A stretch of DNA of 64,000 nt from Terrabacter aerolatus (GTDB lineage Bacteria > Actinomycetota > Actinomycetes > Actinomycetales > Dermatophilaceae). Below the pieces are notes generated by a model. It saw nothing but the letters and a program-made list of their open reading frames with translations. It made no database searches and was not told the origin of the DNA. Shown here one piece after another: positions 1-64,000 of the stretch (position 1 is the stretch's first letter; each line of letters starts with the position of its first letter). A program made the translations under genes and the position numbers. The stretch covers positions 1 to 64,000 of the forward strand of contig NZ_BJYX01000016.1 in assembly GCF_007991735.1 (NCBI RefSeq), given 5' to 3'.

Positions 1-28
1 GGGGCACTTCCCCCGCGGGGAAGTGCCC
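1..28. terminator. GC-rich hairpin, probable terminator
   Basis: The arms GGGCACTTCCCC and GGGGAAGTGCCC are perfect complements separated by only a few bases. The hairpin lies 30 bp downstream of the minus-strand gene ending at 59. There is no T-tract, as is usual in high-GC actinobacteria. The left side may continue beyond the window. Confidence 0.6.
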
Positions 29-58
29 ACTCGACGTGGTTGGGGGCGCTCGGTCGGG

Positions 59-373
59 TCAGAGGAGCCTGCGTATGCCGGCCAGCTCGTCGGCGACGCC
101 GGCCGGGTCCGTGGTCGGCCGGGACCGGAACAGCTCGAACACCATGACCGCCAGCTGGTCCATGACGGCGGCTGGCCCGAGGTCCGGGACCGGCCGGACC
201 GGGACCCCACGCTCCCCGGCCACCCGGTCGGCGAGCGACTGGACGAGGACCCGGACGGACGGCATACGCGAAAGCGCGTGGTCGAGCGGCAGCTGGTGCC
301 ACCGCTCGACCACGCGCCGGAGCTCGTCGGACACCTCCTGCGGGGTCGGCGAACCCACGCGTGGAGATGCCAT
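59..373 (-). CDS. Small hypothetical protein, 104 aa
   Basis: I do not recognise the family. The protein begins MASPRVGSPTPQEV, is soluble and Arg/Val-rich, and has amphipathic helical stretches (SDELRRVVERWHQLPLD; VMDQLAVMVFELFR). There is no signal peptide or membrane segment. The start is the ATG at 371-373, which lies 5 bp after the stop codon of the upstream Bax-inhibitor-like gene, so the two are probably co-transcribed. A longer frame continues upstream through that gene but is only its antiphase shadow. Codon usage is typical of neighbouring genes, with G/C at nearly all third positions. A GC hairpin follows at 1-28. Function is unknown. Confidence 0.7.
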   Translation of the reverse strand: MASPRVGSPTPQEVSDELRRVVERWHQLPLDHALSRMPSVRVLVQSLADRVAGERGVPVRPVPDLGPAAVMDQLAVMVFELFRSRPTTDPAGVADELAGIRRLL

Positions 374-378
374 GGCCG

Positions 379-1263
379 TCAGTCGCGCAGGCGCGCGAAG
401 AGACGGACGAACTCGATGTAGAGCCAGACGATCGAGACGATGAGGCCGTGCGCGAGCAGCCACGAGTACTTCTTCGGGGCGCCGACCCGCACGGCGTTGT
501 CGATCGTGTCGAAGTCGATGGCCAGGGAGTACGACGCGAGGCCGACACCGAGGACCGACAGGACGATGCCGAGGCCGCCGCTGCCGCCGAAGCCCCAGCC
601 GCTGATGACGCCGGTCATGAGGAGCACGACCTGCAGCAGGGAGAAGAGGCCGTAGCCGACGATGGCGAAGAAGAACATCCGGCGGGTCTTGTCGTTGACC
701 TTGACGAAGCCCGTGGCGTAGCCGACGTACATCGCGACGAAGACGCAGAGCGTCGCGAGGACCGCCATCTGCACGACGCCGTCGTACTTCGGGATCGACG
801 CGATGTACTGGCTGAAGGCGCCGAGGAAGGCACCCTGCAGCACGGCGTAGACCATGAGCAGCGGCACCGACACCTTCTTCATGAAGGCGATGACGAAGCC
901 GAGGATCAGCGTGCCGAACATGCCGCCGAGCCAGAACGGCAGCGTCATGTCGGTGTTGGCGGCCGTCCAGAACCACGAGACGCCGGCCACGGCGACCGTG
1001 ACGACGAACAGCGTGAGGCTCTTGATGACGACGTCGTCGACGGTGACGCGCCCGGTGTCGGCCGGCCCGGCCGGCGGCTGCGCGTACATCTCGTTGAGCT
1101 GCCGAGCCGTCATCGCGTCCTGGGTCGCGTAGCCGGTCGAGGCAGCCTGGGTGCCGTGCTGCGCCTGCTGATGCGGACTGCCCTGGGGCGAGCCGAAGCC
1201 GGCGTAGCGCTCCTTCTCGATCTGCTTGTTGAGCCGGTCGAAGACCGGGTTTCCACCTGCCAT
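379..1263 (-). CDS. Bax inhibitor-1/YccA family membrane protein
   Basis: This is a 294-residue integral membrane protein. Residues 1-75 are hydrophilic and rich in Gln, Ala and Gly. About seven hydrophobic segments follow, from roughly residue 80 to the C-terminus. The segment near the C-terminus (YSLAIDFDTIDNAV, then APKKYSWLLAHGLIVSIVWLYIEFVRLFARL) is the signature of the actinobacterial Bax inhibitor-1/YccA group. Members are thought to act as membrane channels or stress-protective proteins, but no precise role is established in actinobacteria. The start is the ATG at 1261-1263; upstream is a 190-bp gap to a tRNA. The gene ends 5 bp before a small unknown gene. Family assignment is firm; function is uncertain. 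Confidence 0.9.
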   Translation of the reverse strand: MAGGNPVFDRLNKQIEKERYAGFGSPQGSPHQQAQHGTQAASTGYATQDAMTARQLNEMYAQPPAGPADTGRVTVDDVVIKSLTLFVVTVAVAGVSWFWTAANTDMTLPFWLGGMFGTLILGFVIAFMKKVSVPLLMVYAVLQGAFLGAFSQYIASIPKYDGVVQMAVLATLCVFVAMYVGYATGFVKVNDKTRRMFFFAIVGYGLFSLLQVVLLMTGVISGWGFGGSGGLGIVLSVLGVGLASYSLAIDFDTIDNAVRVGAPKKYSWLLAHGLIVSIVWLYIEFVRLFARLRD

Positions 1264-1451
1264 GTGAGTGCGCTCCTAAAAGCACTGGGTGCCACGACCC
1301 GCGACTGGGCGTGACGACTGTCCCCAAGGGTAAGCGAACGCACCCCACCAGAAGGTTCCCGCGCGCCGGATCCGAGCACGCACGACACCGAGGCCGGCGC
1401 CCGGCACGGGGTCGACCGAGCCGACCGCCGGGACGGCATACTGGGGACCCC

Positions 1452-1526
1452 GCCCCCGTGGCCCAACCGGCAGAGGCAGGCGACTTAAAATCGCCAACGG
1501 TGAGGGTTCGAGTCCCTCCGGGGGTA
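1452..1526 (+). tRNA. tRNA-Leu (anticodon UAA), atypical short variable loop
   Basis: The 75-nt sequence folds as a cloverleaf. The acceptor is GCCCCCG (1452-1458) against CGGGGGT (1519-1525), with a G-U first pair. The anticodon stem is GGCGA/TCGCC with loop CTTAAAA, giving anticodon TAA at 1486-1488. The T-arm is GAGGG-TTCGAGT-CCCTC, and the discriminator is A1526. CCA is not encoded. The anticodon reads UUA (Leu). Bacterial leucine tRNAs are normally class II with a long variable arm, whereas here only about six bases (1496-1501) separate the anticodon and T stems. Either leucine charging is unusual or the identity differs. A CATACT box at 1437-1442 could be its -10. Confidence 0.85.
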
Positions 1527-1715
1527 CGTCAGGGGAGCCAGCCCTCCGGGCACGGTTCGGTAACGCCCTGCTCACGCCTTGGCGAGGCGCGGCAGGCGCC
1601 GCGCCGCTCCGCCTAGAATGGCCGGCGAGACCGTGGTCCAGGGGCTGCCTACGCGCTCCTTCTGGATCGTGCGCGCCGTCTGGCGCCGACCCCTCACCAG
1701 ACGAAGGAGCAGCGG

Positions 1716-3311
1716 GTGCTGGAGCATCGAGTCGCCGACGCGACGTCGACCGGCTCCGCACGCACGTCCCTGCTGACCGCGTGGCCCGTCGACGCCCGTG
1801 TCGCAGCCTTCGGCGAGCGCCTCGCCGACGCGCTGCGCCGCACGTGGGCCGACCCGATGGTCCGGCGAGGCACGCTCGGCACGACCCTCGTGGCCGCCGG
1901 CTCGATCAGCCCGGCCTTCCTGCCCGCCGACACCTTCGAGCACCCCGCCTCGCCCCTCATCGAGCGCTTCGGCCTCGAGTGGCTCGGCACGGGCGCGGGT
2001 CGGGTGCTCACGACGATCCTGCTCGCGGTCGGCATGGCCCTGCTCGTCGACGCGTGGCTGCGGATGCGTCCGGTGCACGGTCGCAAGGCGCCGTCGCTGG
2101 CTTGGCTCCTGTGGAGCCTGCCGATCATGCTCGCGCCGCCGCTCTTCAGCCGCGACGCCTACAGCTACGCCGCGCAGGGCCAGATCGTGCTGCGCAACAT
2201 GGACCCGTATGCTGTCGGCCCGTTCTGGGTGCCGGGTCCGTTCGCCGACCAGGTCGACCCCATGTGGGTCGACACGCCCGCGCCGTACGGTCCGCTCGCG
2301 CTCCAGGTGCAGCACCTCGTCGTCAGCATCTTCCCCGAGAACGCCTACCTCTCGGCCCTCGCCATGCGCGTGCCCGCGCTGCTCGCCGTCGGTCTGCTCG
2401 CCTACGCGCTGCCCCGCCTCGCCGAGCGCTACGGCGTCAGCGGACGTCACGCGCTGTGGCTGGGCGTGCTCAACCCGCTCGTCATCATGCACTTCGTCGG
2501 CGGGGCCCACGGTGACGCGGTCATGGTCGCGCTCGTGACCTTCGCGCTGCTGCTGGCCAGCCGCGGCCAGTTCGTCACCTCCGCGATGACGATCGCCGCC
2601 GCTGCGGCCTACAAGCAGACCGCGGTCCTCGCGCTCATCGGCGTCGTCGGCATGGCCCTGCAGGCGCAGGGCGACCTCGCACCCGGTGCACCGGCGCGAC
2701 TGCGCGCGATGGTCCGCCACGGCCTCGTCTACGGCGGGGTCACGGCCGCGACCTTCACGGCGATCACGGCCGTGTCCGGTCTCGGCTGGGGCTGGATCCC
2801 CAACCTCTCCGTGCCGGTCTCGTTGCGCTCGATGCTCTCGCCGCCGACCTTCGTCGGCAGCGTCGTCGAGTGGCTGCTCCGGGTCGCCGGCATGCCCGAG
2901 AGCGTCACGTCGGCGCCGGTCCCGATCGCCCAGTCCATCGGACTGCTCGCCGGTCTCGCCGGCATCGCCTGGATCGTCTGGCGAGTGGCGCCCCGAAACC
3001 CGGTGCTCGCCACGGCCGGAGCCCTGCTCGTGCTGTGCGCCTCGGGTCCGGTCATCCACCCGTGGTACCTCCTGTGGGGTGGCCTGCTGCTCGCGGCGGT
3101 CCGCCTGTCGGCCAAGCACGTGCGCGCCGTCGTCTTCGTGACGCTCTTCTTCGTCACCTACGGCGTCGTCGACGCGACGGTCTCCAACGGCACGTGGGCC
3201 CTCGGCGTCTCGGCCGCCCTCTGGATGATCGCGCGGTGGCGCGCCAACCGCCGACGGGTGCACGAGCAGTCCGACGAGCCCGTGCTCGCCGCTGCGCTCC
3301 CCCGGACCTGA
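1716..3311 (+). CDS. mptB: MptB-like polyprenol-phosphomannose alpha-1,6-mannosyltransferase
   Basis: The 531-residue polytopic membrane protein belongs to the GT-C superfamily of glycosyltransferases that use polyprenyl-phosphate-mannose. It has a hydrophilic N-terminus (about 50 residues), then a dozen hydrophobic segments. An acidic motif, FSRDAYSYAAQG near residues 142-153, lies in the first large extracytoplasmic loop, where GT-C enzymes carry their catalytic Asp. In corynebacteria and mycobacteria MptB elongates the mannan core of lipomannan, and actinobacteria of this type make related lipomannans. The GTG start at 1716 is supported by AAGGAG at 1704-1709. The gene is convergent with ppx, with only 3 bp between the stops. 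Substrate specificity is inferred from the family. Confidence 0.85.
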   Translation: MLEHRVADATSTGSARTSLLTAWPVDARVAAFGERLADALRRTWADPMVRRGTLGTTLVAAGSISPAFLPADTFEHPASPLIERFGLEWLGTGAGRVLTTILLAVGMALLVDAWLRMRPVHGRKAPSLAWLLWSLPIMLAPPLFSRDAYSYAAQGQIVLRNMDPYAVGPFWVPGPFADQVDPMWVDTPAPYGPLALQVQHLVVSIFPENAYLSALAMRVPALLAVGLLAYALPRLAERYGVSGRHALWLGVLNPLVIMHFVGGAHGDAVMVALVTFALLLASRGQFVTSAMTIAAAAAYKQTAVLALIGVVGMALQAQGDLAPGAPARLRAMVRHGLVYGGVTAATFTAITAVSGLGWGWIPNLSVPVSLRSMLSPPTFVGSVVEWLLRVAGMPESVTSAPVPIAQSIGLLAGLAGIAWIVWRVAPRNPVLATAGALLVLCASGPVIHPWYLLWGGLLLAAVRLSAKHVRAVVFVTLFFVTYGVVDATVSNGTWALGVSAALWMIARWRANRRRVHEQSDEPVLAAALPRT

Positions 3312-3314
3312 GGG

Positions 3315-4316
3315 TCAGGCGCGGCGGGCCGCGCTCAGCGCGATCCCGTCGAGGATGTCGTGCTCCGACGTGACGACCTCGGTGACGCCGGCACGGTCGA
3401 CGACCCGCTCGACGACGCGGCGCCAGACGAGCGCGCCCGCGCCGATGACGTCGACCCGGCCCGGGTGCACGTAGGGCAGCTCGGCGCGCTGCGCCCGTGG
3501 CATCGCGAGCAGCTCGTCGCAGGCGACGACCATGTCCGCGGGGGCCGAGCGGGCCAGGTGCACCCGTTCGGGGTCGTATGCCGGCAGGCGCAGCAGGTGC
3601 GCCGTGATCGTCGTGACGCTGCCGGCCAGACCGACGAGCGTCGCGACTCCCTCGAGGGGCACGAAGGACTCGGCCACGTCGAGCGCCGCGTCGATGTCGC
3701 GGGTCGCCGCTGCGATCTCGGCGTCGGTCGGCGGGTCGCCGACGAGGTGGCGCTCGGTCATCCGGACGCAGCCGATGTCGACGGAGCGGGCGGCCTCGAC
3801 GTGGTCGGTGCCGCGAACCAGCTCGGTCGAACCGCCGCCGAGGTCGACGACGAGGTACGGCCCGCAGACCCCTCGGGCGGCGAGGCCGCCCGTGGCCCCG
3901 GCGAACGACAGCGCGGCCTCCTCGTCACCCGAGACGACCTCGGGTGAGACCTCCGAGCCGAAGTGCTCGGCGAAGGCCGCCCGCACGCCCTCGATGAAGT
4001 CCGCGGCGTTGCGCGCGTCGCGCGAGGCGGAGGTGGCGACGAAACGCACCCGGGTGGCGCCGAGCTCACGGCACGCGGCGGCATACTCCCGCGTGACGGC
4101 GAGGGTGCGCTCCATCGACTCGGGCGCGATGACGCCGGTGCGGTCGACACCGTGGCCGAGGCGGACGATCTCCATGCGGCGCAGGACGTCGGTGAGCGCG
4201 CCGGACGCGGGGTCGACGTCGGCGACGAGGAGGCGGATCGAGTTCGTGCCGCAGTCGATGGCGCCGACGCGCAGGGGCTCCCCCGTGCTGCCAGCGGTGC
4301 TCACGGGGGTCGTCAT
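3315..4316 (-). CDS. ppx: Exopolyphosphatase, Ppx/GppA family
   Basis: The 333-residue protein of the ASKHA-fold Ppx/GppA family hydrolyses polyphosphate and/or pppGpp. The N-terminal phosphate-1 motif AIDCGTNSIRLLV is at about residues 18-30, the catalytic-region Glu lies in SGDEEAALSF, and the phosphate-2 motif VDLGGGSTELV is near residue 150. Only the two N-terminal ASKHA subdomains are present, with no C-terminal HD-like domain, as in Mycobacterium Ppx1/Ppx2. The ATG at 4314-4316 overlaps the upstream DUF501 stop by 4 bp (ATGA), implying translational coupling. This order (eno, ftsB, DUF501, ppx) is conserved in actinobacteria. Confidence 0.92.
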   Translation of the reverse strand: MTTPVSTAGSTGEPLRVGAIDCGTNSIRLLVADVDPASGALTDVLRRMEIVRLGHGVDRTGVIAPESMERTLAVTREYAAACRELGATRVRFVATSASRDARNAADFIEGVRAAFAEHFGSEVSPEVVSGDEEAALSFAGATGGLAARGVCGPYLVVDLGGGSTELVRGTDHVEAARSVDIGCVRMTERHLVGDPPTDAEIAAATRDIDAALDVAESFVPLEGVATLVGLAGSVTTITAHLLRLPAYDPERVHLARSAPADMVVACDELLAMPRAQRAELPYVHPGRVDVIGAGALVWRRVVERVVDRAGVTEVVTSEHDILDGIALSAARRA

Positions 4317-4924
4317 CGGTCGACCCCGTCCGCGGTGTCCTGCTCGGTGTGCTGCGCGGTGTCCTGCGCGGTGTCCTGCGCGAGCGCCGTCGTGGCGTCC
4401 TCGGCGGCGTGGACGGCCGCGCACGACGTCGGCTTCCACCAGTCGCCCAGCATGGCGAGCGCCTCGTCACCGAGCGGGTTGACCCCGGGTCCGGCGGCGA
4501 GCGAGTGACCGACGAGGACGTGCAGGCACTTGACGCGGGTCGGCATGCCACCCGCCGAGACGCCCTCGATCTCCGGGACCGCGCCGAGCTCGGCGCGCTG
4601 TGCGAGGTAGTGCTCGTGGGCCTTGGCGTAGGCGGCAGCGAGCTGCTCGTCACGACCGAGGCGCTCGGTCATCTCCTTCATGACCCCGGCCGTCTCGAGC
4701 GTGCTCACCGCGCCGGTGAGCCGCGGGCACGTCGCGTAGTACGTCGTCGGGAAGGGCGTGCCGTCGGGCAGACGGGGCTCGGTGCGCAGCACGTCCGGCT
4801 CGCCGCACGGGCACCGGTGCGCCACGGCGGCCACGCCGCGGGGACGTCGCCCGAGCTGGCGCTCGACGGCGTCGAGGTCGGCGGGCTCGACGGGCGGCTG
4901 GGAAGGACGGTCGGGGTTGCTCAC
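4313..4924 (-). CDS. DUF501 domain-containing protein
   Basis: This 203-residue soluble protein is of a family conserved in actinobacteria but of unknown function. It contains the typical Cys-rich strand CPCGEPDVLRTEPRLPDGTPFPTTYYATCPRL (split here only by family convention) around residues 39-70, and a second conserved region GGMPTRVKCLHVLVGHSLAAG near residues 127-147 with Lys, Cys and His that could bind metal. The last 25 residues are a low-complexity Ala/Thr/Gln/Asp tail. It sits between ftsB and ppx with a 37-bp gap upstream and a 4-bp overlap downstream. The conserved position beside eno and ftsB is the best evidence of identity. Confidence 0.88.
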   Translation of the reverse strand: MSNPDRPSQPPVEPADLDAVERQLGRRPRGVAAVAHRCPCGEPDVLRTEPRLPDGTPFPTTYYATCPRLTGAVSTLETAGVMKEMTERLGRDEQLAAAYAKAHEHYLAQRAELGAVPEIEGVSAGGMPTRVKCLHVLVGHSLAAGPGVNPLGDEALAMLGDWWKPTSCAAVHAAEDATTALAQDTAQDTAQHTEQDTADGVDR

Positions 4925-4961
4925 GCGGTGCTCACTTCTCGGTCTGACGGGGCGACCGCGG

Positions 4962-5777
4962 TCACTTGGTGCTGGTGACCCCGGCCGCGGGTCGGTCGGC
5001 GATCTGCACCGACTGCCACACCTTGCCGTACCAGGGTGACGCGGCGTTGGCCAGGGGTGCGGCCACGGCGGGGCGCGCGGTGGCCGGGGTGGCGGCCCGG
5101 TCGGCCGACGGGTCGATGACGGTGTAGGCGCGGTCGCCGACCCGGACGAACTTGAGGCGTTCGCGCGCCTGGACCTCGATGTAGGCGGGGTCCTTCCACA
5201 GCGCGGCCTGGCGTTCGAGCTGTTGCACGCTCTGCTGCTGCTCGGCGACCTTCTCCTGCATCGCCGCAGTGTCGCCGCGCTGCTGCACGAGCGAGCGCAG
5301 GGTCGGCACGATCGTCACGGCGAGCATGACGACGATGCCGAGCAGGATGGCGCCACGGACCCACGCCGTCGAGGCCGACGGCGGCGCGGCCTGGGGCGTG
5401 CGCGGGCGGGCGGCGAGCGCGGGTCGCTCCTTGCCCGCTCCCGGCCGGCTCGTCCGGGCCGCGCCGGGACGCGACCGTCCCGGTCGGGTCGCGGACGAAC
5501 GCCCGGATCCGGCGCGGCTGCTGGTGCGTGCGGAGGACGAGCGGCCGGCGGACGTCGAGGACCCGGTGCCGGGACCCTTCGCCGTCGAACCCGACGTGGA
5601 GCTCGGCTTGGGGCTCGGCTTGGGTGCCGACGTCGCGCTGGGCGTCGACGTCGAGCCCGCCCCGGACCCGGACCCCGACGCGGGGCGCGAGGTCGGGCGG
5701 GCACCCGGCCGCGCGCCGCCGCCCGGGCGACCCGTCGACGACGGGCGGCCCGGGCGGGACGGCGTGCGGTCGGCCAT
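4962..5777 (-). CDS. ftsB: FtsB/DivIC-family septum formation initiator
   Basis: The 271-residue bitopic membrane protein is the divisome component that forms a complex with FtsQ and FtsL. Residues 1-135 are low-complexity (Ser, Pro, Gly, Arg, Thr) and cytoplasmic. One membrane segment (GAILLGIVVMLAVTIVPTL) lies near residues 140-160. A coiled coil follows (QEKVAEQQQSVQQLERQAALW), then the DivIC-type motif DPAYIEVQARERLKFVRVGD. The ATG at 5775-5777 lies 4 bp from the eno stop; a longer frame inside eno is shadow coding. Canonical FtsB proteins are 90-150 residues, so the N-terminal extension is unusually long but common in actinobacteria. Confidence 0.9.
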   Translation of the reverse strand: MADRTPSRPGRPSSTGRPGGGARPGARPTSRPASGSGSGAGSTSTPSATSAPKPSPKPSSTSGSTAKGPGTGSSTSAGRSSSARTSSRAGSGRSSATRPGRSRPGAARTSRPGAGKERPALAARPRTPQAAPPSASTAWVRGAILLGIVVMLAVTIVPTLRSLVQQRGDTAAMQEKVAEQQQSVQQLERQAALWKDPAYIEVQARERLKFVRVGDRAYTVIDPSADRAATPATARPAVAAPLANAASPWYGKVWQSVQIADRPAAGVTSTK

Positions 5778-5781
5778 GAGC

Positions 5782-7421
<1,640 letters not shown>

Positions 7422-8948
7422 GTGAGTTACGACGCCAAGGGGGTTGGTGCTGTCATGGGGCAAGCCGTGGGTCAGCCGGGGATGATTCTCCTGGACCTGA
7501 GTGCACGAGTGGATGCACGAGGAACGACGGACCGGGCGCGGGGGGAGCGCCTGCTCCAGCTCGCGATCGCAGCGGGCGACGTGTTCATCATCGCGACGGC
7601 GACGCTTCTTGCCGCCGCCCAGCGGTTCGACGTCCCCATCATCCCGGTGACCAACGACATCAACTCCATTGCGGTTTCGGTGGGCCCGTGGATCGTCATC
7701 GCGTGGGTGCTCGCCAATGTCGTGCGTGGCACCTACGCGCGGGCCCACGTCGGAGTCGGCACCGTGGAGTACGCGCGCGTGCTCAGCGCGGCGGGACTGA
7801 CAGCAGGGGCCATCGGCATCAGCAGCTACCTGACGAAGTTCGAGCTCTCTCGGATCTTCTTCGTCCTGATGTTCCTCATCGGCGTACCCATGCTCCTGCT
7901 GTGGCGGTGGTCTGCCCGCCGCATCGTCCACGTCCTGCACCACCGGGGACACCTGCTCACGAAGGTCCTCATCTCCGGTTCTGAGGAGCGGATCGACGAG
8001 GTCGCCACCGTGCTGCGCCGCGAGAAGTGGCTGGGCTTCCAGATCATCGGAGCCCTGGTGCCGACGTCCGCGACGGCCACCGAAACCCCTGGGGGTGTGC
8101 CGGTCATCGGCTTCACGAACGAGACCGCGCCCAACGCGCTCGCCTCAGAGGCCGATCTCGTGCTGTTCGCCGAGGGCGCGTTCCCATCCCCGGTCGACTT
8201 CCGACGGATCGCCTGGGACCTCGAGGGTCATGACGTCCAGATGGCGGTCGTCCCCAGCCTGAGCGACATCTCGTCGGGCCGGATGGCGATGCGTCCGGTC
8301 GGCGGCCTCCCCTTGGTCCACGTCGAGCCTCCCCAGAGCCTTGCCGCCTCGCGAGGCCTGAAGCGCGCCTTCGACCTCGTCGGTGCCAGCATCGCCCTGC
8401 TGCTCGCGTCACCCGTGATGCTCGTCTTCGCGCTGCTCACCAAGCTCCAGGACGGTGGTCCGGCGCTCTTCCGCCAGACCCGCGTCGGCCGGGACGGTCA
8501 GCTCTTCGAGTGCCTCAAGTTCCGCAGCATGGTCGTGGACGCCGAGGCGCGCCTCTCGAGCATCGGCCACCTCAACAAGAACGCGGAGGGCGTGCTCTTC
8601 AAGGCCCAGAACGACCCTCGAATCACGCGCGTCGGCGCAGTCATGCGACGGTTCTCGATCGATGAGCTGCCCCAGCTGATGAATGTCATCAACGGGGACA
8701 TGAGCCTCGTCGGTCCGCGACCAGCCTTGCCGGCCGAGGTTCGTCGCTACGAGATCGACGTCCAACGTCGCCTTCACGTGCGTCCGGGACTGACCGGCCT
8801 CTGGCAGGTGTCCGGTCGCAGCGACCTGTCGTGGGATGACACCGTCCGCCTGGACCTCTACTACGTCGACAACTGGTCGATCGTGCAGGATCTCAGCATC
8901 CTCGCCCGGACCGTGCACGCCGTCTTCGCCTCTCACGGTGCGTACTGA
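7422..8948 (+). CDS. Polyprenyl-phosphate sugar-1-phosphate transferase (WbaP/CpsE type)
   Basis: This 508-residue polyisoprenyl-phosphate hexose-1-phosphate transferase starts exopolysaccharide repeat units by moving a sugar-1-phosphate from its nucleotide onto undecaprenyl phosphate. The N-terminal half has about four membrane helices (residues 40-170) and a Rossmann-like CoA-binding-type domain. The C-terminal bacterial sugar transferase domain starts at KRAFDLVGASIALLLASPVMLVF (near 310), followed by KFRSMVVDAE, RRFSIDELPQLMNVINGDMSLVGPRP and RPGLTGLWQVSGRSDLSWD. The GTG at 7422 follows a G-run at 7402-7408; an internal ATG at 7455 is an alternative. It lies 13 kb from the main polysaccharide locus but is the only initiating transferase in the window. 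Confidence 0.92.
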   Translation: MSYDAKGVGAVMGQAVGQPGMILLDLSARVDARGTTDRARGERLLQLAIAAGDVFIIATATLLAAAQRFDVPIIPVTNDINSIAVSVGPWIVIAWVLANVVRGTYARAHVGVGTVEYARVLSAAGLTAGAIGISSYLTKFELSRIFFVLMFLIGVPMLLLWRWSARRIVHVLHHRGHLLTKVLISGSEERIDEVATVLRREKWLGFQIIGALVPTSATATETPGGVPVIGFTNETAPNALASEADLVLFAEGAFPSPVDFRRIAWDLEGHDVQMAVVPSLSDISSGRMAMRPVGGLPLVHVEPPQSLAASRGLKRAFDLVGASIALLLASPVMLVFALLTKLQDGGPALFRQTRVGRDGQLFECLKFRSMVVDAEARLSSIGHLNKNAEGVLFKAQNDPRITRVGAVMRRFSIDELPQLMNVINGDMSLVGPRPALPAEVRRYEIDVQRRLHVRPGLTGLWQVSGRSDLSWDDTVRLDLYYVDNWSIVQDLSILARTVHAVFASHGAY

Positions 8949-8972
8949 AGCCTGAGAGCGACGAAGCTTCAG
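8945..8972 (+). terminator. Hairpin terminator overlapping the stop codon
   Basis: CTGAAGC (8945-8951) and GCTTCAG (8966-8972) are perfect complements around a 14-base loop. The left arm contains the TGA stop of the sugar transferase. Confidence 0.5.
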
Positions 8973-9026
8973 GAAGGTCGATCCCGGTCGGCTGCTCACC
9001 GCAGTCGCGGGGGCCGTCGTGCCGGC

Positions 9027-10007
9027 TCAGGCGTCCGGCGTCAGTTCACCCGATGCGCTGGCGGCCTCGAGCTGCCGTAGGGTCTCGCGCAGGGCTGCCT
9101 CGGCGTCGACGCCCTCGGCCCGCGCCCGGCGCACGAGGTCGAGCAGCCGGGCGCCGAGACCGTCGGCGGCCACGGCCGTCTCGACGAGGTCGTCGCGCCC
9201 GGCCCGGTGCAGCCGCGAGACGTACTTCTCGGCCCGGGCCAGCGCCGGCAGCGAGGTCGGGACCCCCTCGAGCGGGTGGGTCCGGTGCTGCTTCTCGGCG
9301 GCCTTGATCGTCTCCCAGTTGGCCTCGACGGCGTCCGGGGTGTCGGCCTCGATGTCGGAGAAGACGTGCGGGTGGCGCCGGACGAGCTTGTCGACGAGGC
9401 CGCCGGCGACGTCGTCGATGCCGAACGGCTCGCTCGGGTGCTCCTGCGCGACGCGGGAGTGGAAGACGATCTGGAGCAGGAGGTCGCCGAGCTCCTCCTG
9501 CATGTGCTCGGGGTCGCCGCTCTCGATCGCCTCGATGGCCTCGTGCGCCTCCTCGAGCAAGTACGGGACGAGGGAGGCGTGCGTCTGCTCGGCGTCCCAG
9601 GGGCAGCCTCCGGGCGAGCGGAGACGGTCCATGACGGCCACGACGTCGAGCAGCCGGGCTCCGGGCACGTCGTAGGAGCCGATGAGCAGCTCGACGTCGG
9701 GCGGCTCGGGCAGGCGGGTCACCTCGACCGCGACCGCGTCGCTCAGCCCGGGGTCGCCGTCGGAGGACCCGACCCACACGACGTCGCGGACAGCCGAAGC
9801 GGTGACGAGGTCGCGCGCGAGGTCGGCCGGGTGACCCTCCTCGCGGGGCACGACCTCGATCCCGGACTCGACCAGGGCGGCGACGAGCGGCTCGTCGGGA
9901 CGGCCCCACACGGCATCCGCCCGTTCGAGGGTGCTCCAGGCCTCACGGGTCAGCAGGCCGGGGGCGATGCGTGGGGTCGTGACGAGCAGGACGACGCGGG
10001 CGGTCAC
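9027..10007 (-). CDS. mazG: MazG family nucleoside triphosphate pyrophosphohydrolase
   Basis: The 326-residue enzyme hydrolyses (d)NTPs to monophosphates plus pyrophosphate, a house-cleaning role. The MazG domain starts near residue 122 (VMDRLRSPGGCPWDAEQTHASLVPYLLEEAHEA) and has the metal-binding pattern EExxE...ExxxD in LEEAHEAIEAIE and MQEELGDLLLQIVFHSR. The N-terminal 110 residues form a separate, poorly conserved domain, as in Mycobacterium MazG. The start is ATG at 10005-10007. The gene lies 19 bp after the lipoprotein gene and in the same direction as mfd, an arrangement (mfd, lipoprotein, mazG, eno) that is common in actinobacteria. Confidence 0.94.
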   Translation of the reverse strand: MTARVVLLVTTPRIAPGLLTREAWSTLERADAVWGRPDEPLVAALVESGIEVVPREEGHPADLARDLVTASAVRDVVWVGSSDGDPGLSDAVAVEVTRLPEPPDVELLIGSYDVPGARLLDVVAVMDRLRSPGGCPWDAEQTHASLVPYLLEEAHEAIEAIESGDPEHMQEELGDLLLQIVFHSRVAQEHPSEPFGIDDVAGGLVDKLVRRHPHVFSDIEADTPDAVEANWETIKAAEKQHRTHPLEGVPTSLPALARAEKYVSRLHRAGRDDLVETAVAADGLGARLLDLVRRARAEGVDAEAALRETLRQLEAASASGELTPDA

Positions 10008-10026
10008 GACGGCGAGGGGCGCAGGA

Positions 10027-10590
10027 CTACTGCGCGGGGGTCGGCGTGGCGGCCGGGGCGGGGTTGGCGCCCGGCTTGACCCAGTTGGGGGTCTGCTGGC
10101 CGAGCGTGAAGTAGACGGGGCCCTGGTCGGACTGCACGATCGAGCCGTACTTGGGGTTGACCGAGATGTTCGCCTTCTTGAGGTCGGCGCGGTAGGCGGC
10201 GACGTCGGCGGGCGTCATCTTCTGGGACTGGATGAGCGCGACCGCCTCGACGAACTCCTTCGTCGTGTCGGTGGCACCGGGGATCGAGGAGATGACCGAG
10301 GCGTAGGTCTCGTCGGGCTTCCAGCTACCCGAGGCGGAGACGGCGTCCTTGAGCAGCGGCGCCGCGACGAGGGCCGTGACGACGATGTTCTCGGCGAAGT
10401 CGAGCTTGGCCGCCTTGAGCTGGTCGAACGTCTCGCGGACGTCGGACTCGTGGATGACCGTGCCGTTGACGACGGCGGCGGCCTGCTGGCGCGTCTCGAA
10501 ACCGCACCCGCCGAGCAGCGAGACGGCACCGAGCGCCACGACGCCGACGACGGCCGCACGCTTCGCGGGATGAGCAGACCAAGCCTTCAC
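10027..10590 (-). CDS. SurA N-terminal-domain lipoprotein
   Basis: This 187-residue putative periplasmic (cell-envelope) chaperone lipoprotein has a basic N-terminus (MKAWSAHPAKR), a hydrophobic core and the lipobox LGGC with the lipidated Cys at residue 29. The SurA N-terminal motif follows: AAAVVNGTVIHESDVRETFDQL. The PPIase domain of full SurA/PrsA proteins is absent. The C-terminus is a Pro/Ala tail. It lies between mfd (34 bp) and mazG (19 bp). The start ATG is preceded by a good GGAGGA on the minus strand. A role in folding exported proteins is inferred from the family only. Confidence 0.88.
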   Translation of the reverse strand: MKAWSAHPAKRAAVVGVVALGAVSLLGGCGFETRQQAAAVVNGTVIHESDVRETFDQLKAAKLDFAENIVVTALVAAPLLKDAVSASGSWKPDETYASVISSIPGATDTTKEFVEAVALIQSQKMTPADVAAYRADLKKANISVNPKYGSIVQSDQGPVYFTLGQQTPNWVKPGANPAPAATPTPAQ

Positions 10591-10623
10591 GAATTTCCTC
10601 CTCTGGCGGATGCGTCTGACATC

Positions 10624-13600
10624 CTACGGTGCTCCCGCGGCGGACCTGGCCGCACCCGACGATGCGGCCGCCGAGGCGGACATCGAGGCGGACGCGGCAG
10701 CGATGTCGTCGAGCAGGACGGCTTGGATCAGCTGCCTCGCCCACGTCAGCACCTCGACGTCGCGCAGCGGCTTGCCGCCGACCCGCGCCGTCATCGGGGC
10801 GGGCACGAGGATCGTGCCGAGGGCCTCCTTGACGAGCGTGCCGGGGTAGAGGCGCATGAGGCGGAGCTGCTGGCTCTCGCGCAGCTCCTTGACCGGTCCG
10901 AACCGGACGACCTTGCCCTGGACGCCGATGTCGCCGATGCGGGCGGCTCGGGCCACGACCCGCAGCCGGGCGACCTCGAGGAGGTTCTCGACCGGCTTCG
11001 GCGGCGCGCCGTAGCGGTCGCGCAGCTCCGCCTCGATCTCGTCGACGGCCTCGAACGTCTCGACGGTCGCGAGCTTCTTGTAGGCCTCGAGGCGCAGCCG
11101 CTCCCCCGGCACGTAGTCGTGCGGCAGGTGCGCGTCGACGGGCAGCTCGATCTTGATCTCGGCCGGCAGGTCGACGGCGTCGCCGCGGAAGTCGGCCACG
11201 GCCTCCCCGATGAGCCGGACGTAGAGGTCGAAACCGACACCCTGGATGTGGCCCGACTGCTCGCCGCCGAGGAGGTTGCCGGCGCCGCGGATCTCGAGGT
11301 CCTTCATGGCCACGGCCATGCCCGACCCGAGGTCGGTGTTGCTCGCGATGGTGCGCAGGCGGTCGTGCGCCGTCTCGGTCATCGGCTTCTCGGGCGGGTA
11401 GAGGAAGTAGGCGTAGGCCCGCTCCCGCCCGCGACCGACGCGGCCACGCAGCTGGTGCAGCTGGGAGAGGCCGAGCACGTCGGAGCGCTCGACGATGAGG
11501 GTGTTGGCGTTGGAGATGTCGAGGCCGGTCTCGACGATCGTCGTGCAGACGAGCACGTCGAAGCGCTTCTCCCAGAAGTCCTCGACGACCTGCTCGAGCT
11601 TGTGCTCGCCCATCTGGCCGTGCGCCGTGGCGATGCGCGCCTCGGGGACGAGCTCGCGCAGCCGGGCGGCCGCCCTCTCGATGCTGCTCACCTTGTTGTG
11701 CACGAAGAAGACCTGACCCTCGCGCAGCAGCTCGCGCCGGACCGCGGCCGTGATCTGCTTCTCGTCGTAGGCCCCGACGAAGGTGAGGACCGGGTGACGT
11801 TCCTCGGGCGGCGTTGCGAGGGTGGACATCTCACGGATGCCGGTGACGGCCATCTCGAGCGTGCGCGGGATGGGCGTGGCCGACATCGACAGGACGTCGA
11901 CGGCCGTGCGCATGGTCTTGAGCAGCTCCTTGTGCTCGACGCCGAAGCGCTGCTCCTCGTCGATGATGACGAGACCGAGGTCCCTGAACTTCACGTCCTT
12001 GGCGAGCAGCCGGTGCGTGCCGATGACGAGGTCGAGGGTGCCGTCGGCCATCCCGGCCATGACCTCCTTGGCCTCCTTGTCGCTCTGGAACCGCGACAGC
12101 GAGGCGACCTTGACCGGGAACTGCGCGTAGCGGTCGGAGAAGGTCTGCTGGTGCTGGCTGACGAGCAGCGTCGTGGGCACGAGGACGGCCACCTGCTTGC
12201 CGTCCTGGATCGCCTTGAAGGCCGCGCGCACCGCGATCTCGGTCTTGCCGTAGCCGACGTCACCGCAGATGAGGCGGTCCATCGGGACCTGCTTCTCCAT
12301 GTCGGCCTTGACCTCGTCGATGCTGACCAGCTGGTCGGGTGTCTCGACGTAGCCGAAGGCGTCCTCGAGCTCGCGCTGCCACGGGGTGTCGGGCGCGAAC
12401 GCGTGGCCCTTCGTGGCCTGGCGGGCGCTGTAGAGACGGATGAGGTCGGCGGCGATCTGCTTGACGTAGCGCTTGGCGCGCGACTTCGTCTTGCTCCAGT
12501 CGGAGCCGCCCATCTTGTTGAGGGAGGGTTCCTCGCCGCCGACGTACTTGGTCACCTGGTCGAGCTGGTCGGTGGGGACGAAGAGACGGTCGCCCGGCTG
12601 GCCCCGCTTGCTCGGCGCGTACTCGATGACGAGGTACTCGCGGGTCGCGCCGGCGACGGTGCGCTGCATCATCTCGACGAAGCGGCCGACACCGTGCTGC
12701 TCGTGGACGACGTGGTCGCCTGGGCGCAGCTGGAGGGGGTCGACCTGGTTTCGGCGGCGTGACGGCATACGGCGCATGTCCTTGGTGGACGTGCCGCTGC
12801 CCGGCTGGCCGGTCAGGTCGGTCTCGGTGAGGACCTCGAGGCGCGACGCCTCGTGGACGAATCCGCGACCGAGCGGCGCACACGTCACGCTGACGAAACC
12901 GGCCTCGAGGGGATCACGGTCGTCCGGGCCGAGCGCACGAACCGGCACCTCGTTGTCGCGCAGCACCTCGCCAACGCGCTTGGCGAGACCGGGCCCCTCG
13001 GTGACGACGGCCACGACCCAGCCGTCTCGGACACGCTCGCGCAGGTGCTCGACGGCGCGCTCGGTGTCACCACGGAAGGCCTCGGGGTCGCTCGTGCGCA
13101 CGGCGAGGCGCTGGTCGACGTCGTCATCCTCGCTGACGAGCTCGGCGTCGGCGACGAAGGGCGTCATCGTCCACCAGGGCAGCGCGAGACGTTCGGCACG
13201 TGCACGCACCTCGGCGAGCGACCAGTAGGAGGCGCTCCCCAACAGGGACTGGAGGTCGACAGGCACCTCGTTGCCGGCGGCGGCATTGGCCCAGCTGGCC
13301 TCGAGGAACTCCGCACTCGTCGCGACGAGGTCGTGCGCGCGCCGGCGTATGCGCTCGGGGTCGGCGAGCAGGACGACGCAGTGCTCGGGCAGGACGTCGA
13401 GCACGGACTCCATGCCCTCGACGAGCGCCGGGGCGAGCGACTCCATGCCTTCCACAGCGATCCCCTCGGCTACCTTGGAGAGCATCTCTGACACGCCGGG
13501 CAGCTGGTCGGCGAGCGCCCGGGCCCGGGCGCGCACGTCGTCGGTGAGCAGCAGCTCGCGGCACGGGGGGGCCCACAGCCCGTGGTCTGCGATCTCGAGG

Positions 13601-14301
13601 GATCGTTGGTCGGCGACCTTGAACCAGCGCACCTCCTCGACGGTGTCGCCCCAGAACTCGATGCGGACGGGGTGCTCCTCGGTGGGCGGGAACACGTCGA
13701 GGATGCCGCCGCGCACGGCGAACTCGCCGCGCCGCTCGACGAGGTCGGTGCGCGTGTAGGCGGCGGCGACCAGCGCGTCGACGACGTCCTCGAGGGGTCG
13801 CTCGTCGCCCGCGCGCAGCGCGACGGGCACGAGCTCGCCGAGACCCTTGGTCAGCGGTTGGAGGATCGCGCGTACCGGCGCCACGACCACTGACAAGGGG
13901 CCGTATGCCGGGTCGCCGGGGTCGGGGTGGGCGAGCCGTCGCAGCACGGCCAGGCGACGACCGACCGTGTCGCTACGGGGCGAGAGGCGCTCGTGCGGCA
14001 GCGTCTCCCACGACGGGAAGACGGCGACGCCGTCGCCACCCAGGACGGCCGCAAGGGCGTCGGCGAGGTCCTCGGCCTCCCGCGTCGTGGCCGTGACCGC
14101 GACGACGGGGCTCCCGGTCGGGGCAACCTGCTCCGCGAGCGCCGCCACGAGGAAGGGCCGGGTGCCATCGCTTCCCGACACGTCGACCAGGCGCGATCGG
14201 CCCACCTCGGCAAGCACTGCCTGCACGTCCGATGTCCTGCGCCACGCGTCGAGCACCGGGGTCAGGTTCGGTCTGTCGGCGGGAGGGGCGGCAGGGTTCA
14301 T
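10624..14301 (-). CDS. mfd: Transcription-repair coupling factor Mfd
   Basis: The roughly 1225-residue SF2 DNA translocase removes stalled RNA polymerase from lesions and recruits UvrA. The N-terminal UvrB-like domains are followed by the RNA-polymerase-interacting CarD-like domain (RPGDHVVHEQHGVGRFVEM). The RecG-like motor has Walker A in ICGDVGYGKTEIAVRAAFKA (about residue 679), the DEEQ box in VIIDEEQRFGVEHKE (about 782), and motif VI in QLHQLRGRVGRGRERAYAY. The C-terminal TRCF domain is complete. The ATG at 14299-14301 gives a standard start; an in-frame ATG at 14340 would add 13 residues, and neither has a clear ribosome-binding site. Confidence 0.96.
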   Translation of the reverse strand: MNPAAPPADRPNLTPVLDAWRRTSDVQAVLAEVGRSRLVDVSGSDGTRPFLVAALAEQVAPTGSPVVAVTATTREAEDLADALAAVLGGDGVAVFPSWETLPHERLSPRSDTVGRRLAVLRRLAHPDPGDPAYGPLSVVVAPVRAILQPLTKGLGELVPVALRAGDERPLEDVVDALVAAAYTRTDLVERRGEFAVRGGILDVFPPTEEHPVRIEFWGDTVEEVRWFKVADQRSLEIADHGLWAPPCRELLLTDDVRARARALADQLPGVSEMLSKVAEGIAVEGMESLAPALVEGMESVLDVLPEHCVVLLADPERIRRRAHDLVATSAEFLEASWANAAAGNEVPVDLQSLLGSASYWSLAEVRARAERLALPWWTMTPFVADAELVSEDDDVDQRLAVRTSDPEAFRGDTERAVEHLRERVRDGWVVAVVTEGPGLAKRVGEVLRDNEVPVRALGPDDRDPLEAGFVSVTCAPLGRGFVHEASRLEVLTETDLTGQPGSGTSTKDMRRMPSRRRNQVDPLQLRPGDHVVHEQHGVGRFVEMMQRTVAGATREYLVIEYAPSKRGQPGDRLFVPTDQLDQVTKYVGGEEPSLNKMGGSDWSKTKSRAKRYVKQIAADLIRLYSARQATKGHAFAPDTPWQRELEDAFGYVETPDQLVSIDEVKADMEKQVPMDRLICGDVGYGKTEIAVRAAFKAIQDGKQVAVLVPTTLLVSQHQQTFSDRYAQFPVKVASLSRFQSDKEAKEVMAGMADGTLDLVIGTHRLLAKDVKFRDLGLVIIDEEQRFGVEHKELLKTMRTAVDVLSMSATPIPRTLEMAVTGIREMSTLATPPEERHPVLTFVGAYDEKQITAAVRRELLREGQVFFVHNKVSSIERAAARLRELVPEARIATAHGQMGEHKLEQVVEDFWEKRFDVLVCTTIVETGLDISNANTLIVERSDVLGLSQLHQLRGRVGRGRERAYAYFLYPPEKPMTETAHDRLRTIASNTDLGSGMAVAMKDLEIRGAGNLLGGEQSGHIQGVGFDLYVRLIGEAVADFRGDAVDLPAEIKIELPVDAHLPHDYVPGERLRLEAYKKLATVETFEAVDEIEAELRDRYGAPPKPVENLLEVARLRVVARAARIGDIGVQGKVVRFGPVKELRESQQLRLMRLYPGTLVKEALGTILVPAPMTARVGGKPLRDVEVLTWARQLIQAVLLDDIAAASASMSASAAASSGAARSAAGAP

Positions 14302-14467
14302 CAAGGGTCCCAACGGTTTCGGACAACGCGAAGAGCCCATCCCGGGGGCGGAGGGGCCCAGCCCACTCTAAGGCCTGTTGCGGAGCCGGCTCACGCGACA
14401 CCGGCGCGTGTGCGGGCGCCTGTCCGACCGGGCTCGAGGCGGGTGTTGTGAGGCCGGGGACGGCTCC

Positions 14468-15592
14468 TCACACCACCCCCGGCTCAGAGGACTCCCGCAC
14501 GGCTGCGAGGTACGCCTCACGCGCAGGTCCGTCCTCATGGGACTCGTGCAGCAGGTTCGGCTCGGCGTAGTCACGAGCGGGTCGGCTTCGAAAGGCGTCC
14601 CTGGCCAGGGCCACGACGCTGGCCAGCGTCGTGTCGCGAGTGTTGAGGAACGCGATCTGCCCGGAGAAGCGGGTGTCGGGGAGCAACGGGACGGGTCGTA
14701 GACGGTCCACGGCGCGAACGAGCCAGGTCCATGCCGAAGGGATGCCGACGCCCGTGGGGTCCGCACGGAGTGCCCGTGAACGGACCTCCGCGGCGGCGAG
14801 CGCCAGTTCCGTCCCGCCGAGGCGTGCCCGCGCCGCAAGGAGCTCGCGGTCCACCCCGGGCCGTCGCAACGCGAGGTCGAAATCCTTGGCCCAGACGAGG
14901 CGGTGCCCTCCGGAGTGCACGAGGTGGTAGGCGAGGTGGAGCACCGTGTCGACGGGGTCGAGGGTGCGAGCCGGAATTCCCTCCAGCCCGGCGGGAACCG
15001 ACCGTTCGAGAAGGGTTGCCGTGGGGAATCGAAAGGCGCGGCGCAGGTCTGGCTCGTTGACGACGTTCCAGTGCAGGTCGAGGCGGGTCCCGTGCGGAAG
15101 CCTGAGTGAGAGCTCGGCTCGCATCTGCCGCCGGATCAGGAGCCAGTTCCGGTCCACGAGTGTGGCCCCGGCCGCGATGAGCACCTTCAGCGCTTCACCG
15201 AGGCGCCGACCGTCGATGAGCAGGTCGAGGTCACCGTACTGGCGCATGTCGCTGCGGGGCCAGACGCGCTCCGAGAGAACGGGGCCCTTCAGCACCAGGG
15301 AGTCGATGCCGGACCGGTCGAGAACGGACGTCACCAGCCCCAGCTCTCCCAGGGTCATCATGTGCCGGCGCACCTGGTCGGAGTAGGCGAGCTGGAGTCG
15401 GCGAACGAGGGCGTCCGGCGCCGACGGGTCGTCGCGGACCCGGAGGTAGAGGGCCGGTGCGCAGCTGTTGAGCATCGCCGACAGGAGGAGGCGGTCTGGG
15501 TCGACGGCGGACCAGTCCACGGGCTTGTGGGCATGCGGCCTCTCCACGCTGTCGACCAGCAGCTGGACGATGCCCTGGTCCTGATCGCTCAT
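14468..15592 (-). CDS. Lasso-cluster nucleotidyltransferase-fold protein
   Basis: This 374-residue protein belongs to the nucleotidyltransferase family seen beside lasso-peptide and other RiPP genes (NTP_transf_5 type). The active-site region reads LVLKGPVLSERVWPRSDMRQYGDLDLLIDGR, with GDLDLLI at residues 120-126 holding the metal-binding Asp pair. A probable third acidic residue is in TRLDLHWN. The ATG at 15590-15592 follows GGCGGGAG. It is divergent from the PqqD-like B1 gene with a 148-bp shared promoter region. In kinase-containing lasso clusters such as that of pseudomycoidin, a nucleotidyltransferase homologue further modifies the phosphorylated C-terminus; the same is inferred here. 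Confidence 0.82.
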   Translation of the reverse strand: MSDQDQGIVQLLVDSVERPHAHKPVDWSAVDPDRLLLSAMLNSCAPALYLRVRDDPSAPDALVRRLQLAYSDQVRRHMMTLGELGLVTSVLDRSGIDSLVLKGPVLSERVWPRSDMRQYGDLDLLIDGRRLGEALKVLIAAGATLVDRNWLLIRRQMRAELSLRLPHGTRLDLHWNVVNEPDLRRAFRFPTATLLERSVPAGLEGIPARTLDPVDTVLHLAYHLVHSGGHRLVWAKDFDLALRRPGVDRELLAARARLGGTELALAAAEVRSRALRADPTGVGIPSAWTWLVRAVDRLRPVPLLPDTRFSGQIAFLNTRDTTLASVVALARDAFRSRPARDYAEPNLLHESHEDGPAREAYLAAVRESSEPGVV

Positions 15593-15606
15593 CTCCCGCC
15601 TCCCCG

Positions 15607-15636
15607 ACGCTGCTGTCGCAGGATACCCAGCAGCGT
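15607..15636. promoter_or_regulatory. Inverted repeat in the lasso-cluster divergent promoter region
   Basis: ACGCTGCTG (15607-15615) and CAGCAGCGT (15628-15636) are perfect 9-bp arms with a 12-bp spacer. It sits about 15 bp upstream of the nucleotidyltransferase ATG, so it could be a transcription-factor site or a 5'-UTR hairpin of that gene. No -35/-10 pair was convincing. Confidence 0.4.
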
Positions 15637-15740
15637 GGGTGCGAACGTCCGAAACGGCGGGCACCCGATCTCGCGAAAGCATCCATGGACCCGACCGTTC
15701 CGTTCTACGCTTCGGCCAACGACGACGTTCTGGGGGGAAC

Positions 15741-15992
15741 ATGCGATTACGTCAAGAGGGGTTGGTCTGGCGCGAGGTCGATGGAGAGATCATCCTCCTC
15801 GATCTCGATTCGTCGCGATACCTGACGACGAACGGCTCGGGCTCCTTTCTGCTCCAGCGCCTGACGTCGGATCAGGACCGGGATGACTTGGCGCGAGCGC
15901 TCGCAGAGCGCTACGACCTCGACGTCGAGCGCGCGCGAGCTGATACCGACTCGTTCCTGAGGGTGCTGCAGGAACGCCGTCTGCTCGCCTGA
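15741..15992 (+). CDS. Lasso peptide biosynthesis B1 protein (PqqD-like leader-binding protein)
   Basis: The 83-residue RiPP recognition element of the PqqD fold binds the precursor leader and delivers it to the B2 peptidase. It shows the usual pattern: a short beta region (GLVWREVDGEIILLDLDSSRYLTTNGSGSFLLQRL) and a three-helix half ending in DTDSFLRVLQERRLLA. The ATG at 15741 follows the purine-rich TGGGGGGAAC. Codon 3 (15747-15749) is TTA, the only in-frame TTA I found in any called gene. B1 comes before the precursor gene, an unusual order. It is separated from the precursor by 132 bp containing an inverted repeat. Confidence 0.88.
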   Translation: MRLRQEGLVWREVDGEIILLDLDSSRYLTTNGSGSFLLQRLTSDQDRDDLARALAERYDLDVERARADTDSFLRVLQERRLLA

Positions 15993-16031
15993 CGCAAGAC
16001 ATCACAGGCTGGGCGCGCTCACCGCGCGGCC

Positions 16032-16090
16032 AGGGACATCGATGTACGGCTGAGCCGACACCGCGGTGGTGACGGTCAGGGGATGTCCCT
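16032..16090 (+). promoter_or_regulatory. Inverted repeat between B1 and precursor genes
   Basis: AGGGACATC (16032-16040) and GATGTCCCT (16082-16090) are exact complements with a 41-base spacer that itself contains GC-rich complementary stretches. It ends about 20 bp before the precursor ribosome-binding site. It may be an attenuator or RNA-processing hairpin that sets precursor level separately from B1. Confidence 0.4.
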
Positions 16091-16124
16091 CATGGACAAG
16101 TCGGTCGGGAGGAGGTGAAGACCA

Positions 16125-16256
16125 ATGGAGAACTACGAGTCGCCATCGCTGACGGACGTGGGTTCCGTCGTCGACCTGACGATGGGAGACCTGTTCCAGC
16201 CCGGACAGGACGCCCTCTCGCAGATCCCGATCATCGGGGGACTTTTCGGGTCCTGA
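16125..16256 (+). CDS. Lasso peptide precursor (A protein), 43 aa
   Basis: This small gene encodes a 43-residue precursor. The leader MENYESPSLTDVGSVVDLTM matches the actinobacterial lasso pattern YxxPxLxxxGxxxxxTx: Tyr4, Pro7, Leu9, Gly13, Thr19. Thr at position -2 is the residue required by the maturation enzymes. The core is residues 21-43. It starts with Gly and has Asp at core position 9, so the ring GDLFQPGQD would be closed by a Gly1-Asp9 isopeptide bond; a 14-residue tail ends IIGGLFGS. There is no Cys, so it is class II. The C-terminal Ser is the residue lasso kinases phosphorylate. An excellent AGGAGGTGA (16110-16118) precedes the ATG. Confidence 0.93.
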   Translation: MENYESPSLTDVGSVVDLTMGDLFQPGQDALSQIPIIGGLFGS

Positions 16257-16357
16257 CACGTGGTACGCGCGGGGGCCGCGCCGACCGGCGGGCCCCCGCG
16301 CTTCCTTCCGCGCCCCTGCTCGACGCCGTGGCGCATCCGGCCGAGGAGAGCAGGACG

Positions 16358-17548
16358 ATGAGTTCACCGACCACCGTGGGGTCGCGCCACGAGTACTACC
16401 GTCTGACGGCGTTCGAGGTTGCGACCAGCTGGGTCCACGGGCAGGTCCAGGACCCGCTGCGGGGCCGGGGCCGTGCACGCGAGACACCGCGGCAGGCCCT
16501 GGAGGCGATCCTGCTCCGCCCGATCCTGGCGGGGCCCTGCTACGTGGCCTTCTCCGGGGGTCGGGACTCCTCTGCGGTGCTGGCCGTGGCCACCCACCTC
16601 GCGCGGCGACACGGGGTGCCGGACCCGGTGCCGGTCACCGAGCGCTACCCGGGCCTCCCCGAGGCAGACGAGGCGCGGTGGCAGCACCTGGTGGTCGATC
16701 ATCTCAAGCTTCGCGAATGGCACACGATCGAGCTCGACGAGACGCATGACCTGCTCGGCCCAGGAGCGCGAGCAAGCCTGGCACGCCGCGGGCTGCTTTG
16801 GCCGGCAGCGCTCCACCTCAAGACCCGGGTGCTCGCGGAGATCGGTGGGGGGTCCTTCCTCACCGGAGAGGGCGGCGACGAGGTGTTCGGGGACCGTCGG
16901 GTCGCGCGCGTACGCCACGTGCGTGACCGCGGACGGCGCCCCACCTTGGCGGAATCCCGTTCAGCGGCAACAGCGCTCGCACCTGAGGTCGTTCGTCGCT
17001 GGAGGATCCGCACGCGCCTCGAGCGCGATAGCTTCCAACCCTGGGTGCGCAGCGAGATCCTTCGAGTGCACCATCAGCTGTTGGCGACCGACGCGGCTTC
17101 CGAGCCCATCGACGCTTCTGCGTCGATCCGCTGGCTCCTGCGCCGCCGGGCGTCCGCCGTGTCCGCGCACAACTACGCCCGGCTCGCCTCGGAGTACGGT
17201 CTGGACCTCGTCCAACCGCTGCTCGCGCCACAGTTCGTCCACGCCCTCGCGGCGGCCGCGGGCACGTGGGGCTACGCGTCGAGGACCGAGGCCATGCGCC
17301 ATCTCTGTCACGACCTGCTGCCGGACGAGATCCTCGCCCGGACGTCCAAGGCGTACTTCAACCGTGCCTTTGTCGGCGCGGGCGCGCGGGGCTTTGCGCG
17401 AACCTGGGACGGATCCGGCGTCGACACTGACATGGTCGACCCGGGACGACTCCGCTCGGAGTGGCTCTCGGACTTTCCTTCCGCCCTGAGCACGACGCTT
17501 CTGCACGCTGCGTGGCTCGGACACACCACCGAGCGGACCGGGTCATGA
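16358..17548 (+). CDS. Lasso cyclase (C protein), asparagine-synthetase-like, lacking the glutaminase domain
   Basis: This 396-residue ATP-dependent macrolactam synthetase would adenylate the Asp9 side chain of the core and close the ring with Gly1. The ATP-pyrophosphatase signature SGGRDSS is at residues 66-72, and the second asparagine-synthetase motif TGEGGDEVFG is at 169-178. Typical lasso C proteins are 500-650 residues with an N-terminal glutaminase-like domain; here only about 60 residues precede the PP-loop. The ATG at 16358 follows GAGGAGAG; a longer open frame upstream overlaps the precursor gene and looks non-coding. The stop overlaps the B2 start by 4 bp. Confidence 0.88.
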   Translation: MSSPTTVGSRHEYYRLTAFEVATSWVHGQVQDPLRGRGRARETPRQALEAILLRPILAGPCYVAFSGGRDSSAVLAVATHLARRHGVPDPVPVTERYPGLPEADEARWQHLVVDHLKLREWHTIELDETHDLLGPGARASLARRGLLWPAALHLKTRVLAEIGGGSFLTGEGGDEVFGDRRVARVRHVRDRGRRPTLAESRSAATALAPEVVRRWRIRTRLERDSFQPWVRSEILRVHHQLLATDAASEPIDASASIRWLLRRRASAVSAHNYARLASEYGLDLVQPLLAPQFVHALAAAAGTWGYASRTEAMRHLCHDLLPDEILARTSKAYFNRAFVGAGARGFARTWDGSGVDTDMVDPGRLRSEWLSDFPSALSTTLLHAAWLGHTTERTGS

Positions 17549-17982
17549 CGGCTGGCGTCCGGGCTGCGGAAGGACTCCGCCGGGCACGCGACGCGGCCGC
17601 GGCGCTGGCCATCGCCTGCCTCGTGGAGGTCGGCGTCAGAGTCGTGCGCCTACCGGAGTTGGCGGCGTGGCTGGGGGTCCCGCTGTCCACCGAGCCCCTC
17701 GCGCCAACCGATCCCGACACGCGGGTCGACCTGCCAGCGTGCGCGAAGCGCCGCCTGGCGGCGACCGAGCGCGTGATGCGGCACTGGCGCTTCGGAGACA
17801 CGTGTCTGCGCCGGGCACTCGTCGCGGGCTGCCTCCTCAGGCGCCTGCACCCCGTGCTGCGCATCGGCGTGACCAAGGTCGAAGGCGAGGTGCGGGCTCA
17901 TGCCTGGATCGAGATCGAGGGCAGAACCCACGACCCGGGCTTCGTGGACTTCGGCATCGTGGAGAGGATCCGTCCGGCATGA
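17545..17982 (+). CDS. Lasso peptide leader peptidase (B2, transglutaminase-like)
   Basis: This 145-residue cysteine protease of the transglutaminase fold should cut the leader after Met20 of the precursor. The catalytic Cys is Cys87 (WRFGDTCLRRALVAGCLLRR). The His is His119 (VRAHAWIEIEG), 32 residues later, exactly as in McjB. An acidic partner is likely Asp130 (RTHDPGF). The N-terminal half has the hydrophobic stretch ALAIACLVEVGVRVVRLPE typical of B2 proteins. The ATG at 17545 overlaps the cyclase stop, and the stop overlaps the kinase start (ATGA at both junctions), so C, B2 and kinase are translationally coupled. Confidence 0.9.
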   Translation: MTAGVRAAEGLRRARDAAAALAIACLVEVGVRVVRLPELAAWLGVPLSTEPLAPTDPDTRVDLPACAKRRLAATERVMRHWRFGDTCLRRALVAGCLLRRLHPVLRIGVTKVEGEVRAHAWIEIEGRTHDPGFVDFGIVERIRPA

Positions 17983-18971
17983 CTCACGTGGCGAGCCTGT
18001 ACGGGCTCACCGTCGCAGCGCCGTTTCCCCTGCACGTGGCGCGTCCGGCCCCCCGAGGGCCCGTCGACGTCCAGTTCGTGCTGGGCGCCCCCATCGCAGC
18101 GACGTCTGACCGGCCCCCCGGAGTCGTGGTCGTCCACCGGCCCATCAGCGACGAGGTCCACGCCACGTACGTCCGAACCGACGACGGCGGATACCTCCTG
18201 CGCTTCGCCCGGACCTGCGACTTCGTCATCGACGCCTCCCTCGGTCGTATCACCATGCACATGGCGCAGGACGTGCCGCCCGAGATGGGTGCGGTCATCG
18301 CCTTGGGGACCGTGCTGTCGTTCGTCCTGCTGCTTCGCGGCGACTGCGTGCTGCACGCGAGCGCCGTACAGGTCGGCGGCCACGCCATCGGCTTCGTCGG
18401 TCACTCCGGGATGGGCAAGTCGACGATGGCCGCGCTGATGTGCGCCGATGGCGGACGGGTCATCACGGACGACGTCCTCCGCCTCACACCACGGGACGGC
18501 CTGCCGCGGTGCGCGCTCGGGGCCACCGAGCTCCGGCTTCGCAGCGCTGCAGGTGCCTTGGCCGACGACCTCGTGGACACGCTCGGTCAGGACGTCTCCG
18601 CACGGTCGACGGCAGACGAGCGCAGCGCACTCCAGCTGCCCACCGCCACCGAGGAGGACCTCGAGCTCGCCGCGCTCGTCATTCCCCGACCCCGGCGCGA
18701 CCTCGCCGAGGTCTCCGTGACACTCCTCGACGCGAAGTCGGCTCTGCTCACGCTGATCCGATTCCCCCGTGTCGTGGGCGTCGTCGACCCTGTCATGCAG
18801 GGCGAGCAGTTCGATCACCTGGCGTGGCTGGTCGCGACCGTCCCGGTCTATCTCGGCGACGTGCCGTGGGGGCCCCCGTTCCCGACCGGGACCGGCCGCG
18901 CTCTCGCCAGCCTCGTCGGGGCGTCCGGACGAGTCGCCGACCCAGACCTCAGCCGCGAGTCGGCTCGATGA
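17979..18971 (+). CDS. HPr-kinase-like lasso peptide kinase
   Basis: This 330-residue protein has the fold of the C-terminal domain of HPr kinase. The region LLRGDCVLHASAVQVGGHAIGFVG precedes Walker A GHSGMGKST (141-149), and acidic residues in VITDDVLRL (Asp164, Asp165) probably bind metal. In paeninodin-type clusters such kinases phosphorylate the Ser at the precursor C-terminus. The precursor here ends in Ser, so the same reaction is predicted. HPr-type carbon-control kinase is unlikely because the N-terminal HprK domain is absent and the gene is embedded in a RiPP operon. The 3' end overlaps the opposing ABC transporter gene by 23 bp. Confidence 0.85.
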   Translation: MTHVASLYGLTVAAPFPLHVARPAPRGPVDVQFVLGAPIAATSDRPPGVVVVHRPISDEVHATYVRTDDGGYLLRFARTCDFVIDASLGRITMHMAQDVPPEMGAVIALGTVLSFVLLLRGDCVLHASAVQVGGHAIGFVGHSGMGKSTMAALMCADGGRVITDDVLRLTPRDGLPRCALGATELRLRSAAGALADDLVDTLGQDVSARSTADERSALQLPTATEEDLELAALVIPRPRRDLAEVSVTLLDAKSALLTLIRFPRVVGVVDPVMQGEQFDHLAWLVATVPVYLGDVPWGPPFPTGTGRALASLVGASGRVADPDLSRESAR

Positions 18972-20919
18972 AGGCAGACGCCTGGAGCCGGAACAGTTCC
19001 GCGTACCGCCCACCCAGTTCGATGAGCTCCTCGTGGGACCCGGACTCGACGACCCGGCCCTCGTGGAGGACCACGATCCGGTCCGCCTCACGCACCGTCG
19101 ACATGCGGTGGGAGATGTAGAGCGCCGTGCGTCCGCGCAGCATCGACCGGAGCGACACGAAGAGCTCGTGTTCTGCCCTGGGATCGAGCGAGGCGGACGG
19201 CTCGTCGAGGATCACGAACGGCGCGTCCCGGTAGAGCGCGCGCGCGAGCGCCACTCGCTGCCACTGCCCCAGCGAGAGCTCCTGGCCACCGACGAAGCTC
19301 TTGCTGAGGATCGTGGCCAGGCCGTCGGGCAGCCGGCGAAGTGCCTCGTCGACGCCGACGGTGGCGGCGGCCGCCATGATGCGCTCGTCCGTCGCCGGTT
19401 CGTCTGCCCGACCGAGGGCGATGTTGTCCCCGGCCGGCAGCTGGTACCGGAGGAAGTCCTGGAAGATGACGGCCGTCTGCGTCAGCATGGACGCGCGGTC
19501 CAGGTCGCGAAGGTCGACCTCGTCGCGCACGACGCGTCCGGACGTCGCCGGGTAGAGACCGGCCACGACCTTCGCGAGGGTCGACTTTCCCGACCCGTTC
19601 TCTCCCACGAGGGCCACCACGTCGCCCTGCTTGATCTCCAGGGACACGCCACTCAGGGCGGGCTGGCGTGAGCCCGGGTACACGAAGCCGACGTCCTCGA
19701 TGCGTAGCGTCTGGAACGGCCCGTCCACCACGACGCGGTCCTCTGCAGCCGGCTGCACGGCGAGCGCGAGGAAGTGGTCCAGGTCATCGAGGAACAGACC
19801 CGACTCGAAGACGAGCTGGCTGCTCGAGGCGATCGTCGTCAGCTGCCCCGCCAGGAGTCGCACGGCGACAAGGGCGGCCCCCGCCTCGGCCAGCCCGACC
19901 TTTCCGACGCTGACCAGCCAGACGACGATGATGAGTGTCCCCGCAAGGACGATCGACGAGACGACGGAACTGACGAGCGAGAGCAGGCTCTTGCGCCGGA
20001 CATGCCGACGCAGGGCGTCGACGTAGTCTCCGTAGACCTGGTCGAAGCGATGGTGCAATTCCTCCGCGATGCCGTACGCACGGACCTCGTTCGCCTCCGT
20101 GCGCCCGACCTGAACGCCCATCAGGTACTCCCGCAACCGCAGCCTGGGCACCTGATCGACGGCAAAAGCGAACTCGAGGCGGCTCGAGCGCCGGGAGGCC
20201 AGCTGGACCGGTACGCCCGACAGCAGCAGCAGCGGGAGGAGAACCGGGTGGATCGAGGCGATGACCACGGCCAGGCCCACCGACCCGACGATGCTGCCGA
20301 TCAGCCCCACCAGCCCTTGGCAGACACTCAGTGGCCGAGTGACGGCGTTGAGCTGGACACGCTGGAGCCGGTCGTAGAACGACGGGGTCTCGAACGCGAG
20401 GAGGTCGACCTGGCTCGCGACCCGCAGGATGTCCGATCGGGTGCGGCGCGCCACGACCTCGCCCTGAAGTCGCTGGAGCTGCGGTAGGACGGCCGAGGAC
20501 ACACTGGACACAGCCATAGTGCCGGCCAGGAGCAGCACCGGGCCGACGGCCGCGGACACCGATCCCCCGGACTGGATCCCGAGGAGGGCGTCGAGCACCC
20601 ATTTGACAGCGAGTACCTGGACCGCGACGAGAGCTGCGGCGACGAGCTGGATGGCGGCGGTGACGAGGAAGAGCCCACGGTCGGCGCTCCACGCGAGCCT
20701 CAGGCTGCGCGTGACGATGGACACGAGCCGACCCCAGGTCCGTCGCTGACGCACGGCCTCGATCTGCAGTTCCATGTGGTCGAGCAGCGGCTCTCCCCGC
20801 ATCCTCGTCGAGGCGCGGTCGTTCGGCTCCCTGCCCTCGTCGGCATCGGCGTCGCGCGGTCCCCCGCGGCGACCGGAGACCCGTTCGGCGGACGCCTCAG
20901 GCACCTCAGTCCCCAGCAC
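18949..20919 (-). CDS. ABC exporter with fused membrane and ATPase domains
   Basis: The protein has up to 656 residues and is probably the lasso-peptide D transporter. A hydrophilic N-terminus of about 75 residues precedes six membrane helices (residues 80-380). The nucleotide-binding domain has Walker A VGENGSGKSTLAK, the Q-loop FQDFLRYQ, signature LSLGQWQRVALARAL (LSLGQ in place of LSGGQ), Walker B FVILDEPSASLD and the H-loop SHRMS. The GTG at 20917-20919 overlaps the upstream glycosyltransferase stop; internal ATGs (codons 40 and 49) are possible starts. The 3' end overlaps the convergent kinase gene. It could instead export a glycolipid, given the glycosyltransferase in the same transcription unit. 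Confidence 0.85.
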   Translation of the reverse strand: MLGTEVPEASAERVSGRRGGPRDADADEGREPNDRASTRMRGEPLLDHMELQIEAVRQRRTWGRLVSIVTRSLRLAWSADRGLFLVTAAIQLVAAALVAVQVLAVKWVLDALLGIQSGGSVSAAVGPVLLLAGTMAVSSVSSAVLPQLQRLQGEVVARRTRSDILRVASQVDLLAFETPSFYDRLQRVQLNAVTRPLSVCQGLVGLIGSIVGSVGLAVVIASIHPVLLPLLLLSGVPVQLASRRSSRLEFAFAVDQVPRLRLREYLMGVQVGRTEANEVRAYGIAEELHHRFDQVYGDYVDALRRHVRRKSLLSLVSSVVSSIVLAGTLIIVVWLVSVGKVGLAEAGAALVAVRLLAGQLTTIASSSQLVFESGLFLDDLDHFLALAVQPAAEDRVVVDGPFQTLRIEDVGFVYPGSRQPALSGVSLEIKQGDVVALVGENGSGKSTLAKVVAGLYPATSGRVVRDEVDLRDLDRASMLTQTAVIFQDFLRYQLPAGDNIALGRADEPATDERIMAAAATVGVDEALRRLPDGLATILSKSFVGGQELSLGQWQRVALARALYRDAPFVILDEPSASLDPRAEHELFVSLRSMLRGRTALYISHRMSTVREADRIVVLHEGRVVESGSHEELIELGGRYAELFRLQASAFIEPTRG

Positions 20920-22168
20920 TCATGGACTCGGCGACCACCGTCGCGTCGTGGCCGGACGCGGAGGACTGCCCCGCGCCCAACTCGCTGTACACGGACGTGT
21001 AGACAGCCGCCTGGGCCCGCCAGTCGAGCACGTCCTCGGCGCGCTGTCTCCCCAGGGCTCCCAGTCGTGCACGCCGCTGCGGGTCGTCGAGAAGCTTCTC
21101 GACCTCGTCGGCGAACGCAGCGACGTCGCCGGACTCGACGTAGATCCCGACCTCCCCTGCCGAGCAGCGAACCTCCCGGAGGTCGAAGGAGATCGTCGGG
21201 AGCCCGTACGCCATGTACTCCATGGTCTTGTTCATGGTGGAGAGGTCGTTGAGCGGCGTCTTCAGGTCCGGGCCGAGCCCGATGTCGGCCGTGCTGAGGT
21301 AGCGGGTGATGTCAGGTAGCCCGACGCGTCCGGTGAACTGGACGTTCCCCTCGAGGCCGAGTTCGATGGCCTGGGCCTTGAGCTCGTCCAGGCAGTCGCC
21401 GAAGCCGAGCAGCGCCAGCCTGACCTTCCCCCGACCACGACGGTTCACCAGCTCGTCCATGACCAGCAGCAGTTGGTCGACGTCGTCCTGGGGGCCCATG
21501 ATCCCGAGGTAGACCAGGAGGCTGTCGGCGCCCTCGCGCAGCGAGAGGTCCGGCTCCTCCGGCTTCATCCGGCTGGTGTCCGGGCCACTGCGCACGACGC
21601 TGACCTGCTCGGGCGCCTTGCCGCCTCGCGACCGTGCTATCGACGCGTACGACTCGTTCGTCGAGATGACGTGGTCGGCAGTCTTGTACGTCTGGCGTTC
21701 GAGCCAGAGCAGCCCGCGGTACTGGATGCGACCGGACAACCCCTTGGGCGTGCCGAACCGCGACAGGAAGAGTTCCGGATTCAGGTCGTGCTGGTCGTAG
21801 ACGAAGCGAACCCCGCTTCGGCGCCAGAGACGAGCGAGCAACCAGTACGTGTCCGGCGGGTTGCAGGCCTGGATGACGTCGAAGCCGCAGCGCTGGTGGA
21901 CCTTGACCGAGAGCAACGCCGTGCGCAGCCACGAGTAGGCGAACTCGTACGCATAGCCGAGGGCACCCCGGACGGGCGGGGCCGGCCGGTACCGGCGGAT
22001 GTGGACGCCTGCGAGCTCCTCGTGAGCCGCGTCCCCCGGTCCTTTGGGACAGATCACGCTCACCTCGTGGCCTTCGGCGACGAGCGCCTGGCACTCGAGC
22101 CACACCCGCCGATCCATCGGCACCGACAGGTTCTGGACGATGATGAGAACACGAGCACGATCGGACAT
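20906..22168 (-). CDS. Family 4 glycosyltransferase
   Basis: This 420-residue GT-B glycosyltransferase has an N-terminal Rossmann domain beginning RVLIIVQNLSVPMDRRVWLECQALVAEGHEVSVICPKGPG, typical of WbuB-like enzymes. The C-terminal nucleotide-sugar domain contains YLGIMGPQDDVDQLLLVMDEL and the ExxxE-like region MNKTMEYMAYGLPTISFDL. The ATG at 22166-22168 follows AGGGGGG. The stop overlaps the ABC exporter start by 14 bp, so they are co-transcribed. It is divergent from the polysaccharide block at 22288. It may act in exopolysaccharide assembly, or on the lasso product or its carrier; the sequence does not decide. Confidence 0.88.
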   Translation of the reverse strand: MSDRARVLIIVQNLSVPMDRRVWLECQALVAEGHEVSVICPKGPGDAAHEELAGVHIRRYRPAPPVRGALGYAYEFAYSWLRTALLSVKVHQRCGFDVIQACNPPDTYWLLARLWRRSGVRFVYDQHDLNPELFLSRFGTPKGLSGRIQYRGLLWLERQTYKTADHVISTNESYASIARSRGGKAPEQVSVVRSGPDTSRMKPEEPDLSLREGADSLLVYLGIMGPQDDVDQLLLVMDELVNRRGRGKVRLALLGFGDCLDELKAQAIELGLEGNVQFTGRVGLPDITRYLSTADIGLGPDLKTPLNDLSTMNKTMEYMAYGLPTISFDLREVRCSAGEVGIYVESGDVAAFADEVEKLLDDPQRRARLGALGRQRAEDVLDWRAQAAVYTSVYSELGAGQSSASGHDATVVAESMSAGD

Positions 22169-22287
22169 CTGCCCCCCTCGACTGTCATTCGGCGTCAGTC
22201 TGCCAGCCACCGGGTCCGATGTCCGGGGAACTGTCAGTTGAGCCGAAAGCACGGACAGGGACCGCAGGCTCAAGCAGAATCGAAGGC

Positions 22288-23253
22288 ATGCAGGGGGGAA
22301 CGCACGCAGCAGTCACGCTCATCGTCGTCACGTGGAACAGCGGGGCCCATGTCGTGGACCTGTTGTCGTCGTTGGACGCTGGCCTCGAAGGGACACCGAA
22401 CTGGCGGATCCTCGTCGTCGACAACGATTCTCGTGACGACACGGTCGATCTCGTCGCCGCACACCGTCCCGATGCGAAGGTCATCGGTACGGGATGCAAC
22501 GCCGGCTACGCGGCAGCTGTGAACGTCGGCGTAGCGGCCTCCGAAGCAGGCAGTGCGGTCGTCGTGCTCAACCCCGATGTCGCACTGGGGCAGGGCTGCG
22601 TCACGAAGCTGCTCGCCGCGCTCGAGGAGCCCGGTACCGGCATCGCCGTCCCCCGGCAGATGGCACCGGACGGAGCGCTCCAGCGGAGCCTGCGACATGA
22701 GCCCACGGTCAGACGGGCATGGGGAGAGGCGGTGCTCGGGGGCAACCGGGCCGAACGCTTTCCCGCGTGGTGCGAGGTCGTCGGCAACCGAACCGTGTAC
22801 GCGCACGACTGCGAGACCACATGGGCCACGGGCTCCGTGATGGCCGTGTCGCGGGAGTGCCTCGAGGTGGTGGGCCCCTGGGACGAGCGCTTCTTCCTCT
22901 ATTCCGAGGAGACCGATTTCTGCCTCCGCAGCCGCGACGCAGGGTATGCCGTGCGGTACGTGTCGGATGCGGTGTGCACGCACCGAGGCGGCGAGTCGCA
23001 CGCCTCCCCCGCCCTGTGGAGCCTGCTCGTGGTCAATCGCCTCAGGTTGTTCCGGGCCAGGTCCGGGCCGGTGCGCGGCGCAGCCTTCCACGCGGCGCTC
23101 CTCGCCGGCGAGGGTGCCCGTGCCGCCGTCGGCCGACAGCGGTCGCGCGCGTCCTTCCGGGCGCTGTGCACGGGCTCACGTGCGGCCGGCCACATCATCG
23201 CCACCCTGCAACAGACGCAGCCTGCGGCGACAGAAGCGAGTGGCGCGCGATGA
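22288..23253 (+). CDS. Family 2 glycosyltransferase (rhamnosyltransferase-like)
   Basis: The 321-residue GT-A enzyme of the WbbL/rhamnosyltransferase type adds a sugar to a lipid-linked intermediate. The N-terminus AVTLIVVTWNSGAHVVDLLSSL is diagnostic, followed by ILVVDNDSRDDTVDL, the donor-site motif VVVLNPDVALG and WDERFFLYSEETDFCLRSRDAGY in the acceptor half. There is no membrane anchor. I chose the ATG at 22288; an in-frame ATG at 22219 would add 23 residues of weak coding quality. It is the first gene of a tightly packed plus-strand operon (next start overlaps by 4 bp). Confidence 0.9.
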   Translation: MQGGTHAAVTLIVVTWNSGAHVVDLLSSLDAGLEGTPNWRILVVDNDSRDDTVDLVAAHRPDAKVIGTGCNAGYAAAVNVGVAASEAGSAVVVLNPDVALGQGCVTKLLAALEEPGTGIAVPRQMAPDGALQRSLRHEPTVRRAWGEAVLGGNRAERFPAWCEVVGNRTVYAHDCETTWATGSVMAVSRECLEVVGPWDERFFLYSEETDFCLRSRDAGYAVRYVSDAVCTHRGGESHASPALWSLLVVNRLRLFRARSGPVRGAAFHAALLAGEGARAAVGRQRSRASFRALCTGSRAAGHIIATLQQTQPAATEASGAR

Positions 23254-24140
23254 CCGTGACAGCTGCCCTGCGGGCATCGGTCGTCATCCCCGCCCACGAC
23301 GAGGCGTCGGTGATCCAGCGCCTTCTCGACGAGCTCACGAGCGGCACAAGGCCTTCCGATGAAACGACGCCCCTCGATCTCGAGATCGTGGTCGCGTGCA
23401 ACGGCTGCTCGGACGGGACGGCACGTCTCGTGCGAGAGCGCTACCCCGATGTCGCAGTGGTCGAGACGCCGGTGGCGAGCAAGGCGATCGCACTCGACCT
23501 CGGCGATCGCACCGCGACGACGTTTCCCCGGCTCTACGTCGACGCCGACGTCTACATCGACCGCCGCTCGGTTGCCGACCTGGTGCGAGCGGTCAACCGC
23601 CCCGGAGTGCTTGCCGCGGCGCCCGAGCGAGTGCTCGAACTCGACGGGTCCGACGTGCTCGTGAGGTGGTACCACGCCGTCTGGGAACTGCTCCCAGCCG
23701 TCCGGACGGGCCTCTACGGTCGGGGCGTGATCGTGGTGAGTCGCGAGGGACATGGCCACGTCTCCCAACGTCAGGACGTCATGGGCGATGACCTGCTCGT
23801 CCACCACTCGTTCACTCCGGAGGAGCGTGTGATCGTCTCCACGGCGACGTCCCACGTGTGGGCCCCGACGCGTGTCCAGTACCTCGTCCGCCGCCGGACT
23901 CGCGGCGCTTACGGGAATCACCAGCTGGCGAGCCTGCTCGGAAAGGAGACCACGACGGGACGAGAATCCTTTGCGTTCGTCACCGACCTGCTCATCGCCG
24001 AGCCGTCGATGTTCCCGAAGGTCGTCACGTTCGTCGCCGTCACCGGCTGGTGCCGTCTGGCGGCGTTGCGGGCGCGACGCAGCAAGGGCGGTGTCGCGTG
24101 GCTCCGCGACGACAGCAGCCGCCTGAGAACGGAGCATTGA
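23250..24140 (+). CDS. Family 2 glycosyltransferase
   Basis: The 296-residue GT-A protein begins ASVVIPAHDEASVIQRLLDEL, with the nucleotide-binding LEIVVACNGCSDGTARLV and the DxD-type motif RLYVDADVYID. The acceptor half carries VMGDDLLVHHSF, a conserved D in this group. The C-terminal region may associate with the membrane (VVTFVAVTGWCRLAAL). It overlaps the previous gene by 4 bp and the flippase by 1 bp (TGATG). The sugar specificity cannot be read from the sequence. Confidence 0.86.
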   Translation: MTVTAALRASVVIPAHDEASVIQRLLDELTSGTRPSDETTPLDLEIVVACNGCSDGTARLVRERYPDVAVVETPVASKAIALDLGDRTATTFPRLYVDADVYIDRRSVADLVRAVNRPGVLAAAPERVLELDGSDVLVRWYHAVWELLPAVRTGLYGRGVIVVSREGHGHVSQRQDVMGDDLLVHHSFTPEERVIVSTATSHVWAPTRVQYLVRRRTRGAYGNHQLASLLGKETTTGRESFAFVTDLLIAEPSMFPKVVTFVAVTGWCRLAALRARRSKGGVAWLRDDSSRLRTEH

Positions 24141-25606
24141 TGGCCCCGACGGCCAACGTCGCGACGAGCACCCTTGTCGCGCACGGCACCAAGTTGACCG
24201 CACTGGCTCAGATCGCCACCCAGGGCAGTCGCCTGCTGACCAACATCGTCCTCGCTCGTCTCCTCGTCCCCGACGACTTCGGCGTCGTCGCGATCGCCCT
24301 CGTCATCACGATGCTCATGGACCAGTTCAAGGATGCCGGAACCGGCTCGGCGCTCATCCAGCAGGAGACGATCAGCGACTCGCTGACCAATGCCGTCTTC
24401 CGGCTGAACATCGCGATCGGCCTGGTGATGACGCTGGCCGTCTTCTTCCTTGCCGCCCCACTCAGCAGCCTCCTCGGGAGCACGTCGGCGACCCCGTTCC
24501 TGCAGGCGATGTCGTCGGTCGTGATCATCGGCTCCCTGGGCCACGTCCACAACTCGCTGCTCCGACGTGAGCTGCGGTTCGGGGACGCCGCATGGGTCAC
24601 GACGATCTCGGCGCTGACCAATGCCGTGGTCGCCATCGGCGCCGCCCTGATCGGTATGGGCGCCTGGGCCCTTGTCCTCGGGGCCGTCACCAGCACGGCC
24701 GCCGGAACCGTCACGTCGTGGCGGCTGAGCCGTTGGCGGCCGTCGCGGTCGGCGGACTACCGCAGCCTGCGCGGCATCATGGGTTACAGCCTCAACCTCT
24801 TCGGCTCCAACCTGATGTACTTCGCGTTCACCCAGGCCGACAAGGTCCTGATCAGCCGAGCGCTCGGCACCGCTCCGCTCGGTGCTTATGCCTTGGCGCA
24901 GCGTACGGTCATGAACCCCATGCAGTCGGTCGGCAGCGTCGTCAGCGAGGTCGTCTTCCCGGCCTTCTCACGCCGCCAGGACGACAACGCGGCCGTCGCG
25001 GCAGGCTTTCGCCGGATGAGCAGGGTCGTGGCGCTCGTGACCTTTCCGGCCATGGCGGGGATGGCCGCGGTCGCGGATCCCCTGGTGCCGGTGCTCTTCG
25101 GTGAGCAGTGGCGCGACCTGATCCCCCTCGTCTGGGTCCTCGGACCGCTGGCCGCCGTCATGTCGGTGACCTCCAACTCCAGCCAGCTCCTGATGGCGAA
25201 GGGCCAGACGCGGTGGATCTTGCGGTGGGGAATCCTCTACGGCGTTCTCGTCATCGGCGCCGAGATCGTCGGCCTGCGCTGGGGCGTGGTCGGCGTCGCC
25301 TCGGCGTACGCACTCAGCACCCTGGTTCTGACCCCCTTCGGACTCGCACTCGCCTTCCACTTCATCGACCTGCGCCTGCGAACGTTCCTGCGCGACCTCG
25401 TCGTCCAGGCCGCGCTCACCATCGCCATGGTCGGGGCCGTCGTCGCGTCCAACACGCTGACCCGAGGAGCGGGCTGGTCCGACATCGCCGTACTGGCGAC
25501 GGGGATGGCCGTCGGGACGGTCACGTATGTCGGGCTCGTTGCCCTGGTCAGACCTCCGGCGCTCCCTGAGGCGATCGCGGCCCTGAAGTCCCGACGACCG
25601 ACATGA
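24140..25606 (+). CDS. Wzx-type lipopolysaccharide/exopolysaccharide flippase
   Basis: The 488-residue membrane protein of the MOP superfamily (oligosaccharidyl-lipid flippase) has about twelve to fourteen hydrophobic segments. It starts with the typical TKLTALAQIATQGSRLLTNIVLARLLVPDDFGVVAIALV and includes the conserved FTQADKVLISRALGTAPLGAYALAQRTVMNPMQSV. It moves undecaprenyl-linked repeat units across the membrane. The ATG at 24140 shares one base with the preceding stop; the following glycosyltransferase overlaps by 4 bp. With the Wzy-like protein at 34836 it indicates a Wzx/Wzy-dependent pathway. Confidence 0.92.
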   Translation: MAPTANVATSTLVAHGTKLTALAQIATQGSRLLTNIVLARLLVPDDFGVVAIALVITMLMDQFKDAGTGSALIQQETISDSLTNAVFRLNIAIGLVMTLAVFFLAAPLSSLLGSTSATPFLQAMSSVVIIGSLGHVHNSLLRRELRFGDAAWVTTISALTNAVVAIGAALIGMGAWALVLGAVTSTAAGTVTSWRLSRWRPSRSADYRSLRGIMGYSLNLFGSNLMYFAFTQADKVLISRALGTAPLGAYALAQRTVMNPMQSVGSVVSEVVFPAFSRRQDDNAAVAAGFRRMSRVVALVTFPAMAGMAAVADPLVPVLFGEQWRDLIPLVWVLGPLAAVMSVTSNSSQLLMAKGQTRWILRWGILYGVLVIGAEIVGLRWGVVGVASAYALSTLVLTPFGLALAFHFIDLRLRTFLRDLVVQAALTIAMVGAVVASNTLTRGAGWSDIAVLATGMAVGTVTYVGLVALVRPPALPEAIAALKSRRPT

Positions 25607-26505
25607 GCGGCACCGGTCCCGACACGGAGATTCATGGTCGGGTCGAGGTGTCGGTCATCGTTCCTGTCTTCAACGCCGCTGCCCACATCGCGGAGCAGCT
25701 CGAGGCCCTTGCTCGTCAGACTTTTCCCGGTCGATGGGAGGTCGTCCTCGCCGACAACGGGTCCACCGACGCCTCGATGGACATCGCCAGATGCCGCGAG
25801 GACGTGCTCGACCTGCGCATCGTCGACGCCTCTGATCGCGGGGGCCCGGGTCACGCCCGGAACGTCGGGGCCGCGGCAGCCCGCGGCGAGTGGCTCGCCT
25901 TCTGCGATGCCGACGACGTCGTCGAGCCCGGGTGGCTCGCCGCACTGCATGCCAGCCGTGGGCACGCTGACCTCGTTGCCGGTGCGATTCGGGTCGACAC
26001 CCTCAACACGCCGGCCATGGCGCACGCCCGGGGAGGTGCGGCGCTCGTCGACCGCCTGCCCGATGGACCTGCTGGCTTTCTGCCGTACGCACCGTCGGGC
26101 AACCTGCTCGTAAGACGTGAGCTGTTCCAGCAGCTCGGCGGATGGGACGAGACTCTCCGGCACTGCGAGGACGTGGACTTCTCGTGGCGCGCGCAGCTGG
26201 CCGGGCACACCCTCGCCGTCGCCCCCGGTGCGGTCCTGCACTACCGCTTCCGCGGCACCCCCCTCGGCGTCTACCACCAGACCCGCCGCTACAAGGCGGC
26301 GGAGGCCGTGCTCTACCGACGCTTCCGCGGCGCCGGGGCACGCCGTCGCCCGGCACGGCGTGCCCTGCGAACCGTGTGGTGGCTGCTGTCCCGGAGCCCC
26401 TACGTCGTCCTCGGGGAGGAGCGACGCTACCTCTGGTTCACGCTTCTGGGCGAAGCCGTCGGCCACGTCGAGGGAAGCGTCGACCAACGCGTCCTCTACC
26501 TCTAG
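25603..26505 (+). CDS. Family 2 glycosyltransferase
   Basis: This is a 300-residue GT-A enzyme. Its elements in order are VSVIVPVFNAAAHIAEQLEAL at residue 16, VVLADNGSTDASMDIA, GPGHARNVGAAAARGEWLAFCDADDVVEPGWLAAL with the DADD donor motif, and the acceptor-site WDETLRHCEDVDFSWRAQLAGH (ED catalytic base). The C-terminus is basic and probably peripheral at the membrane. The ATG at 25603 overlaps the flippase stop (ATGA). The next gene is 73 bp downstream. Confidence 0.89.
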   Translation: MSGTGPDTEIHGRVEVSVIVPVFNAAAHIAEQLEALARQTFPGRWEVVLADNGSTDASMDIARCREDVLDLRIVDASDRGGPGHARNVGAAAARGEWLAFCDADDVVEPGWLAALHASRGHADLVAGAIRVDTLNTPAMAHARGGAALVDRLPDGPAGFLPYAPSGNLLVRRELFQQLGGWDETLRHCEDVDFSWRAQLAGHTLAVAPGAVLHYRFRGTPLGVYHQTRRYKAAEAVLYRRFRGAGARRRPARRALRTVWWLLSRSPYVVLGEERRYLWFTLLGEAVGHVEGSVDQRVLYL

Positions 26506-26578
26506 GCGGTGGCCACAGAGACCCGGACAGCCGCGCTCACGCACACCGAACCGCGACCGACAACCACCAGGAGGACAG

Positions 26579-27484
26579 ATGACACTCGTCTCGATCGGCC
26601 TGCCCGTCTACAACGGGGAGAAGTACCTCTCGGAGGCGCTGTCGTCCGCCGTGGCACAGACGCACCAGCCCTTGGAGATCGTCGTCAGTGACAACGGGTC
26701 CACCGACGCGACCGAGGAGATCTGCCGCGAGTTCGCCGCGACGTACGAGCAGGTCCGCTACCACCGGCACGAGGTGAACCGAGGTGCCGCCTTCAACCAC
26801 AACTACGTCGTGCACCAGGCCAAGGGCGAGTACTTCCGCTGGTACTCGTACGACGACCGCCTCGATCCGGCCTGCATCTCGGCCTGCGTGGGGGCGCTCG
26901 ACGCCGACCCGGGCGCGGTGCTGGCTTGGCCCCAGACCTATGTCATCGACGAAACCGGCGAGGTGACCTCGGAGTACCGCAACGACCTCGCTGCCCCGGA
27001 GGGGCCGGCGAGCGTCCGCTTGAGCTCGCTGCTCGGACGGCCGACGCACGAGAGCCTCCTGCACATGTGCTACCCGATCTACGGCCTCATGCGCACGGAG
27101 GTCCTGCGTTCGACCCGGTTGTTGCAGAACATCAACGCCGGAGACGACGTGCTGCTCGTCGAGCTCGCGCTGCGGGGACGGTGGGTGCACGTTCCGGAGC
27201 GGCTCTTCTACAACCGCCGACACGCCGAGTCATCGGTGCCGGGTCGGACCCCCGAGCAGATCGCGGCGTGGTTCGACCCGGCACGCGGCACGGCATTCCC
27301 CATGCCGCAGTCGGCCCTGCTGCGAGGGTACCTGCGGGCCATCGCGGAGGCCTCCCTCCCGACGGAGGAGCGGCTCCGGTGCCTGCGAGTGGTTGCGGGG
27401 TGGGTTGCCGCGGAGCGTCGCTGGCGAGTCATCGGAGGAGAGGTCCGGATCCGAGGCGAGCAGCGCGTGCGACGGCTCCTCTGA
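26579..27484 (+). CDS. Family 2 glycosyltransferase
   Basis: The 301-residue GT-A enzyme has the classic start MTLVSIGLPVYNGEKYLSEAL, VVSDNGSTDATEEIC and GEYFRWYSYDDRLDPACISA (YDD donor motif). The ATG at 26579 has a strong AGGAGGA at 26569-26575. It is the last gene of the plus-strand block and converges with the methyltransferase at 27554; the 69-bp gap contains the repeated phrase GTCTCGGAGCC. Specificity is unknown. Confidence 0.89.
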   Translation: MTLVSIGLPVYNGEKYLSEALSSAVAQTHQPLEIVVSDNGSTDATEEICREFAATYEQVRYHRHEVNRGAAFNHNYVVHQAKGEYFRWYSYDDRLDPACISACVGALDADPGAVLAWPQTYVIDETGEVTSEYRNDLAAPEGPASVRLSSLLGRPTHESLLHMCYPIYGLMRTEVLRSTRLLQNINAGDDVLLVELALRGRWVHVPERLFYNRRHAESSVPGRTPEQIAAWFDPARGTAFPMPQSALLRGYLRAIAEASLPTEERLRCLRVVAGWVAAERRWRVIGGEVRIRGEQRVRRLL

Positions 27485-27553
27485 GTAGGAGCCGCGGCCG
27501 CGCCCACGCCGTCTCGGAGCCGTCTCGGAGCCGTCCCGGCCCCACCGGGCCGC

Positions 27554-28786
27554 TCAGAGCGCCACGATCCCGGGGTGGATCCCGAGCCCCCGCAGCTCCA
27601 GACGGATCTCCTCGAGGTAGACCGGGTTCATCACCACGACCAGGTCGGGCGCGCTCCCCACCAGTTCCCCCGGACCGACGATCCGCTGACCGGTACCCGG
27701 CATGAAGTGTCCGTGCTTGTGCGGGTTGATGTCGACGACCCGACTGATCCCCGAGATGCCCGCCAGGTGCGCCAAGAACCCTGCTGGCTTCGACCCGGAG
27801 CCCCAGAGGACCACATCGCGACCGCGTCGGACCTCTTGGCCGACGATCCCGCGCCAGTGGGCCACTGCCCCGTCCACCTGCTCGGTGAATCGAGTTGCAG
27901 CGCGCTCCAGCCCCTCGACCCACTCATGTGAAGGCTCGAGGATTGGCACATCGCCGACGCGCGCGGTGATGAGGACGTACTGGGCGCCGTACACGACGTC
28001 CACCGACTCGACACGGAACCCGCATCGCTCGAACAGCGCCCGCAGCGAGTCGCCTGTGAAATAGCCACAGTGCTCGTAGTAGACGTCCCAGAAGGCGCCC
28101 TCGTGGAGGATGCGCCACGTGTCCGGGACCTCGACCAGGACGCGGCCCGGGGGCCCGCCACCTGCCGTCAGCGCGGTGCGTACGGCCGTGAGCAGGGAGA
28201 CGGGATCCGCCACGTGCTCCAGGACGTGGCGCATGACGACACCGCGGCAGTCCGCCGGCAGCTGGGATCCCGGCCCGAAGGTCTCGGCGCGCCACTCGAC
28301 GGCCCCTCCGGAGTCGTCGCCGACACGATCGAGGCGGAGTGTGGGGTCCAGGGCCACGACTCGAGCTGCCCCGGCACCGACCAACAGTCGACTGAATTCG
28401 CCACGACCACAACCGATTTCGACGAGACAGCCACCCTGCGCTCGTGCGTCCGCGACCCAGCGGCGCGCGAGGTCTTCGGCGTATCGTCGGAACGTGCCCG
28501 AGAACGCCTGGGAGTCCTCGAAGGCCGCTGCGCGATCGGCGAGGCCCTGGTCGAACGCCCGGTTGGCGAGATGCCCGCACCACGTACACAACCGCAGGTC
28601 GATCTCTCCAGTAGCGATGGACAGAGCCTCCTGCCGCGTCGCGAGGAGCACGGTGCTGCTGGCCGGAACCGACGTGAGCCGGTGGACGGGTGTGCCTCCA
28701 GGCCTGCCGCACACAAGGCAGACGTCGCGCGTCCGCGAGCGCGTCCCACCGTCCGGGCCCACGGTGGAGTCCTGCCGTGGCGTCAC
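27554..28786 (-). CDS. SAM-dependent sugar C-methyltransferase
   Basis: The roughly 410-residue protein is of the NovU/TylC3-like sugar C-methyltransferase type. An N-terminal zinc-binding domain (CLVCG and LCTWCGHLANR, paired Cys) is followed by a Rossmann SAM domain (CLVEIGCGRGEFSRLL) with MRHVLEHVADPVSLL. A C-terminal domain (VLWGSGSKPAGFLAHL and VDINPHKHGHFMPGTGQRIVGP) resembles the C-methyltransferase C-terminal domain. The start is uncertain: GTG at 28784-28786 is the first after the upstream stop, and GTG at 28762 is another choice. It is the last gene of the minus-strand sugar cassette, 37 bp from the PIG-L gene. Confidence 0.83.
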   Translation of the reverse strand: MTPRQDSTVGPDGGTRSRTRDVCLVCGRPGGTPVHRLTSVPASSTVLLATRQEALSIATGEIDLRLCTWCGHLANRAFDQGLADRAAAFEDSQAFSGTFRRYAEDLARRWVADARAQGGCLVEIGCGRGEFSRLLVGAGAARVVALDPTLRLDRVGDDSGGAVEWRAETFGPGSQLPADCRGVVMRHVLEHVADPVSLLTAVRTALTAGGGPPGRVLVEVPDTWRILHEGAFWDVYYEHCGYFTGDSLRALFERCGFRVESVDVVYGAQYVLITARVGDVPILEPSHEWVEGLERAATRFTEQVDGAVAHWRGIVGQEVRRGRDVVLWGSGSKPAGFLAHLAGISGISRVVDINPHKHGHFMPGTGQRIVGPGELVGSAPDLVVVMNPVYLEEIRLELRGLGIHPGIVAL

Positions 28787-28823
28787 CGCTGCGACGGGGG
28801 TGGCGGCCCGGGGAGCAGCCGGG

Positions 28824-29492
28824 TCAGGCCTCGGGTTCGGCACCCGGTGTCCCACCCACGGTGAGCAGTGCCTTGTCGACGAAGAACGCCTCGGCGTAGG
28901 CCGACCTGCACTCGACGCCGCGGACCCGCATGAGGCCGAGGAACAGCTCCTCGCCCCACCAGTCGCGCTCGGTCTGTGACGGGTAGGCGGTGGCGAGCAG
29001 CTCGACCTTCCGCCGCGCCACCTCTGGCGTGACCGGGACGTAGTGGGTCGGCCGACCGAGGTCTCCGTCCCATTTCGGGATCTCGTAACGCAGGACCAGG
29101 GCGTCGCGCCACACCGTGGTGACCAGGGAACCGAGGAGCCGGTGATCCTGATGGGCGTCATCCACCCGGGGCGCGAGGATGAGGTCGGGGCGCACTCTCG
29201 TCGCCACGGACTCCAGGATCGCCTTCACCTCGGCCCAGTGGGCGGGCAGCCGTCCGTCAGGCAGCGAATGGGTCACGAGCTCCTCGAGGGAGCCCCCGAG
29301 GAACAGCTCCGCCGCCCGCGCCGCCTCCTCGTGCCGCTCCGCGGTACCGGACAGCACGACGTTGTGCACCCGCGCCCGTCGCGTGGCAGCGAGCTCCAAC
29401 AGCGTCGCCCCACAGCCGATCTCGATGTCATCGGGATGGGCTGCGATACACAGGACCCGAAGGGGTCCGTGGGGCAGCGACAAGGGAACCAT
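28824..29492 (-). CDS. PIG-L family deacetylase
   Basis: The 222-residue zinc-dependent deacetylase of the LmbE/PIG-L family has the metal-binding motif AAHPDDIEIGCGAT near residue 17 (AHPDD) and the third ligand in DDAHQDHRLLG (HxxH). It would remove an N-acetyl group from an amino sugar or nucleotide sugar. The ATG at 29490-29492 shares one base with the stop of the cytidylyltransferase gene. The association with a cytidylyltransferase and two C-methyltransferases suggests that the substrate is an intermediate of a CDP-linked sugar, which is inference. Confidence 0.87.
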   Translation of the reverse strand: MVPLSLPHGPLRVLCIAAHPDDIEIGCGATLLELAATRRARVHNVVLSGTAERHEEAARAAELFLGGSLEELVTHSLPDGRLPAHWAEVKAILESVATRVRPDLILAPRVDDAHQDHRLLGSLVTTVWRDALVLRYEIPKWDGDLGRPTHYVPVTPEVARRKVELLATAYPSQTERDWWGEELFLGLMRVRGVECRSAYAEAFFVDKALLTVGGTPGAEPEA

Positions 29493-30307
29493 CACGACGA
29501 CGTGGCGTCGAGCGATCCCACCGACTCCGGGTGCTTCCAGAGCATCCACGGCCCCTGACCCGCCCGGTGGAGTTCCTCGAGGTAGGTGCGTTCCTTGAGC
29601 GTGTCCATCGGCGCCCAGAAACCTCGGTACGGGATGGCCATCATGCGTCCATCCGCCGCCGACCGCGCACACCCGTGCCCCACGAGGTCCTCACCTTCGT
29701 CTATGTAGTCGAAGATCTCCTGTCGGAGGGTGAAGAACCCTCCGTTGATCCAGAGCGGTAGATCGGCGGCGGACTGGAAACCCTTGACCTGCCCGGTCTC
29801 CTCGTCGACGTGGACGACGTGGAAGGACGCCTGGGGCTTGACCGCCAGCAAAGACCCGACCGCGTCGCTCGCCTTGAAGCGGTCGACCACGTGGTCCAGC
29901 GGCGCGTTCGTCAACACATCGCCGTAGTTGGCAAGGAACATCTCGTCACCCTCGAGATACGGCCTTGCTCTGCGGAGCCGCTCGCCGATCTCGGTGCGGT
30001 CGCCGGTGTCGATGAACGTGATCTTCCAGTCGCTCGTATCCGTGTCGAGCAGCTCGATGTCGCGTCCCCCGTCGCGGAACACGAAGTCGTTCGAGCCGGT
30101 CTCCTCGTAGTGCAGGAAGTAGTCCTTGACCGCCTGAGCTCCATAGCCGAGGCACAGGATGAACTCCGTGTGACCGAAGTACGCGTAGTAGCGCATGATG
30201 TGCCACAGCACGGGGCGGTCACCGATGGGCGTCATGGGTTTCGGGGCCGACTCGGACCCTGACCGCATCCGCATTCCGTACCCACCGCAGAACAGCACCA
30301 CCTTCAT
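29492..30307 (-). CDS. rfbF: Glucose-1-phosphate cytidylyltransferase
   Basis: The 271-residue nucleotidyltransferase would make CDP-glucose from CTP and glucose-1-phosphate. It opens MKVVLFCGGYGMRMRSGSESAPKPMTPIGDRPVLWHIMRYY, characteristic of RfbF, and continues with LCLGYGAQAVKDYFL, FLANYGDVLTNAPL and VKGFQSAADLPLWINGGFF. AAGGAG lies 7 bp before the ATG at 30305-30307. It lies 11 bp after the methyltransferase gene. No CDP-glucose 4,6-dehydratase (RfbG) is recognisable in the window, which is unusual. Confidence 0.92.
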   Translation of the reverse strand: MKVVLFCGGYGMRMRSGSESAPKPMTPIGDRPVLWHIMRYYAYFGHTEFILCLGYGAQAVKDYFLHYEETGSNDFVFRDGGRDIELLDTDTSDWKITFIDTGDRTEIGERLRRARPYLEGDEMFLANYGDVLTNAPLDHVVDRFKASDAVGSLLAVKPQASFHVVHVDEETGQVKGFQSAADLPLWINGGFFTLRQEIFDYIDEGEDLVGHGCARSAADGRMMAIPYRGFWAPMDTLKERTYLEELHRAGQGPWMLWKHPESVGSLDATSS

Positions 30308-30318
30308 CGTCCGCTCCT

Positions 30319-31548
30319 TCAGAAGATCTCGAGGTGTGGCAACGGAACGACGAGCTGGGCACCCCACTCGCGTGTGTACGCGAGTTGCTCGGCGATCTCG
30401 GTGCGAAGGTTCCAGGGCAGGATGAGGATGTAGTCCGGCCGCTCCTGCTCGAGCCGCTCGGGCGCGTGGATCGGGATTCGTGTACCGGGCAACAGCATCC
30501 CCTGCTTCATCGGGTTGCGATCGACGGTGAAGCGGAGCTGGTCGGTCCGGACACCACAGTGGTTGAGCAGGGTGTTCCCCTTGCCCGGCGCGCCGTATCC
30601 CGCGACCGTGGCGCCCTTGCGGGAGCACTCCACGAGGAACTCCACCAGGTCATTGCGTGCAGCCGCTACGGCCTCGGAGAACCCGATATGGCCTTCGAGC
30701 GTGTGCAACCCGGCCTCTGCCTCCGCTGCGAGAACCTCGGCGACCCGCTCGCTCGGCGCATCCGCGCTCTCGATCGGCATCGACCACGTCCGGAGCGATC
30801 CACCGTGAGTGGTCAACTCCTCGACGTCGACGACCCGGAGTCCAGCAGCCTCCAGGACGCATTGGGTGGTCAGCAGCGAGAGATAGGAGAAGTGCTCGTG
30901 GTAGATGGTGTCGTACTCCCGCCCCTCGATCAGGCGCAGGAGGTGCGGGATCTCGATGGTCAGCGTGCCGTCGTCGGCCAGCAGAGCCCGCAGCCCCTTG
31001 GCGAAGTCGACGATGTCGGGAACGTGGGCGAAGACGTTGTTGGCCACCACGAGGTCGGCCTGTCCGTGGGTGGTCGCGAACTCCCTGCCGGTGCGCTCGC
31101 CGAGAAAGGCGACGGTGGTGTCGATCCCCTTGGCGCGCGCTGCCTCGGCGACGTTGGCGGCGGGCTCGATGCCCGCCGAGCGAATACCTGCGGCCACTGC
31201 GTGCTGCAGGAGGTAGCCGTCGTTGCTCGCGACCTCGACGATGAAGGAGCTACCGTCCAGGGACAGCCGCTTCCGTGCCAGGTCGACGTAGTCCTTGGCG
31301 TGTTGCACCCAAGAGGTGCTGTACGACGAGAAGTAGGCGTAGTCGGTGAAGATGTCCTCCGCGGCCACGTAGGTCGGAAGCTGGACGAGCAGACACTCCT
31401 CGCAGACCCGGACGTGCAGCGGGTAGAACATCTCACCGGCGTCAGCCGCCTCGCCGGCCACGTAGCTCTCGCACGGTGGCGACATCCCGAGGTCGACGAA
31501 GGTGACGGTCAGCTCGTGGCCGCAGAGACGGCACTGTGGCGTGCTCAC
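30319..31548 (-). CDS. SAM-dependent sugar C-methyltransferase (NovU/TylC3 type)
   Basis: This 409-residue three-domain enzyme has an N-terminal zinc-binding domain with CRLCG and VRVCEECLLVQLPTYV, then the SAM domain IVEVASNDGYLLQHAVAAGI. NNVFAHVPDIVDFAKGL follows, and then the family signature YDTIYHEHFSYLSLL, containing the catalytic Tyr/His/Glu. The C-terminal domain is VAGYGAPGKGNTLLNHCG and VDRNPMKQGMLLPGTRIPI. It is a closer match to C-3 methyltransferases than the paralogue at 27554. The GTG start at 31546-31548 overlaps the SDR stop by 4 bp. Confidence 0.9.
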   Translation of the reverse strand: MSTPQCRLCGHELTVTFVDLGMSPPCESYVAGEAADAGEMFYPLHVRVCEECLLVQLPTYVAAEDIFTDYAYFSSYSTSWVQHAKDYVDLARKRLSLDGSSFIVEVASNDGYLLQHAVAAGIRSAGIEPAANVAEAARAKGIDTTVAFLGERTGREFATTHGQADLVVANNVFAHVPDIVDFAKGLRALLADDGTLTIEIPHLLRLIEGREYDTIYHEHFSYLSLLTTQCVLEAAGLRVVDVEELTTHGGSLRTWSMPIESADAPSERVAEVLAAEAEAGLHTLEGHIGFSEAVAAARNDLVEFLVECSRKGATVAGYGAPGKGNTLLNHCGVRTDQLRFTVDRNPMKQGMLLPGTRIPIHAPERLEQERPDYILILPWNLRTEIAEQLAYTREWGAQLVVPLPHLEIF

Positions 31549-32585
31549 GCGTGACTCACTCCAACCGTGTCGAGGTGCAGGTCGGGAGACATCACGCCGA
31601 GTTCCATGAGCTGGCGCACCCGTTCGAGGCGGACGAAGCGTGGCCCCTCGAAGTCCTCCACGGACAGTCCGCGCTGACTCATGTCGGTCGCGAGCTCCCT
31701 GATGCCTTTGTCGATCGACCACTGCGGGTCGAAGTCGAGGACGTCGTGGATCTTGGAGAAGTCCACGCGGTAGTCGCGAACGTCTGCACCGGCACCCTCG
31801 GCGAAGGTGACCCCGCAACCCATGATCGCCGAGACCTGGTTCGCGATGTCACGAACCTGGACGACGTCGCGGTCGACGCCAACGTTGAACGCCTCGTCGT
31901 GGACCTTCTCGCGGGGCGCCTGCAGCGCGGCGAGCACAGCACGTGAGATGTCCTCGATGTGTACGAGAGGTCGCCAGGGCGAGCCATCGCTTTGAAGCCG
32001 CACCTCACCGCGACAGAACGCTGTGCCGGTGAGGTTGTTGACGACGATGTCGGCGCGCAGCCGCGGCGAGGAGCCGTAAGCCGTCGCGTTGCGCATGTAC
32101 GTCGGGCTGAAGTCGTCGTCGGCGAGGGCCGACAGTCCCTGTTCCGCGCGGACCTTGCTCTCCCCGTAGGGCGTGACGGGTTGGAACGCTGCGTCCTCGG
32201 CGAGCGCCACCGAGCCTCCCGAGCCGTACAACGAGCACGAGGAGGCGAAGACGAAACGGCCCACGCCGGCCGCCTTGGCGGCCCTGGCGACGTGGAGGGT
32301 TCCCTCGGTGTTGATGCCGAAGGTGACTCCGGGGTCCAGATGCCCGATCGGGTCGTTGGAGATCGCCGCGAGGTGGATGACGGCATCGAATCCCTCGAGC
32401 ATGCCCGGCGTCACGTCCCGGACGTCCGCGGTGAGGCTGGTGCCGACATCCGGCATCGACCCGAAGTCGCAGCCGTCGTACCAGCCGGCGTCGAGGCCGA
32501 CGACCTCGTGTCCGGCCCGCCGGAGGAACGGGGCGAGAACGGTCCCGATGTACCCCCGGTCCCCTGTGACAAGGATCCGCATCAT
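31545..32585 (-). CDS. NAD(P)-dependent sugar epimerase/dehydratase (extended SDR)
   Basis: The 346-residue extended short-chain dehydrogenase has the dinucleotide motif TGDRGYIGTVLAPFL at the N-terminus, the SSCSLYGSGG Ser region and the catalytic YGESK (Tyr-x-x-x-Lys) near residue 142. The C-terminal half has the sugar-binding RPLVHIEDISRAVLAAL. It may act as a reductase or epimerase, or supply the missing 4,6-dehydratase step in the CDP-sugar route. GTGA/ATGA overlaps link it to both neighbours in the cassette. An exact reaction cannot be assigned. Confidence 0.87.
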   Translation of the reverse strand: MMRILVTGDRGYIGTVLAPFLRRAGHEVVGLDAGWYDGCDFGSMPDVGTSLTADVRDVTPGMLEGFDAVIHLAAISNDPIGHLDPGVTFGINTEGTLHVARAAKAAGVGRFVFASSCSLYGSGGSVALAEDAAFQPVTPYGESKVRAEQGLSALADDDFSPTYMRNATAYGSSPRLRADIVVNNLTGTAFCRGEVRLQSDGSPWRPLVHIEDISRAVLAALQAPREKVHDEAFNVGVDRDVVQVRDIANQVSAIMGCGVTFAEGAGADVRDYRVDFSKIHDVLDFDPQWSIDKGIRELATDMSQRGLSVEDFEGPRFVRLERVRQLMELGVMSPDLHLDTVGVSHA

Positions 32586-33661
32586 GATGTCTCCCCTTCC
32601 CCGGTGACGGTCGGACGGACAGGTCGCACCCAGGCCTCACGGAAGAACGCATAGTCCTTGCGCGGGCACAGGTAGTGGTACTCGCCGCCGCAGACCACTC
32701 CGTCGAGGATGAGGCTCGGCGTCCTGGTCGTGAGCATTCGCCCGGTCTTCTCGTCGATCAGTCGTTCCACGCGCTTGACCACCTGGGCGCGCTGGCCGCA
32801 GTAGCGCAGCATCTCGCGGTCGAACCAGAGACCGCGGTTGCGCTGGTTGGTGTCGAGCTCGTCCATGACCTGCGACCTGCTCTTGATCTCCACCCAGTCA
32901 CCCGGCTGCAGGTCGAGGGACACCAGGTCCGGCTTGTCCGCTCGCCCCCGGACGACCGGCAGCTCCTCCCCGCCACGAATCTGGGCCCAGCCGGGCAGCC
33001 GGTGCCGAGAGAACCGCTGGTAGCGGTCGAGGAACGCGATACCCATGGCCTTGAGCACGAGCGGCAGGGGTGCGTTCCTCGTTCTGATGTCCGTGACCCA
33101 GTGACGCATCCCCGTTCGCGGCCGGCTGGCATCGAGGAGCTGTGTGGCTTGGCAGCGGTAGTGGGCGTCGTCCTGCATCGTGTGCTCCGCGAGGACGGCT
33201 TGCGCGTCCGTGACCGCACGGCCCTGCGCACCGTGGCCGGCGTCGGAGACAACGGTCACGTCAGCCGCCTCGCGGCCGGTGCCACGCTGACCCGGGTTTA
33301 CGGGGACGCCCTCCGGAGCAACCCGCTCCAGCCACTCCTCTTTGAAGAACAGGAGGCAGCCGGCCTGGCAGCCGCCGTGGGCCGACCCGTCGCAGCGCAG
33401 GCCCTCGAGGTGGACGGTGTCGGACATCTCGCGGCTGCAGCCCGTGATGTTGATGGTGTCGCAGGTCTTGTCGGCCCGGGCTGACACCGTGAAATCGCCG
33501 CCACAGAATCGAAGCATCTCCGGCATGAACGGAAGCCGGTCGGCGTCCCCGTGCTCGTCGAGCGTCGCCATGATGTCGCGGACCGGACGGATGCGGACCC
33601 GGTCCCCGCGACGTAGCTGCCTGCCGCCTGCACCGTCGGCAGGTGACTCGGATGTGTGCAT
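32582..33661 (-). CDS. Conserved protein of unknown function with an internal duplication
   Basis: This 359-residue protein has two recognisably similar halves. Repeat 1 (about residues 18-113) has GDRVRI, IMATLDEHG, LPFMPEMLRFCG, then CDGSAHGGCQAGCLLFFKEEWLERV. Repeat 2 (about 258-350) has GDWVEI, VMDELDTNQ, LWFDREMLRYCG and CGGEYHYLCPRKDYAFFREAWVRPV. The spacing is conserved, and Cys residues recur at matching places, suggesting metal binding. The linker contains HYRCQATQLLDAS. It is the first gene of the minus-strand sugar cassette, with a 4-bp overlap to the SDR. It is divergent from the Wzz-like gene. Function is unknown. Confidence 0.82.
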   Translation of the reverse strand: MHTSESPADGAGGRQLRRGDRVRIRPVRDIMATLDEHGDADRLPFMPEMLRFCGGDFTVSARADKTCDTINITGCSREMSDTVHLEGLRCDGSAHGGCQAGCLLFFKEEWLERVAPEGVPVNPGQRGTGREAADVTVVSDAGHGAQGRAVTDAQAVLAEHTMQDDAHYRCQATQLLDASRPRTGMRHWVTDIRTRNAPLPLVLKAMGIAFLDRYQRFSRHRLPGWAQIRGGEELPVVRGRADKPDLVSLDLQPGDWVEIKSRSQVMDELDTNQRNRGLWFDREMLRYCGQRAQVVKRVERLIDEKTGRMLTTRTPSLILDGVVCGGEYHYLCPRKDYAFFREAWVRPVRPTVTGEGETS

Positions 33662-33939
33662 GAATGGCCCCCCATTTGCGTCGAAAAGGTGCAGGTCGTC
33701 CGCAACGAGACATGACCCCCACCCACCACCTGCCCCATCAAGAGGCCCGCGGACGACGTCAACGTACCGCCGGGGCCGAGGCGGCGTGGTCGGAACCTGC
33801 AATTCGGCCGGGCGGGCCCCTCCCGGAACCCCGGCCCTGCGTCGGCACCTCAGGACTCTTCCGATTTCGTCCACGACCGTCCAGAACGCGAGGTACCGTC
33901 GAAATCGCCAGACCGGCGTTCGTGGCAAAGGGGTGGAGT

Positions 33940-34833
33940 GTGGATGCGTTCGACGTCCTCAAGGTGTGTCTGAGGCGCTGGTATGTCGGCGTACCCATCG
34001 TCCTGTTGGCTGCCGTGGTGGGAGTCGGACTCTCACAGGACCGCACGGTCGAGTACTCGGGCAGCTCGAGCATCGCGCTGATCTACGAGGCTTCCCCGGC
34101 GTCCAAGGCAAGTCCGGACAGCCCGATCTCTCGGAATCCGCTTGCAGGCAACGGTGGTTCGCTCCTGTATGAAGCCGTGTTGGCCGATCTCAACTCGCCG
34201 AGGACACAGCTCGAGCTCGCGGGTGACACCACCTCAGGCGTGCCCCAGACCGAGGCCTCGAACGGCTCCCGGTTCTCGGCATACGTCGTTCCGGACAAGC
34301 AGTCGATCACCGTCACTGCGTACGGCACGGACGCCAAGGCCGTTCGTGCGACTGTCGACCGCGTCATCGCCGCGACCGCCAAGAAGACGACCGAGATCCA
34401 GGACCGCGCCGGCGTGCCGAGGGATGGGCAGTTCACGACCTTCCTGACGATCGGGACTGAGCTGAGCATGCTGCCACCGGCCTCCGCGTCGAAACTCATC
34501 GCGGCGGTCGTGGGGGTCGGGATCCTCGCCGCTGCCGCACTGTCGATCCTCGTCGACCGGTTGATGACGCGTCGGCGCAAGTCACGCAAGCCAGCGTCCA
34601 GGCACGCTGCCACGGCTGCGGACGCCGAGGGGATCCCCACGGGGAACGCATCGGCGCCTTCTGTCACGGACCCACAGGATGAGACGCCTCAGCCGGCTCC
34701 GATCGTTGCCACCGCACCCTCCAACGTCGCCGAGGTCGCCGAGCCCACCGAGCCCACCGAGCCCACCGGTGCGGGGGGCGACGACATCTGGGAGACCGCC
34801 TCCGCGGCTAGCGGCGGGTCCTCGCGCACCTGA
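33940..34833 (+). CDS. Wzz-like polysaccharide chain-length/co-polymerase protein
   Basis: The 297-residue protein has the Wzz-type architecture of two membrane helices flanking an extracytoplasmic domain. TM1 is near residues 14-32 (WYVGVPIVLLAAVVGVGL) and TM2 near 186-208 (LIAAVVGVGILAAAALSILV). Between them is a Ser/Ala-rich loop. The cytoplasmic tail is low complexity with PTEPTEPTEPTG repeats. No Walker motifs or Tyr cluster are present, so it is not a BY-kinase. The GTG at 33940 was chosen because RWYVG is at the usual distance and AAAGGGG (33928-33933) precedes it. The 278-bp divergent gap upstream holds the promoters. Confidence 0.8.
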   Translation: MDAFDVLKVCLRRWYVGVPIVLLAAVVGVGLSQDRTVEYSGSSSIALIYEASPASKASPDSPISRNPLAGNGGSLLYEAVLADLNSPRTQLELAGDTTSGVPQTEASNGSRFSAYVVPDKQSITVTAYGTDAKAVRATVDRVIAATAKKTTEIQDRAGVPRDGQFTTFLTIGTELSMLPPASASKLIAAVVGVGILAAAALSILVDRLMTRRRKSRKPASRHAATAADAEGIPTGNASAPSVTDPQDETPQPAPIVATAPSNVAEVAEPTEPTEPTGAGGDDIWETASAASGGSSRT

Positions 34834-34835
34834 CC

Positions 34836-36332
34836 ATGCGACGAGTCTTGCACTGGGGGGTCATCGGACTCGCGCTGACCGTGTCGCTCATCATCCTCAC
34901 GATGCTGGTGCAGGAGCGCGTGACCGTCACGTCCGCGATGACCGTCGGGGCCATGTCCCTGCTGCTGGCGGCGGCCGTGATCGGCGGTTTCGGCGTCGTC
35001 GATCGAAGCCCCGCAGCCGTTCTGACGCTGGTCTTCTTCGTCCTCTACCTCGTCCCCGAGAACTATGTCCTCGTCGGACCGCTCAAGTCGGTCGGCAACC
35101 CCGCCCTGCTCGGTGGCTTGGCGGCGCTGACCCTGTGGGGCGCCGGGCGGGTGCTGGCTCTGATCGTTGCGCGTCCGAGCCACCCGATCCGGTGGACGAT
35201 CTTCGGCTACGTTGTGGTCTCGGGCGTCTCTTTGGCAGCCGCGATGATGCGGCCGGTCACCGCAGCGGAGGCCGCTGGCTCGACCCGGGCGATCTTCCCG
35301 CTCCTGGCGATGATCGGGATCGCCATTCTCGCGTGCGACGGCTTGGCCAGCGTCGGTGAGGTGAGCAAGGTGCTTCAGCGCATCGTCTGGGTCGGCGGCG
35401 GAGCCGCCCTCATCGGCATCATGGAGTTCTTCAGCGCCAGCTTCAACTACCGGACCGTGATGAAGGTCCCGATCTTCACGACGAACACGGAGATCATCAA
35501 CGGACAGCGTTCGGGCTTCCAGCGTGTCGACGGGGCTGCGGCGCACCCGATCGAGTATGCCGTCGCCCTCGCGGCCCTCGTCCCCCTCGCCGTCCACTTC
35601 GCGATCCACGGCAAGACCCGCCGGGCCAGACATACGAGCATCGCGTCCCTCGCGCTCATCCTCGCGGTGGTCCCGATGACCGTCTCACGATCAGGCATCC
35701 TCGCCATCGTCGTCGGCCTGGTCGTGTACGGGGCGACGTTGGCGCCTCGCATGCGTTTCAACTTTGCCGTGCTCGGGGTCGCCGGCCTGCTGGCTTTCAG
35801 CTTCGTCGTCCCGGGCCTGCTGGGCACGATCCGGAGCCTCATCACGGTCGGCAGCGCAGACCCGAGCATCTCGGGGCGGACGGAGGACTACGCCAAGATT
35901 CCTTCGCTGCTCGACGGCCACTGGATCTTCGGCAGAGGTCTGGGCACCTTCCAACCCCTGCAGTACTTCTACCTCGACAACCAGTACCTCGGGTCGCTGA
36001 TCGAAGGCGGCCTGCTCGTCCTGACCGCTCTCATCCTGCTCTACATCGCGGGCATGGGATGCGCCAGGGGCGCCAGGCGCCGGCTCACCGACGTGCATGA
36101 ACGGAGCCTCTGCCAGGCCATGCTCGCCAGCGTCGCTGCGCTCGCGGCATCGTCCGGCACCTACGACGAGCTGAGTTTCTACCAGACCGGCTTCCTGCTC
36201 TTCCTGCTGCTCGGGTGCATCGGCGCCGTGTGGTCGTATGCGAAGGATCGAACCGCCGCGTCGGTCGGACCCCGTGCTCCGCAGAGCTCGGCGGATCGCC
36301 CGACCGAGGTCCTGAGCCGGATCCCGGCGTGA
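34836..36332 (+). CDS. O-antigen ligase/Wzy-like polymerase
   Basis: The 498-residue membrane protein has about twelve hydrophobic segments and a large extracytoplasmic loop holding RSGFQRVDGAAAHPIEYAV, with VPMTVSRSGILAIVVGL in the following helix. These are the usual Arg- and His-containing hallmarks of the Wzy/WaaL (PF04932) fold. It would polymerise undecaprenyl-linked repeat units. It starts 3 bp after the Wzz-like stop, and its stop overlaps the following GTG by 4 bp. Confidence 0.88.
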   Translation: MRRVLHWGVIGLALTVSLIILTMLVQERVTVTSAMTVGAMSLLLAAAVIGGFGVVDRSPAAVLTLVFFVLYLVPENYVLVGPLKSVGNPALLGGLAALTLWGAGRVLALIVARPSHPIRWTIFGYVVVSGVSLAAAMMRPVTAAEAAGSTRAIFPLLAMIGIAILACDGLASVGEVSKVLQRIVWVGGGAALIGIMEFFSASFNYRTVMKVPIFTTNTEIINGQRSGFQRVDGAAAHPIEYAVALAALVPLAVHFAIHGKTRRARHTSIASLALILAVVPMTVSRSGILAIVVGLVVYGATLAPRMRFNFAVLGVAGLLAFSFVVPGLLGTIRSLITVGSADPSISGRTEDYAKIPSLLDGHWIFGRGLGTFQPLQYFYLDNQYLGSLIEGGLLVLTALILLYIAGMGCARGARRRLTDVHERSLCQAMLASVAALAASSGTYDELSFYQTGFLLFLLLGCIGAVWSYAKDRTAASVGPRAPQSSADRPTEVLSRIPA

Positions 36333-37432
36333 CATCAGCCCGACGCGTCCCGCGGCAGGTCCTCGTCCGTGCCGCCAAGAGGGCCCAGCGAGCGCTGCGT
36401 CCCACGCCGCGGCTCTCCGACTGGGCCCCCCGGAGCATGCTCCGGCCTCCGTCGACGCCCGTACTGCGACCCCGCTTTCCGGTCGTCGACTTCCACAACC
36501 ACCTCGGGCGCTGGCTCACCGCGTCGGATGAGTGGATGGTTGCCGACGTCGATGCGCTCGTGGAGCGGATGGACGAGCTCGGTGTCCAGACGATCGTCAA
36601 CCTCGACGGACGGTCCGGCGACCTCGACGAGAACCTCGAGAGATACGACCGGCGCCATCCCGGCCGTTTTGTGACCTTCACCCACCTCAACTACCCCCTC
36701 CTGCTGGGCGAAGACCACGCTGCGGGCCTACGCATGCTCCGGCGAGCCTTCGACAACGGCGCCGGGGGCGTCAAGGTCTGGAAGGACCTGGGGTTGTCGG
36801 TGACCGACGCGAGCCGTGGACGCGTCGCTGTCGATGACCGACGTCTGGAACCGGTCTGGGCGGCCGCCGCGGACGCCGGCCGGCCAGTTCTGATCCATGT
36901 TGCCGAGCCGCGGGCGTTCTTCACCCGTCCCGATCGCCACAACGAGAGGGTGGAGGAGCTGCGACGGCACCCACGACTGCAACTCCACAGGTCAGGGACG
37001 CCGGACTTCGGGCAGCTGCTCGACGAGTTCCAGCGCGTCCTCGCCGGGTTCCGGGACACGACCTTCGTGGCGGCGCACCTGGCCAACTGGGGCGACGACC
37101 TGGCAGCGTGTGCCAGGCTGCTCGACGAGCACCCGAACCTCCACCTCGACACGTCCGCGCGGCTGGCCGAGCTGGGCCGCCAGCCGCGAGCGGCCGCCGC
37201 CTTCCTCACCCGGTACGCCGACCGGGTGCTCTTCGGCACCGACGCGTACCCGCCGTCTGCGGCCGAGATGCGGGTCTGGTTCCGCGCCCTGGAGACGGCC
37301 GACGAGTACTTCCCGTACACGAGCGGACAGCCCCTCCAAGGGCGCTGGCAGATCTATGGCCTGGAGCTGGACGATGACGTCCTGCGAAGCGTCTACGCGG
37401 AGAACGCGCGACGGATCCTGGGCCGGCCGTGA
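36329..37432 (+). CDS. Amidohydrolase-2 family metal-dependent hydrolase
   Basis: This 367-residue TIM-barrel hydrolase has the metal motif VVDFHNHLGRW (HxH) near residue 55, the barrel Lys in GVKVWKDLG, the His residues in VLIHVAEPRAFF and FVAAHLANWGDD, and the metal Asp in VLFGTDAYP. It looks catalytically intact. Polysaccharide loci rarely contain such enzymes. It may act on a sugar-derived lactone or a polymer substituent. GTGA overlaps on both sides bind it into the Wzz-Wzy operon. Relatives include decarboxylases and lactonases, so the reaction is open. Confidence 0.82.
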   Translation: MTSARRVPRQVLVRAAKRAQRALRPTPRLSDWAPRSMLRPPSTPVLRPRFPVVDFHNHLGRWLTASDEWMVADVDALVERMDELGVQTIVNLDGRSGDLDENLERYDRRHPGRFVTFTHLNYPLLLGEDHAAGLRMLRRAFDNGAGGVKVWKDLGLSVTDASRGRVAVDDRRLEPVWAAAADAGRPVLIHVAEPRAFFTRPDRHNERVEELRRHPRLQLHRSGTPDFGQLLDEFQRVLAGFRDTTFVAAHLANWGDDLAACARLLDEHPNLHLDTSARLAELGRQPRAAAAFLTRYADRVLFGTDAYPPSAAEMRVWFRALETADEYFPYTSGQPLQGRWQIYGLELDDDVLRSVYAENARRILGRP

Positions 37433-38646
37433 GCGAAGAACGCACACCGCGCTCGGCCCGAGAGCCGGGCCCCACCGTGTCACCTCGCTCACTCGGCCGC
37501 GATCTCGTGGTCAGCCTCGGATTCCTCACCTGGGCCGACGCCATCGACCACGAGATGTCCTGGTCGGCGGACCGGATGCTCGAGCGGGCCCTGGTGGACC
37601 CGGGCATCGCGCACGTGCTCGTGGCCGACCCCGTGCGGTCCGTCGCCTCTCTGCTGCGCCGGCACCCGATCGGGCGCGCCCAGGAGTTCCCCCGGGGCGC
37701 TGGTCGGACTCTCGTCCACCCCCTTCGGCTCAGGCGCCGTGATCCCGTCTCGGTCCGGGCCGCGGTCCGGGGATACGAGCGCCTCGACGCGTGGCTGGCG
37801 AAGCGGGCCGCCTCGGCCGGCCTTCGACGACCCGTTCTCGTGACGACACAGCCGATTCACGCGGCGTGCGCGGACCGGGACCGGTGGGCAGACGTCATCT
37901 ACTACGGCTGGGACGACTGGGCCGCGTTCGAACCGTTCGGTGCGTGGTGGTCGACGATCGAGTGGGCGTACGCCGAGATCGCGCGTCGCGACGTCGCCGT
38001 CCTCGCCGTCTCGCAGCGCATCGTGGAGCGAATCGGCGCACCGCGCAGCAGCGTGGTCCCGAACGCCGTCGCGCGCGAGGACGTCGAAGGCGACGGAAGT
38101 TCGCCCCCGTGGTTCGCGGACCTACCCGGACCGGTCGCGCTGTACGCGGGAACGCTCGAGGAGCGTGTCGACGTCACCGCGGTGCTCGAGGCGGCTCGCG
38201 CCCTGCCGGACTGGACGTTCGTGCTCGTCGGCCACCTCGCGAGCCCCGGGCACTTTGCCGAGGTGGCCGCGCTCCCGAACGTGCATCTGCGGGGGCGTCA
38301 GCCACGCAGTGAGGTGCTCGCCATGATGGCCCGGGCAGACGTCTGCCTCGTGCCGCACCGGGACACGCCACTCACCCGGGCGATGAGCCCGCTGAAGATC
38401 TTCGAGTACGTGGCGGCGGGTGCGCACGTCGTGGCGACCGACCTGCCACCGATGCGTGGCATCAGTGACCAGTGCCTCCTCGTCGCTCCCGGCGAGGACT
38501 GGGCCGGGGCGATCCGCCACGCGGCGTCACGGCCTCGCCCCACCGCGTCCGAACGGGCGGAGTGGATCAGCAAGAACGACTGGGACGCGCGTTACGCCGT
38601 GTGGCGTCGTCACGTTCTCCATGACGACGGCATCGCCCGTTCGTAG
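37429..38646 (+). CDS. GT-B glycosyltransferase
   Basis: The 405-residue glycosyltransferase resembles GT4-family WcaL/TuaH-type enzymes. It has LVVSLGFLTWADAIDHEMSW at the N-terminus and DVIYYGWDDWAAFEPFGAWW in the acceptor domain. The C-terminal donor domain has GPVALYAGTLEERVDVTAVLEAA and PLKIFEYVAAGAHVVATDLPPM. The start overlaps the hydrolase stop, and its 3' end overlaps the convergent glycosyltransferase gene by 37 bp. It is predicted to be cytosolic and membrane-associated. Confidence 0.86.
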   Translation: MSEERTPRSAREPGPTVSPRSLGRDLVVSLGFLTWADAIDHEMSWSADRMLERALVDPGIAHVLVADPVRSVASLLRRHPIGRAQEFPRGAGRTLVHPLRLRRRDPVSVRAAVRGYERLDAWLAKRAASAGLRRPVLVTTQPIHAACADRDRWADVIYYGWDDWAAFEPFGAWWSTIEWAYAEIARRDVAVLAVSQRIVERIGAPRSSVVPNAVAREDVEGDGSSPPWFADLPGPVALYAGTLEERVDVTAVLEAARALPDWTFVLVGHLASPGHFAEVAALPNVHLRGRQPRSEVLAMMARADVCLVPHRDTPLTRAMSPLKIFEYVAAGAHVVATDLPPMRGISDQCLLVAPGEDWAGAIRHAASRPRPTASERAEWISKNDWDARYAVWRRHVLHDDGIARS

Positions 38647-39752
38647 GAGTCGATCAGCCGCGCCCCGGCCTGAGACCAGGACCAGGAGGGCGCCTCGTCG
38701 AGGACGGTCTGTCGCAGCCCCGTGAAGGCCACCACATCCCCCAAGGCGTCCTCCAGGTGCGCAGCCAGCTGCGCCGTCTCGCCGGTGCGATGCACCAGGC
38801 CCACACCGCCCGGCGCCCCGCTCGCGTCGGACACGAGCGGCACGACCCCGGACCCGATGGCCTCGTACACGGCGAGCGCACTGCCCTCGGTGAAGCTCGG
38901 ATGCACGAGGACGTCGGCGCGAGCAAGCACCGACTCGACGTCGGGCCTGTGGCTGGTGTGCTCCACGCGCGGATCGGCGAACAGGGCCGCGAGGCGGTGG
39001 CGGACATCCGCGCGGACGTCACCGCAGAGCAGCAGGCGCGCACCTTCCGGCAGACGCGCCGAGGACCACGCCGCGGCCAGCACGTGGATCCCCTTGGCCG
39101 GCTCGCACCGGCCGACGAACACTGCGGTGGGCGGATCCAACGGCACCCGGTCGACCGACGGGCGGAAACGCGTCGGGTCGTAGCCGTAGGGGACCACGTC
39201 GACACGGACCGGGAACGGAGCCCTCTCGAAGCTGGCACGGGCCGCGGGCGATCCGACGAGCACGAGGTCGACGACAGCGAACTCCTCGTCCTCCAAGGCC
39301 ACCGAGCGTGGGCTGGGGCGGTGGAAGTGGCCCGCGGGGGGCTGAAGTCCCATCTGCGCCCAGGCTGCCGCGGCTTGATCGATTGCCACCCGTGTGTACG
39401 GGCTCGGAGCCTCTCGCACGACGGCGGCTCCCACCGTTCGGGCTGCCAGGGCCGTGTGCAGCACGGCTCGCGGCCAACAGTGCACGACGTCCGGGCGTAC
39501 CCGCCGGGTCACCCGGGCCGTGAAGCGGTCGTGCCAGTCGTGAGCCCGCTCGATCCCGACCATCCGGGGGCGGACGGGACCCATGGAGGACCAGACGGTG
39601 ATTCCCGAGTCCGGGGGCAGGCTGCGCGCCACCCGGCTGCAGACGACGGTCACACGGGCACCGGCACCAGCGAGGGAGACCGCTTGGTTCCACGCCGTGG
39701 TCCCTATTCCAGGGCCACCGAGCGGGTGCGGGAAGCTCACCAGCACGTGCAT
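38610..39752 (-). CDS. Family 4 glycosyltransferase
   Basis: The 380-residue GT-B enzyme starts MHVLVSFPHPLGGPGIGTTAWNQAVSLAGAGARVTVVCS. Its donor domain has AVFVGRCEPAKGIHVLAAAW and ADVLVHPSFTEGSALAVYEAIGSGVVPLVSD, the EGSALAVYEA version of the E-x7-E motif. The ATG at 39750-39752 follows AGGGGGTGG. The gene is convergent and overlaps the preceding glycosyltransferase by 37 bp at the 3' ends. Confidence 0.87.
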   Translation of the reverse strand: MHVLVSFPHPLGGPGIGTTAWNQAVSLAGAGARVTVVCSRVARSLPPDSGITVWSSMGPVRPRMVGIERAHDWHDRFTARVTRRVRPDVVHCWPRAVLHTALAARTVGAAVVREAPSPYTRVAIDQAAAAWAQMGLQPPAGHFHRPSPRSVALEDEEFAVVDLVLVGSPAARASFERAPFPVRVDVVPYGYDPTRFRPSVDRVPLDPPTAVFVGRCEPAKGIHVLAAAWSSARLPEGARLLLCGDVRADVRHRLAALFADPRVEHTSHRPDVESVLARADVLVHPSFTEGSALAVYEAIGSGVVPLVSDASGAPGGVGLVHRTGETAQLAAHLEDALGDVVAFTGLRQTVLDEAPSWSWSQAGARLIDSYERAMPSSWRT

Positions 39753-39853
39753 GCCATGCCACCCCCTGCCGCTGGCCCTGCGGTCCAGATCCAAGAGCCG
39801 CGTTGGGACGATGATGCACGACGTCGGCGGTCTGGACTACCGAATGACGCAAG

Positions 39854-39891
39854 CGGGTGGCGCCCCCCCGTCATGAGGAGGGCACCACCCG
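39854..39891 (-). terminator. Terminator hairpin for the beta-helix gene
   Basis: CGGGTGG (39854-39860) pairs with CCACCCG (39885-39891), and GCCC with GGGC pairs inside, with one mismatch. It lies about 40 bp beyond the stop of the minus-strand gene ending at 39932. Confidence 0.5.
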
Positions 39892-39931
39892 TGGTTTCGA
39901 CCCCGATCAACGGAGTGCGTCGTGTTTCCGC

Positions 39932-41197
39932 TCAGCCCTGACCGCAGAGGTTCACCGGCTGGCCGGTGGCCTCGCGGACGTTGCCGTTGCTCGTGAAGGC
40001 GGCCGTGCCTCCGGAGTTGGCGCGGTTGTCGCAGAGACCCCAGTGCTCCGCGTCGCCGAACTTGTTGCCGGTCACACGCAGGTTGGTGGCGTCGAGCATG
40101 AGCGTGTAACCGGCGCCGTTGAGCCAGTTGTTGGAGACCGTGATGTTACGGTCGCCGCCGTTGGCGTCCTCGAGGTAGATCACCGAGTTGTACATCGGCT
40201 TGTACGCGCCGGTGTCGAACGTGTTGCAGTCCACGGTGAGTCCGTCGACACCACGCACCTGCAGCCCGTCGTAGTGAGCGTCGCTCGGCACGTTCGGCGC
40301 GTGGATGTAGTTGTGCGACAGCGTGATGTTGGACGCCGGGCCACGGTCAGACGTGACGTGCAGGCCGTCCTCGGGGCTGTTGGAGATGTCGCTGTACTGC
40401 ACCTTGGTCCCGACGGCGCCCGAGAACGCCATGCCGGTGGCGGTGACGTGGTCGATCGTTGAGTTGCGGCCGGTGACGAGGACCCCGCCGTCGACGCGAA
40501 CGTTGCGGAGGGTCACGTTGTCGGCACTGATCTCCAGGCCACCGCTGATCGCAACGTTCTGGATCACCTGACCGTCGGTCGAGGCGTTGGTGATCGACGA
40601 GGACCCGAGGGAGCCGGAAGCTCCGGTGTTGCCCGTTCCGGGCTTGGCGCAGGAACCGGACGGGGCGGGCGGCGTCGAGGTCGGCGTCGAGGTCTGGGTC
40701 GGCGTCGAGGTCTGGGTCGGCGTCGAGGTCTGGGTCGGCGTCGAGGTCTGGGTCGGCGTCGAGGTGTGGGTCGGCGTACCGGTAGGCGTGGGTGTGGAGG
40801 AGGCTCCCGCCGGTCCGACCCAGAAGAAGCGACCGTTCTCGACCTTGACGTAGCCGGACCGCACCAGTTCCGCGGTCGCTGCCGAGAGCTCGGACGCCGC
40901 CTTGGGCGAGATGCGACTCCGCAGATCGCTTCCCATGGCAAGCAGCGTGTCGGCAGACACTCCGTCCTTGAGTGCCTTGTCGAGCTCGTCCATGGTCTCG
41001 GGCGAGACATGACCCTTGAGCGCTGCCTCCAGCTCTGTCGCGCTCTGCTGAGAGATCGCACCCGGTGCGGCCGCCTGGAGGAAGTCGACCGGGTTGCAGG
41101 CGGCGGTGGAGACGACGCCACCGGACAGGATCACAAGACCCGTGACGGTGCGAATGGTTCGAGTCCTGGCCACGCGGGCTAGGGCATTGAGGGACAT
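39932..41197 (-). CDS. Secreted right-handed beta-helix protein with Thr/Pro repeat linker
   Basis: The 421-residue exported protein has residues 1-32 as a signal sequence (TIRTVTGLVILSGGVVSTAAC); Cys could be a weak lipobox. Residues 40-130 form a helical region. A low-complexity linker (TPTQTS repeated) follows. The C-terminal 240 residues form a parallel beta-helix of the right-handed repeat type, with NITLSHNYIHAPNVPSDAHYDGLQVRGVDGLTVDC and NWLNGAGYTLMLDATNLRVTGNKFGDAEHWGLC. It is closely related to the neighbouring lipoprotein at 41639. Polysaccharide binding or cleavage is plausible; no catalytic triad is evident. The ATG at 41195-41197 follows AAGGAG. Confidence 0.85.
   Translation of the reverse strand: MSLNALARVARTRTIRTVTGLVILSGGVVSTAACNPVDFLQAAAPGAISQQSATELEAALKGHVSPETMDELDKALKDGVSADTLLAMGSDLRSRISPKAASELSAATAELVRSGYVKVENGRFFWVGPAGASSTPTPTGTPTHTSTPTQTSTPTQTSTPTQTSTPTQTSTPTSTPPAPSGSCAKPGTGNTGASGSLGSSSITNASTDGQVIQNVAISGGLEISADNVTLRNVRVDGGVLVTGRNSTIDHVTATGMAFSGAVGTKVQYSDISNSPEDGLHVTSDRGPASNITLSHNYIHAPNVPSDAHYDGLQVRGVDGLTVDCNTFDTGAYKPMYNSVIYLEDANGGDRNITVSNNWLNGAGYTLMLDATNLRVTGNKFGDAEHWGLCDNRANSGGTAAFTSNGNVREATGQPVNLCGQG
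40671..40776. repeat. 18-bp tandem repeat coding for (TPTQTS)n
   Basis: The unit TCGGCGTCGAGGTCTGGG recurs about five times without interruption, then decays to TCGGCGTCGAGGTGTGGG. It encodes the Thr/Pro/Gln linker of the beta-helix protein and is likely to vary in copy number between strains. Confidence 0.85.
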
Positions 41198-41638
41198 AGG
41201 GGAACTCCTTGGAGGGAATCGCACCACGCGGAATGCAGTGCGACAGGGAGGGACTTCCGGTTTTCACGACCCAGCGTCGGCACGGGAGCCGATCGGACAG
41301 CCGGACGGCCGAAGGGAACGCGGCGAGTGTCACGTCACTGTCGAGGACTTGGCTTGCCTCGATCAGGCCGAGCGGGCTCAGCACCTTGGCATCGCGGAAG
41401 AGATCACAAAAACATCAAGACTGAGCAACAGAATTACAACAACGCTGCGGTGGTCTCGACGGTTCTTTATCATGCGGGCGCTCCCACTCCGGGTCAAGTC
41501 GAGCCGGCCCCCCGGAGTCGATCCATGCACCTTTATGTCCGCTTTGTGGGCATCTGAAGACCCGCTATACCGTGATAAATCGGGCACCAAATGTTTGCTG
41601 AGAATCTTGGCCCCACCACATCAGAGTGACCTGAGACC
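41198..41638. other. AT-rich intergenic region between the beta-helix paralogues
   Basis: The 441-bp gap holds no gene. Two stretches (41395-41475 and 41525-41610) are much richer in A/T than anything nearby. On the minus strand a good promoter lies at 41469-41497, which leaves an untranslated leader of about 265 nt for the beta-helix gene. I compared the leader with c-di-GMP and c-di-AMP riboswitch patterns and saw no match. Confidence 0.6.
41469..41497 (-). promoter_or_regulatory. Sigma-70-type promoter for the beta-helix gene
   Basis: On the minus strand TTGACC (41492-41497) is followed by a 17-bp spacer and CATGAT (41469-41474). Transcription would begin near 41462 and run through a 265-nt leader before the ATG at 41197. 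Confidence 0.5.
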
Positions 41639-42505
41639 TCAAGCGCCACAGGGGGTGAGGGCTCGTCCGCGGGCGTCGACGTTGGCCCGCATCCTCGGCG
41701 CCTGACCCCGGGTGAAGGACGCCTTCGCCTCACACAGGCCCCAGTGTGCGTCGTCACCGAACGTGTTGCCGTCGAGGAGGACCCGGTCCCCGTCGAGCAT
41801 GAGCGCGTAGCCGCCACCGTTGATCCAGTTGTCCGCGATGCGCACGTCCCGGACGCCGCCGTTGGCGTTCTCGAGGTAGATGGCCGCGTTGTACTGCGGT
41901 TTCCAGACCCCGAGGTCGTAGGTCGAACAGCTGATGACCAGGCGCTCGGCACCCCTCACCTGCGTGCCGTCGTAGTGCGCGTCGTAGGGAACGTCTGGCG
42001 CATGGACGTAGTTGTAGGCCAGTACGACATCCGAGACGGGTCCGCGATCAGAGGTGACGTGTATGCCGTCCTCGGCGCTGTCGCGGATCTGCGCGTACGA
42101 GACCGACACCTTGGAGGCGCCTGATATCGCGATTCCCCTGGCCGACACGTGCGTGAGAGTGGCCCGACGCCCCAACACGAGGACGTTGCCGGCGATGGAG
42201 ACGTTGTCGACCACGACATCGTCACCTTCCACGGTCAGACCGCCCGACACCATCGCATTCTCGAGGTGCTGGCCGTCCGATAGGACGATGTTGGAGCCGG
42301 CCGGCTCCAGGGTCCCGGTCGCGCCGGTGTTGCTCGGCCCGGGCTTGAGGGCGCAGGGTCGCGGCGCTCCCTTTTCCGTGGTGGAGATCGGGGCCGAGCC
42401 AATGACCGGGGCACTGACAGGGGCGCTGCAGGCCGCTGCCGCGGTCACCACGAGAGTCAGCACGAGAGTCAGCACGAGAAGAGTACGCCCACACACGTTC
42501 GCCAC
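41639..42505 (-). CDS. Beta-helix lipoprotein, paralogue of the neighbouring gene
   Basis: The 288-residue lipoprotein has a hydrophobic signal ending TAAAACSAP with the lipidated Cys at 26. A 25-residue linker leads to a right-handed beta-helix domain that aligns throughout with the product of 39932-41197. Shared segments include HVTSDRGP, NYVHAPDVPYDAHYDGTQVRG, YNAAIYLENANGG and NTFGDDAHWGLCEA. It lacks the helical region and Thr/Pro repeats of its paralogue. A tandem duplication with later domain gain is likely. It is probably anchored to the outer face of the membrane and may bind the exopolysaccharide. Confidence 0.85.
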   Translation of the reverse strand: MANVCGRTLLVLTLVLTLVVTAAAACSAPVSAPVIGSAPISTTEKGAPRPCALKPGPSNTGATGTLEPAGSNIVLSDGQHLENAMVSGGLTVEGDDVVVDNVSIAGNVLVLGRRATLTHVSARGIAISGASKVSVSYAQIRDSAEDGIHVTSDRGPVSDVVLAYNYVHAPDVPYDAHYDGTQVRGAERLVISCSTYDLGVWKPQYNAAIYLENANGGVRDVRIADNWINGGGYALMLDGDRVLLDGNTFGDDAHWGLCEAKASFTRGQAPRMRANVDARGRALTPCGA

Positions 42506-42589
42506 CCCAGAACCTCCTCGGACCCCCCGCGGCCAGTCAACCCGGCTCGCCCGACGAGCATGTCACGTCGCGTCCGGCTCCGGAGTCGA

Positions 42590-43183
42590 TCAGCGTGGGG
42601 CGTGGAAACGCTGCTGCGCGTCGAGGAGCCCCACGTCGATGAGCGCCTCCACGGCGTCGGCGCCCTCGTCGACGAGGAACGGCAGCACCTCGGTGCGCTC
42701 GGCCTTCGAGAAGTCCTTGAGCACGAAGTCGGCAGGGTCCTGGCGACCGGGCGGACGGCCGATGCCGAGGCGGACGCGGAGGTAGTCACGCGTGCCGATG
42801 GAGCGGGAGACCGAGCGCAGGCCGTTGTGGCCACCCTCGCCGCCGCCCAGCTTGAGCCGGACGAGCCCCGCGTCGATGTCGAGCTCGTCGTGGAGCACGA
42901 TGACGCGCTCGGCCGGCACGTCGTAGTACTTCGAGAGGCCGGCGACGGCCGATCCCGACTCGTTCATGAACAGGGACGGCACCGCGAGGACGACCTTGGG
43001 ACCGCCCACGCGCAGGCGCGCCTCGGCGACCCGGGCGCGGGCGGCCTTGTGCGCCTTGAGGGTCGCTCGGCCCCCGACGGCGCGGCCCGCGAGCTCGTCG
43101 ACCGTCATCGCGCCGACGTTGTGCCGGTTGCCGGCGTAGCCGGGTCCGGGGTTGCCGAGCCCGACGACGAGCCAGGTGTCCAT
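42590..43183 (-). CDS. pth: Peptidyl-tRNA hydrolase
   Basis: The 197-residue enzyme releases tRNA from prematurely terminated peptidyl-tRNA. Motifs are [21 protein letters not shown] (with the Asn and catalytic His), [11 protein letters not shown] and [29 protein letters not shown]. Its length matches the family. The ATG is at 43181-43183. It follows rplY (171 bp away), the standard actinobacterial order rplY-pth. Confidence 0.96.
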
Positions 43184-43354
43184 GGTGTCCTCGTGGTTGC
43201 GAGTGGGTGCGCGTGGTCGCGTCCGGCGGGTCGGGAGCAGTCCGACCCGATCGGGTCAGGGTGCGGGCACGGGCCCCGCCGAGCCGGAGCTCGGACGGGA
43301 CCCGTGGACGCGTGTCGTGCGTGTCGGGGCGCTGGGTGCGCCGCGAAGGGAGGC

Positions 43355-44032
43355 TCAGGCCTCGTCGCCCTCGGCCTTGTCCTCGTCGCCCTCGGCGTTC
43401 TCGCCCTCGGCGGCCTCGGCGGCCTCCTCGTCGGACTCCTCGCGCTCGATGCCGGCCTCGGCCTCGGCGAGCTCGGCCTCGAGGGCCTCGGCGGAGATGG
43501 CCTGCGTCACGTTGACGACGAGGGCCTCCGGGTCGGTGACGAGCGTCGCGCCCTCGGGCAGCTCGACGGCGCCGGCGAGGATCTGCGTGCCGGCCTCGAG
43601 GCCCTCGACGGAGACGACGACGTTCTCGGGGATGCTCGTGGCCGGGGCCTCGACCTGGAGCGAGTTGTGGTCGAGCGTGACGACGGTCTCGGGAGCGGCC
43701 TCGCCCTCGAGGTGCACGGCGACGTCGACGGTGACCTTCTCGCCCTTGCGGACGACGACGAGGTCGACGTGGTCGATGACCGGCTTGATGGCGTCGCGCT
43801 GGACGTCCTTGGCGAGGGCGAGCTGCTCCTTGCCGTCGATGACGATGGTGAGCAGGGCGTTGGCCTGCTTGAGGGCCATCATCGTGTCGTGGCCGGGCAG
43901 CGAGATGTGCACGGGCTCGGTGCCGTGGCCGTACATGACGGCGGGGATGTTGCCGGCGCGGCGGATCTTGCGCGCGGCGCCCTTGCCGAAGTCGGTGCGC
44001 TTCTCGGCGACGAGCTTGGTGTTGTCGGACAC
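43355..44032 (-). CDS. rplY: 50S ribosomal protein L25/general stress protein Ctc
   Basis: The 225-residue long-form L25 (Ctc, TL5-like) binds 5S rRNA. The N-terminal L25 domain starts LVAEKRTDFGKGAARKIRRAGNIPAVMYGHG, and the C-terminal TL5 domain includes NVVVSVEGLEAGTQILAGAVELPEGATLVTDPEALVV. It ends in a highly acidic Glu/Ala/Asp tail of about 30 residues. The ATG at 44030-44032 follows GGAG. It is co-directional with pth. Confidence 0.95.
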   Translation of the reverse strand: MSDNTKLVAEKRTDFGKGAARKIRRAGNIPAVMYGHGTEPVHISLPGHDTMMALKQANALLTIVIDGKEQLALAKDVQRDAIKPVIDHVDLVVVRKGEKVTVDVAVHLEGEAAPETVVTLDHNSLQVEAPATSIPENVVVSVEGLEAGTQILAGAVELPEGATLVTDPEALVVNVTQAISAEALEAELAEAEAGIEREESDEEAAEAAEGENAEGDEDKAEGDEA

Positions 44033-44304
44033 GGGGGTCTCCTGGGTATCTCGGATGAGGCGATCTCTGGGTGGTCGGCCTCGACGCGGGACGACGCGCG
44101 GTGATCGGCAGTGACGGAGCAGGTCGGTCGTGTGGTCCGCACGCAGAGGCGAACCCGACCATGGAGCTCCACGTCAGGCCACCGCGTCGATCACGGACCT
44201 CGTCACGCCCTGCCGTGGCAGCCGTGCACCGTCCCTCGCCGAGGCAACTGCTCGATCTTACGGGACGCCGGCCCCGGGCACGAAATCCCGTTCCACCGCC
44301 GCGG

Positions 44305-45351
44305 TCACGGTGCCGGGCAGGGCTGGCTGAGCGGCCCGCCCTCGCCCGTCGCCCGGGGGCCCCGTGCCTCGTCGGCCCGCACGGCCACGAGGCCGGCGAC
44401 GATGAGCACCCCACCGAGCAGCTGGACCGTCGTGGGCAGCTCGGCGAGCACGAGCCACGCGAAGAGCACGGCGAAGAGGACCTCGGTGAGCGCCACGAAC
44501 GAGGCGACCTTCGCGCCGAGCAGGCGCACGGCGGCGATGCCCGTGACGTAGGCGAAGGCGGCGGCCACCAGCGCGATGACGAGCACGGGCACCCACCAGT
44601 CGACGACGACCCCACCGAGCGGGACGCGGGACGCCCCACGGCTCATGTCGAGCACCCCCACGAGCCCGGCCAGCCCGAGGGACAGCGCGCCGACGGCGAG
44701 ACCGCCACCCGCGAGCGCGAGCGGCGGCACGTCGTCGTCGACGTGGTCGGCCAGCAGGAAGTAGAGAACGAGGCACACGGCGGCGCCGAGCCCCCAGAGC
44801 CCCCCGACCGGGCTGACGTGCGCGCCGCCGAGGACGTCGAGGACGAGGAGCAGGCCCGCCACGGCCAGGGCCACACCCGCGACCGTGAGGCGACGTGGTG
44901 TCTGGCGGTGGCGCAGCCAGAGCCAGCCGACGATGAGGACGGGCGCGAGGTACTCGAGCAGCAGCGCGACCCCGACGGAGAGGTGCGTCACGGCGTTGAA
45001 ATAGGCGAGCTGGCAGCCCGCGACGCCGGTGAGGCCGTAGCCGACGACGACCCAGGCGTTGCGCCGCAGGGCCGCCCAGCGACCGCGCAGCGACCAGAGC
45101 GCCGGACCGAGCAGGACGAGCGCGGCGAGGGTGATCCGCATCGTCACGACGGCACCGGGAGACCAGCCACCGACGAGCAGGGACTTGCCGAAGGCTCCCG
45201 ACGTGGCGAACGCGGCGGCCGACACGAGGGCCACGCCGAGCCCGACGAGGGGGTGACGGGCCCCGCGGGAGCTGGGCGCCGCCACGCCCGCTCCACCCGC
45301 CGAGGCCGGCGCGACCGTTGCCGGTGTGCCGACCTCGACCTGATCCGTCAT
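44305..45351 (-). CDS. EamA/DMT-family transporter
   Basis: The 348-residue ten-helix drug/metabolite transporter contains two EamA repeats. The first is from LVGLGVALVSAAAFATSGAFGKSLLVGGWSPGAVVTMRI, and the second from LWGLGAAVCLVLYFLLADHV to LAELPTTVQLLGGVLIVAGLVAV. The ATG at 45349-45351 has GAGGA upstream; a longer frame to 45423 runs into the regulatory palindrome and is less likely. It is divergent from a CGNR regulator with a shared 123-bp promoter region, so it may be the regulator's target. Substrate is unknown. Confidence 0.88.
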   Translation of the reverse strand: MTDQVEVGTPATVAPASAGGAGVAAPSSRGARHPLVGLGVALVSAAAFATSGAFGKSLLVGGWSPGAVVTMRITLAALVLLGPALWSLRGRWAALRRNAWVVVGYGLTGVAGCQLAYFNAVTHLSVGVALLLEYLAPVLIVGWLWLRHRQTPRRLTVAGVALAVAGLLLVLDVLGGAHVSPVGGLWGLGAAVCLVLYFLLADHVDDDVPPLALAGGGLAVGALSLGLAGLVGVLDMSRGASRVPLGGVVVDWWVPVLVIALVAAAFAYVTGIAAVRLLGAKVASFVALTEVLFAVLFAWLVLAELPTTVQLLGGVLIVAGLVAVRADEARGPRATGEGGPLSQPCPAP

Positions 45352-45438
45352 GTCCGTCCTCACTGCTCCCGCATGGTCGGCCCCACCCCGTCGACCGGGC
45401 GTCCGGGATCCGACCGTCATCACCGAAACCGATTACAG

Positions 45439-45468
45439 TCCTGACAGTAGCGATCGCCACTGTCAGGA
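45439..45468. promoter_or_regulatory. 30-bp near-perfect palindrome before the CGNR regulator
   Basis: TCCTGACAGT (45439-45448) and ACTGTCAGGA (45459-45468) are perfect arms; the centre GCGATCGC (45450-45457) is itself a palindrome, leaving one mismatched pair. The right arm covers the AGGAG ribosome-binding site of the GTG start at 45475, ideal for autorepression and control of the divergent eamA. Confidence 0.7.
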
Positions 45469-45474
45469 GTCAAC

Positions 45475-46035
45475 GTGCTTTTCACCCATGACACCGATCT
45501 GGCCCTGACGGCCGCCGCCGCACTCGTCAACACGATGCCCGGCTCGGTGCCCGGCGACGACGCCCCCGACCGGCTCACGACGGTCGCCGAGCTCGAGGAC
45601 CTCTACCGCGACCAAGGGTGGACGGGGCGGTTCGACCGCGACGCCGCCGAGCTCGAGGCGGTCCGCGCCCTGCGTCCCCGGCTGCGCGGCTTCTGGGAGC
45701 ACGACGAGGCCGCGGTCGTGGGTCTCGTCAACGAGCTGCTGACCGAGGCCCGCGCCCTCCCGCAGCTCGTCGACCACGACGGCATCGGCTGGCACGTCCA
45801 CGCAACCCCCGCGGGCGCGCCGCTCCCCCGGCGCATGGCCGTCGAGGCCGCCATCGCCGTCGTCGACGTCGTGCGCACCGGTGAGCTGGCCCGGCTGCGC
45901 GTCTGCGAGGCCGCCGACTGCGACGACGTCGTCGTCGACCTCTCCCGCAACCGATCGCGCCGCTTCTGCGAGGGCGGTTGCGCAGCCCGCGCCCACACGG
46001 CCGCCTACCGCGCCCGCCGCGCCGCGCACGCCTGA
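45475..46035 (+). CDS. CGNR zinc-finger transcriptional regulator (ABATE/DUF1470 type) with altered zinc motif
   Basis: This 186-residue protein has an N-terminal ABATE domain (residues 5-115: DLALTAAAALVNTMPG, LEDLYRDQGWTG) and a C-terminal zinc ribbon. The ribbon normally reads C-x-x-x-C-C/S...C-GNR. Here it is RVCEAADCDDVVVDLSRNRSRRFCEGGCAARAHTAAYRARR, so the zinc Cys residues are intact but the CGNR tetrapeptide is replaced by CAAR. The following helix is Arg-rich and would contact DNA. The GTG at 45475 sits next to the palindrome. It probably represses its own gene and eamA. Confidence 0.85.
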   Translation: MLFTHDTDLALTAAAALVNTMPGSVPGDDAPDRLTTVAELEDLYRDQGWTGRFDRDAAELEAVRALRPRLRGFWEHDEAAVVGLVNELLTEARALPQLVDHDGIGWHVHATPAGAPLPRRMAVEAAIAVVDVVRTGELARLRVCEAADCDDVVVDLSRNRSRRFCEGGCAARAHTAAYRARRAAHA

Positions 46036-46052
46036 GGACCCCACCACGAGCG

Positions 46053-46088
46053 GAGGGCGTATGCCGTGGGCCCACGGCATACGCCCTC
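46053..46088. terminator. Bidirectional terminator, 36-bp perfect palindrome
   Basis: GAGGGCGTATGCCGTGGG and its exact complement meet without a loop, and CACGA/TCGTG pair outside. It lies between convergent genes (CGNR regulator and prs). Confidence 0.85.
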
Positions 46089-46106
46089 GTCGTGCGCGCG
46101 GCCGGA

Positions 46107-47087
46107 TCAGGCCTTGCCGTCGAAGAGGCTCGTCACGGAGCCGTCCTCGAAGACCTCCCTGATCGCCATCGAGACGAGTGGCGCGATGGAGAGGACCTCG
46201 AGCTTGTCGAAGCGGCGGTCGTCGGGGATCGGGAGCGTGTTGGTGACGATGACCTCCTCGACCTTGCAGGCCTTGAGTCGGTCGACGGCCGGGCCCGAGA
46301 GGATCGCGTGCGTGGCGGCGATGATGACGCTCGCCGCGCCCTGGTCCATGAGCGCGTCGGCGGCCTTGGTGATGGTGCCGGCGGTGTCGATCATGTCGTC
46401 GACGAGCACGCAGGTGCGGCCCTTGATCTCACCGACGACGCGGTTGGCGACGACCTCGTTGGGCCGGTTGATGTCGCGCGTCTTGTGGATGAAGGCCAGC
46501 GGGGCGCCGCCGAGGCGCGAGCTCCAGTCCTCGGCGACCTTGATGCGGCCGGCGTCGGGCGAGACGACGGCGAGGTCGAGGTGGCCGTACTTCTTGCCGA
46601 CGTAGTCGGCGAGGATCGGCATGGCCATGAGGTGGTCGACCGGACCGTCGAAGAAGCCCTGGATCTGGGCCGTGTGCAGGTCGATCGCCATGAGCCGGTC
46701 GGCGCCGGCCGTCTTGAAGAGGTCGGCCATGAGCCGGGCCGAGATCGGCTCGCGACCGCGGTGCTTCTTGTCCTGGCGGGCGTAGCCGTAGAAGGGCAGC
46801 ACGACGGTGATGCGCTTGGCCGAGGCCCGCTTGAGCGCGTCGATCATGATGAGCTGCTCCATGATCCACTCGTTGATCGGAGCGGTGTGGCTCTGGATGA
46901 CGAAGGCGTCGGAGCCGCGGACGGACTCCTCGTAGCGCACGTAGATCTCACCGTTGGCGAAGTCGTAGGCCGACGTGGGCACGAGGTCGGTGCCGAGCGC
47001 CGCGGAAACCTCTTGGGCGAGCTGCGGGTGCGCCCGGCCGGAGAAGACCATGAGGTGCTTCTCGGTCGTCTTGTTGATGCCGCTCAT
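46107..47087 (-). CDS. prs: Ribose-phosphate pyrophosphokinase
   Basis: The 326-residue class I PRPP synthase converts ribose-5-phosphate and ATP to PRPP. It has the flexible-loop motif RQDKKHRGREPISARLMADL, DLHTAQIQGFFDGPVDHL, the VVSPDAGRIKVAEDW region and the PRPP-binding loop VLVDDMIDTAGTI. The length matches the family. The ATG at 47085-47087 overlaps the glmU stop by 4 bp; glmU-prs is the classic actinobacterial pair. A palindromic terminator follows. Confidence 0.97.
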   Translation of the reverse strand: MSGINKTTEKHLMVFSGRAHPQLAQEVSAALGTDLVPTSAYDFANGEIYVRYEESVRGSDAFVIQSHTAPINEWIMEQLIMIDALKRASAKRITVVLPFYGYARQDKKHRGREPISARLMADLFKTAGADRLMAIDLHTAQIQGFFDGPVDHLMAMPILADYVGKKYGHLDLAVVSPDAGRIKVAEDWSSRLGGAPLAFIHKTRDINRPNEVVANRVVGEIKGRTCVLVDDMIDTAGTITKAADALMDQGAASVIIAATHAILSGPAVDRLKACKVEEVIVTNTLPIPDDRRFDKLEVLSIAPLVSMAIREVFEDGSVTSLFDGKA

Positions 47088-48604
47088 CGTCGGGCGTCCT
47101 TCGTGTCGGTGGTGGGCTGGTCGTTCTCGACCGCAGCCCCCGCGACGGCCGGGAGCTCGGCATCGGTCTCCGCGGCGGACTCGGACGACAGCACTGCGGC
47201 GGCCTCGGTCGCGGTGCCGGGACGGCGCCTCGCCACCCAGCCCTCGACGTTGCGCTGCGGGGCTCTGCTGATCCCGAGCTCTCCAGCCCCGATGTCACGG
47301 GTCACGGCGGATCCGGCTGCTACGTAAGCACCGTCAGCGATCGTCACCGGCGCGACGAGCACCGAGTCGCTGCCCACGAAACTGTGCGCGCCGACCGTGG
47401 TGTGCGACTTGGCGACGCCGTCGTAGTTGGCGAAGATCGTGCCGGCACCGATGTTCGCGCCTGCGCCGATCGTCGCGTCACCGCAATAGGTCAGGTGTGG
47501 GACTTTCGCACCCTCGCCGATGACGGCGTTCTTCGTCTCGACGAAGCCGCCGATCTTCCCCCGTGCCCCGAGCCTGGTGCCCGGACGGAGGTAGGAGAAG
47601 GGGCCGACGGAGGCGCCCACGCCGACTACGGCGAGCGTGGCCTGGGTCCGCACCACGGACGCCGAGTCGCCCACCTCGCAGTCGGTCAGCGTCGTGTCCG
47701 GGCCGATGACACAGTCCGAGCCGATCGTCGTCGCACCGTGCAGCTGCGTGTTCGGGTGAACCACCGTGTCAGGTCCGATCGTGACGTCGGCGTCGATCCA
47801 GGTCGCGGCCGGATCGATGACGATGGCACCGTCACGCATGGCCTGCTCGACGGTCCTGCGGTTGTGCTCGACGCCGAGGCGGGCGAGCTGCACCTTGTCG
47901 TTGACGCCCTCGGTCTGCCAGACGTCGTCGACGAGATCCGCACGGACACCGAGTCCCTGGCGCCGCGCGATGGCCACGACATCGGTGAGGTACATCTCGC
48001 CCTGTGCGTTGTCGCTCTCGACCTGGTCGATCGCTTCCCTGAGGAACTCGGCGTCGAAGGCGTATATCCCGCTGTTGACCTCGGTGATCGATCGCTGCTC
48101 GGGCGTCGCGTCCTTCTGCTCGACAATGGCCTCGACGACGCCGTCCGCCCCCCGGATGATCCGTCCGTAGCCGGTGGGGTCGGCGAGGGCCGCCGTGATC
48201 ATCGTGATGGCGTCGCCACCCTCGACATGCATCGCGGTCAGCTCGAGAATGGTCTCCGACGCGAGCAGCGGCACGTCTCCGTAGGTGACGACGACGGTGC
48301 CCGTGAGCCCTTCGGGCAGCGCCTGCAGTGCGCAGGCCACGGCACGCCCGGTTCCCTTGACCTCGTCCTGATCGACGATGATGACGTCCTCGTCGAGCGC
48401 CGAGACATGCTCGGCGACACGCTCGCGCTGATGCCGCACGACGACCGCGAGGCGTTCCGGAGAGGCCCCACGCGCGGCGCGGATCGCGTGACCGACGAGG
48501 CTCCGACCACCGATCGTGTGCAGCACCTTCGGGGTCGTGGACTTCATGCGTGTGCCCTCACCGGCGGCAAGGACGATCACGGCGGTCGGCCGCGGATCGC
48601 TCAC
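47084..48604 (-). CDS. glmU: Bifunctional N-acetylglucosamine-1-phosphate uridyltransferase/glucosamine-1-phosphate acetyltransferase
   Basis: This 506-residue enzyme supplies UDP-GlcNAc for cell wall and polysaccharide. The N-terminal pyrophosphorylase has LAAGEGTRMKSTTPKVLH and VVVTYGDVPLL, and the C-terminal left-handed beta-helix carries IGPFSYLRPGTRLGARGKIGGFVETKNAVIGEGAKVPHLTYCGDATIG (quoted by position, about 335-385) with the catalytic His. A disordered acidic/Ala tail of about 50 residues follows. The ATG is at 48602-48604, and tRNA-Gln lies upstream. Confidence 0.97.
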   Translation of the reverse strand: MSDPRPTAVIVLAAGEGTRMKSTTPKVLHTIGGRSLVGHAIRAARGASPERLAVVVRHQRERVAEHVSALDEDVIIVDQDEVKGTGRAVACALQALPEGLTGTVVVTYGDVPLLASETILELTAMHVEGGDAITMITAALADPTGYGRIIRGADGVVEAIVEQKDATPEQRSITEVNSGIYAFDAEFLREAIDQVESDNAQGEMYLTDVVAIARRQGLGVRADLVDDVWQTEGVNDKVQLARLGVEHNRRTVEQAMRDGAIVIDPAATWIDADVTIGPDTVVHPNTQLHGATTIGSDCVIGPDTTLTDCEVGDSASVVRTQATLAVVGVGASVGPFSYLRPGTRLGARGKIGGFVETKNAVIGEGAKVPHLTYCGDATIGAGANIGAGTIFANYDGVAKSHTTVGAHSFVGSDSVLVAPVTIADGAYVAAGSAVTRDIGAGELGISRAPQRNVEGWVARRRPGTATEAAAVLSSESAAETDAELPAVAGAAVENDQPTTDTKDARR

Positions 48605-48811
48605 GGGCGCAGCTCCTTATGGATCGGGTGCCTCGGGTGGAAATGTCCCGAGCGGCTCGCTCGTCACGCGCCGGCAGTCACTCTACTCGCGAGCCCTTCG
48701 GCCGCACCGACGCCCGGAAGTCGACGAGTGACGTCCTTCACACGCGCCTCTAGGCGTCGTGGACCCCATGGTGATTGCCGACAACCATCGCCGATGACCC
48801 TGCACGGGACA

Positions 48812-48893
48812 TGGCTCCCCGGGCAGGAGTCGAACCTGCGTCGCTTGTCCTGATTCAAAGTCAGGCGGGCCCTACCGGCAGACCAACCGGGGA
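48812..48893 (-). tRNA. tRNA-Gln (anticodon UUG)
   Basis: On the minus strand the acceptor TCCCCGG (48887-48893) pairs with CCGGGGA (48816-48822); discriminator G and an encoded CCA follow (48812-48815). The anticodon stem is CCTGA/TCAGG with loop CTTTGAA, giving TTG at 48856-48858. The T-arm is GCAGG-TTCGACT-CCTGC. The variable loop is nine bases, longer than usual, and the D stem has one mismatch. Its position next to glmU is standard for actinobacteria. Confidence 0.88.
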
Positions 48894-48985
48894 ACGTCCC
48901 AGCGCCGTCAGCATTCGGGACGTGCACAGGGTAGTGCAGGGTCACCCGGATCGGGGCGGCGCGCCCCACAGCGCCCCCTCACACG

Positions 48986-49035
48986 GGACGGCCTCGTCCT
49001 GACCGCCCTGCGGACCGGTCAGGACGAGGCCGTCC
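48986..49035 (-). terminator. Long hairpin with 20-bp perfect stem
   Basis: Arms 48986-49005 and 49016-49035 are exact complements around a 10-base loop. The right arm covers the stop codon and last codons of the methyltransferase gene, so it is its terminator on the minus strand. Confidence 0.75.
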
Positions 49036-49879
49036 GGCTGACGGTGTACTCGCTCTGCATCGGAAACATCCCGCCGTGGTACCGGTGGTCGAGCACCTGG
49101 AAGCCGTGGGTGCGGAGCTGATCGTCCAGCCACTCGGTGCTGTAGCGGACGACGTGCAGGGGGACGATGAGATCGAAGGGCACGTAATCCTCGGGATTGA
49201 ACGTCACCTCCGGGCAGTCATCCTCCACGTACGCGGTGAAGAACACCTTCCCGCCTGGACGGATCACCCGAGCGAACTCCGAGATGTAGCGTGCGACGTG
49301 GGCCGGGATGGCATTCGTGAACACTCCCCAGCAGTAGACGACGTCGATGCTCGCATCGGGCACGGGAAGCACGACCTCGGCACCGTCCACCGCCCCTTGC
49401 GGGTTGTAGAGCTCGCTCGCGATGTCGATGTGGCGGAAGCGGTACGACGGGTGCTCGCTCTCTAGGTGGGATACGCACCACTCGTAGAACTCGCGATTCG
49501 GTTCGATCCCGAGGTAGTCGACGTCGTCTCCGAACTCGATGAGCATTCCCGTGACGAGTCGACCGAGGCCACTACCGACGTCGAGGACGGCGGTGCCGGG
49601 CAGGTGACCCAACTGCGCACTCAGCCTCGTTGCCTCGACGACCGCGGACTGAACGTAGAAGTCGTCCAGGAGGAACACCGTCCCGCACAGATGATCTCGT
49701 AGACGTCGCGGCGGCATCCGTTGACCCCAGTGGACCGCTTCGGCGGGGCTCTCCCACTCGACCGCATTCGCCATGGCGGCCAGCTTGCGCGACGCCCGGG
49801 CCATGAGGGCACCCGCCCCACGGCGCAGTGACAGCCGGGCTGCGGTGTCGTTCTGCTGCATCGTCGCCATGTCCCCCAT
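49019..49879 (-). CDS. Class I SAM-dependent methyltransferase
   Basis: The 286-residue methyltransferase has motif I TAVLDVGSGLGRLVTGMLIEFG near residues 95-115, motif II DYLGIEPNREFYEWC, and IDVVYCWGVFTNAIPAHVARYISEFARVIRPGGKVFFTAYVEDD. The N-terminal 70 residues are Arg/Ala-rich and include VHWGQRMPPRRLRDHLCGTVFLLDDFYVQSAVVEA, seen in glycan-associated methyltransferases. It stands alone, divergent from a tetR gene. Substrate is unknown. Confidence 0.8.
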   Translation of the reverse strand: MGDMATMQQNDTAARLSLRRGAGALMARASRKLAAMANAVEWESPAEAVHWGQRMPPRRLRDHLCGTVFLLDDFYVQSAVVEATRLSAQLGHLPGTAVLDVGSGLGRLVTGMLIEFGDDVDYLGIEPNREFYEWCVSHLESEHPSYRFRHIDIASELYNPQGAVDGAEVVLPVPDASIDVVYCWGVFTNAIPAHVARYISEFARVIRPGGKVFFTAYVEDDCPEVTFNPEDYVPFDLIVPLHVVRYSTEWLDDQLRTHGFQVLDHRYHGGMFPMQSEYTVSRTASS

Positions 49880-50198
49880 TCACCGGGCCCCCCAAGCCGC
49901 CCCCGCGGGTGGTGCCTGTCGAAAACGCTGGTCTTCAGCACGTGCCGATCACGCTACCCCGTTTGTCGTGCGACCGGACCGAGATCCGCGCGCATCGGCG
50001 ACCGCGCTGCAGGCCGGGCCGACGAAGCGAACAACGAGCGGTCGGCTCGTGGTCCGATCCACTTCCGTCCGGGTCGGGGGATGCAGCCGACGTGGGCGCA
50101 CTTCGAGGCGGGCCACCTCGCCGTCACGTAGCCACCCGTCGTCGCGGACGTGGTCGACGCCTGCTCGTCCCAGACCCTCGGCCCTGCACAATGGTGCC
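49880..50198. other. Divergent intergenic region
   Basis: The 319-bp region separates the methyltransferase and tetR genes. I see no ORF with coding character and no strong inverted repeat. CACAAT at 50187-50192 lies 6 bp before the tetR GTG and could be a leaderless -10. Confidence 0.4.
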
Positions 50199-50846
50199 GT
50201 GACCGCCGACCGAGCCGACCGTTCCCGCCCGCGCTCCCGAATGACCGGACCGGAGCGACGCGAGCAGCTCATCGCCGTCGGCCGCAAGCTCTTCGCCGAC
50301 AAGGGCTTCGAGGCCACGACCGTCGAGGAGGTGGCCGCCAAGGCCAACGTCTCCAAGCCGGTCGTCTACGAGCACTTCGGCGGCAAGGAGGGCCTCTACG
50401 CCGTCGTCGTCGACCGCGAGATCCAGGCCCTCATGGGCGGCATCAGCGCAGCCCTCGAGGAGCCCGAGGGTGCACGGGTCCTGCTCGAGCGGGCCACCCT
50501 TGCGCTCCTCGACTACATCGAGAACGACCCGGCGGGCTTCCGCATCCTCGTGCGCGACTCCCCGCCGGGGCAGTCGACGGGGTCGTTCGCAAGCGTGCTC
50601 GGCGACGTCGCCGTGCAGGTCGAGCACCTGCTCGGCGCCGAGTTCAAGCAGCGGGGCCTCGACCCGAAGTCCGCGCCGATCCACGCCCAGATGCTCGTCG
50701 GGATGGTGGCGCTGACCGGACAGTGGTGGCTCGACCGCCGTAAGTTCAAGAAGGACCAGGTGGCCGCTCACCTCGTCAACCTCGCCTGGAACGGCCTGTC
50801 GGGACTCGACCGGGCACCCCGGCTCGTCACCGTCCCCCACCGCTGA
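50199..50846 (+). CDS. TetR family transcriptional regulator
   Basis: The 215-residue protein has the N-terminal helix-turn-helix GRKLFADKGFEATTVEEVAAKANVSKPVVYEHFGGKEGLYAVVV (positions about 28-72), the canonical TetR signature. The ligand domain includes DYIENDPAGFRILVRDSPPGQS and the C-terminal region WWLDRRKFKKDQVAAHLVNLAWNGLSGL. The GTG at 50199 was chosen; an ATG at 50241 starting at MTGPERR is a reasonable alternative. No obvious target lies beside it. It resembles regulators of lipid or envelope genes in actinobacteria, an inference only. Confidence 0.87.
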   Translation: MTADRADRSRPRSRMTGPERREQLIAVGRKLFADKGFEATTVEEVAAKANVSKPVVYEHFGGKEGLYAVVVDREIQALMGGISAALEEPEGARVLLERATLALLDYIENDPAGFRILVRDSPPGQSTGSFASVLGDVAVQVEHLLGAEFKQRGLDPKSAPIHAQMLVGMVALTGQWWLDRRKFKKDQVAAHLVNLAWNGLSGLDRAPRLVTVPHR

Positions 50847-50970
50847 CCCACCGGCCGAGCGCCTCCCGGCCGTGCCGGCCACTCCCCTCGTGACGGACGG
50901 ACGGAACAGCCACTCGATCAGCGCCCCAGTCCGTCGCGCTGCGACGCGTACGGCGTCGCCAGCTGGGCGG

Positions 50971-53019
50971 TCAGTTGGCTCGTCGGGTGGGTCGGCAAGT
51001 CTCGGTCCAGGTTCGACCCCACGCGTCGGTGACGCGCACGAGGACCGCATGGGGACCGTCCGTGCCGGACTGGTCGAGCAGCACCTGACCGCGGCCTCCG
51101 GAGCACTGCACCGACCAAGCCCCCGCCTGCCCGCACGACCAGCTGGAGTTGCGCACGGTCAGGGCGCCAGAGCCGGACGCGTTGCTGACGCGCACCGTGA
51201 GCGAGCCGGCCACGCGACTGCGCACGCTCACCGACAGTCGCGCCGGGTCGCCCGCTGACACGAGTAGCACCGCCACCGCGGGTGCGCCGCCCCCCGGAGG
51301 CGGAGGCGGGGGTACCTGCGTCGTCGGGGGCGGAGCCGGGCTGGTGGGAGAAGGGGACGGCGATCCACCTGCCGGCACCGGGCCCGTCGACGGCCGGGTC
51401 GGGGTCGAGGTGCTCGAGCCGCCTCCCGGGCTCACGCTGGGACCCCCCGGCGGCCTTCCGGGCGAGGCCGTGCCGGCGACCCCGGGGCCTGCAGACCTGC
51501 CCACCGAAGCCGACGCCGCGGACGGCATCTCCGTCAGATCGGGCGCCGGATGGGTGGCCGTCGCACTCACCCTCCGGAGGGGGTCGTGAGTGGGTGAGGG
51601 CGCCCCGGTCGACGGGTCCGCCGTTCGGGACGACGCGGACGTCGGGCCGGACGCCGGGTTCGGCCGGTTCGCGCCCGGCACCGCAGACGAGGTGACGGAG
51701 AGTGATGGCACCGACGCCGCGGACGGGACGGCGCCAGAAGTGGCCGGGAACGCGAGGGCGCCCGCCACCGCTGCCGTAACGGCGAGACCAGCGACCAGGG
51801 CCGTCACCTGGCTGGCGACCTCCGCGACGACCCCGACACCTGACGCACCTGACGCACCCGACGCACCCGACGCACCCGACGCACCCGACGCGGCCGGGCC
51901 GGCCGGGCCGGCCGGGCCGGCCGGCGGAGCGTTCGAGGTCACCGCGGCTCCCCCGGACAACCCGGCGAACGCGGCGACGCCGACGAAGCCCGGCGTGCCG
52001 AGACCCGCCGCGAGCACCAGGGGCACGAGCAGGGCCGGGAAGCCCTCGTGGAGCAGGCGCAGGTCGTCGGCGATGGCCGCCGCGTGGGGACAGCCGGCCA
52101 CGTGCGCCTCGGCCCGCTCGGTCTGGCGCTTCGGCAGGCGTCCTCGCACGAGGGCGCCGAGATGGTTGACCGTCCAGCGGCACTCGTCGGAGTCGGCGCC
52201 CGCGAGCCCGCGCTGGGCGCGGGCGTCGAGGTAGAGCGCCCGCAGCGACTCGCGCGCCCGCATCGCGCGGACGCTGACGGCGTTGGCGGTCATCCCGAGG
52301 GCGGGCGCGACTGCGCGCGGCGCCGCGCCCTCGACGGTGGTGTGCCACAGGACCCGCTGGTCCCGCTCGGAGAGGCCGGCGAAGGCCTGTCGCACCAGTG
52401 CGACCCCCTCCTCGTCCGCGGCGATGATCGCAAGGTGGTCCTCGTGCGGTGCAGCGAGCGCCTCGAGGTCGTCGGCCTCGGCGGGCACGACGCGCAGGTC
52501 ACGGCGCCCCTGGTCGATGGCGACGGTGCGCACGGCGGACAGGAAGTAGGCGCGGAAGTTCTCGACGGGCCCTCGTCCTTCGCGGATGAGGCCGAGCACG
52601 CGGGCGGCGGCCTCGGCGACGACGTCCTCGGGAGCCGAGCGCCCCCGGTGACGCCCGGCGACGGCATACGCAGCAGGCAGGTGACGACGCCACAGCTCGC
52701 CAAACGCCTCGGCGGAGCCCTCCCGGGTGCGCAGGAGGAGGTGGGCGTCAGGGGACGAGGCCCACGCCTCGCTCGACCACAAGGTCGCGTCTGCCGACAA
52801 CCCTTCGCCCTTCCACTGGCCCCGGTACGGGCCAGTCTGCCAAGCCGGGCGGCCGGCGTCGAGTCGAAGCGCGGCGCCCGCACCATCGGGACGAACCGGA
52901 CGCGGCACAGTCCATCCCGAGCCGTGGGCACGAGCAGGTGGGCAGGTTCCGTCCTTCCGAATGGTCCCCTCCACGAAACCACGCGGAAGGACGAAACCTG
53001 GCGGCACCACCGAAGACAA
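50971..53019 (-). CDS. ECF-type sigma factor fused to a membrane and Pro-rich extracellular region
   Basis: The frame allows 682 residues. Sigma region 2 starts HLLLRTREGSAEAFGELWRRHLPAAYAVAGRHRG (from about residue 92), and region 4 includes LSERDQRVLWHTTVEGAAPRAVAPALGMTANAVSVRAMRARESLRA. A zinc-finger anti-sigma-like motif follows (CRWTVNHLGALVRGRLPKRQTERAEAHVAGCPHA), then a hydrophobic segment, a collagen-like GPA/GAS run, a second hydrophobic segment, about 150 residues rich in Pro/Ser/Thr, and a C-terminal domain with two Cys (SWSCGQAGAWSVQC). The first 75 or so residues look non-coding, and the true start may be a TTG at 52800. Confidence 0.82.
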   Translation of the reverse strand: MSSVVPPGFVLPRGFVEGTIRKDGTCPPARAHGSGWTVPRPVRPDGAGAALRLDAGRPAWQTGPYRGQWKGEGLSADATLWSSEAWASSPDAHLLLRTREGSAEAFGELWRRHLPAAYAVAGRHRGRSAPEDVVAEAAARVLGLIREGRGPVENFRAYFLSAVRTVAIDQGRRDLRVVPAEADDLEALAAPHEDHLAIIAADEEGVALVRQAFAGLSERDQRVLWHTTVEGAAPRAVAPALGMTANAVSVRAMRARESLRALYLDARAQRGLAGADSDECRWTVNHLGALVRGRLPKRQTERAEAHVAGCPHAAAIADDLRLLHEGFPALLVPLVLAAGLGTPGFVGVAAFAGLSGGAAVTSNAPPAGPAGPAGPAASGASGASGASGASGASGVGVVAEVASQVTALVAGLAVTAAVAGALAFPATSGAVPSAASVPSLSVTSSAVPGANRPNPASGPTSASSRTADPSTGAPSPTHDPLRRVSATATHPAPDLTEMPSAASASVGRSAGPGVAGTASPGRPPGGPSVSPGGGSSTSTPTRPSTGPVPAGGSPSPSPTSPAPPPTTQVPPPPPPGGGAPAVAVLLVSAGDPARLSVSVRSRVAGSLTVRVSNASGSGALTVRNSSWSCGQAGAWSVQCSGGRGQVLLDQSGTDGPHAVLVRVTDAWGRTWTETCRPTRRAN
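51840..51922. repeat. 9-bp tandem repeats coding for collagen-like Gly-X-Y
   Basis: GACGCACCC-type units occur about six times (51840-51891), then GGCCGGGCC-type units about three and a half times. They encode (GPA)n and (SGA)n within the sigma-factor fusion. Copy number probably varies. Confidence 0.85.
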
Positions 53020-53092
53020 CCGAAGAGGTCACTCCCTCCCCTGACCAAGCGGGAGACCCCTGCGGTGGCGTCATCTGTATGACGTGCCAGGG

Positions 53093-53154
53093 CCCATTTC
53101 ATGACACAGTTCTGCGAAATGGGGCGAAATGCCAGAAATTGGCGGAGTTTTTTT
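53093..53154. promoter_or_regulatory. Inverted repeat, phased GAAAT motifs and T-tract
   Basis: CCCATTTC (53093-53100) and GAAATGGG (53116-53123) form an 8-bp inverted repeat. GAAAT recurs at 53116, 53126 and 53135, about one helical turn apart. GCCA-GAAAT-TGGC (53131-53143) is a small hairpin followed by seven T residues (53148-53154), the only such run I saw. It lies between the divergent sigma-factor and photolyase genes. Confidence 0.5.
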
Positions 53155-53252
53155 GCTGGCACGGGTCTCCCGGCGTCAACCAGACCCGCCCGTGACCGCC
53201 CTCAGAACACCTGTTGACCGCTCCGGTCAGACCTCTCGGCCATGATGGGCCG

Positions 53253-54734
53253 GTGACGAAGCGCTGGCTGTTCGCCGACCAGCTCGGCCCCCACTTCGAC
53301 GTGGGCCGCGACGGCGTGCTGCTCGTCGAGAGCCGTCGGGCCTTGACCCAGCGTCCCTTCCACCGCCAGAAGCTGCACCTCGTCCTGTCGGCGCTGCGCC
53401 ACCGGGCGGCCGAGCTCGGCGACTCCGCCGTGCTGCTGCGCACCGACACCTACACCGAGGCGCTACGCGAGCTCGGCGAGCCCGTCCGGGTCCACGAGCC
53501 GACGTCGTATGCCGCCGAGCGCCTCGTGCAACGGCTGCTCGAGTCCGGCATCGTCGAGTCGGTCGACCCGACACCGGGGTACAGCCTGGCCCGCACCGAG
53601 TTCGCCCGGTGGGCCGGCGACCGCCGGCAGCTGCGGATGGAGGACTTCTACCGCTTCCAGCGCCAGCGGCTCGACCTCCTCGTCGAGGGCGACCGCCCGG
53701 TCGGGGGACGGTGGTCGTTCGACGAGGACAACCGCGAGCCGCCGCCGCGGGGCGTCGACCACCTCGACGTGCCGCCGCCCTACCGACCGCGCGAGGACGA
53801 CATCGATGCCGAGGTGCGCGACGACCTCGACCGGTGGACCCGCGACGGGGTCATCTCCCCCGTCGGCGACGACGGGCCACGGGTCTTCGCCGTGACGCGC
53901 CGCGAGGCACTCGCCGCGCTGGACCGCTTCGTGACGCACCGGCTCGGGGCTTTCGGACCCCACGAGGACGCGATGCTCCGCGGCGACTGGGCCATGGCGC
54001 ACAGCCTCCTGTCGGTGCCGCTCAACCTCGGTCTGCTCGACCCGGTCGAGGTCGTCGACCGGGCGGCGCAGGCCTACCACGACGGCGACGTCCCCCTCGC
54101 GTCGGTCGAGGGCTTCGTCCGCCAGGTCATCGGCTGGCGCGAGTACGTCTGGCACCTCTACTGGCACTTCGGACCCACCTACCGTCGGCGCAACGCCCTG
54201 CAGGCGCGCACCCCGCTGCCGGACTGGTTCGACCACCTCGACGCCGACGCCGTCGAGGCCGCGTGCCTGCACGACGCGCTGGAGGGGGTGCGCGACCGCG
54301 GCTGGGTGCACCACATCCCACGGCTCATGGTGCTCGGCAACTGGGCCGCCCAGCGTGGCTATGACCCCGACGCCCTGACCGAGTGGTTCCAGTCGCGGTT
54401 CGTCGACGGCTACGACTGGGTCATGCCGGCCAACGTCGTCGGGATGAGCCAGCACGCCGACGGCGGGGCCATGGCGACCAAGCCGTACGTCTCGGGCGGG
54501 GCCTACCTCAACCGGATGAGCGACCACTGCGGCGGCTGCCGCTACGACCCGAAGAAGCGGGTCGGTGACGACGCCTGCCCCTTCACCGCGGGCTACTGGG
54601 CCTACCTCGACCGCAACGCCGGGCGGCTCGAGGGCAACCACCGGATGGCTCGGCCGCTCCAGCAGCGCCACCGTCTCGCCGACCTCGCCCAGGTCGTCGA
54701 GCAGGAGCGCCAGCGCGGCGACGCGCCACCCTGA
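53253..54734 (+). CDS. Cryptochrome/photolyase-family protein of the Fe-S (PhrB-like) class
   Basis: The 493-residue flavoprotein repairs (6-4) photoproducts or acts as a light receptor. It starts KRWLFADQLGPHFDV. The FAD-binding region includes SLLSVPLNLGLLDPVEVVDRA and GWREYVWHLYWHFGPTYRRRN. HHIPRLMVLGNWA carries the paired His of the (6-4) repair site. The four iron-sulfur Cys are visible: one in EAACLHDAL, then CGGC and the last in DDACPFTAGYW. The GTG at 53253 was chosen because it directly precedes the conserved N-terminus. It is divergent from the sigma-factor fusion, which could control it. Confidence 0.92.
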   Translation: MTKRWLFADQLGPHFDVGRDGVLLVESRRALTQRPFHRQKLHLVLSALRHRAAELGDSAVLLRTDTYTEALRELGEPVRVHEPTSYAAERLVQRLLESGIVESVDPTPGYSLARTEFARWAGDRRQLRMEDFYRFQRQRLDLLVEGDRPVGGRWSFDEDNREPPPRGVDHLDVPPPYRPREDDIDAEVRDDLDRWTRDGVISPVGDDGPRVFAVTRREALAALDRFVTHRLGAFGPHEDAMLRGDWAMAHSLLSVPLNLGLLDPVEVVDRAAQAYHDGDVPLASVEGFVRQVIGWREYVWHLYWHFGPTYRRRNALQARTPLPDWFDHLDADAVEAACLHDALEGVRDRGWVHHIPRLMVLGNWAAQRGYDPDALTEWFQSRFVDGYDWVMPANVVGMSQHADGGAMATKPYVSGGAYLNRMSDHCGGCRYDPKKRVGDDACPFTAGYWAYLDRNAGRLEGNHRMARPLQQRHRLADLAQVVEQERQRGDAPP

Positions 54735-54742
54735 CCGACCCG

Positions 54743-55633
54743 TCAGCCGGGGGTGCGCGCGACGGCGAAGGTGCGGGTGAAGGGGAAGAGCACCCCGAAC
54801 GACCTGCGGGGGTATGCCGTGTCGAGCTCCCGCTCGTAGTCCGCGACGAACCGCTCCTGCTCGTCGGCGTCGAGCACGCCCAGCACCGGGCGCAGGCCCG
54901 TGCCGCGGACCCACTCGAGCACCGGGTGCGGGGCGTCGACCTCGGCCGGGAGGACGTGCTGGTAGGTCGTCTGCCACACGTCGACCTCCGGGGCGAGGCC
55001 GAGCAGCAGGGCCGCGTAGGTCTCCGGGTGGGCGACGGCACGCGCGCGGTCGAGGCCGGGCTGCAGGTCGGCGGCGCGGGGGTGCCGCGCCGCCACCTCA
55101 CGCATGAGCCGGTGCGACGGCGCGTCGAAGTTGGAGGGCACCTGCATCGCGAAGCTCCCGCCCGGCGCCAGGCTCTGGACCCACGTCGGGATGAGGCGCA
55201 GGTGGCCGGGCACCCACTGCAGGGTGGCGTTCGTGACGAGGACGTCGACGGGCGCACCGCACTCGGTGGGGTCCCAGTCCTCCGCGCTCGATTCGACCCA
55301 CTCGACGCGACCGGCGGTGTCCTGGGCACGGGCCCGCTCGAGCATCTCGGGGGAGCTGTCGACCCCGACGACTCGCGCTCCGGGCCAGCGCTCGGCGAGA
55401 CCCAGGGTCAGCTCACCCGGACCGCAGCCGAGGTCGACGACGAGCGTCGGGGCGGTCGCGTCGACGCGGGCGACGAGGTCGGCGAAGGGCCGACCGCGGT
55501 GTCCGGAGAACACGGCATACTGCCTCGGGTCCCAGGCGGCGTCCGTCGCGCGGGAGCCTGCCACCGGGTCCCCCGGGGCGGTGTCGCTCGCGGCACCGTC
55601 GGGTGGGATGGGTCGGTCGGGTGAGAGTGTCAT
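54743..55633 (-). CDS. tam: Trans-aconitate 2-methyltransferase
   Basis: The 296-residue SAM-dependent enzyme methylates trans-aconitate, relieving inhibition of aconitase. The SAM motif is LVVDLGCGPGELTLGLAERWPGARVVGVDSSPEML, followed by VDVLVTNATLQWVPGHLRLIPTWVQSLAPGGSFAMQVPSNFDAPSH, the Tam signature. The ATG at 55631-55633 has GAGGA upstream; a TTG nine codons earlier lies inside the operator. It is divergent from the tamR gene, as in Streptomyces coelicolor, where TamR represses tam. Confidence 0.9.
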   Translation of the reverse strand: MTLSPDRPIPPDGAASDTAPGDPVAGSRATDAAWDPRQYAVFSGHRGRPFADLVARVDATAPTLVVDLGCGPGELTLGLAERWPGARVVGVDSSPEMLERARAQDTAGRVEWVESSAEDWDPTECGAPVDVLVTNATLQWVPGHLRLIPTWVQSLAPGGSFAMQVPSNFDAPSHRLMREVAARHPRAADLQPGLDRARAVAHPETYAALLLGLAPEVDVWQTTYQHVLPAEVDAPHPVLEWVRGTGLRPVLGVLDADEQERFVADYERELDTAYPRRSFGVLFPFTRTFAVARTPG

Positions 55634-55655
55634 GGCGTCCTCGGTTTCTTTCGAT

Positions 55656-55670
55656 GTCAAGACTCTTGAC
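55656..55670. promoter_or_regulatory. Operator-like inverted repeat between tam and tamR
   Basis: GTCAAG (55656-55661), spacer ACT and CTTGAC (55665-55670) are perfect complements midway between the divergent starts. TCAAG/CTTGA half-sites recur in the palindrome at 56643. TamR is the likely binder. Confidence 0.7.
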
Positions 55671-55688
55671 GGCGACTAGGGTTGGGGC

Positions 55689-56234
55689 ATGAGCGCCGAC
55701 CGCAGGCCCGCCGACGACGTCGACGAGATCGTCGCGGCCTGGCGGCGGGAGCGACCGGACCTCGACGTCTCGCCGCTCGAGGTCCTCTCCCGGGTCTCGC
55801 GACTGGCGCGCCGGCTCGACCTGGCGCGTGGGTCGGCCTTCTCCGAGCACCTGCTCGACGGGTGGGCCTTCGACGTGCTCTCGGCCCTGCGCCGGGCGGG
55901 AGAGCCGTACGAGCTCTCGCCGGGGCAGCTCGTGCAGCAGACGCTCGTGACGTCGGGCACGATGACGAACCGCGTCGACCGCCTCGAGCGCAGTGGCTTC
56001 GTGGGGCGCCACCCCGACCCGGGCGACCGTCGTGGGGTGCTCGTGCGCCTCACCCCGGCCGGACGCGACGTCGTCGACTCGGCGATGGCCGACCTCATCG
56101 AGCAGGAGAAGTCGCTCCTGTCCGAGCTCTCGGCCGCCGACCGCGCGCAGCTGGCCGACCTGCTGCGCCGCATGCTCGCACCCCTGGAGACGCGGGAGAC
56201 GCGGGAGACGCGCGAGACGCGCGAGACCCGATAG
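55689..56234 (+). CDS. tamR: MarR family regulator TamR
   Basis: The 181-residue winged-helix regulator has an N-terminal helix (VDEIVAAWRRERPDLD) typical of the TamR/HucR subgroup, and recognition region GQLVQQTLVTSGTMTNRVDRLERSGFVGRHPDPGDRRGVLVRLTPAGRDVV containing the MarR DNA-contact loop. TamR of Streptomyces responds to citrate and trans-aconitate. The ATG at 55689 is preceded by TAGGGT (55677-55682) with 6 bp between, which suggests a leaderless transcript. The C-terminus ends in four ETR repeats from a 9-bp DNA repeat. Confidence 0.88.
   Translation: MSADRRPADDVDEIVAAWRRERPDLDVSPLEVLSRVSRLARRLDLARGSAFSEHLLDGWAFDVLSALRRAGEPYELSPGQLVQQTLVTSGTMTNRVDRLERSGFVGRHPDPGDRRGVLVRLTPAGRDVVDSAMADLIEQEKSLLSELSAADRAQLADLLRRMLAPLETRETRETRETRETR
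56187..56231. repeat. 9-bp tandem repeat at the tamR 3' end
   Basis: Five units of GAGACGCGG or close variants encode the C-terminal ETRETRETR run. Confidence 0.8.
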
Positions 56235-56274
56235 GTCGCCAGAGGCCCTGCACCTGGACGACGACCCGGCTCGA

Positions 56275-56637
56275 TCACGACGCGGCCTGCTGGAACTCCA
56301 GCCGGTTGCCGACGGGGTCCGCGGTGTGGAAGCGGCGCAACCCGGGGATGGAGTCGTCCCACACGACGGCGGCGCCCGACGCCTCGACGACCCGTGCCAG
56401 CGCCTCGACGTCGGCGACGGCCACGCCCGGGTGCGCCTTGCGGGCGGGGGTGAAACCGTCCTCGATCCCGACGTGGATCTCGGCCGCTCCAGCCCGGAAC
56501 CACGCACCGCCGCGGGCGCGGAGGCGCTCGGGTTTGGCCACCTCGGTCATGCCGAGCACCCCGACGTAGAAGGCGCGCATGGCGTCCTCACACCCGGCAG
56601 GACCGGACACCTGGACGTGGTGCAAGGTCATCTCCAT
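56275..56637 (-). CDS. VOC-family (glyoxalase/bleomycin-resistance fold) protein
   Basis: The 120-residue single-domain VOC protein has MTLHHVQVSGPAGCEDAMRAFYVGVLGMTEVAKPE at the N-terminus, EIHVGIEDGFTPARKAHPGVAVADVEAL in the middle and the C-terminal metal-ligand region FHTADPVGNRLEFQQ (Glu). Two His/Glu ligands are likely. The ATG at 56635-56637 is 6 bp from a promoter -10, so the mRNA is probably leaderless; a second ATG is two codons later. It converges with tamR (41 bp apart). Its operator-like palindrome suggests TamR control. Substrate is unknown. Confidence 0.87.
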   Translation of the reverse strand: MEMTLHHVQVSGPAGCEDAMRAFYVGVLGMTEVAKPERLRARGGAWFRAGAAEIHVGIEDGFTPARKAHPGVAVADVEALARVVEASGAAVVWDDSIPGLRRFHTADPVGNRLEFQQAAS

Positions 56638-56642
56638 GCAGC

Positions 56643-56672
56643 GAAAGTATCTTGATATCAAGATACTTTCAA
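56643..56672 (-). promoter_or_regulatory. Promoter with embedded 28-bp perfect palindrome
   Basis: The palindrome (56643-56670) is the half GAAAGTATCTTGAT and its exact complement. On the minus strand TTGAAA (56667-56672), a 17-bp spacer and TACTTT (56644-56649) form a promoter entirely inside it. A repressor bound here would block RNA polymerase. The start point would be at or near the ATG at 56637. Confidence 0.8.
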
Positions 56673-56685
56673 GACCCCCACCCCG

Positions 56686-56756
56686 GCAACACACCGAGCA
56701 GCGGGCAACCCGCCGGCGCTGGAGCACGGTGGGTTGCAACGTGCTCGGTGTGTTGC
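56686..56756 (-). terminator. 71-nt long hairpin downstream of the ABC-F gene
   Basis: GCAACACACCGAGCA (56686-56700) pairs exactly with TGCTCGGTGTGTTGC (56742-56756). Inside, CAACCC (56706-56711) pairs with GGGTTG (56731-56736). It ends 22 bp past the ABC-F stop. Confidence 0.75.
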
Positions 56757-56778
56757 GGGAGATGGGCCCAGGCGCGGG

Positions 56779-58653
56779 TCAGCCGACGACCTCGGCGGCC
56801 TCCAGCCACTCGAGCTCGAGCTCCTCGCGCTCGGTGACGACGGCCTGCAGCTTCGCGTTGAGGTCGGCCAGGGCGGCGGGGTCGGTGGCCTTCTCCGCCA
56901 TGTCTCCGTGCAGGCGCTCCTCGCGGTCCTGCAGGCGCGAGAGCTGCTTCTCGACCCGGGCCATGACCTTGCGCGCCTCACGGACCTCGGCGGGGCTCGC
57001 CGTCGTCGTGGAGGCGACCGCGCCACCGGACCCGCCTGCACCACCACTCGAGGTCGGGGCCGATGTCGATGCCGATGCCGACGCGATGCGCGCGGTCTGG
57101 CTCGCGATGTCGGCCGCCCGGAGCCGGAGGTACTCCTCCACGCCGCCGGGCAGCTCGCGCACCTTGCCGTCGCCGAGGAGCGCCAGCTGCTTGTCGGCCA
57201 CGCGCTCGAGCAGGTAGCGGTCGTGCGAGACGACGACGAGCGTGCCAGCCCAGCCGTCGAGGACGTCCTCGAGCGAGGTCAGGGTCTCGATGTCGAGGTC
57301 GTTGGTCGGCTCGTCGAGGATGAGGACGTTGGGCTCGGTGAGCAGCAGGCGGGTCAGCTGGAGTCGGCGTCGCTCGCCCCCGCTGAGATCGCCGACGCGC
57401 GACTGCTGTCGGCCGCCGGGGAAGCCGAGCCGCGTCGCGAGCTGGCTCGCACTGATCTCCTTGTCGCCCAGGGTCGTCCACTGCTTGACGTCCTCGATGG
57501 CCTCGATGACGCGCCACTGCTCGAAGCGCTCGAGCTCGCGGACCTCCTGGGTCAGGTGCGCGATGGCGACGGTCTTGCCGATCTTGCGCCTGCCGCCGGC
57601 GAGCGGGATCTCGCCCGTCAGGGCGCGCAGCAGCGTCGACTTGCCGGCACCGTTGACGCCGACGATGCCGATCCGCTCCCCCGGCGCCAGCCGCCAGGTC
57701 ACGTGGTCGAGCAGGCGCCGCTCGTGGGGCGGCTCCCCCACCGACACGGTCACGTCCTCGAGGTCGAGCACGTCCTTGCCGAGGCGACGGCTCGCGAACG
57801 ACGCGAGCTCGACGCTGTTGCGAGGGTCCGGCTCGTCGGCGATGAGGGCGTTCGCGGCGTCGATGCGGAACTTCGGCTTGCTCGTGCGCGCCGGAGCGCC
57901 GCGGCGCAGCCAGGCGAGCTCCTTGCGCATGAGGTTGGAGCGACGGTCGGCGATGACGCCGGCCATGCGGTCGCGCTCGGCCTTGGCGAGGACGTATGCC
58001 GCGTAGCCGCCCTCGAAGGCGCTGACCTTGCCGCTCTCGACCTCCCACGTCAGGGTCGCGTAGGCGTCGAGGAACCACCGGTCGTGGGTGATGGCGACCG
58101 TCGCGTTGCCGGGGCGCGGGCGCTTCGTCGCTAGGTGGTCGGCGAGCCAGGCGACGCCCTCGACGTCGAGGTGGTTGGTCGGCTCGTCGAGCAGGAGCAG
58201 CTCAGGGTCGGAGACGAGCAGCCGGGCGAGCGCGAGGCGGCGGCGCTCACCGCCGGACTTCGGGCCGACGCGGCTGTCGAGGCCGCCGACGTTCTCGGCC
58301 CCGATGCCGCCGAGCAGGCCGGTCAGGACGTCGCGGATGCGGGGGTCGCCGGCCCAGACGTGCTCGGGCAGGTCACCGAGCACGGCCTCACGGATCGTCC
58401 ACTCGGGGTCGAGGGCGTCCTCCTGGCTCAGCATGCCGATGCGGATGCCGTCGGCGCCGCCCTGCTTGGTGATGCGACCGGAGTCGGCCTCCTGGAGTCC
58501 GGCCATGACTCGCAGCAGGGTGGACTTGCCGCCACCGTTGACGCCGACGACGCCGATGCGGTCGCCGGTGAGGACGCCGAGGCTGACGTCGTCGAGGACG
58601 TGGGAGGTGCCGAAGACGAGCGAGACGCGCTCGAGGGAGATCAGGTTTGCCAT
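56779..58653 (-). CDS. ABC-F family ATPase (Uup-like)
   Basis: The 624-residue soluble protein has two ATPase domains and no membrane segments. Walker A sequences are VGVNGGGKSTLLR and VGVNGAGKSTLLR, signatures are KSGGERRRLALARLL and LSGGERRRLQLTRLL, and Walker B sequences are LLLLDEPTNHLD and VLILDEPTNDLD. The linker between domains includes the conserved SNLMRKELAWLRRGAPARTSKPKFRI. The C-terminal coiled coil (EVREARKVMARVEKQLSRL) resembles the DNA-binding tail of Uup. ABC-F proteins act at the ribosome E site. Confidence 0.93.
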   Translation of the reverse strand: MANLISLERVSLVFGTSHVLDDVSLGVLTGDRIGVVGVNGGGKSTLLRVMAGLQEADSGRITKQGGADGIRIGMLSQEDALDPEWTIREAVLGDLPEHVWAGDPRIRDVLTGLLGGIGAENVGGLDSRVGPKSGGERRRLALARLLVSDPELLLLDEPTNHLDVEGVAWLADHLATKRPRPGNATVAITHDRWFLDAYATLTWEVESGKVSAFEGGYAAYVLAKAERDRMAGVIADRRSNLMRKELAWLRRGAPARTSKPKFRIDAANALIADEPDPRNSVELASFASRRLGKDVLDLEDVTVSVGEPPHERRLLDHVTWRLAPGERIGIVGVNGAGKSTLLRALTGEIPLAGGRRKIGKTVAIAHLTQEVRELERFEQWRVIEAIEDVKQWTTLGDKEISASQLATRLGFPGGRQQSRVGDLSGGERRRLQLTRLLLTEPNVLILDEPTNDLDIETLTSLEDVLDGWAGTLVVVSHDRYLLERVADKQLALLGDGKVRELPGGVEEYLRLRAADIASQTARIASASASTSAPTSSGGAGGSGGAVASTTTASPAEVREARKVMARVEKQLSRLQDREERLHGDMAEKATDPAALADLNAKLQAVVTEREELELEWLEAAEVVG

Positions 58654-58828
58654 CGCTGCCTGACACTACGGCCTGCGCCAGCACGCACCGAATCGCGCTC
58701 AGCGGGCCCGAGCCCGCTCAGCGACGCCGGACCGGCTCACGAGGGCCGCAGCACTCGGGCGTCGGTGAGCCGCCCCCACGGCTCGTGGCCCGAGGACGGG
58801 GTCGGACGGGACGCACCGGCCCGGGGCG

Positions 58829-59770
58829 TCAGTCCCCGCGCGGGGACTGCACGACGTGGGCGCCGTGGACCGGGCCCTTGGCCCGGCGCAGGTCGCGACA
58901 GAGGTCGGAGGCCGCGAGCGACACCGACAGGTCGAGGCTGGCCTCGTGGCTCTCGGTGAGGAACGCGACCGTCGGGCCGGATCCCGACACGATCCCGCCC
59001 AGGGCGCCGAACTCGACGCCGGCGTCACGCAGCTCGCGCAGCTGGGGGCGCAGCGAGAAGGCGGCCGGCTCGAGGTCGTTGTGCAGGGCCGCGCCGAGCA
59101 GGGCCGGGTCACCCGAGCGGAGCGCCGCCATGAGCTCGGAGCTGACGTGCGGCTCGGGGACGTCGACCCCCTCGCGTTCGCGCAGGCGGTCGCACTCGGC
59201 ATACACCTCGGGGGTCGACAGGCCCGTGTCGCTGATCGCGAAGACCCAGTGGAACGTGCCCCGGGCGAGGACCGGCGCGAGCTGCTCACCGCGCCCCGAG
59301 CCCATCGCGTTGCCGCCGGCCAGGATGAAGGGCACGTCGCTGCCCAGCGTGGCGGCGAGCTCGGCGAGCTCGTCGCGGTCGAGGCCGAGGCCCCACAGCT
59401 GGTCGCACGCGACGAGGGTCGCGGCGGCATCGGCCGAGCCGCCCGCCATGCCGCCGGCCACGGGGATGTCCTTGTCGATGCGGATCGACAGGCGCTCGTC
59501 GACCGACCAGCGGTCGGCGACGAGGCGCGCGGCGCGGACGGCGAGGTTGTCACCGTCGGTCGGGATGCGGTCGGCGTAGGCGCCTGCGGCGACGACCTGC
59601 CAGTCGTCCCAGCGCGCCACGGAGACCTCGTCGTGCAGGGACACCGCCTGGTAGACGGTCGCGAGCGCGTGGAAGCCGTCGGGCCTGCGCGGTCCCACCC
59701 GCAGCTCGAGGTTGACCTTGGCCGGGACCCGCACGGTCACCGCGCCGGGCAGAGTCGGAGCGACAGTCAT
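58829..59770 (-). CDS. ispE: 4-diphosphocytidyl-2-C-methyl-D-erythritol kinase
   Basis: This 313-residue GHMP kinase of the MEP isoprenoid pathway phosphorylates CDP-methylerythritol. The N-terminal substrate motif is VRVPAKVNLELRVGPRRPDGFHALATVYQAV, the ATP loop is DIPVAGGMAGGSADAAATLVA and the C-terminal glycine-rich loop is GIVSGSGPTVAFLTES. The ATG is at 59768-59770. It is 30 bp after rsmA; rsmA-ispE is the usual actinobacterial order. Confidence 0.96.
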   Translation of the reverse strand: MTVAPTLPGAVTVRVPAKVNLELRVGPRRPDGFHALATVYQAVSLHDEVSVARWDDWQVVAAGAYADRIPTDGDNLAVRAARLVADRWSVDERLSIRIDKDIPVAGGMAGGSADAAATLVACDQLWGLGLDRDELAELAATLGSDVPFILAGGNAMGSGRGEQLAPVLARGTFHWVFAISDTGLSTPEVYAECDRLREREGVDVPEPHVSSELMAALRSGDPALLGAALHNDLEPAAFSLRPQLRELRDAGVEFGALGGIVSGSGPTVAFLTESHEASLDLSVSLAASDLCRDLRRAKGPVHGAHVVQSPRGD

Positions 59771-59800
59771 GCGCCCACCCTAGGCGCCGGTCGGTCCGCG

Positions 59801-60727
59801 TCAGGACGTATGGCCCCGACGGCGGACCCGGGGCTTCGCCTCGGCGGCGCCGGACGGACGCGCCTCGGCGATCCGGGCGAAGGTCGTGATGTCGAGCTGC
59901 TCGCCCCGGGTGCGCGGGTCGACCCCCGCGGCGACGAGCGCCTGCTCGGCGGCGTCCGCGGAGCCGGCCCACGACGCGAGCGCCCCGCGGAGTGCCTTGC
60001 GCCGCTGGAGGAACGCCGCGTCGATGCAGCGGAAGACCTCCTCGCGGGTCGCCGTCGTCGTGGGGGGCTTGCGGCGGCGGAACGACACGAGTCCCGAGTC
60101 GACGTTGGGCGCCGGCCAGAAGACGTTGCGCCCGACGCGGCCGGCGAGCTCGACGTCGGCGTACCAGGCCGCCTTGAGGCTCGGGACGCCGTAGATCTTG
60201 CTGCCGGGCCTGGCCGCGAGGCGCTCGGCGACCTCGAGCTGCACCATGACGAGGACCCGCTCGAGCGTCGGGAAGTGCTGGAGGAAGGAGAGCACGACCG
60301 GCACCGAGATGTTGTAGGGCAGGTTGGCGACGAGGGCCGTCGGGTCGGGACCCGGCAGCTTGGTGACGGTCAGGGCGTCGGCCGCGACGAGTCGCAGCTT
60401 GTCGACGTTCTCCGGCTGGAGCGAGCGGACGGTCTCCTCGAGCGCCCCGGCCAGTCGCGGGTCCACCTCGACGGCGGTGACGTGCTTGACGACGGGCAGC
60501 AGCGCGAGCGTCAGCGAGCCGAGGCCGGGTCCGACCTCGACGACGACGTCGCGCGGTCCCACCCCGGCGACCCGGACGATCTTGCGCACCGTGTTGGCGT
60601 CGACGACGAAGTTCTGGCCCCACTGCTTCGTCGGTCGCACGTCGAGCCGCTCGGCGAGCTCGCGCACCTGCGCCGCCCCGAGGAGCGCGGCGTCCGCGAC
60701 GTCGGGCGCGGCGTCCTTCTTCGTCAT
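59801..60727 (-). CDS. rsmA: 16S rRNA dimethyladenosine transferase
   Basis: The 308-residue enzyme dimethylates A1518 and A1519 in 16S rRNA. Motifs are [41 protein letters not shown] and [17 protein letters not shown] (NLPY). The C-terminal rRNA-binding domain is complete. The ATG is at 60725-60727. Co-transcription with ispE and the ABC-F gene is likely, and rpfB lies upstream, a conserved order. Confidence 0.97.
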
Positions 60728-60800
60728 GCGCCCACCCTATGGCGCCCGCGGCGTCCCGACCGAGGGCGTATGCCGTCCGGCCGGCCGGGTGCCCCGAACG

Positions 60801-60839
60801 CGCGGAAGCCCCCGACCAGGTGGTCGGGGGCTTCTCGCG
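60801..60839 (-). terminator. Strong hairpin terminator of rpfB
   Basis: GAAGCCCCCGACC (60805-60817) and GGTCGGGGGCTTC (60822-60834) are perfect complements with a 4-base loop; CGCG pairs outside with a one-base bulge. It is 20 bp downstream of the rpfB stop. Confidence 0.85.
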
Positions 60840-60859
60840 TGTCGAGGCCTGGCGTCAGG

Positions 60860-62017
<1,158 letters not shown>

Positions 62018-62183
62018 CTACCCGGGTGCAACGCGCTCTCGATCCGTCCTCCTCACGTCGTCGGGAGGAGGTCGATGCGGGGTGGCAACCGGCCAACAGT
62101 CGTCCACAGTGACCGATCGACGACGGCAAGGTCAAATTTCGGTAACGGCAGGACGTCCTGCTGGACGTGACGTCGGTGGTGCG

Positions 62184-63065
62184 CTAGGCGATTTGTCCGA
62201 CCCGCTCCGCGCCCCAGGGACCGTACACCCGCTCGCTGTTCTCGGACACGTGCCGGCACAGCGTCGGCACGTCGAGGTTGAGCACGGCGGCCATGGCCCG
62301 GACGGTCACGGGGACGAGGAACGAGGCGTTGGTGGCGCCCCGGTGCGGGACGGGCGCGAGGTAGGGCGCGTCGGTCTCGACGAGGATCCGGTCGAGCGGG
62401 ACGGCGCTCAGGGCATCGCGCAGGTTGCGGGCGTTCTTGAACGTCACGGTGCCCGCGAAGCTGAGGTAGTAGCCGCGGTCGGCACACTCCCTCGCCATCG
62501 CCAGGTCGCCGGAGAAGCAGTGCAGCACCGTGTGGGCGGGAGCGCCCTCCTCCTCAAGGATGCGCAGGACGTCGGCATGGGCGTCACGGTCGTGGATCTG
62601 CAGGGCCTTGCCGAGCCGCTTCGCGAGGTCGATGTGCCAGCGGAAGCCGTCCTGCTGGACGGGGACACCCTCGGGCCCGGTGCGGAAGTAGTCGAGGCCG
62701 GTCTCACCGATGACGCGGATCCGGTCGTGCGCGGCGGAACGCTCGACCTCGGCGTAGGCCGCCTCCAGCTCGCCGGCGGCAGCCAGCCGAGGAACCTCGT
62801 TGGGGTGCAAGGCGATTCCCCCGACGAGCTCGTCATGGGCAGCGATCGCGTCCATGGTGAAACGGATGCCGTCGAGGTCGCAGCCGACCTGCACGAGGCG
62901 GGTCACCCCGACGGCGCGCGCCGCCTTGATCGCGTCGGCGACGTCGAACGGCTCGTCACCCTCGCGCGTGATGTCGAGGTGCACGTGGTTGTCGACGACG
63001 TCGATGGGCAGCGGGTCCGGCAGGGTCTCCGGCAGGCCCCGCTGCCCCGACGCGGCGGGGCTCAT
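62184..63065 (-). CDS. tatD: TatD family deoxyribonuclease/metal-dependent hydrolase
   Basis: The 293-residue TIM-barrel nuclease has DNHVHLD in place of the usual DTHCHLD, GIALHPNEVPRL, IGETGLDYFRTGPEGVPVQQDGF, QIHDRDAHADV, LHCFSGDLAMA and VETDAPYLAPVPHRG. All the metal-binding His, Glu and Asp residues are present. The ATG at 63063-63065 overlaps the metG stop by 4 bp; metG-tatD-rpfB-rsmA-ispE is the well-known actinobacterial order. Confidence 0.93.
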   Translation of the reverse strand: MSPAASGQRGLPETLPDPLPIDVVDNHVHLDITREGDEPFDVADAIKAARAVGVTRLVQVGCDLDGIRFTMDAIAAHDELVGGIALHPNEVPRLAAAGELEAAYAEVERSAAHDRIRVIGETGLDYFRTGPEGVPVQQDGFRWHIDLAKRLGKALQIHDRDAHADVLRILEEEGAPAHTVLHCFSGDLAMARECADRGYYLSFAGTVTFKNARNLRDALSAVPLDRILVETDAPYLAPVPHRGATNASFLVPVTVRAMAAVLNLDVPTLCRHVSENSERVYGPWGAERVGQIA

Positions 63066-64000
63066 GCGCCCGGGGCCTCGTCGGCCGGTACGGACGACTC
63101 GGGACGGGACTCGGCAGCCGGTTGGACCGACCCCTTGGGCTTGGCCATCTTCGGCGCGGCGAGGGGGTCTGTGTGGTGCCGCGTCCCGCCCGGGCCGGCA
63201 TCGCCGAGGCGCGACCGCTCGTCCTCGATGACCTGCTCCGGGTCGAGCTTGACGAAGACACCCGACGGCTTCGCGATCGGCGTCCCGACGACGACGGGCC
63301 GCGACTCCCACCGCGGCGTCGAGGAGTACTCACCCGTGATGACGGGGTAGCTGCGGGTGTCGTCGTCGAGGTCGCGCACGACCTCGAGACGGGGCATCGG
63401 CATGAACTCTCCCTCGCCCCCGAGGACGGCGTGGACGCGGTTCGCCGCATGGGGCAGGAAGGGTGAGATGAGCGTATTGACATCTGAGACGGCCTGGGCG
63501 AGCGTGTGCAGCACGGTCGCGAGCCGCTCGCGCTCGTCGTCGCCCTTGAGCTTGAACGGCTCGGTCCTGCTGACGTATGCGTTGGCCTCGCCGACGACGC
63601 GCATGACCTCGCCGAGGGCGGCCTTCTGGCGGTGCCGCTCGAGGGAGGCGCCGACGGTCGCGAACGCCCCCCGCACGGTGGCGAGCAGCTCCTCGTCGAC
63701 GGGCTCGACGGCATACGGCTGCGGGATCTCGCCGAAGCTCTTGGCGATCATGGCCGCGGTGCGGTTGACGAGGTTGCCCCAGCCGGCGACGAGCTCACTG
63801 TTGTTGCGCTGGACGAACTCGGCCCAGCTGAAGTCGGCGTCCTGGTTCTCGGGCCCCGCCGCGCAGATGAAGTAGCGGATCGGGTCCGGACCGTAGCGCG
63901 CGACGATGTCCTGGACGTAGATGACGTGCTTGCGTGACGTCGAGAACTGCTTGCCCTCGAGCGTCATGAACTCGCTCGCCACGACCTCGGTGGGCAGGTT
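63062..64000 (-). CDS. metG: Methionyl-tRNA synthetase, C-terminal part (window edge)
   Basis: The gene is cut by the window; 312 residues are visible. The segment starts NLPTEVVASEFMTLEGKQFSTSR, containing the KMSKS-type loop KQFSTSR, followed by the anticodon-binding helical domain (VQRNNSELVAGWGNLVNRTAAMIAKSFG). The C-terminal region is Pro/Ala-rich and lacks the Trbp111 domain. The stop overlaps tatD by 4 bp. Confidence 0.95.
   Translation of the reverse strand, partial: NLPTEVVASEFMTLEGKQFSTSRKHVIYVQDIVARYGPDPIRYFICAAGPENQDADFSWAEFVQRNNSELVAGWGNLVNRTAAMIAKSFGEIPQPYAVEPVDEELLATVRGAFATVGASLERHRQKAALGEVMRVVGEANAYVSRTEPFKLKGDDERERLATVLHTLAQAVSDVNTLISPFLPHAANRVHAVLGGEGEFMPMPRLEVVRDLDDDTRSYPVITGEYSSTPRWESRPVVVGTPIAKPSGVFVKLDPEQVIEDERSRLGDAGPGGTRHHTDPLAAPKMAKPKGSVQPAAESRPESSVPADEAPGA

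Follow-up and report, generated by a model that had tools for sequence, protein, structure and literature searches.

The main finding of this work is a gene cluster that credibly encodes a new lasso peptide, predicted to carry a phosphate on its last residue, in Terrabacter aerolatus (GCF_007991735.1, contig NZ_BJYX01000016.1, positions 1-64,000; this 64,000-nucleotide stretch is hereafter the window). As found in Pfam and NCBIfam scans, the genes B1, C, B2, K, N and an ABC exporter gene (D) are grouped around the precursor gene A, which bears out the arrangement described in an earlier note on this DNA, the kinase being recognised by its fold and residues. The encoded enzymes retain conserved catalytic residues and, across related clusters, the kinase is associated with a C-terminal serine. 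With a probability of about 0.78, we propose that these genes act together in the following order, all the chemistry being modelled on known pathways. B1 would bind the leader at YxxPxL and present the precursor, K would phosphorylate Ser23, probably on the linear precursor, and B2 would cleave after Met(-1). The compact cyclase C would then adenylate Asp9 and join it to Gly1, the ring closing around the tail, to give a class II (cysteine-free) lasso peptide with a nine-residue ring. Afterwards N would probably act on the phosphate; the addition of a hexose, which has been reported for pseudomycoidin, is the most likely reaction. Export of the product would fall to D.

The 43-codon gene that the earlier note had placed at 16125..16256 (plus strand) was confirmed as an open reading frame translating to MENYESPSLTDVGSVVDLTMGDLFQPGQDALSQIPIIGGLFGS, with relatives elsewhere, and it is preceded by a good ribosome-binding site, GGAGGAGGT, read directly at 16108..16116 (plus strand), whose end is separated from the ATG by eight bases. 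The leader (residues 1-20) agrees with YxxPxLxxxGxxxxxTx at all fixed positions, as had been claimed, including the Thr at -2, and the NCBIfam lasso leader model NF033521 gives it 26.2 bits, above the curated cut-off of 19. The description of the precursor as unannotated-looking may not hold, given that the leader is already picked up by a curated model. The predicted core (residues 21-43), GDLFQPGQDALSQIPIIGGLFGS (16185..16253, plus strand), has 23 residues, with Gly at position 1, Asp at position 9, within the 7-9 range for the acceptor acid, and Ser at position 23. In support of the Gly1-Asp9 ring spacing suggested before, 45 of 49 kinase-linked precursors have Asp as the ninth core residue. 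As a chance control, the window was subjected to 150 dinucleotide shuffles: a motif-bearing frame with a core of similar length occurred 0.08 times per 64 kb, and one that also had an acid at core positions 7-9 occurred 0.0067 times, against one observed in each case, by which a chance frame as the source of A was ruled out. A search of 72,556 plasmid records gave no match to precursor A, and C was likewise not found on plasmid records.

The recognition and cleavage functions are assigned to two discrete proteins. B1 (15741..15992, plus strand; 83 aa) is a PqqD-like RiPP recognition element (RRE; PF05402, 62.4 bits; NF033530, 52.8 bits, below the cut-off of 70) in which Tyr27, Asn31 and Asp68 are shared by 87, 85 and 89 of 89 aligned proteins, respectively. 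B2 (17545..17982, plus strand; 145 aa), whose gene shares its first four bases with the end of C, is a transglutaminase-like leader peptidase with a Cys-His-Asp triad (lasso_biosyn_B2, NF033537, 50.9 bits, cut-off 33; Transglut_core3, 45.4 bits); among those of the 35 aligned sequences that have a letter at the position, Cys87 is kept in 26/27, His119 in 24/25 and Asp130 in 23/24. The exporter D (18949..20919, minus strand; 656 aa, start codon uncertain) matches PF00005 with 103 bits, its best NCBIfam rows are MsbA-like and all under their cut-offs, and a relative lies beside the cluster in loci L006, L008, L010 and L014-L024.

The cyclase C (16358..17548, plus strand; 396 aa, the start being placed at 16358 by choice of start codon) is an asparagine-synthetase-like protein with an ATP-binding motif and a single Pfam domain, PF00733 (Asn_synthase; 52.3 bits, cut-off 21), and it scores 12.5 bits against NCBIfam's own cyclase model NF033535 (cut-off 525). 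In an alignment of 31 sequences, SGGRDSS, the GD of GDE and Lys331 are invariant, and the E of GDE is nearly so. The predicted structure (pLDDT 92.5) aligns with TsnB9, ASNS and beta-lactam synthetase over their synthetase part; a second-look aligner showed no lasso cyclase, an absence that is uninformative there. C is without the N-terminal region found in the usual long lasso cyclases, which we take to be glutaminase-like; a Pfam scan of five long cyclases did not name it. Cyclase lengths are bimodal among 87 genes (one genome counted twice, as L008 was not dropped, and L011 scored as long where its frame merely runs up through the kinase gene), and nearly all short cyclases are kinase-linked. 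Kinase-free loci have a long cyclase with at least 230 residues before SGGxDS, except L099 and L187.

The missing N-terminal region could mean that the compact C closes no ring, that it does something else or decays, and that a linear phosphorylated product results, as in the LPP family (linear polyphosphorylated peptides); linear phosphorylated RiPPs made with a kinase, an NTP transferase, an RRE and an exporter are described in the available part of PMC13381572. We regard this as very improbable, as C keeps SGGxDS and a Lys throughout the 31 sequences, the acceptor Asp9 is kept in the precursors as given above, and both C and B2 are present here, in contrast to the LPP core set with its different leader peptidase and no cyclase; an LPP-like linear system was rejected on this last ground. 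C, if active as a lasso cyclase, would be a reduced scaffold of confidently predicted fold on which lasso closure could be studied or engineered, in a field where, according to the accessible sections of a 2026 review (PMC13352647), no crystal structure of a lasso cyclase exists.

The first four bases of the kinase gene K (17979..18971, plus strand; 330 aa) are shared with the end of B2. The match of its product to sequence models is weak, with 21.8 bits for Hpr_kinase_C (PF07475, cut-off 33.3) and 26.3 bits for HprK_rel_A (cut-off 200), and in searches of the cyclase and kinase sequences against solved structures only weak rows were obtained, with HprK/P 1ko7 at E 0.98. Its assignment as an HprK-type kinase is supported by the predicted fold, which matches PEPCK and HprK/P, and by the catalytic residues: K has the His, P-loop Lys-Ser and Asp-Asp named for lasso kinases in the consulted portions of PMC10368454 and PMC9266682, and in 27 aligned sequences His126, Lys147 and Asp165 are invariant and Asp164 is nearly so. 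With the K model, Foldseek placed HprK/P at six of ranks 41-50; no HprK was among the best 50 rows of the second-look aligner, where absence is uninformative. Of 147 relatives, 5 have the cyclase, and the kinase occurs in these same 5.

As for the target of K, precursors were counted where the strict motif lay near a cyclase, and identical precursors and one false frame of 85 aa were dropped; by this rule 59 of 126 loci of the B2 survey gave no precursor and were not counted, and neither did the strongly K-positive L137, L138, L163 and L184, of which L163 and L184 hold Ser-ending candidates. Locus counts left out L008 (= L019), L024 (= L184) and L188, the 36 K-positive loci include L137 and L138, whose kinases are of a different type (about 206-209 bits), and the K-negative comparison set comprises 49 actinomycetotal loci with 52 precursors. 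A terminal Ser was found in 43 of 49 K-linked precursors, the window's own included, vs 3 of 52 without K (Fisher p 2.4e-18), in 27/28 vs 3/52 in the part sampled through B2, and in 15/18 vs 3/33 when clusters at 60% identity were compared (p 1.6e-7); these statistics carry no tree correction for kinship, and part of the sample was found through similarity to C. Two of the three K-negative cases (L187) come from a genome that has a kinase just beyond the fetched stretch. Among the six K-linked precursors without a terminal Ser, four from Acidimicrobiaceae end in Ser-Phe, that of L154 ends in Thr-Ser-Gly, and one at L189 probably belongs to another cluster.

Because the Ser end tracks the kinase, Ser23 is the likely phosphorylation site of K, in the manner of paeninodin. 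This target is not certain, since other lasso or lasso-like kinases, namely BsfK and LppK, act on Ser3 of the core, according to the portions of PMC10368454 and PMC13381572 that were accessible. It is thus conceivable, but rather unlikely, that the lasso is made and that K phosphorylates another residue, i.e. Ser12 in the tail, the conserved terminal Ser serving another purpose. In the core of A the only hydroxyl residues are Ser12 and Ser23, position 3 being neither Ser, Thr nor Tyr, and it is the last residue that tracks K across loci, in a comparison made at that position.

The phosphate on Ser23 may be modified further by N (14468..15592, minus strand; 374 aa), a nucleotidyltransferase-like protein and candidate hexose-phosphate transferase whose start at 15592 is more likely than one at 15742. 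N matches PF14907 (NTP_transf_5) with 129.8 bits (E 1.7e-37), and Lys102, Gly103, Arg117, Asp121 and Asp123 are invariant in 17 aligned sequences. Within the stretch examined, N homologues were found in 21 of 36 K-positive loci, being missing from the other 15, vs none of 49 K-negative loci. By analogy with pseudomycoidin, N may add a hexose to the phosphate; the 15 loci that are missing it and the lack of effect of LppN (see below) speak against this role. The calculated neutral monoisotopic masses are 2311.1848 for the lasso, 2391.1512 with phosphate and 2553.2040 with phosphate and hexose.

The cluster lies, together with polysaccharide genes, in an island of about 28 kb (14208..42589), delimited by comparison of the same site within the genus: it is empty in six of seven same-genus genomes fetched, in which the flanks are 125-298 bp apart. 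The tRNAs of the window, at 1452 and 48812, are not at the island ends, each of which was analysed separately in the repeat search. The earlier note had named the clusters of close relatives as a place where the motif should occur; related clusters do carry precursors with this leader motif, but within the genus none of the eight other genomes searched has C. The scan of named genomes used patterns from one cyclase only.

Since eight of nine genus genomes are without the cyclase, the cluster is dispensable, and it might be silent or non-functional in this strain, with genes present and no product. Lasso clusters are often silent in culture, and no consensus sigma-70 promoter was found in 15400-19100, a result that means little because the scan expects only 0.1 matches in shuffles. 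We consider silence or loss of function unlikely, as the frames are intact, the catalytic residues are kept, the genes overlap and the ribosome-binding site is good.

The lasso cluster has polysaccharide genes as neighbours (20906..39794, Pfam scans of mechanical ORFs), encoding a GT4, four GT2, a Wzx flippase, methyltransferases, an NTP_transferase, an epimerase, a Wzy-like protein and two more GT4. Among the survey loci, kinase-linked clusters are enriched beside polysaccharide genes. The flanking-gene tallies covered 127 of 202 genes for K-positive loci (11 redundant loci removed and 11 more genes left out) and 113 of 321 for K-negative loci (20 of 49 loci drawn at random, with 125 genes, 12 of them left out). 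In the intermediate kinase class (80-200 bits), polysaccharide relatives occur in 2 of 11. GATase_4 and GATase_6 were each seen in 3 of the 113 flanking proteins of K-negative loci. A polysaccharide link was published for Bacillota in 2026. The neighbourhood suggests a surface or biofilm role for the product rather than that of a diffusible antibiotic. A bolder and improbable extension is that these clusters form an actinobacterial branch of phospho- or phosphoglycosyl-lasso peptides with a stripped-down cyclase, as part of polysaccharide loci, in which the Ser-phosphate(-hexose) handle attaches the lasso to the cell-surface polymer of the neighbouring genes or helps to organise it.

To our knowledge, no function has been established for phosphorylated lasso peptides, and we infer the product, its phosphorylation and its role in Terrabacter by analogy. 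Judged from its genes, the Terrabacter cluster would mainly be another predicted lasso peptide, and the set it represents appears to be a scattered family with a shortened cyclase, often among sugar-polymer genes. What goes beyond the earlier note is the probable target of the kinase, the compact form of the cyclase, the location on a genomic island and the presence of polysaccharide genes nearby. Phosphorylated lasso peptides have been described, in the sources as far as available, from Bacillota, Proteobacteria and Bradymonadales; we found no report of kinase-linked lasso clusters in Actinomycetota in the accessible open-licence literature, and one may exist. A dispersed actinobacterial set in which the kinase is likewise linked to the last residue, the leaders are of the Tyr type and polysaccharide genes lie nearby suggests that the surface-polymer link is not peculiar to Bacillota, and thereby opens the function to testing in many genera.

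Among known systems, the 49 kinase-free actinobacterial loci share with the Terrabacter cluster the leader motif, an asparagine-synthetase-like C, B2 and, in most, B1, but they differ in their long cyclase, in having no N within reach and in having a residue other than Ser at the end of 49 of 52 precursors. LPP, as described in the accessible text of PMC13381572, shares the RRE, HprK-like kinase, NTP transferase, MsbA-like exporter and polysaccharide neighbourhood, and differs by its lack of a cyclase and its signal-peptidase-like leader peptidase; its NTP transferase LppN changed nothing in a heterologous host. The Bsf cluster of Bradymonas sediminis (BsfK, BsfN) has A, B1, B2, C, D, K and N genes as here, whereas BsfA ends in Asp, is phosphorylated at Ser3 and has Ile at -2 of the leader (PMC10368454, available part). 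Pseudomycoidin (PsmK, PsmN) combines, as here, a kinase and a nucleotidyltransferase in the cluster with a C-terminal Ser, in another phylum, the likeness being one of description and not of sequence, with PF14907 rather than PsmN as the reference for N. Paeninodin-type clusters (PadeK, ThcoK, SyanK) share the HprK-type kinase beside the lasso genes (here with His, Lys, Asp and Asp, and with sequence models below cut-off), the Ser-ending precursor and discrete B1 and B2 (precedents for this and the preceding type in the consulted sections of PMC9266682 and PMC8498205), and in Bacilli they are often near capsular polysaccharide loci (PMC13381572, same portion). They belong to another phylum, the compact cyclase is a feature taken from the Terrabacter side alone, and the Trp of WxxP is near-invariant in their leaders according to the same text, whereas A has YxxP. 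Because of this YxxP leader, A is not filed in the paeninodin clade, but it may work like paeninodin.

The 43-codon gene that the earlier note had claimed is present as an open reading frame at 16125-16256 on the + strand, with GGAGGAGGT eight bases 5' of its ATG, as read from the sequence. The claimed match of its leader to YxxPxLxxxGxxxxxTx was borne out, with the NCBIfam model NF033521 giving it 26.2 bits (cut-off 19), and the genes named around it were confirmed, by Pfam and NCBIfam or, for the kinase, by predicted fold and catalytic residues: B1 (PqqD-like), C (cyclase), B2 (leader peptidase), K (kinase), N (nucleotidyltransferase) and D (ABC exporter). In the shuffled window, 0.08 such ORFs are expected per 64 kb, and 0.0067 if an acid in the ring-closing range is included, against one observed. 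Four-base overlaps join C to B2 and B2 to K, which suggests that B1, the precursor gene A, C, B2 and K constitute a single operon; N and D are on the opposite strand. The finding is a well-founded prediction of a new lasso peptide.

The kinase is scored weakly by sequence models (Pfam, NCBIfam). Its AlphaFold2 model (mean pLDDT 90.7) matches phosphoenolpyruvate carboxykinase 6asm (VIA Z 16.1, rmsd 4.3, 265 aligned) and HprK/P 1kkl_B (Foldseek E 3.1e-05). An alignment of 27 sequences shows no variation at His126, Lys147 and Asp165 and almost none at Asp164; lasso kinases are reported to need this set of residues (PMC9266682). Given this fold, these residues and the fact that Ser12 and Ser23 are the only hydroxyl residues of the core, Ser23 is predicted as the phosphorylation site, although it counts against this position that BsfK (PMC10368454) and LppK (PMC13381572) are reported to modify Ser3.

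A survey of B2 by NF033537 covered 394 genomes of the class, 99 of them positive, and the survey stretches were searched with profiles built from the window's proteins. Precursors were counted when they matched a strict leader motif and lay close to a cyclase; this gave 101 distinct ones, and none from 59 of the 126 survey loci. With kinship by tree not corrected for, the last residue was Ser in 43 of the 49 kinase-linked precursors (including the window's own and those from loci found via its cyclase) against 3 of the 52 others; after clustering, the proportions were 15/18 against 3/33 at 60% identity and 7/8 against 1/19 at 45%. The kinase-linked exceptions were four from Acidimicrobiaceae ending in Ser-Phe, one at locus L154 ending in Thr-Ser-Gly and one at L189 that probably belongs to a neighbouring cluster. 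Ser-ending precursors without a kinase were found at L123 and, twice, at L187; in the L187 genome, a kinase lies just beyond the stretch compared. In L011-L013, the Acidimicrobiaceae precursors end in Ser-Phe rather than Ser, and the kinase P-loop reads GKT, not GKS, in L012 and L013. A second kinase-linked group (L144, L152, L154 and L162), with long cyclases, more distant kinases and a Ser end in three of four precursors, is possibly an independent instance of the kinase-Ser link. Core position 9 was Asp in 45 of the 49 kinase-linked precursors; position 1, inferred by the Thr(-2) rule, was Ala in 24, Gly in 12, Glu in 5, Gln in 3, Asp in 2, and Asn, Thr and Ser in one each. If Thr(-2) holds, the apparent core start is Glu in Isoptericola and Krasilnikoviella, and Gln in L010 and one precursor of L020 (loci L014-L019, L010 and L020); either residue would be unusual as the ring N-terminus of a lasso peptide.

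The kinase was also associated with a compact cyclase. In 87 precursor-tied cyclase genes, with one genome represented twice, the length available ahead of SGGxDS was bimodal: at most 105 residues in 36 genes and at least 230 in 51. A kinase lay within the stretch compared for 34 of the 36 short cyclases (35 counting that of L187) and for 5 of the 51 long ones, one of which, L011, is truly short; L099, short and without the kinase, may be a frameshift. For the window's C, the predicted structure (pLDDT 92.5) aligns with TsnB9 over 321 residues (Z 18.0, rmsd 4.2, chain residues 149-607) and also matches human ASNS, carbapenam and beta-lactam synthetases and AsnB (Z 14.6-17.1). In twelve structure rows of the TsnB9/ASNS group, with ranges given as first and last aligned residues only, ten alignments start between chain residues 126 and 176 and two earlier, at 57 and 11; therefore, as modelled, C appears to consist of a synthetase domain and to lack the N-terminal one that usually precedes it. 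A limited literature search found no published account of such a cyclase.

The cyclase was found in 5 of 147 relatives, the window's own genome included, and in none of the eight other genomes of the genus, one of them only 74% complete (E 1e-20); the kinase occurred in exactly the same five. An even draw across the phylum gave 3 of 396 genomes, again including its own (E 1e-40). A scan of named genomes yielded 20 loci: six from Isoptericola, one from Krasilnikoviella flava, three from Amycolatopsis, one from Prauserella muralis, MAGs of Acidimicrobiaceae (three), Actinomycetota (one) and Pseudonocardia (one), and four distant matches. A lasso cluster is mentioned in passing in the Isoptericola sp. 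AK164 genome paper (PMC10425560). The Amycolatopsis and Prauserella loci (L020-L023) carry two precursors and two compact-family cyclases with one kinase and one exporter, and most loci of family f107 (L165-L182) have two Ser-ending precursors 5' of one compact cyclase, B2 and kinase. Precursor ends at L159, L160, L166 and L028 contain Pro, and no such kinase lies within reach of these precursors; L028 is a distant cyclase match from Mycobacterium sp. PO1, and its precursor is similar to one of L166.

In the window, the lasso cluster shares a 28-kb island (14208-42589, between mfd and the gene at 42590) with polysaccharide genes. Six of the seven congeners compared lack the island, the sequences that flank it here at 14.2 and 42.6 kb being 125-298 bp apart in them; the seventh (L200) matched on one side only. 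The island encodes a GT4, four GT2, a Wzx flippase, methyltransferases, an NTP_transferase, an epimerase, a Wzy-like protein, two more GT4, an amidohydrolase and two beta-helix proteins. The latter are at 39932-42505, near the island end, where a 12-base tandem repeat occurs in three copies (42444-42479). When thirteen of these island proteins were used as queries against the locus stretches, relatives were found in 13 of 36 kinase-positive loci, 2 of 11 with intermediate kinase scores and 1 of 49 kinase-negative loci (positive versus negative, p 3.1e-05, kinship by tree not corrected for). A Pfam tally was consistent: glycosyltransferases and sugar epimerases/dehydratases were the commonest in 127 flanking genes of kinase-positive loci, followed by sulfate-activation GTPases and hydrolases, whereas glycosyltransferases were absent from the 25 commonest families in 113 flanking genes of kinase-negative loci. 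CysN- and CysD-like sulfate-activation genes accounted for four flanking genes each in the kinase-positive tally as a whole.

The product, its phosphorylation, any glycosylation and the role of the cluster are predictions. The link between lasso peptides and polysaccharides is itself not new, because paeninodins and LPPs of Bacilli had earlier been reported in this kind of neighbourhood, their function being given as unknown (PMC13381572). What appears to be new, as far as the open-access literature shows, is that it recurs in Actinomycetota, where the leaders differ and the cyclases are compact. The family has features that distinguish it from the surveyed actinobacterial lasso clusters without the kinase.
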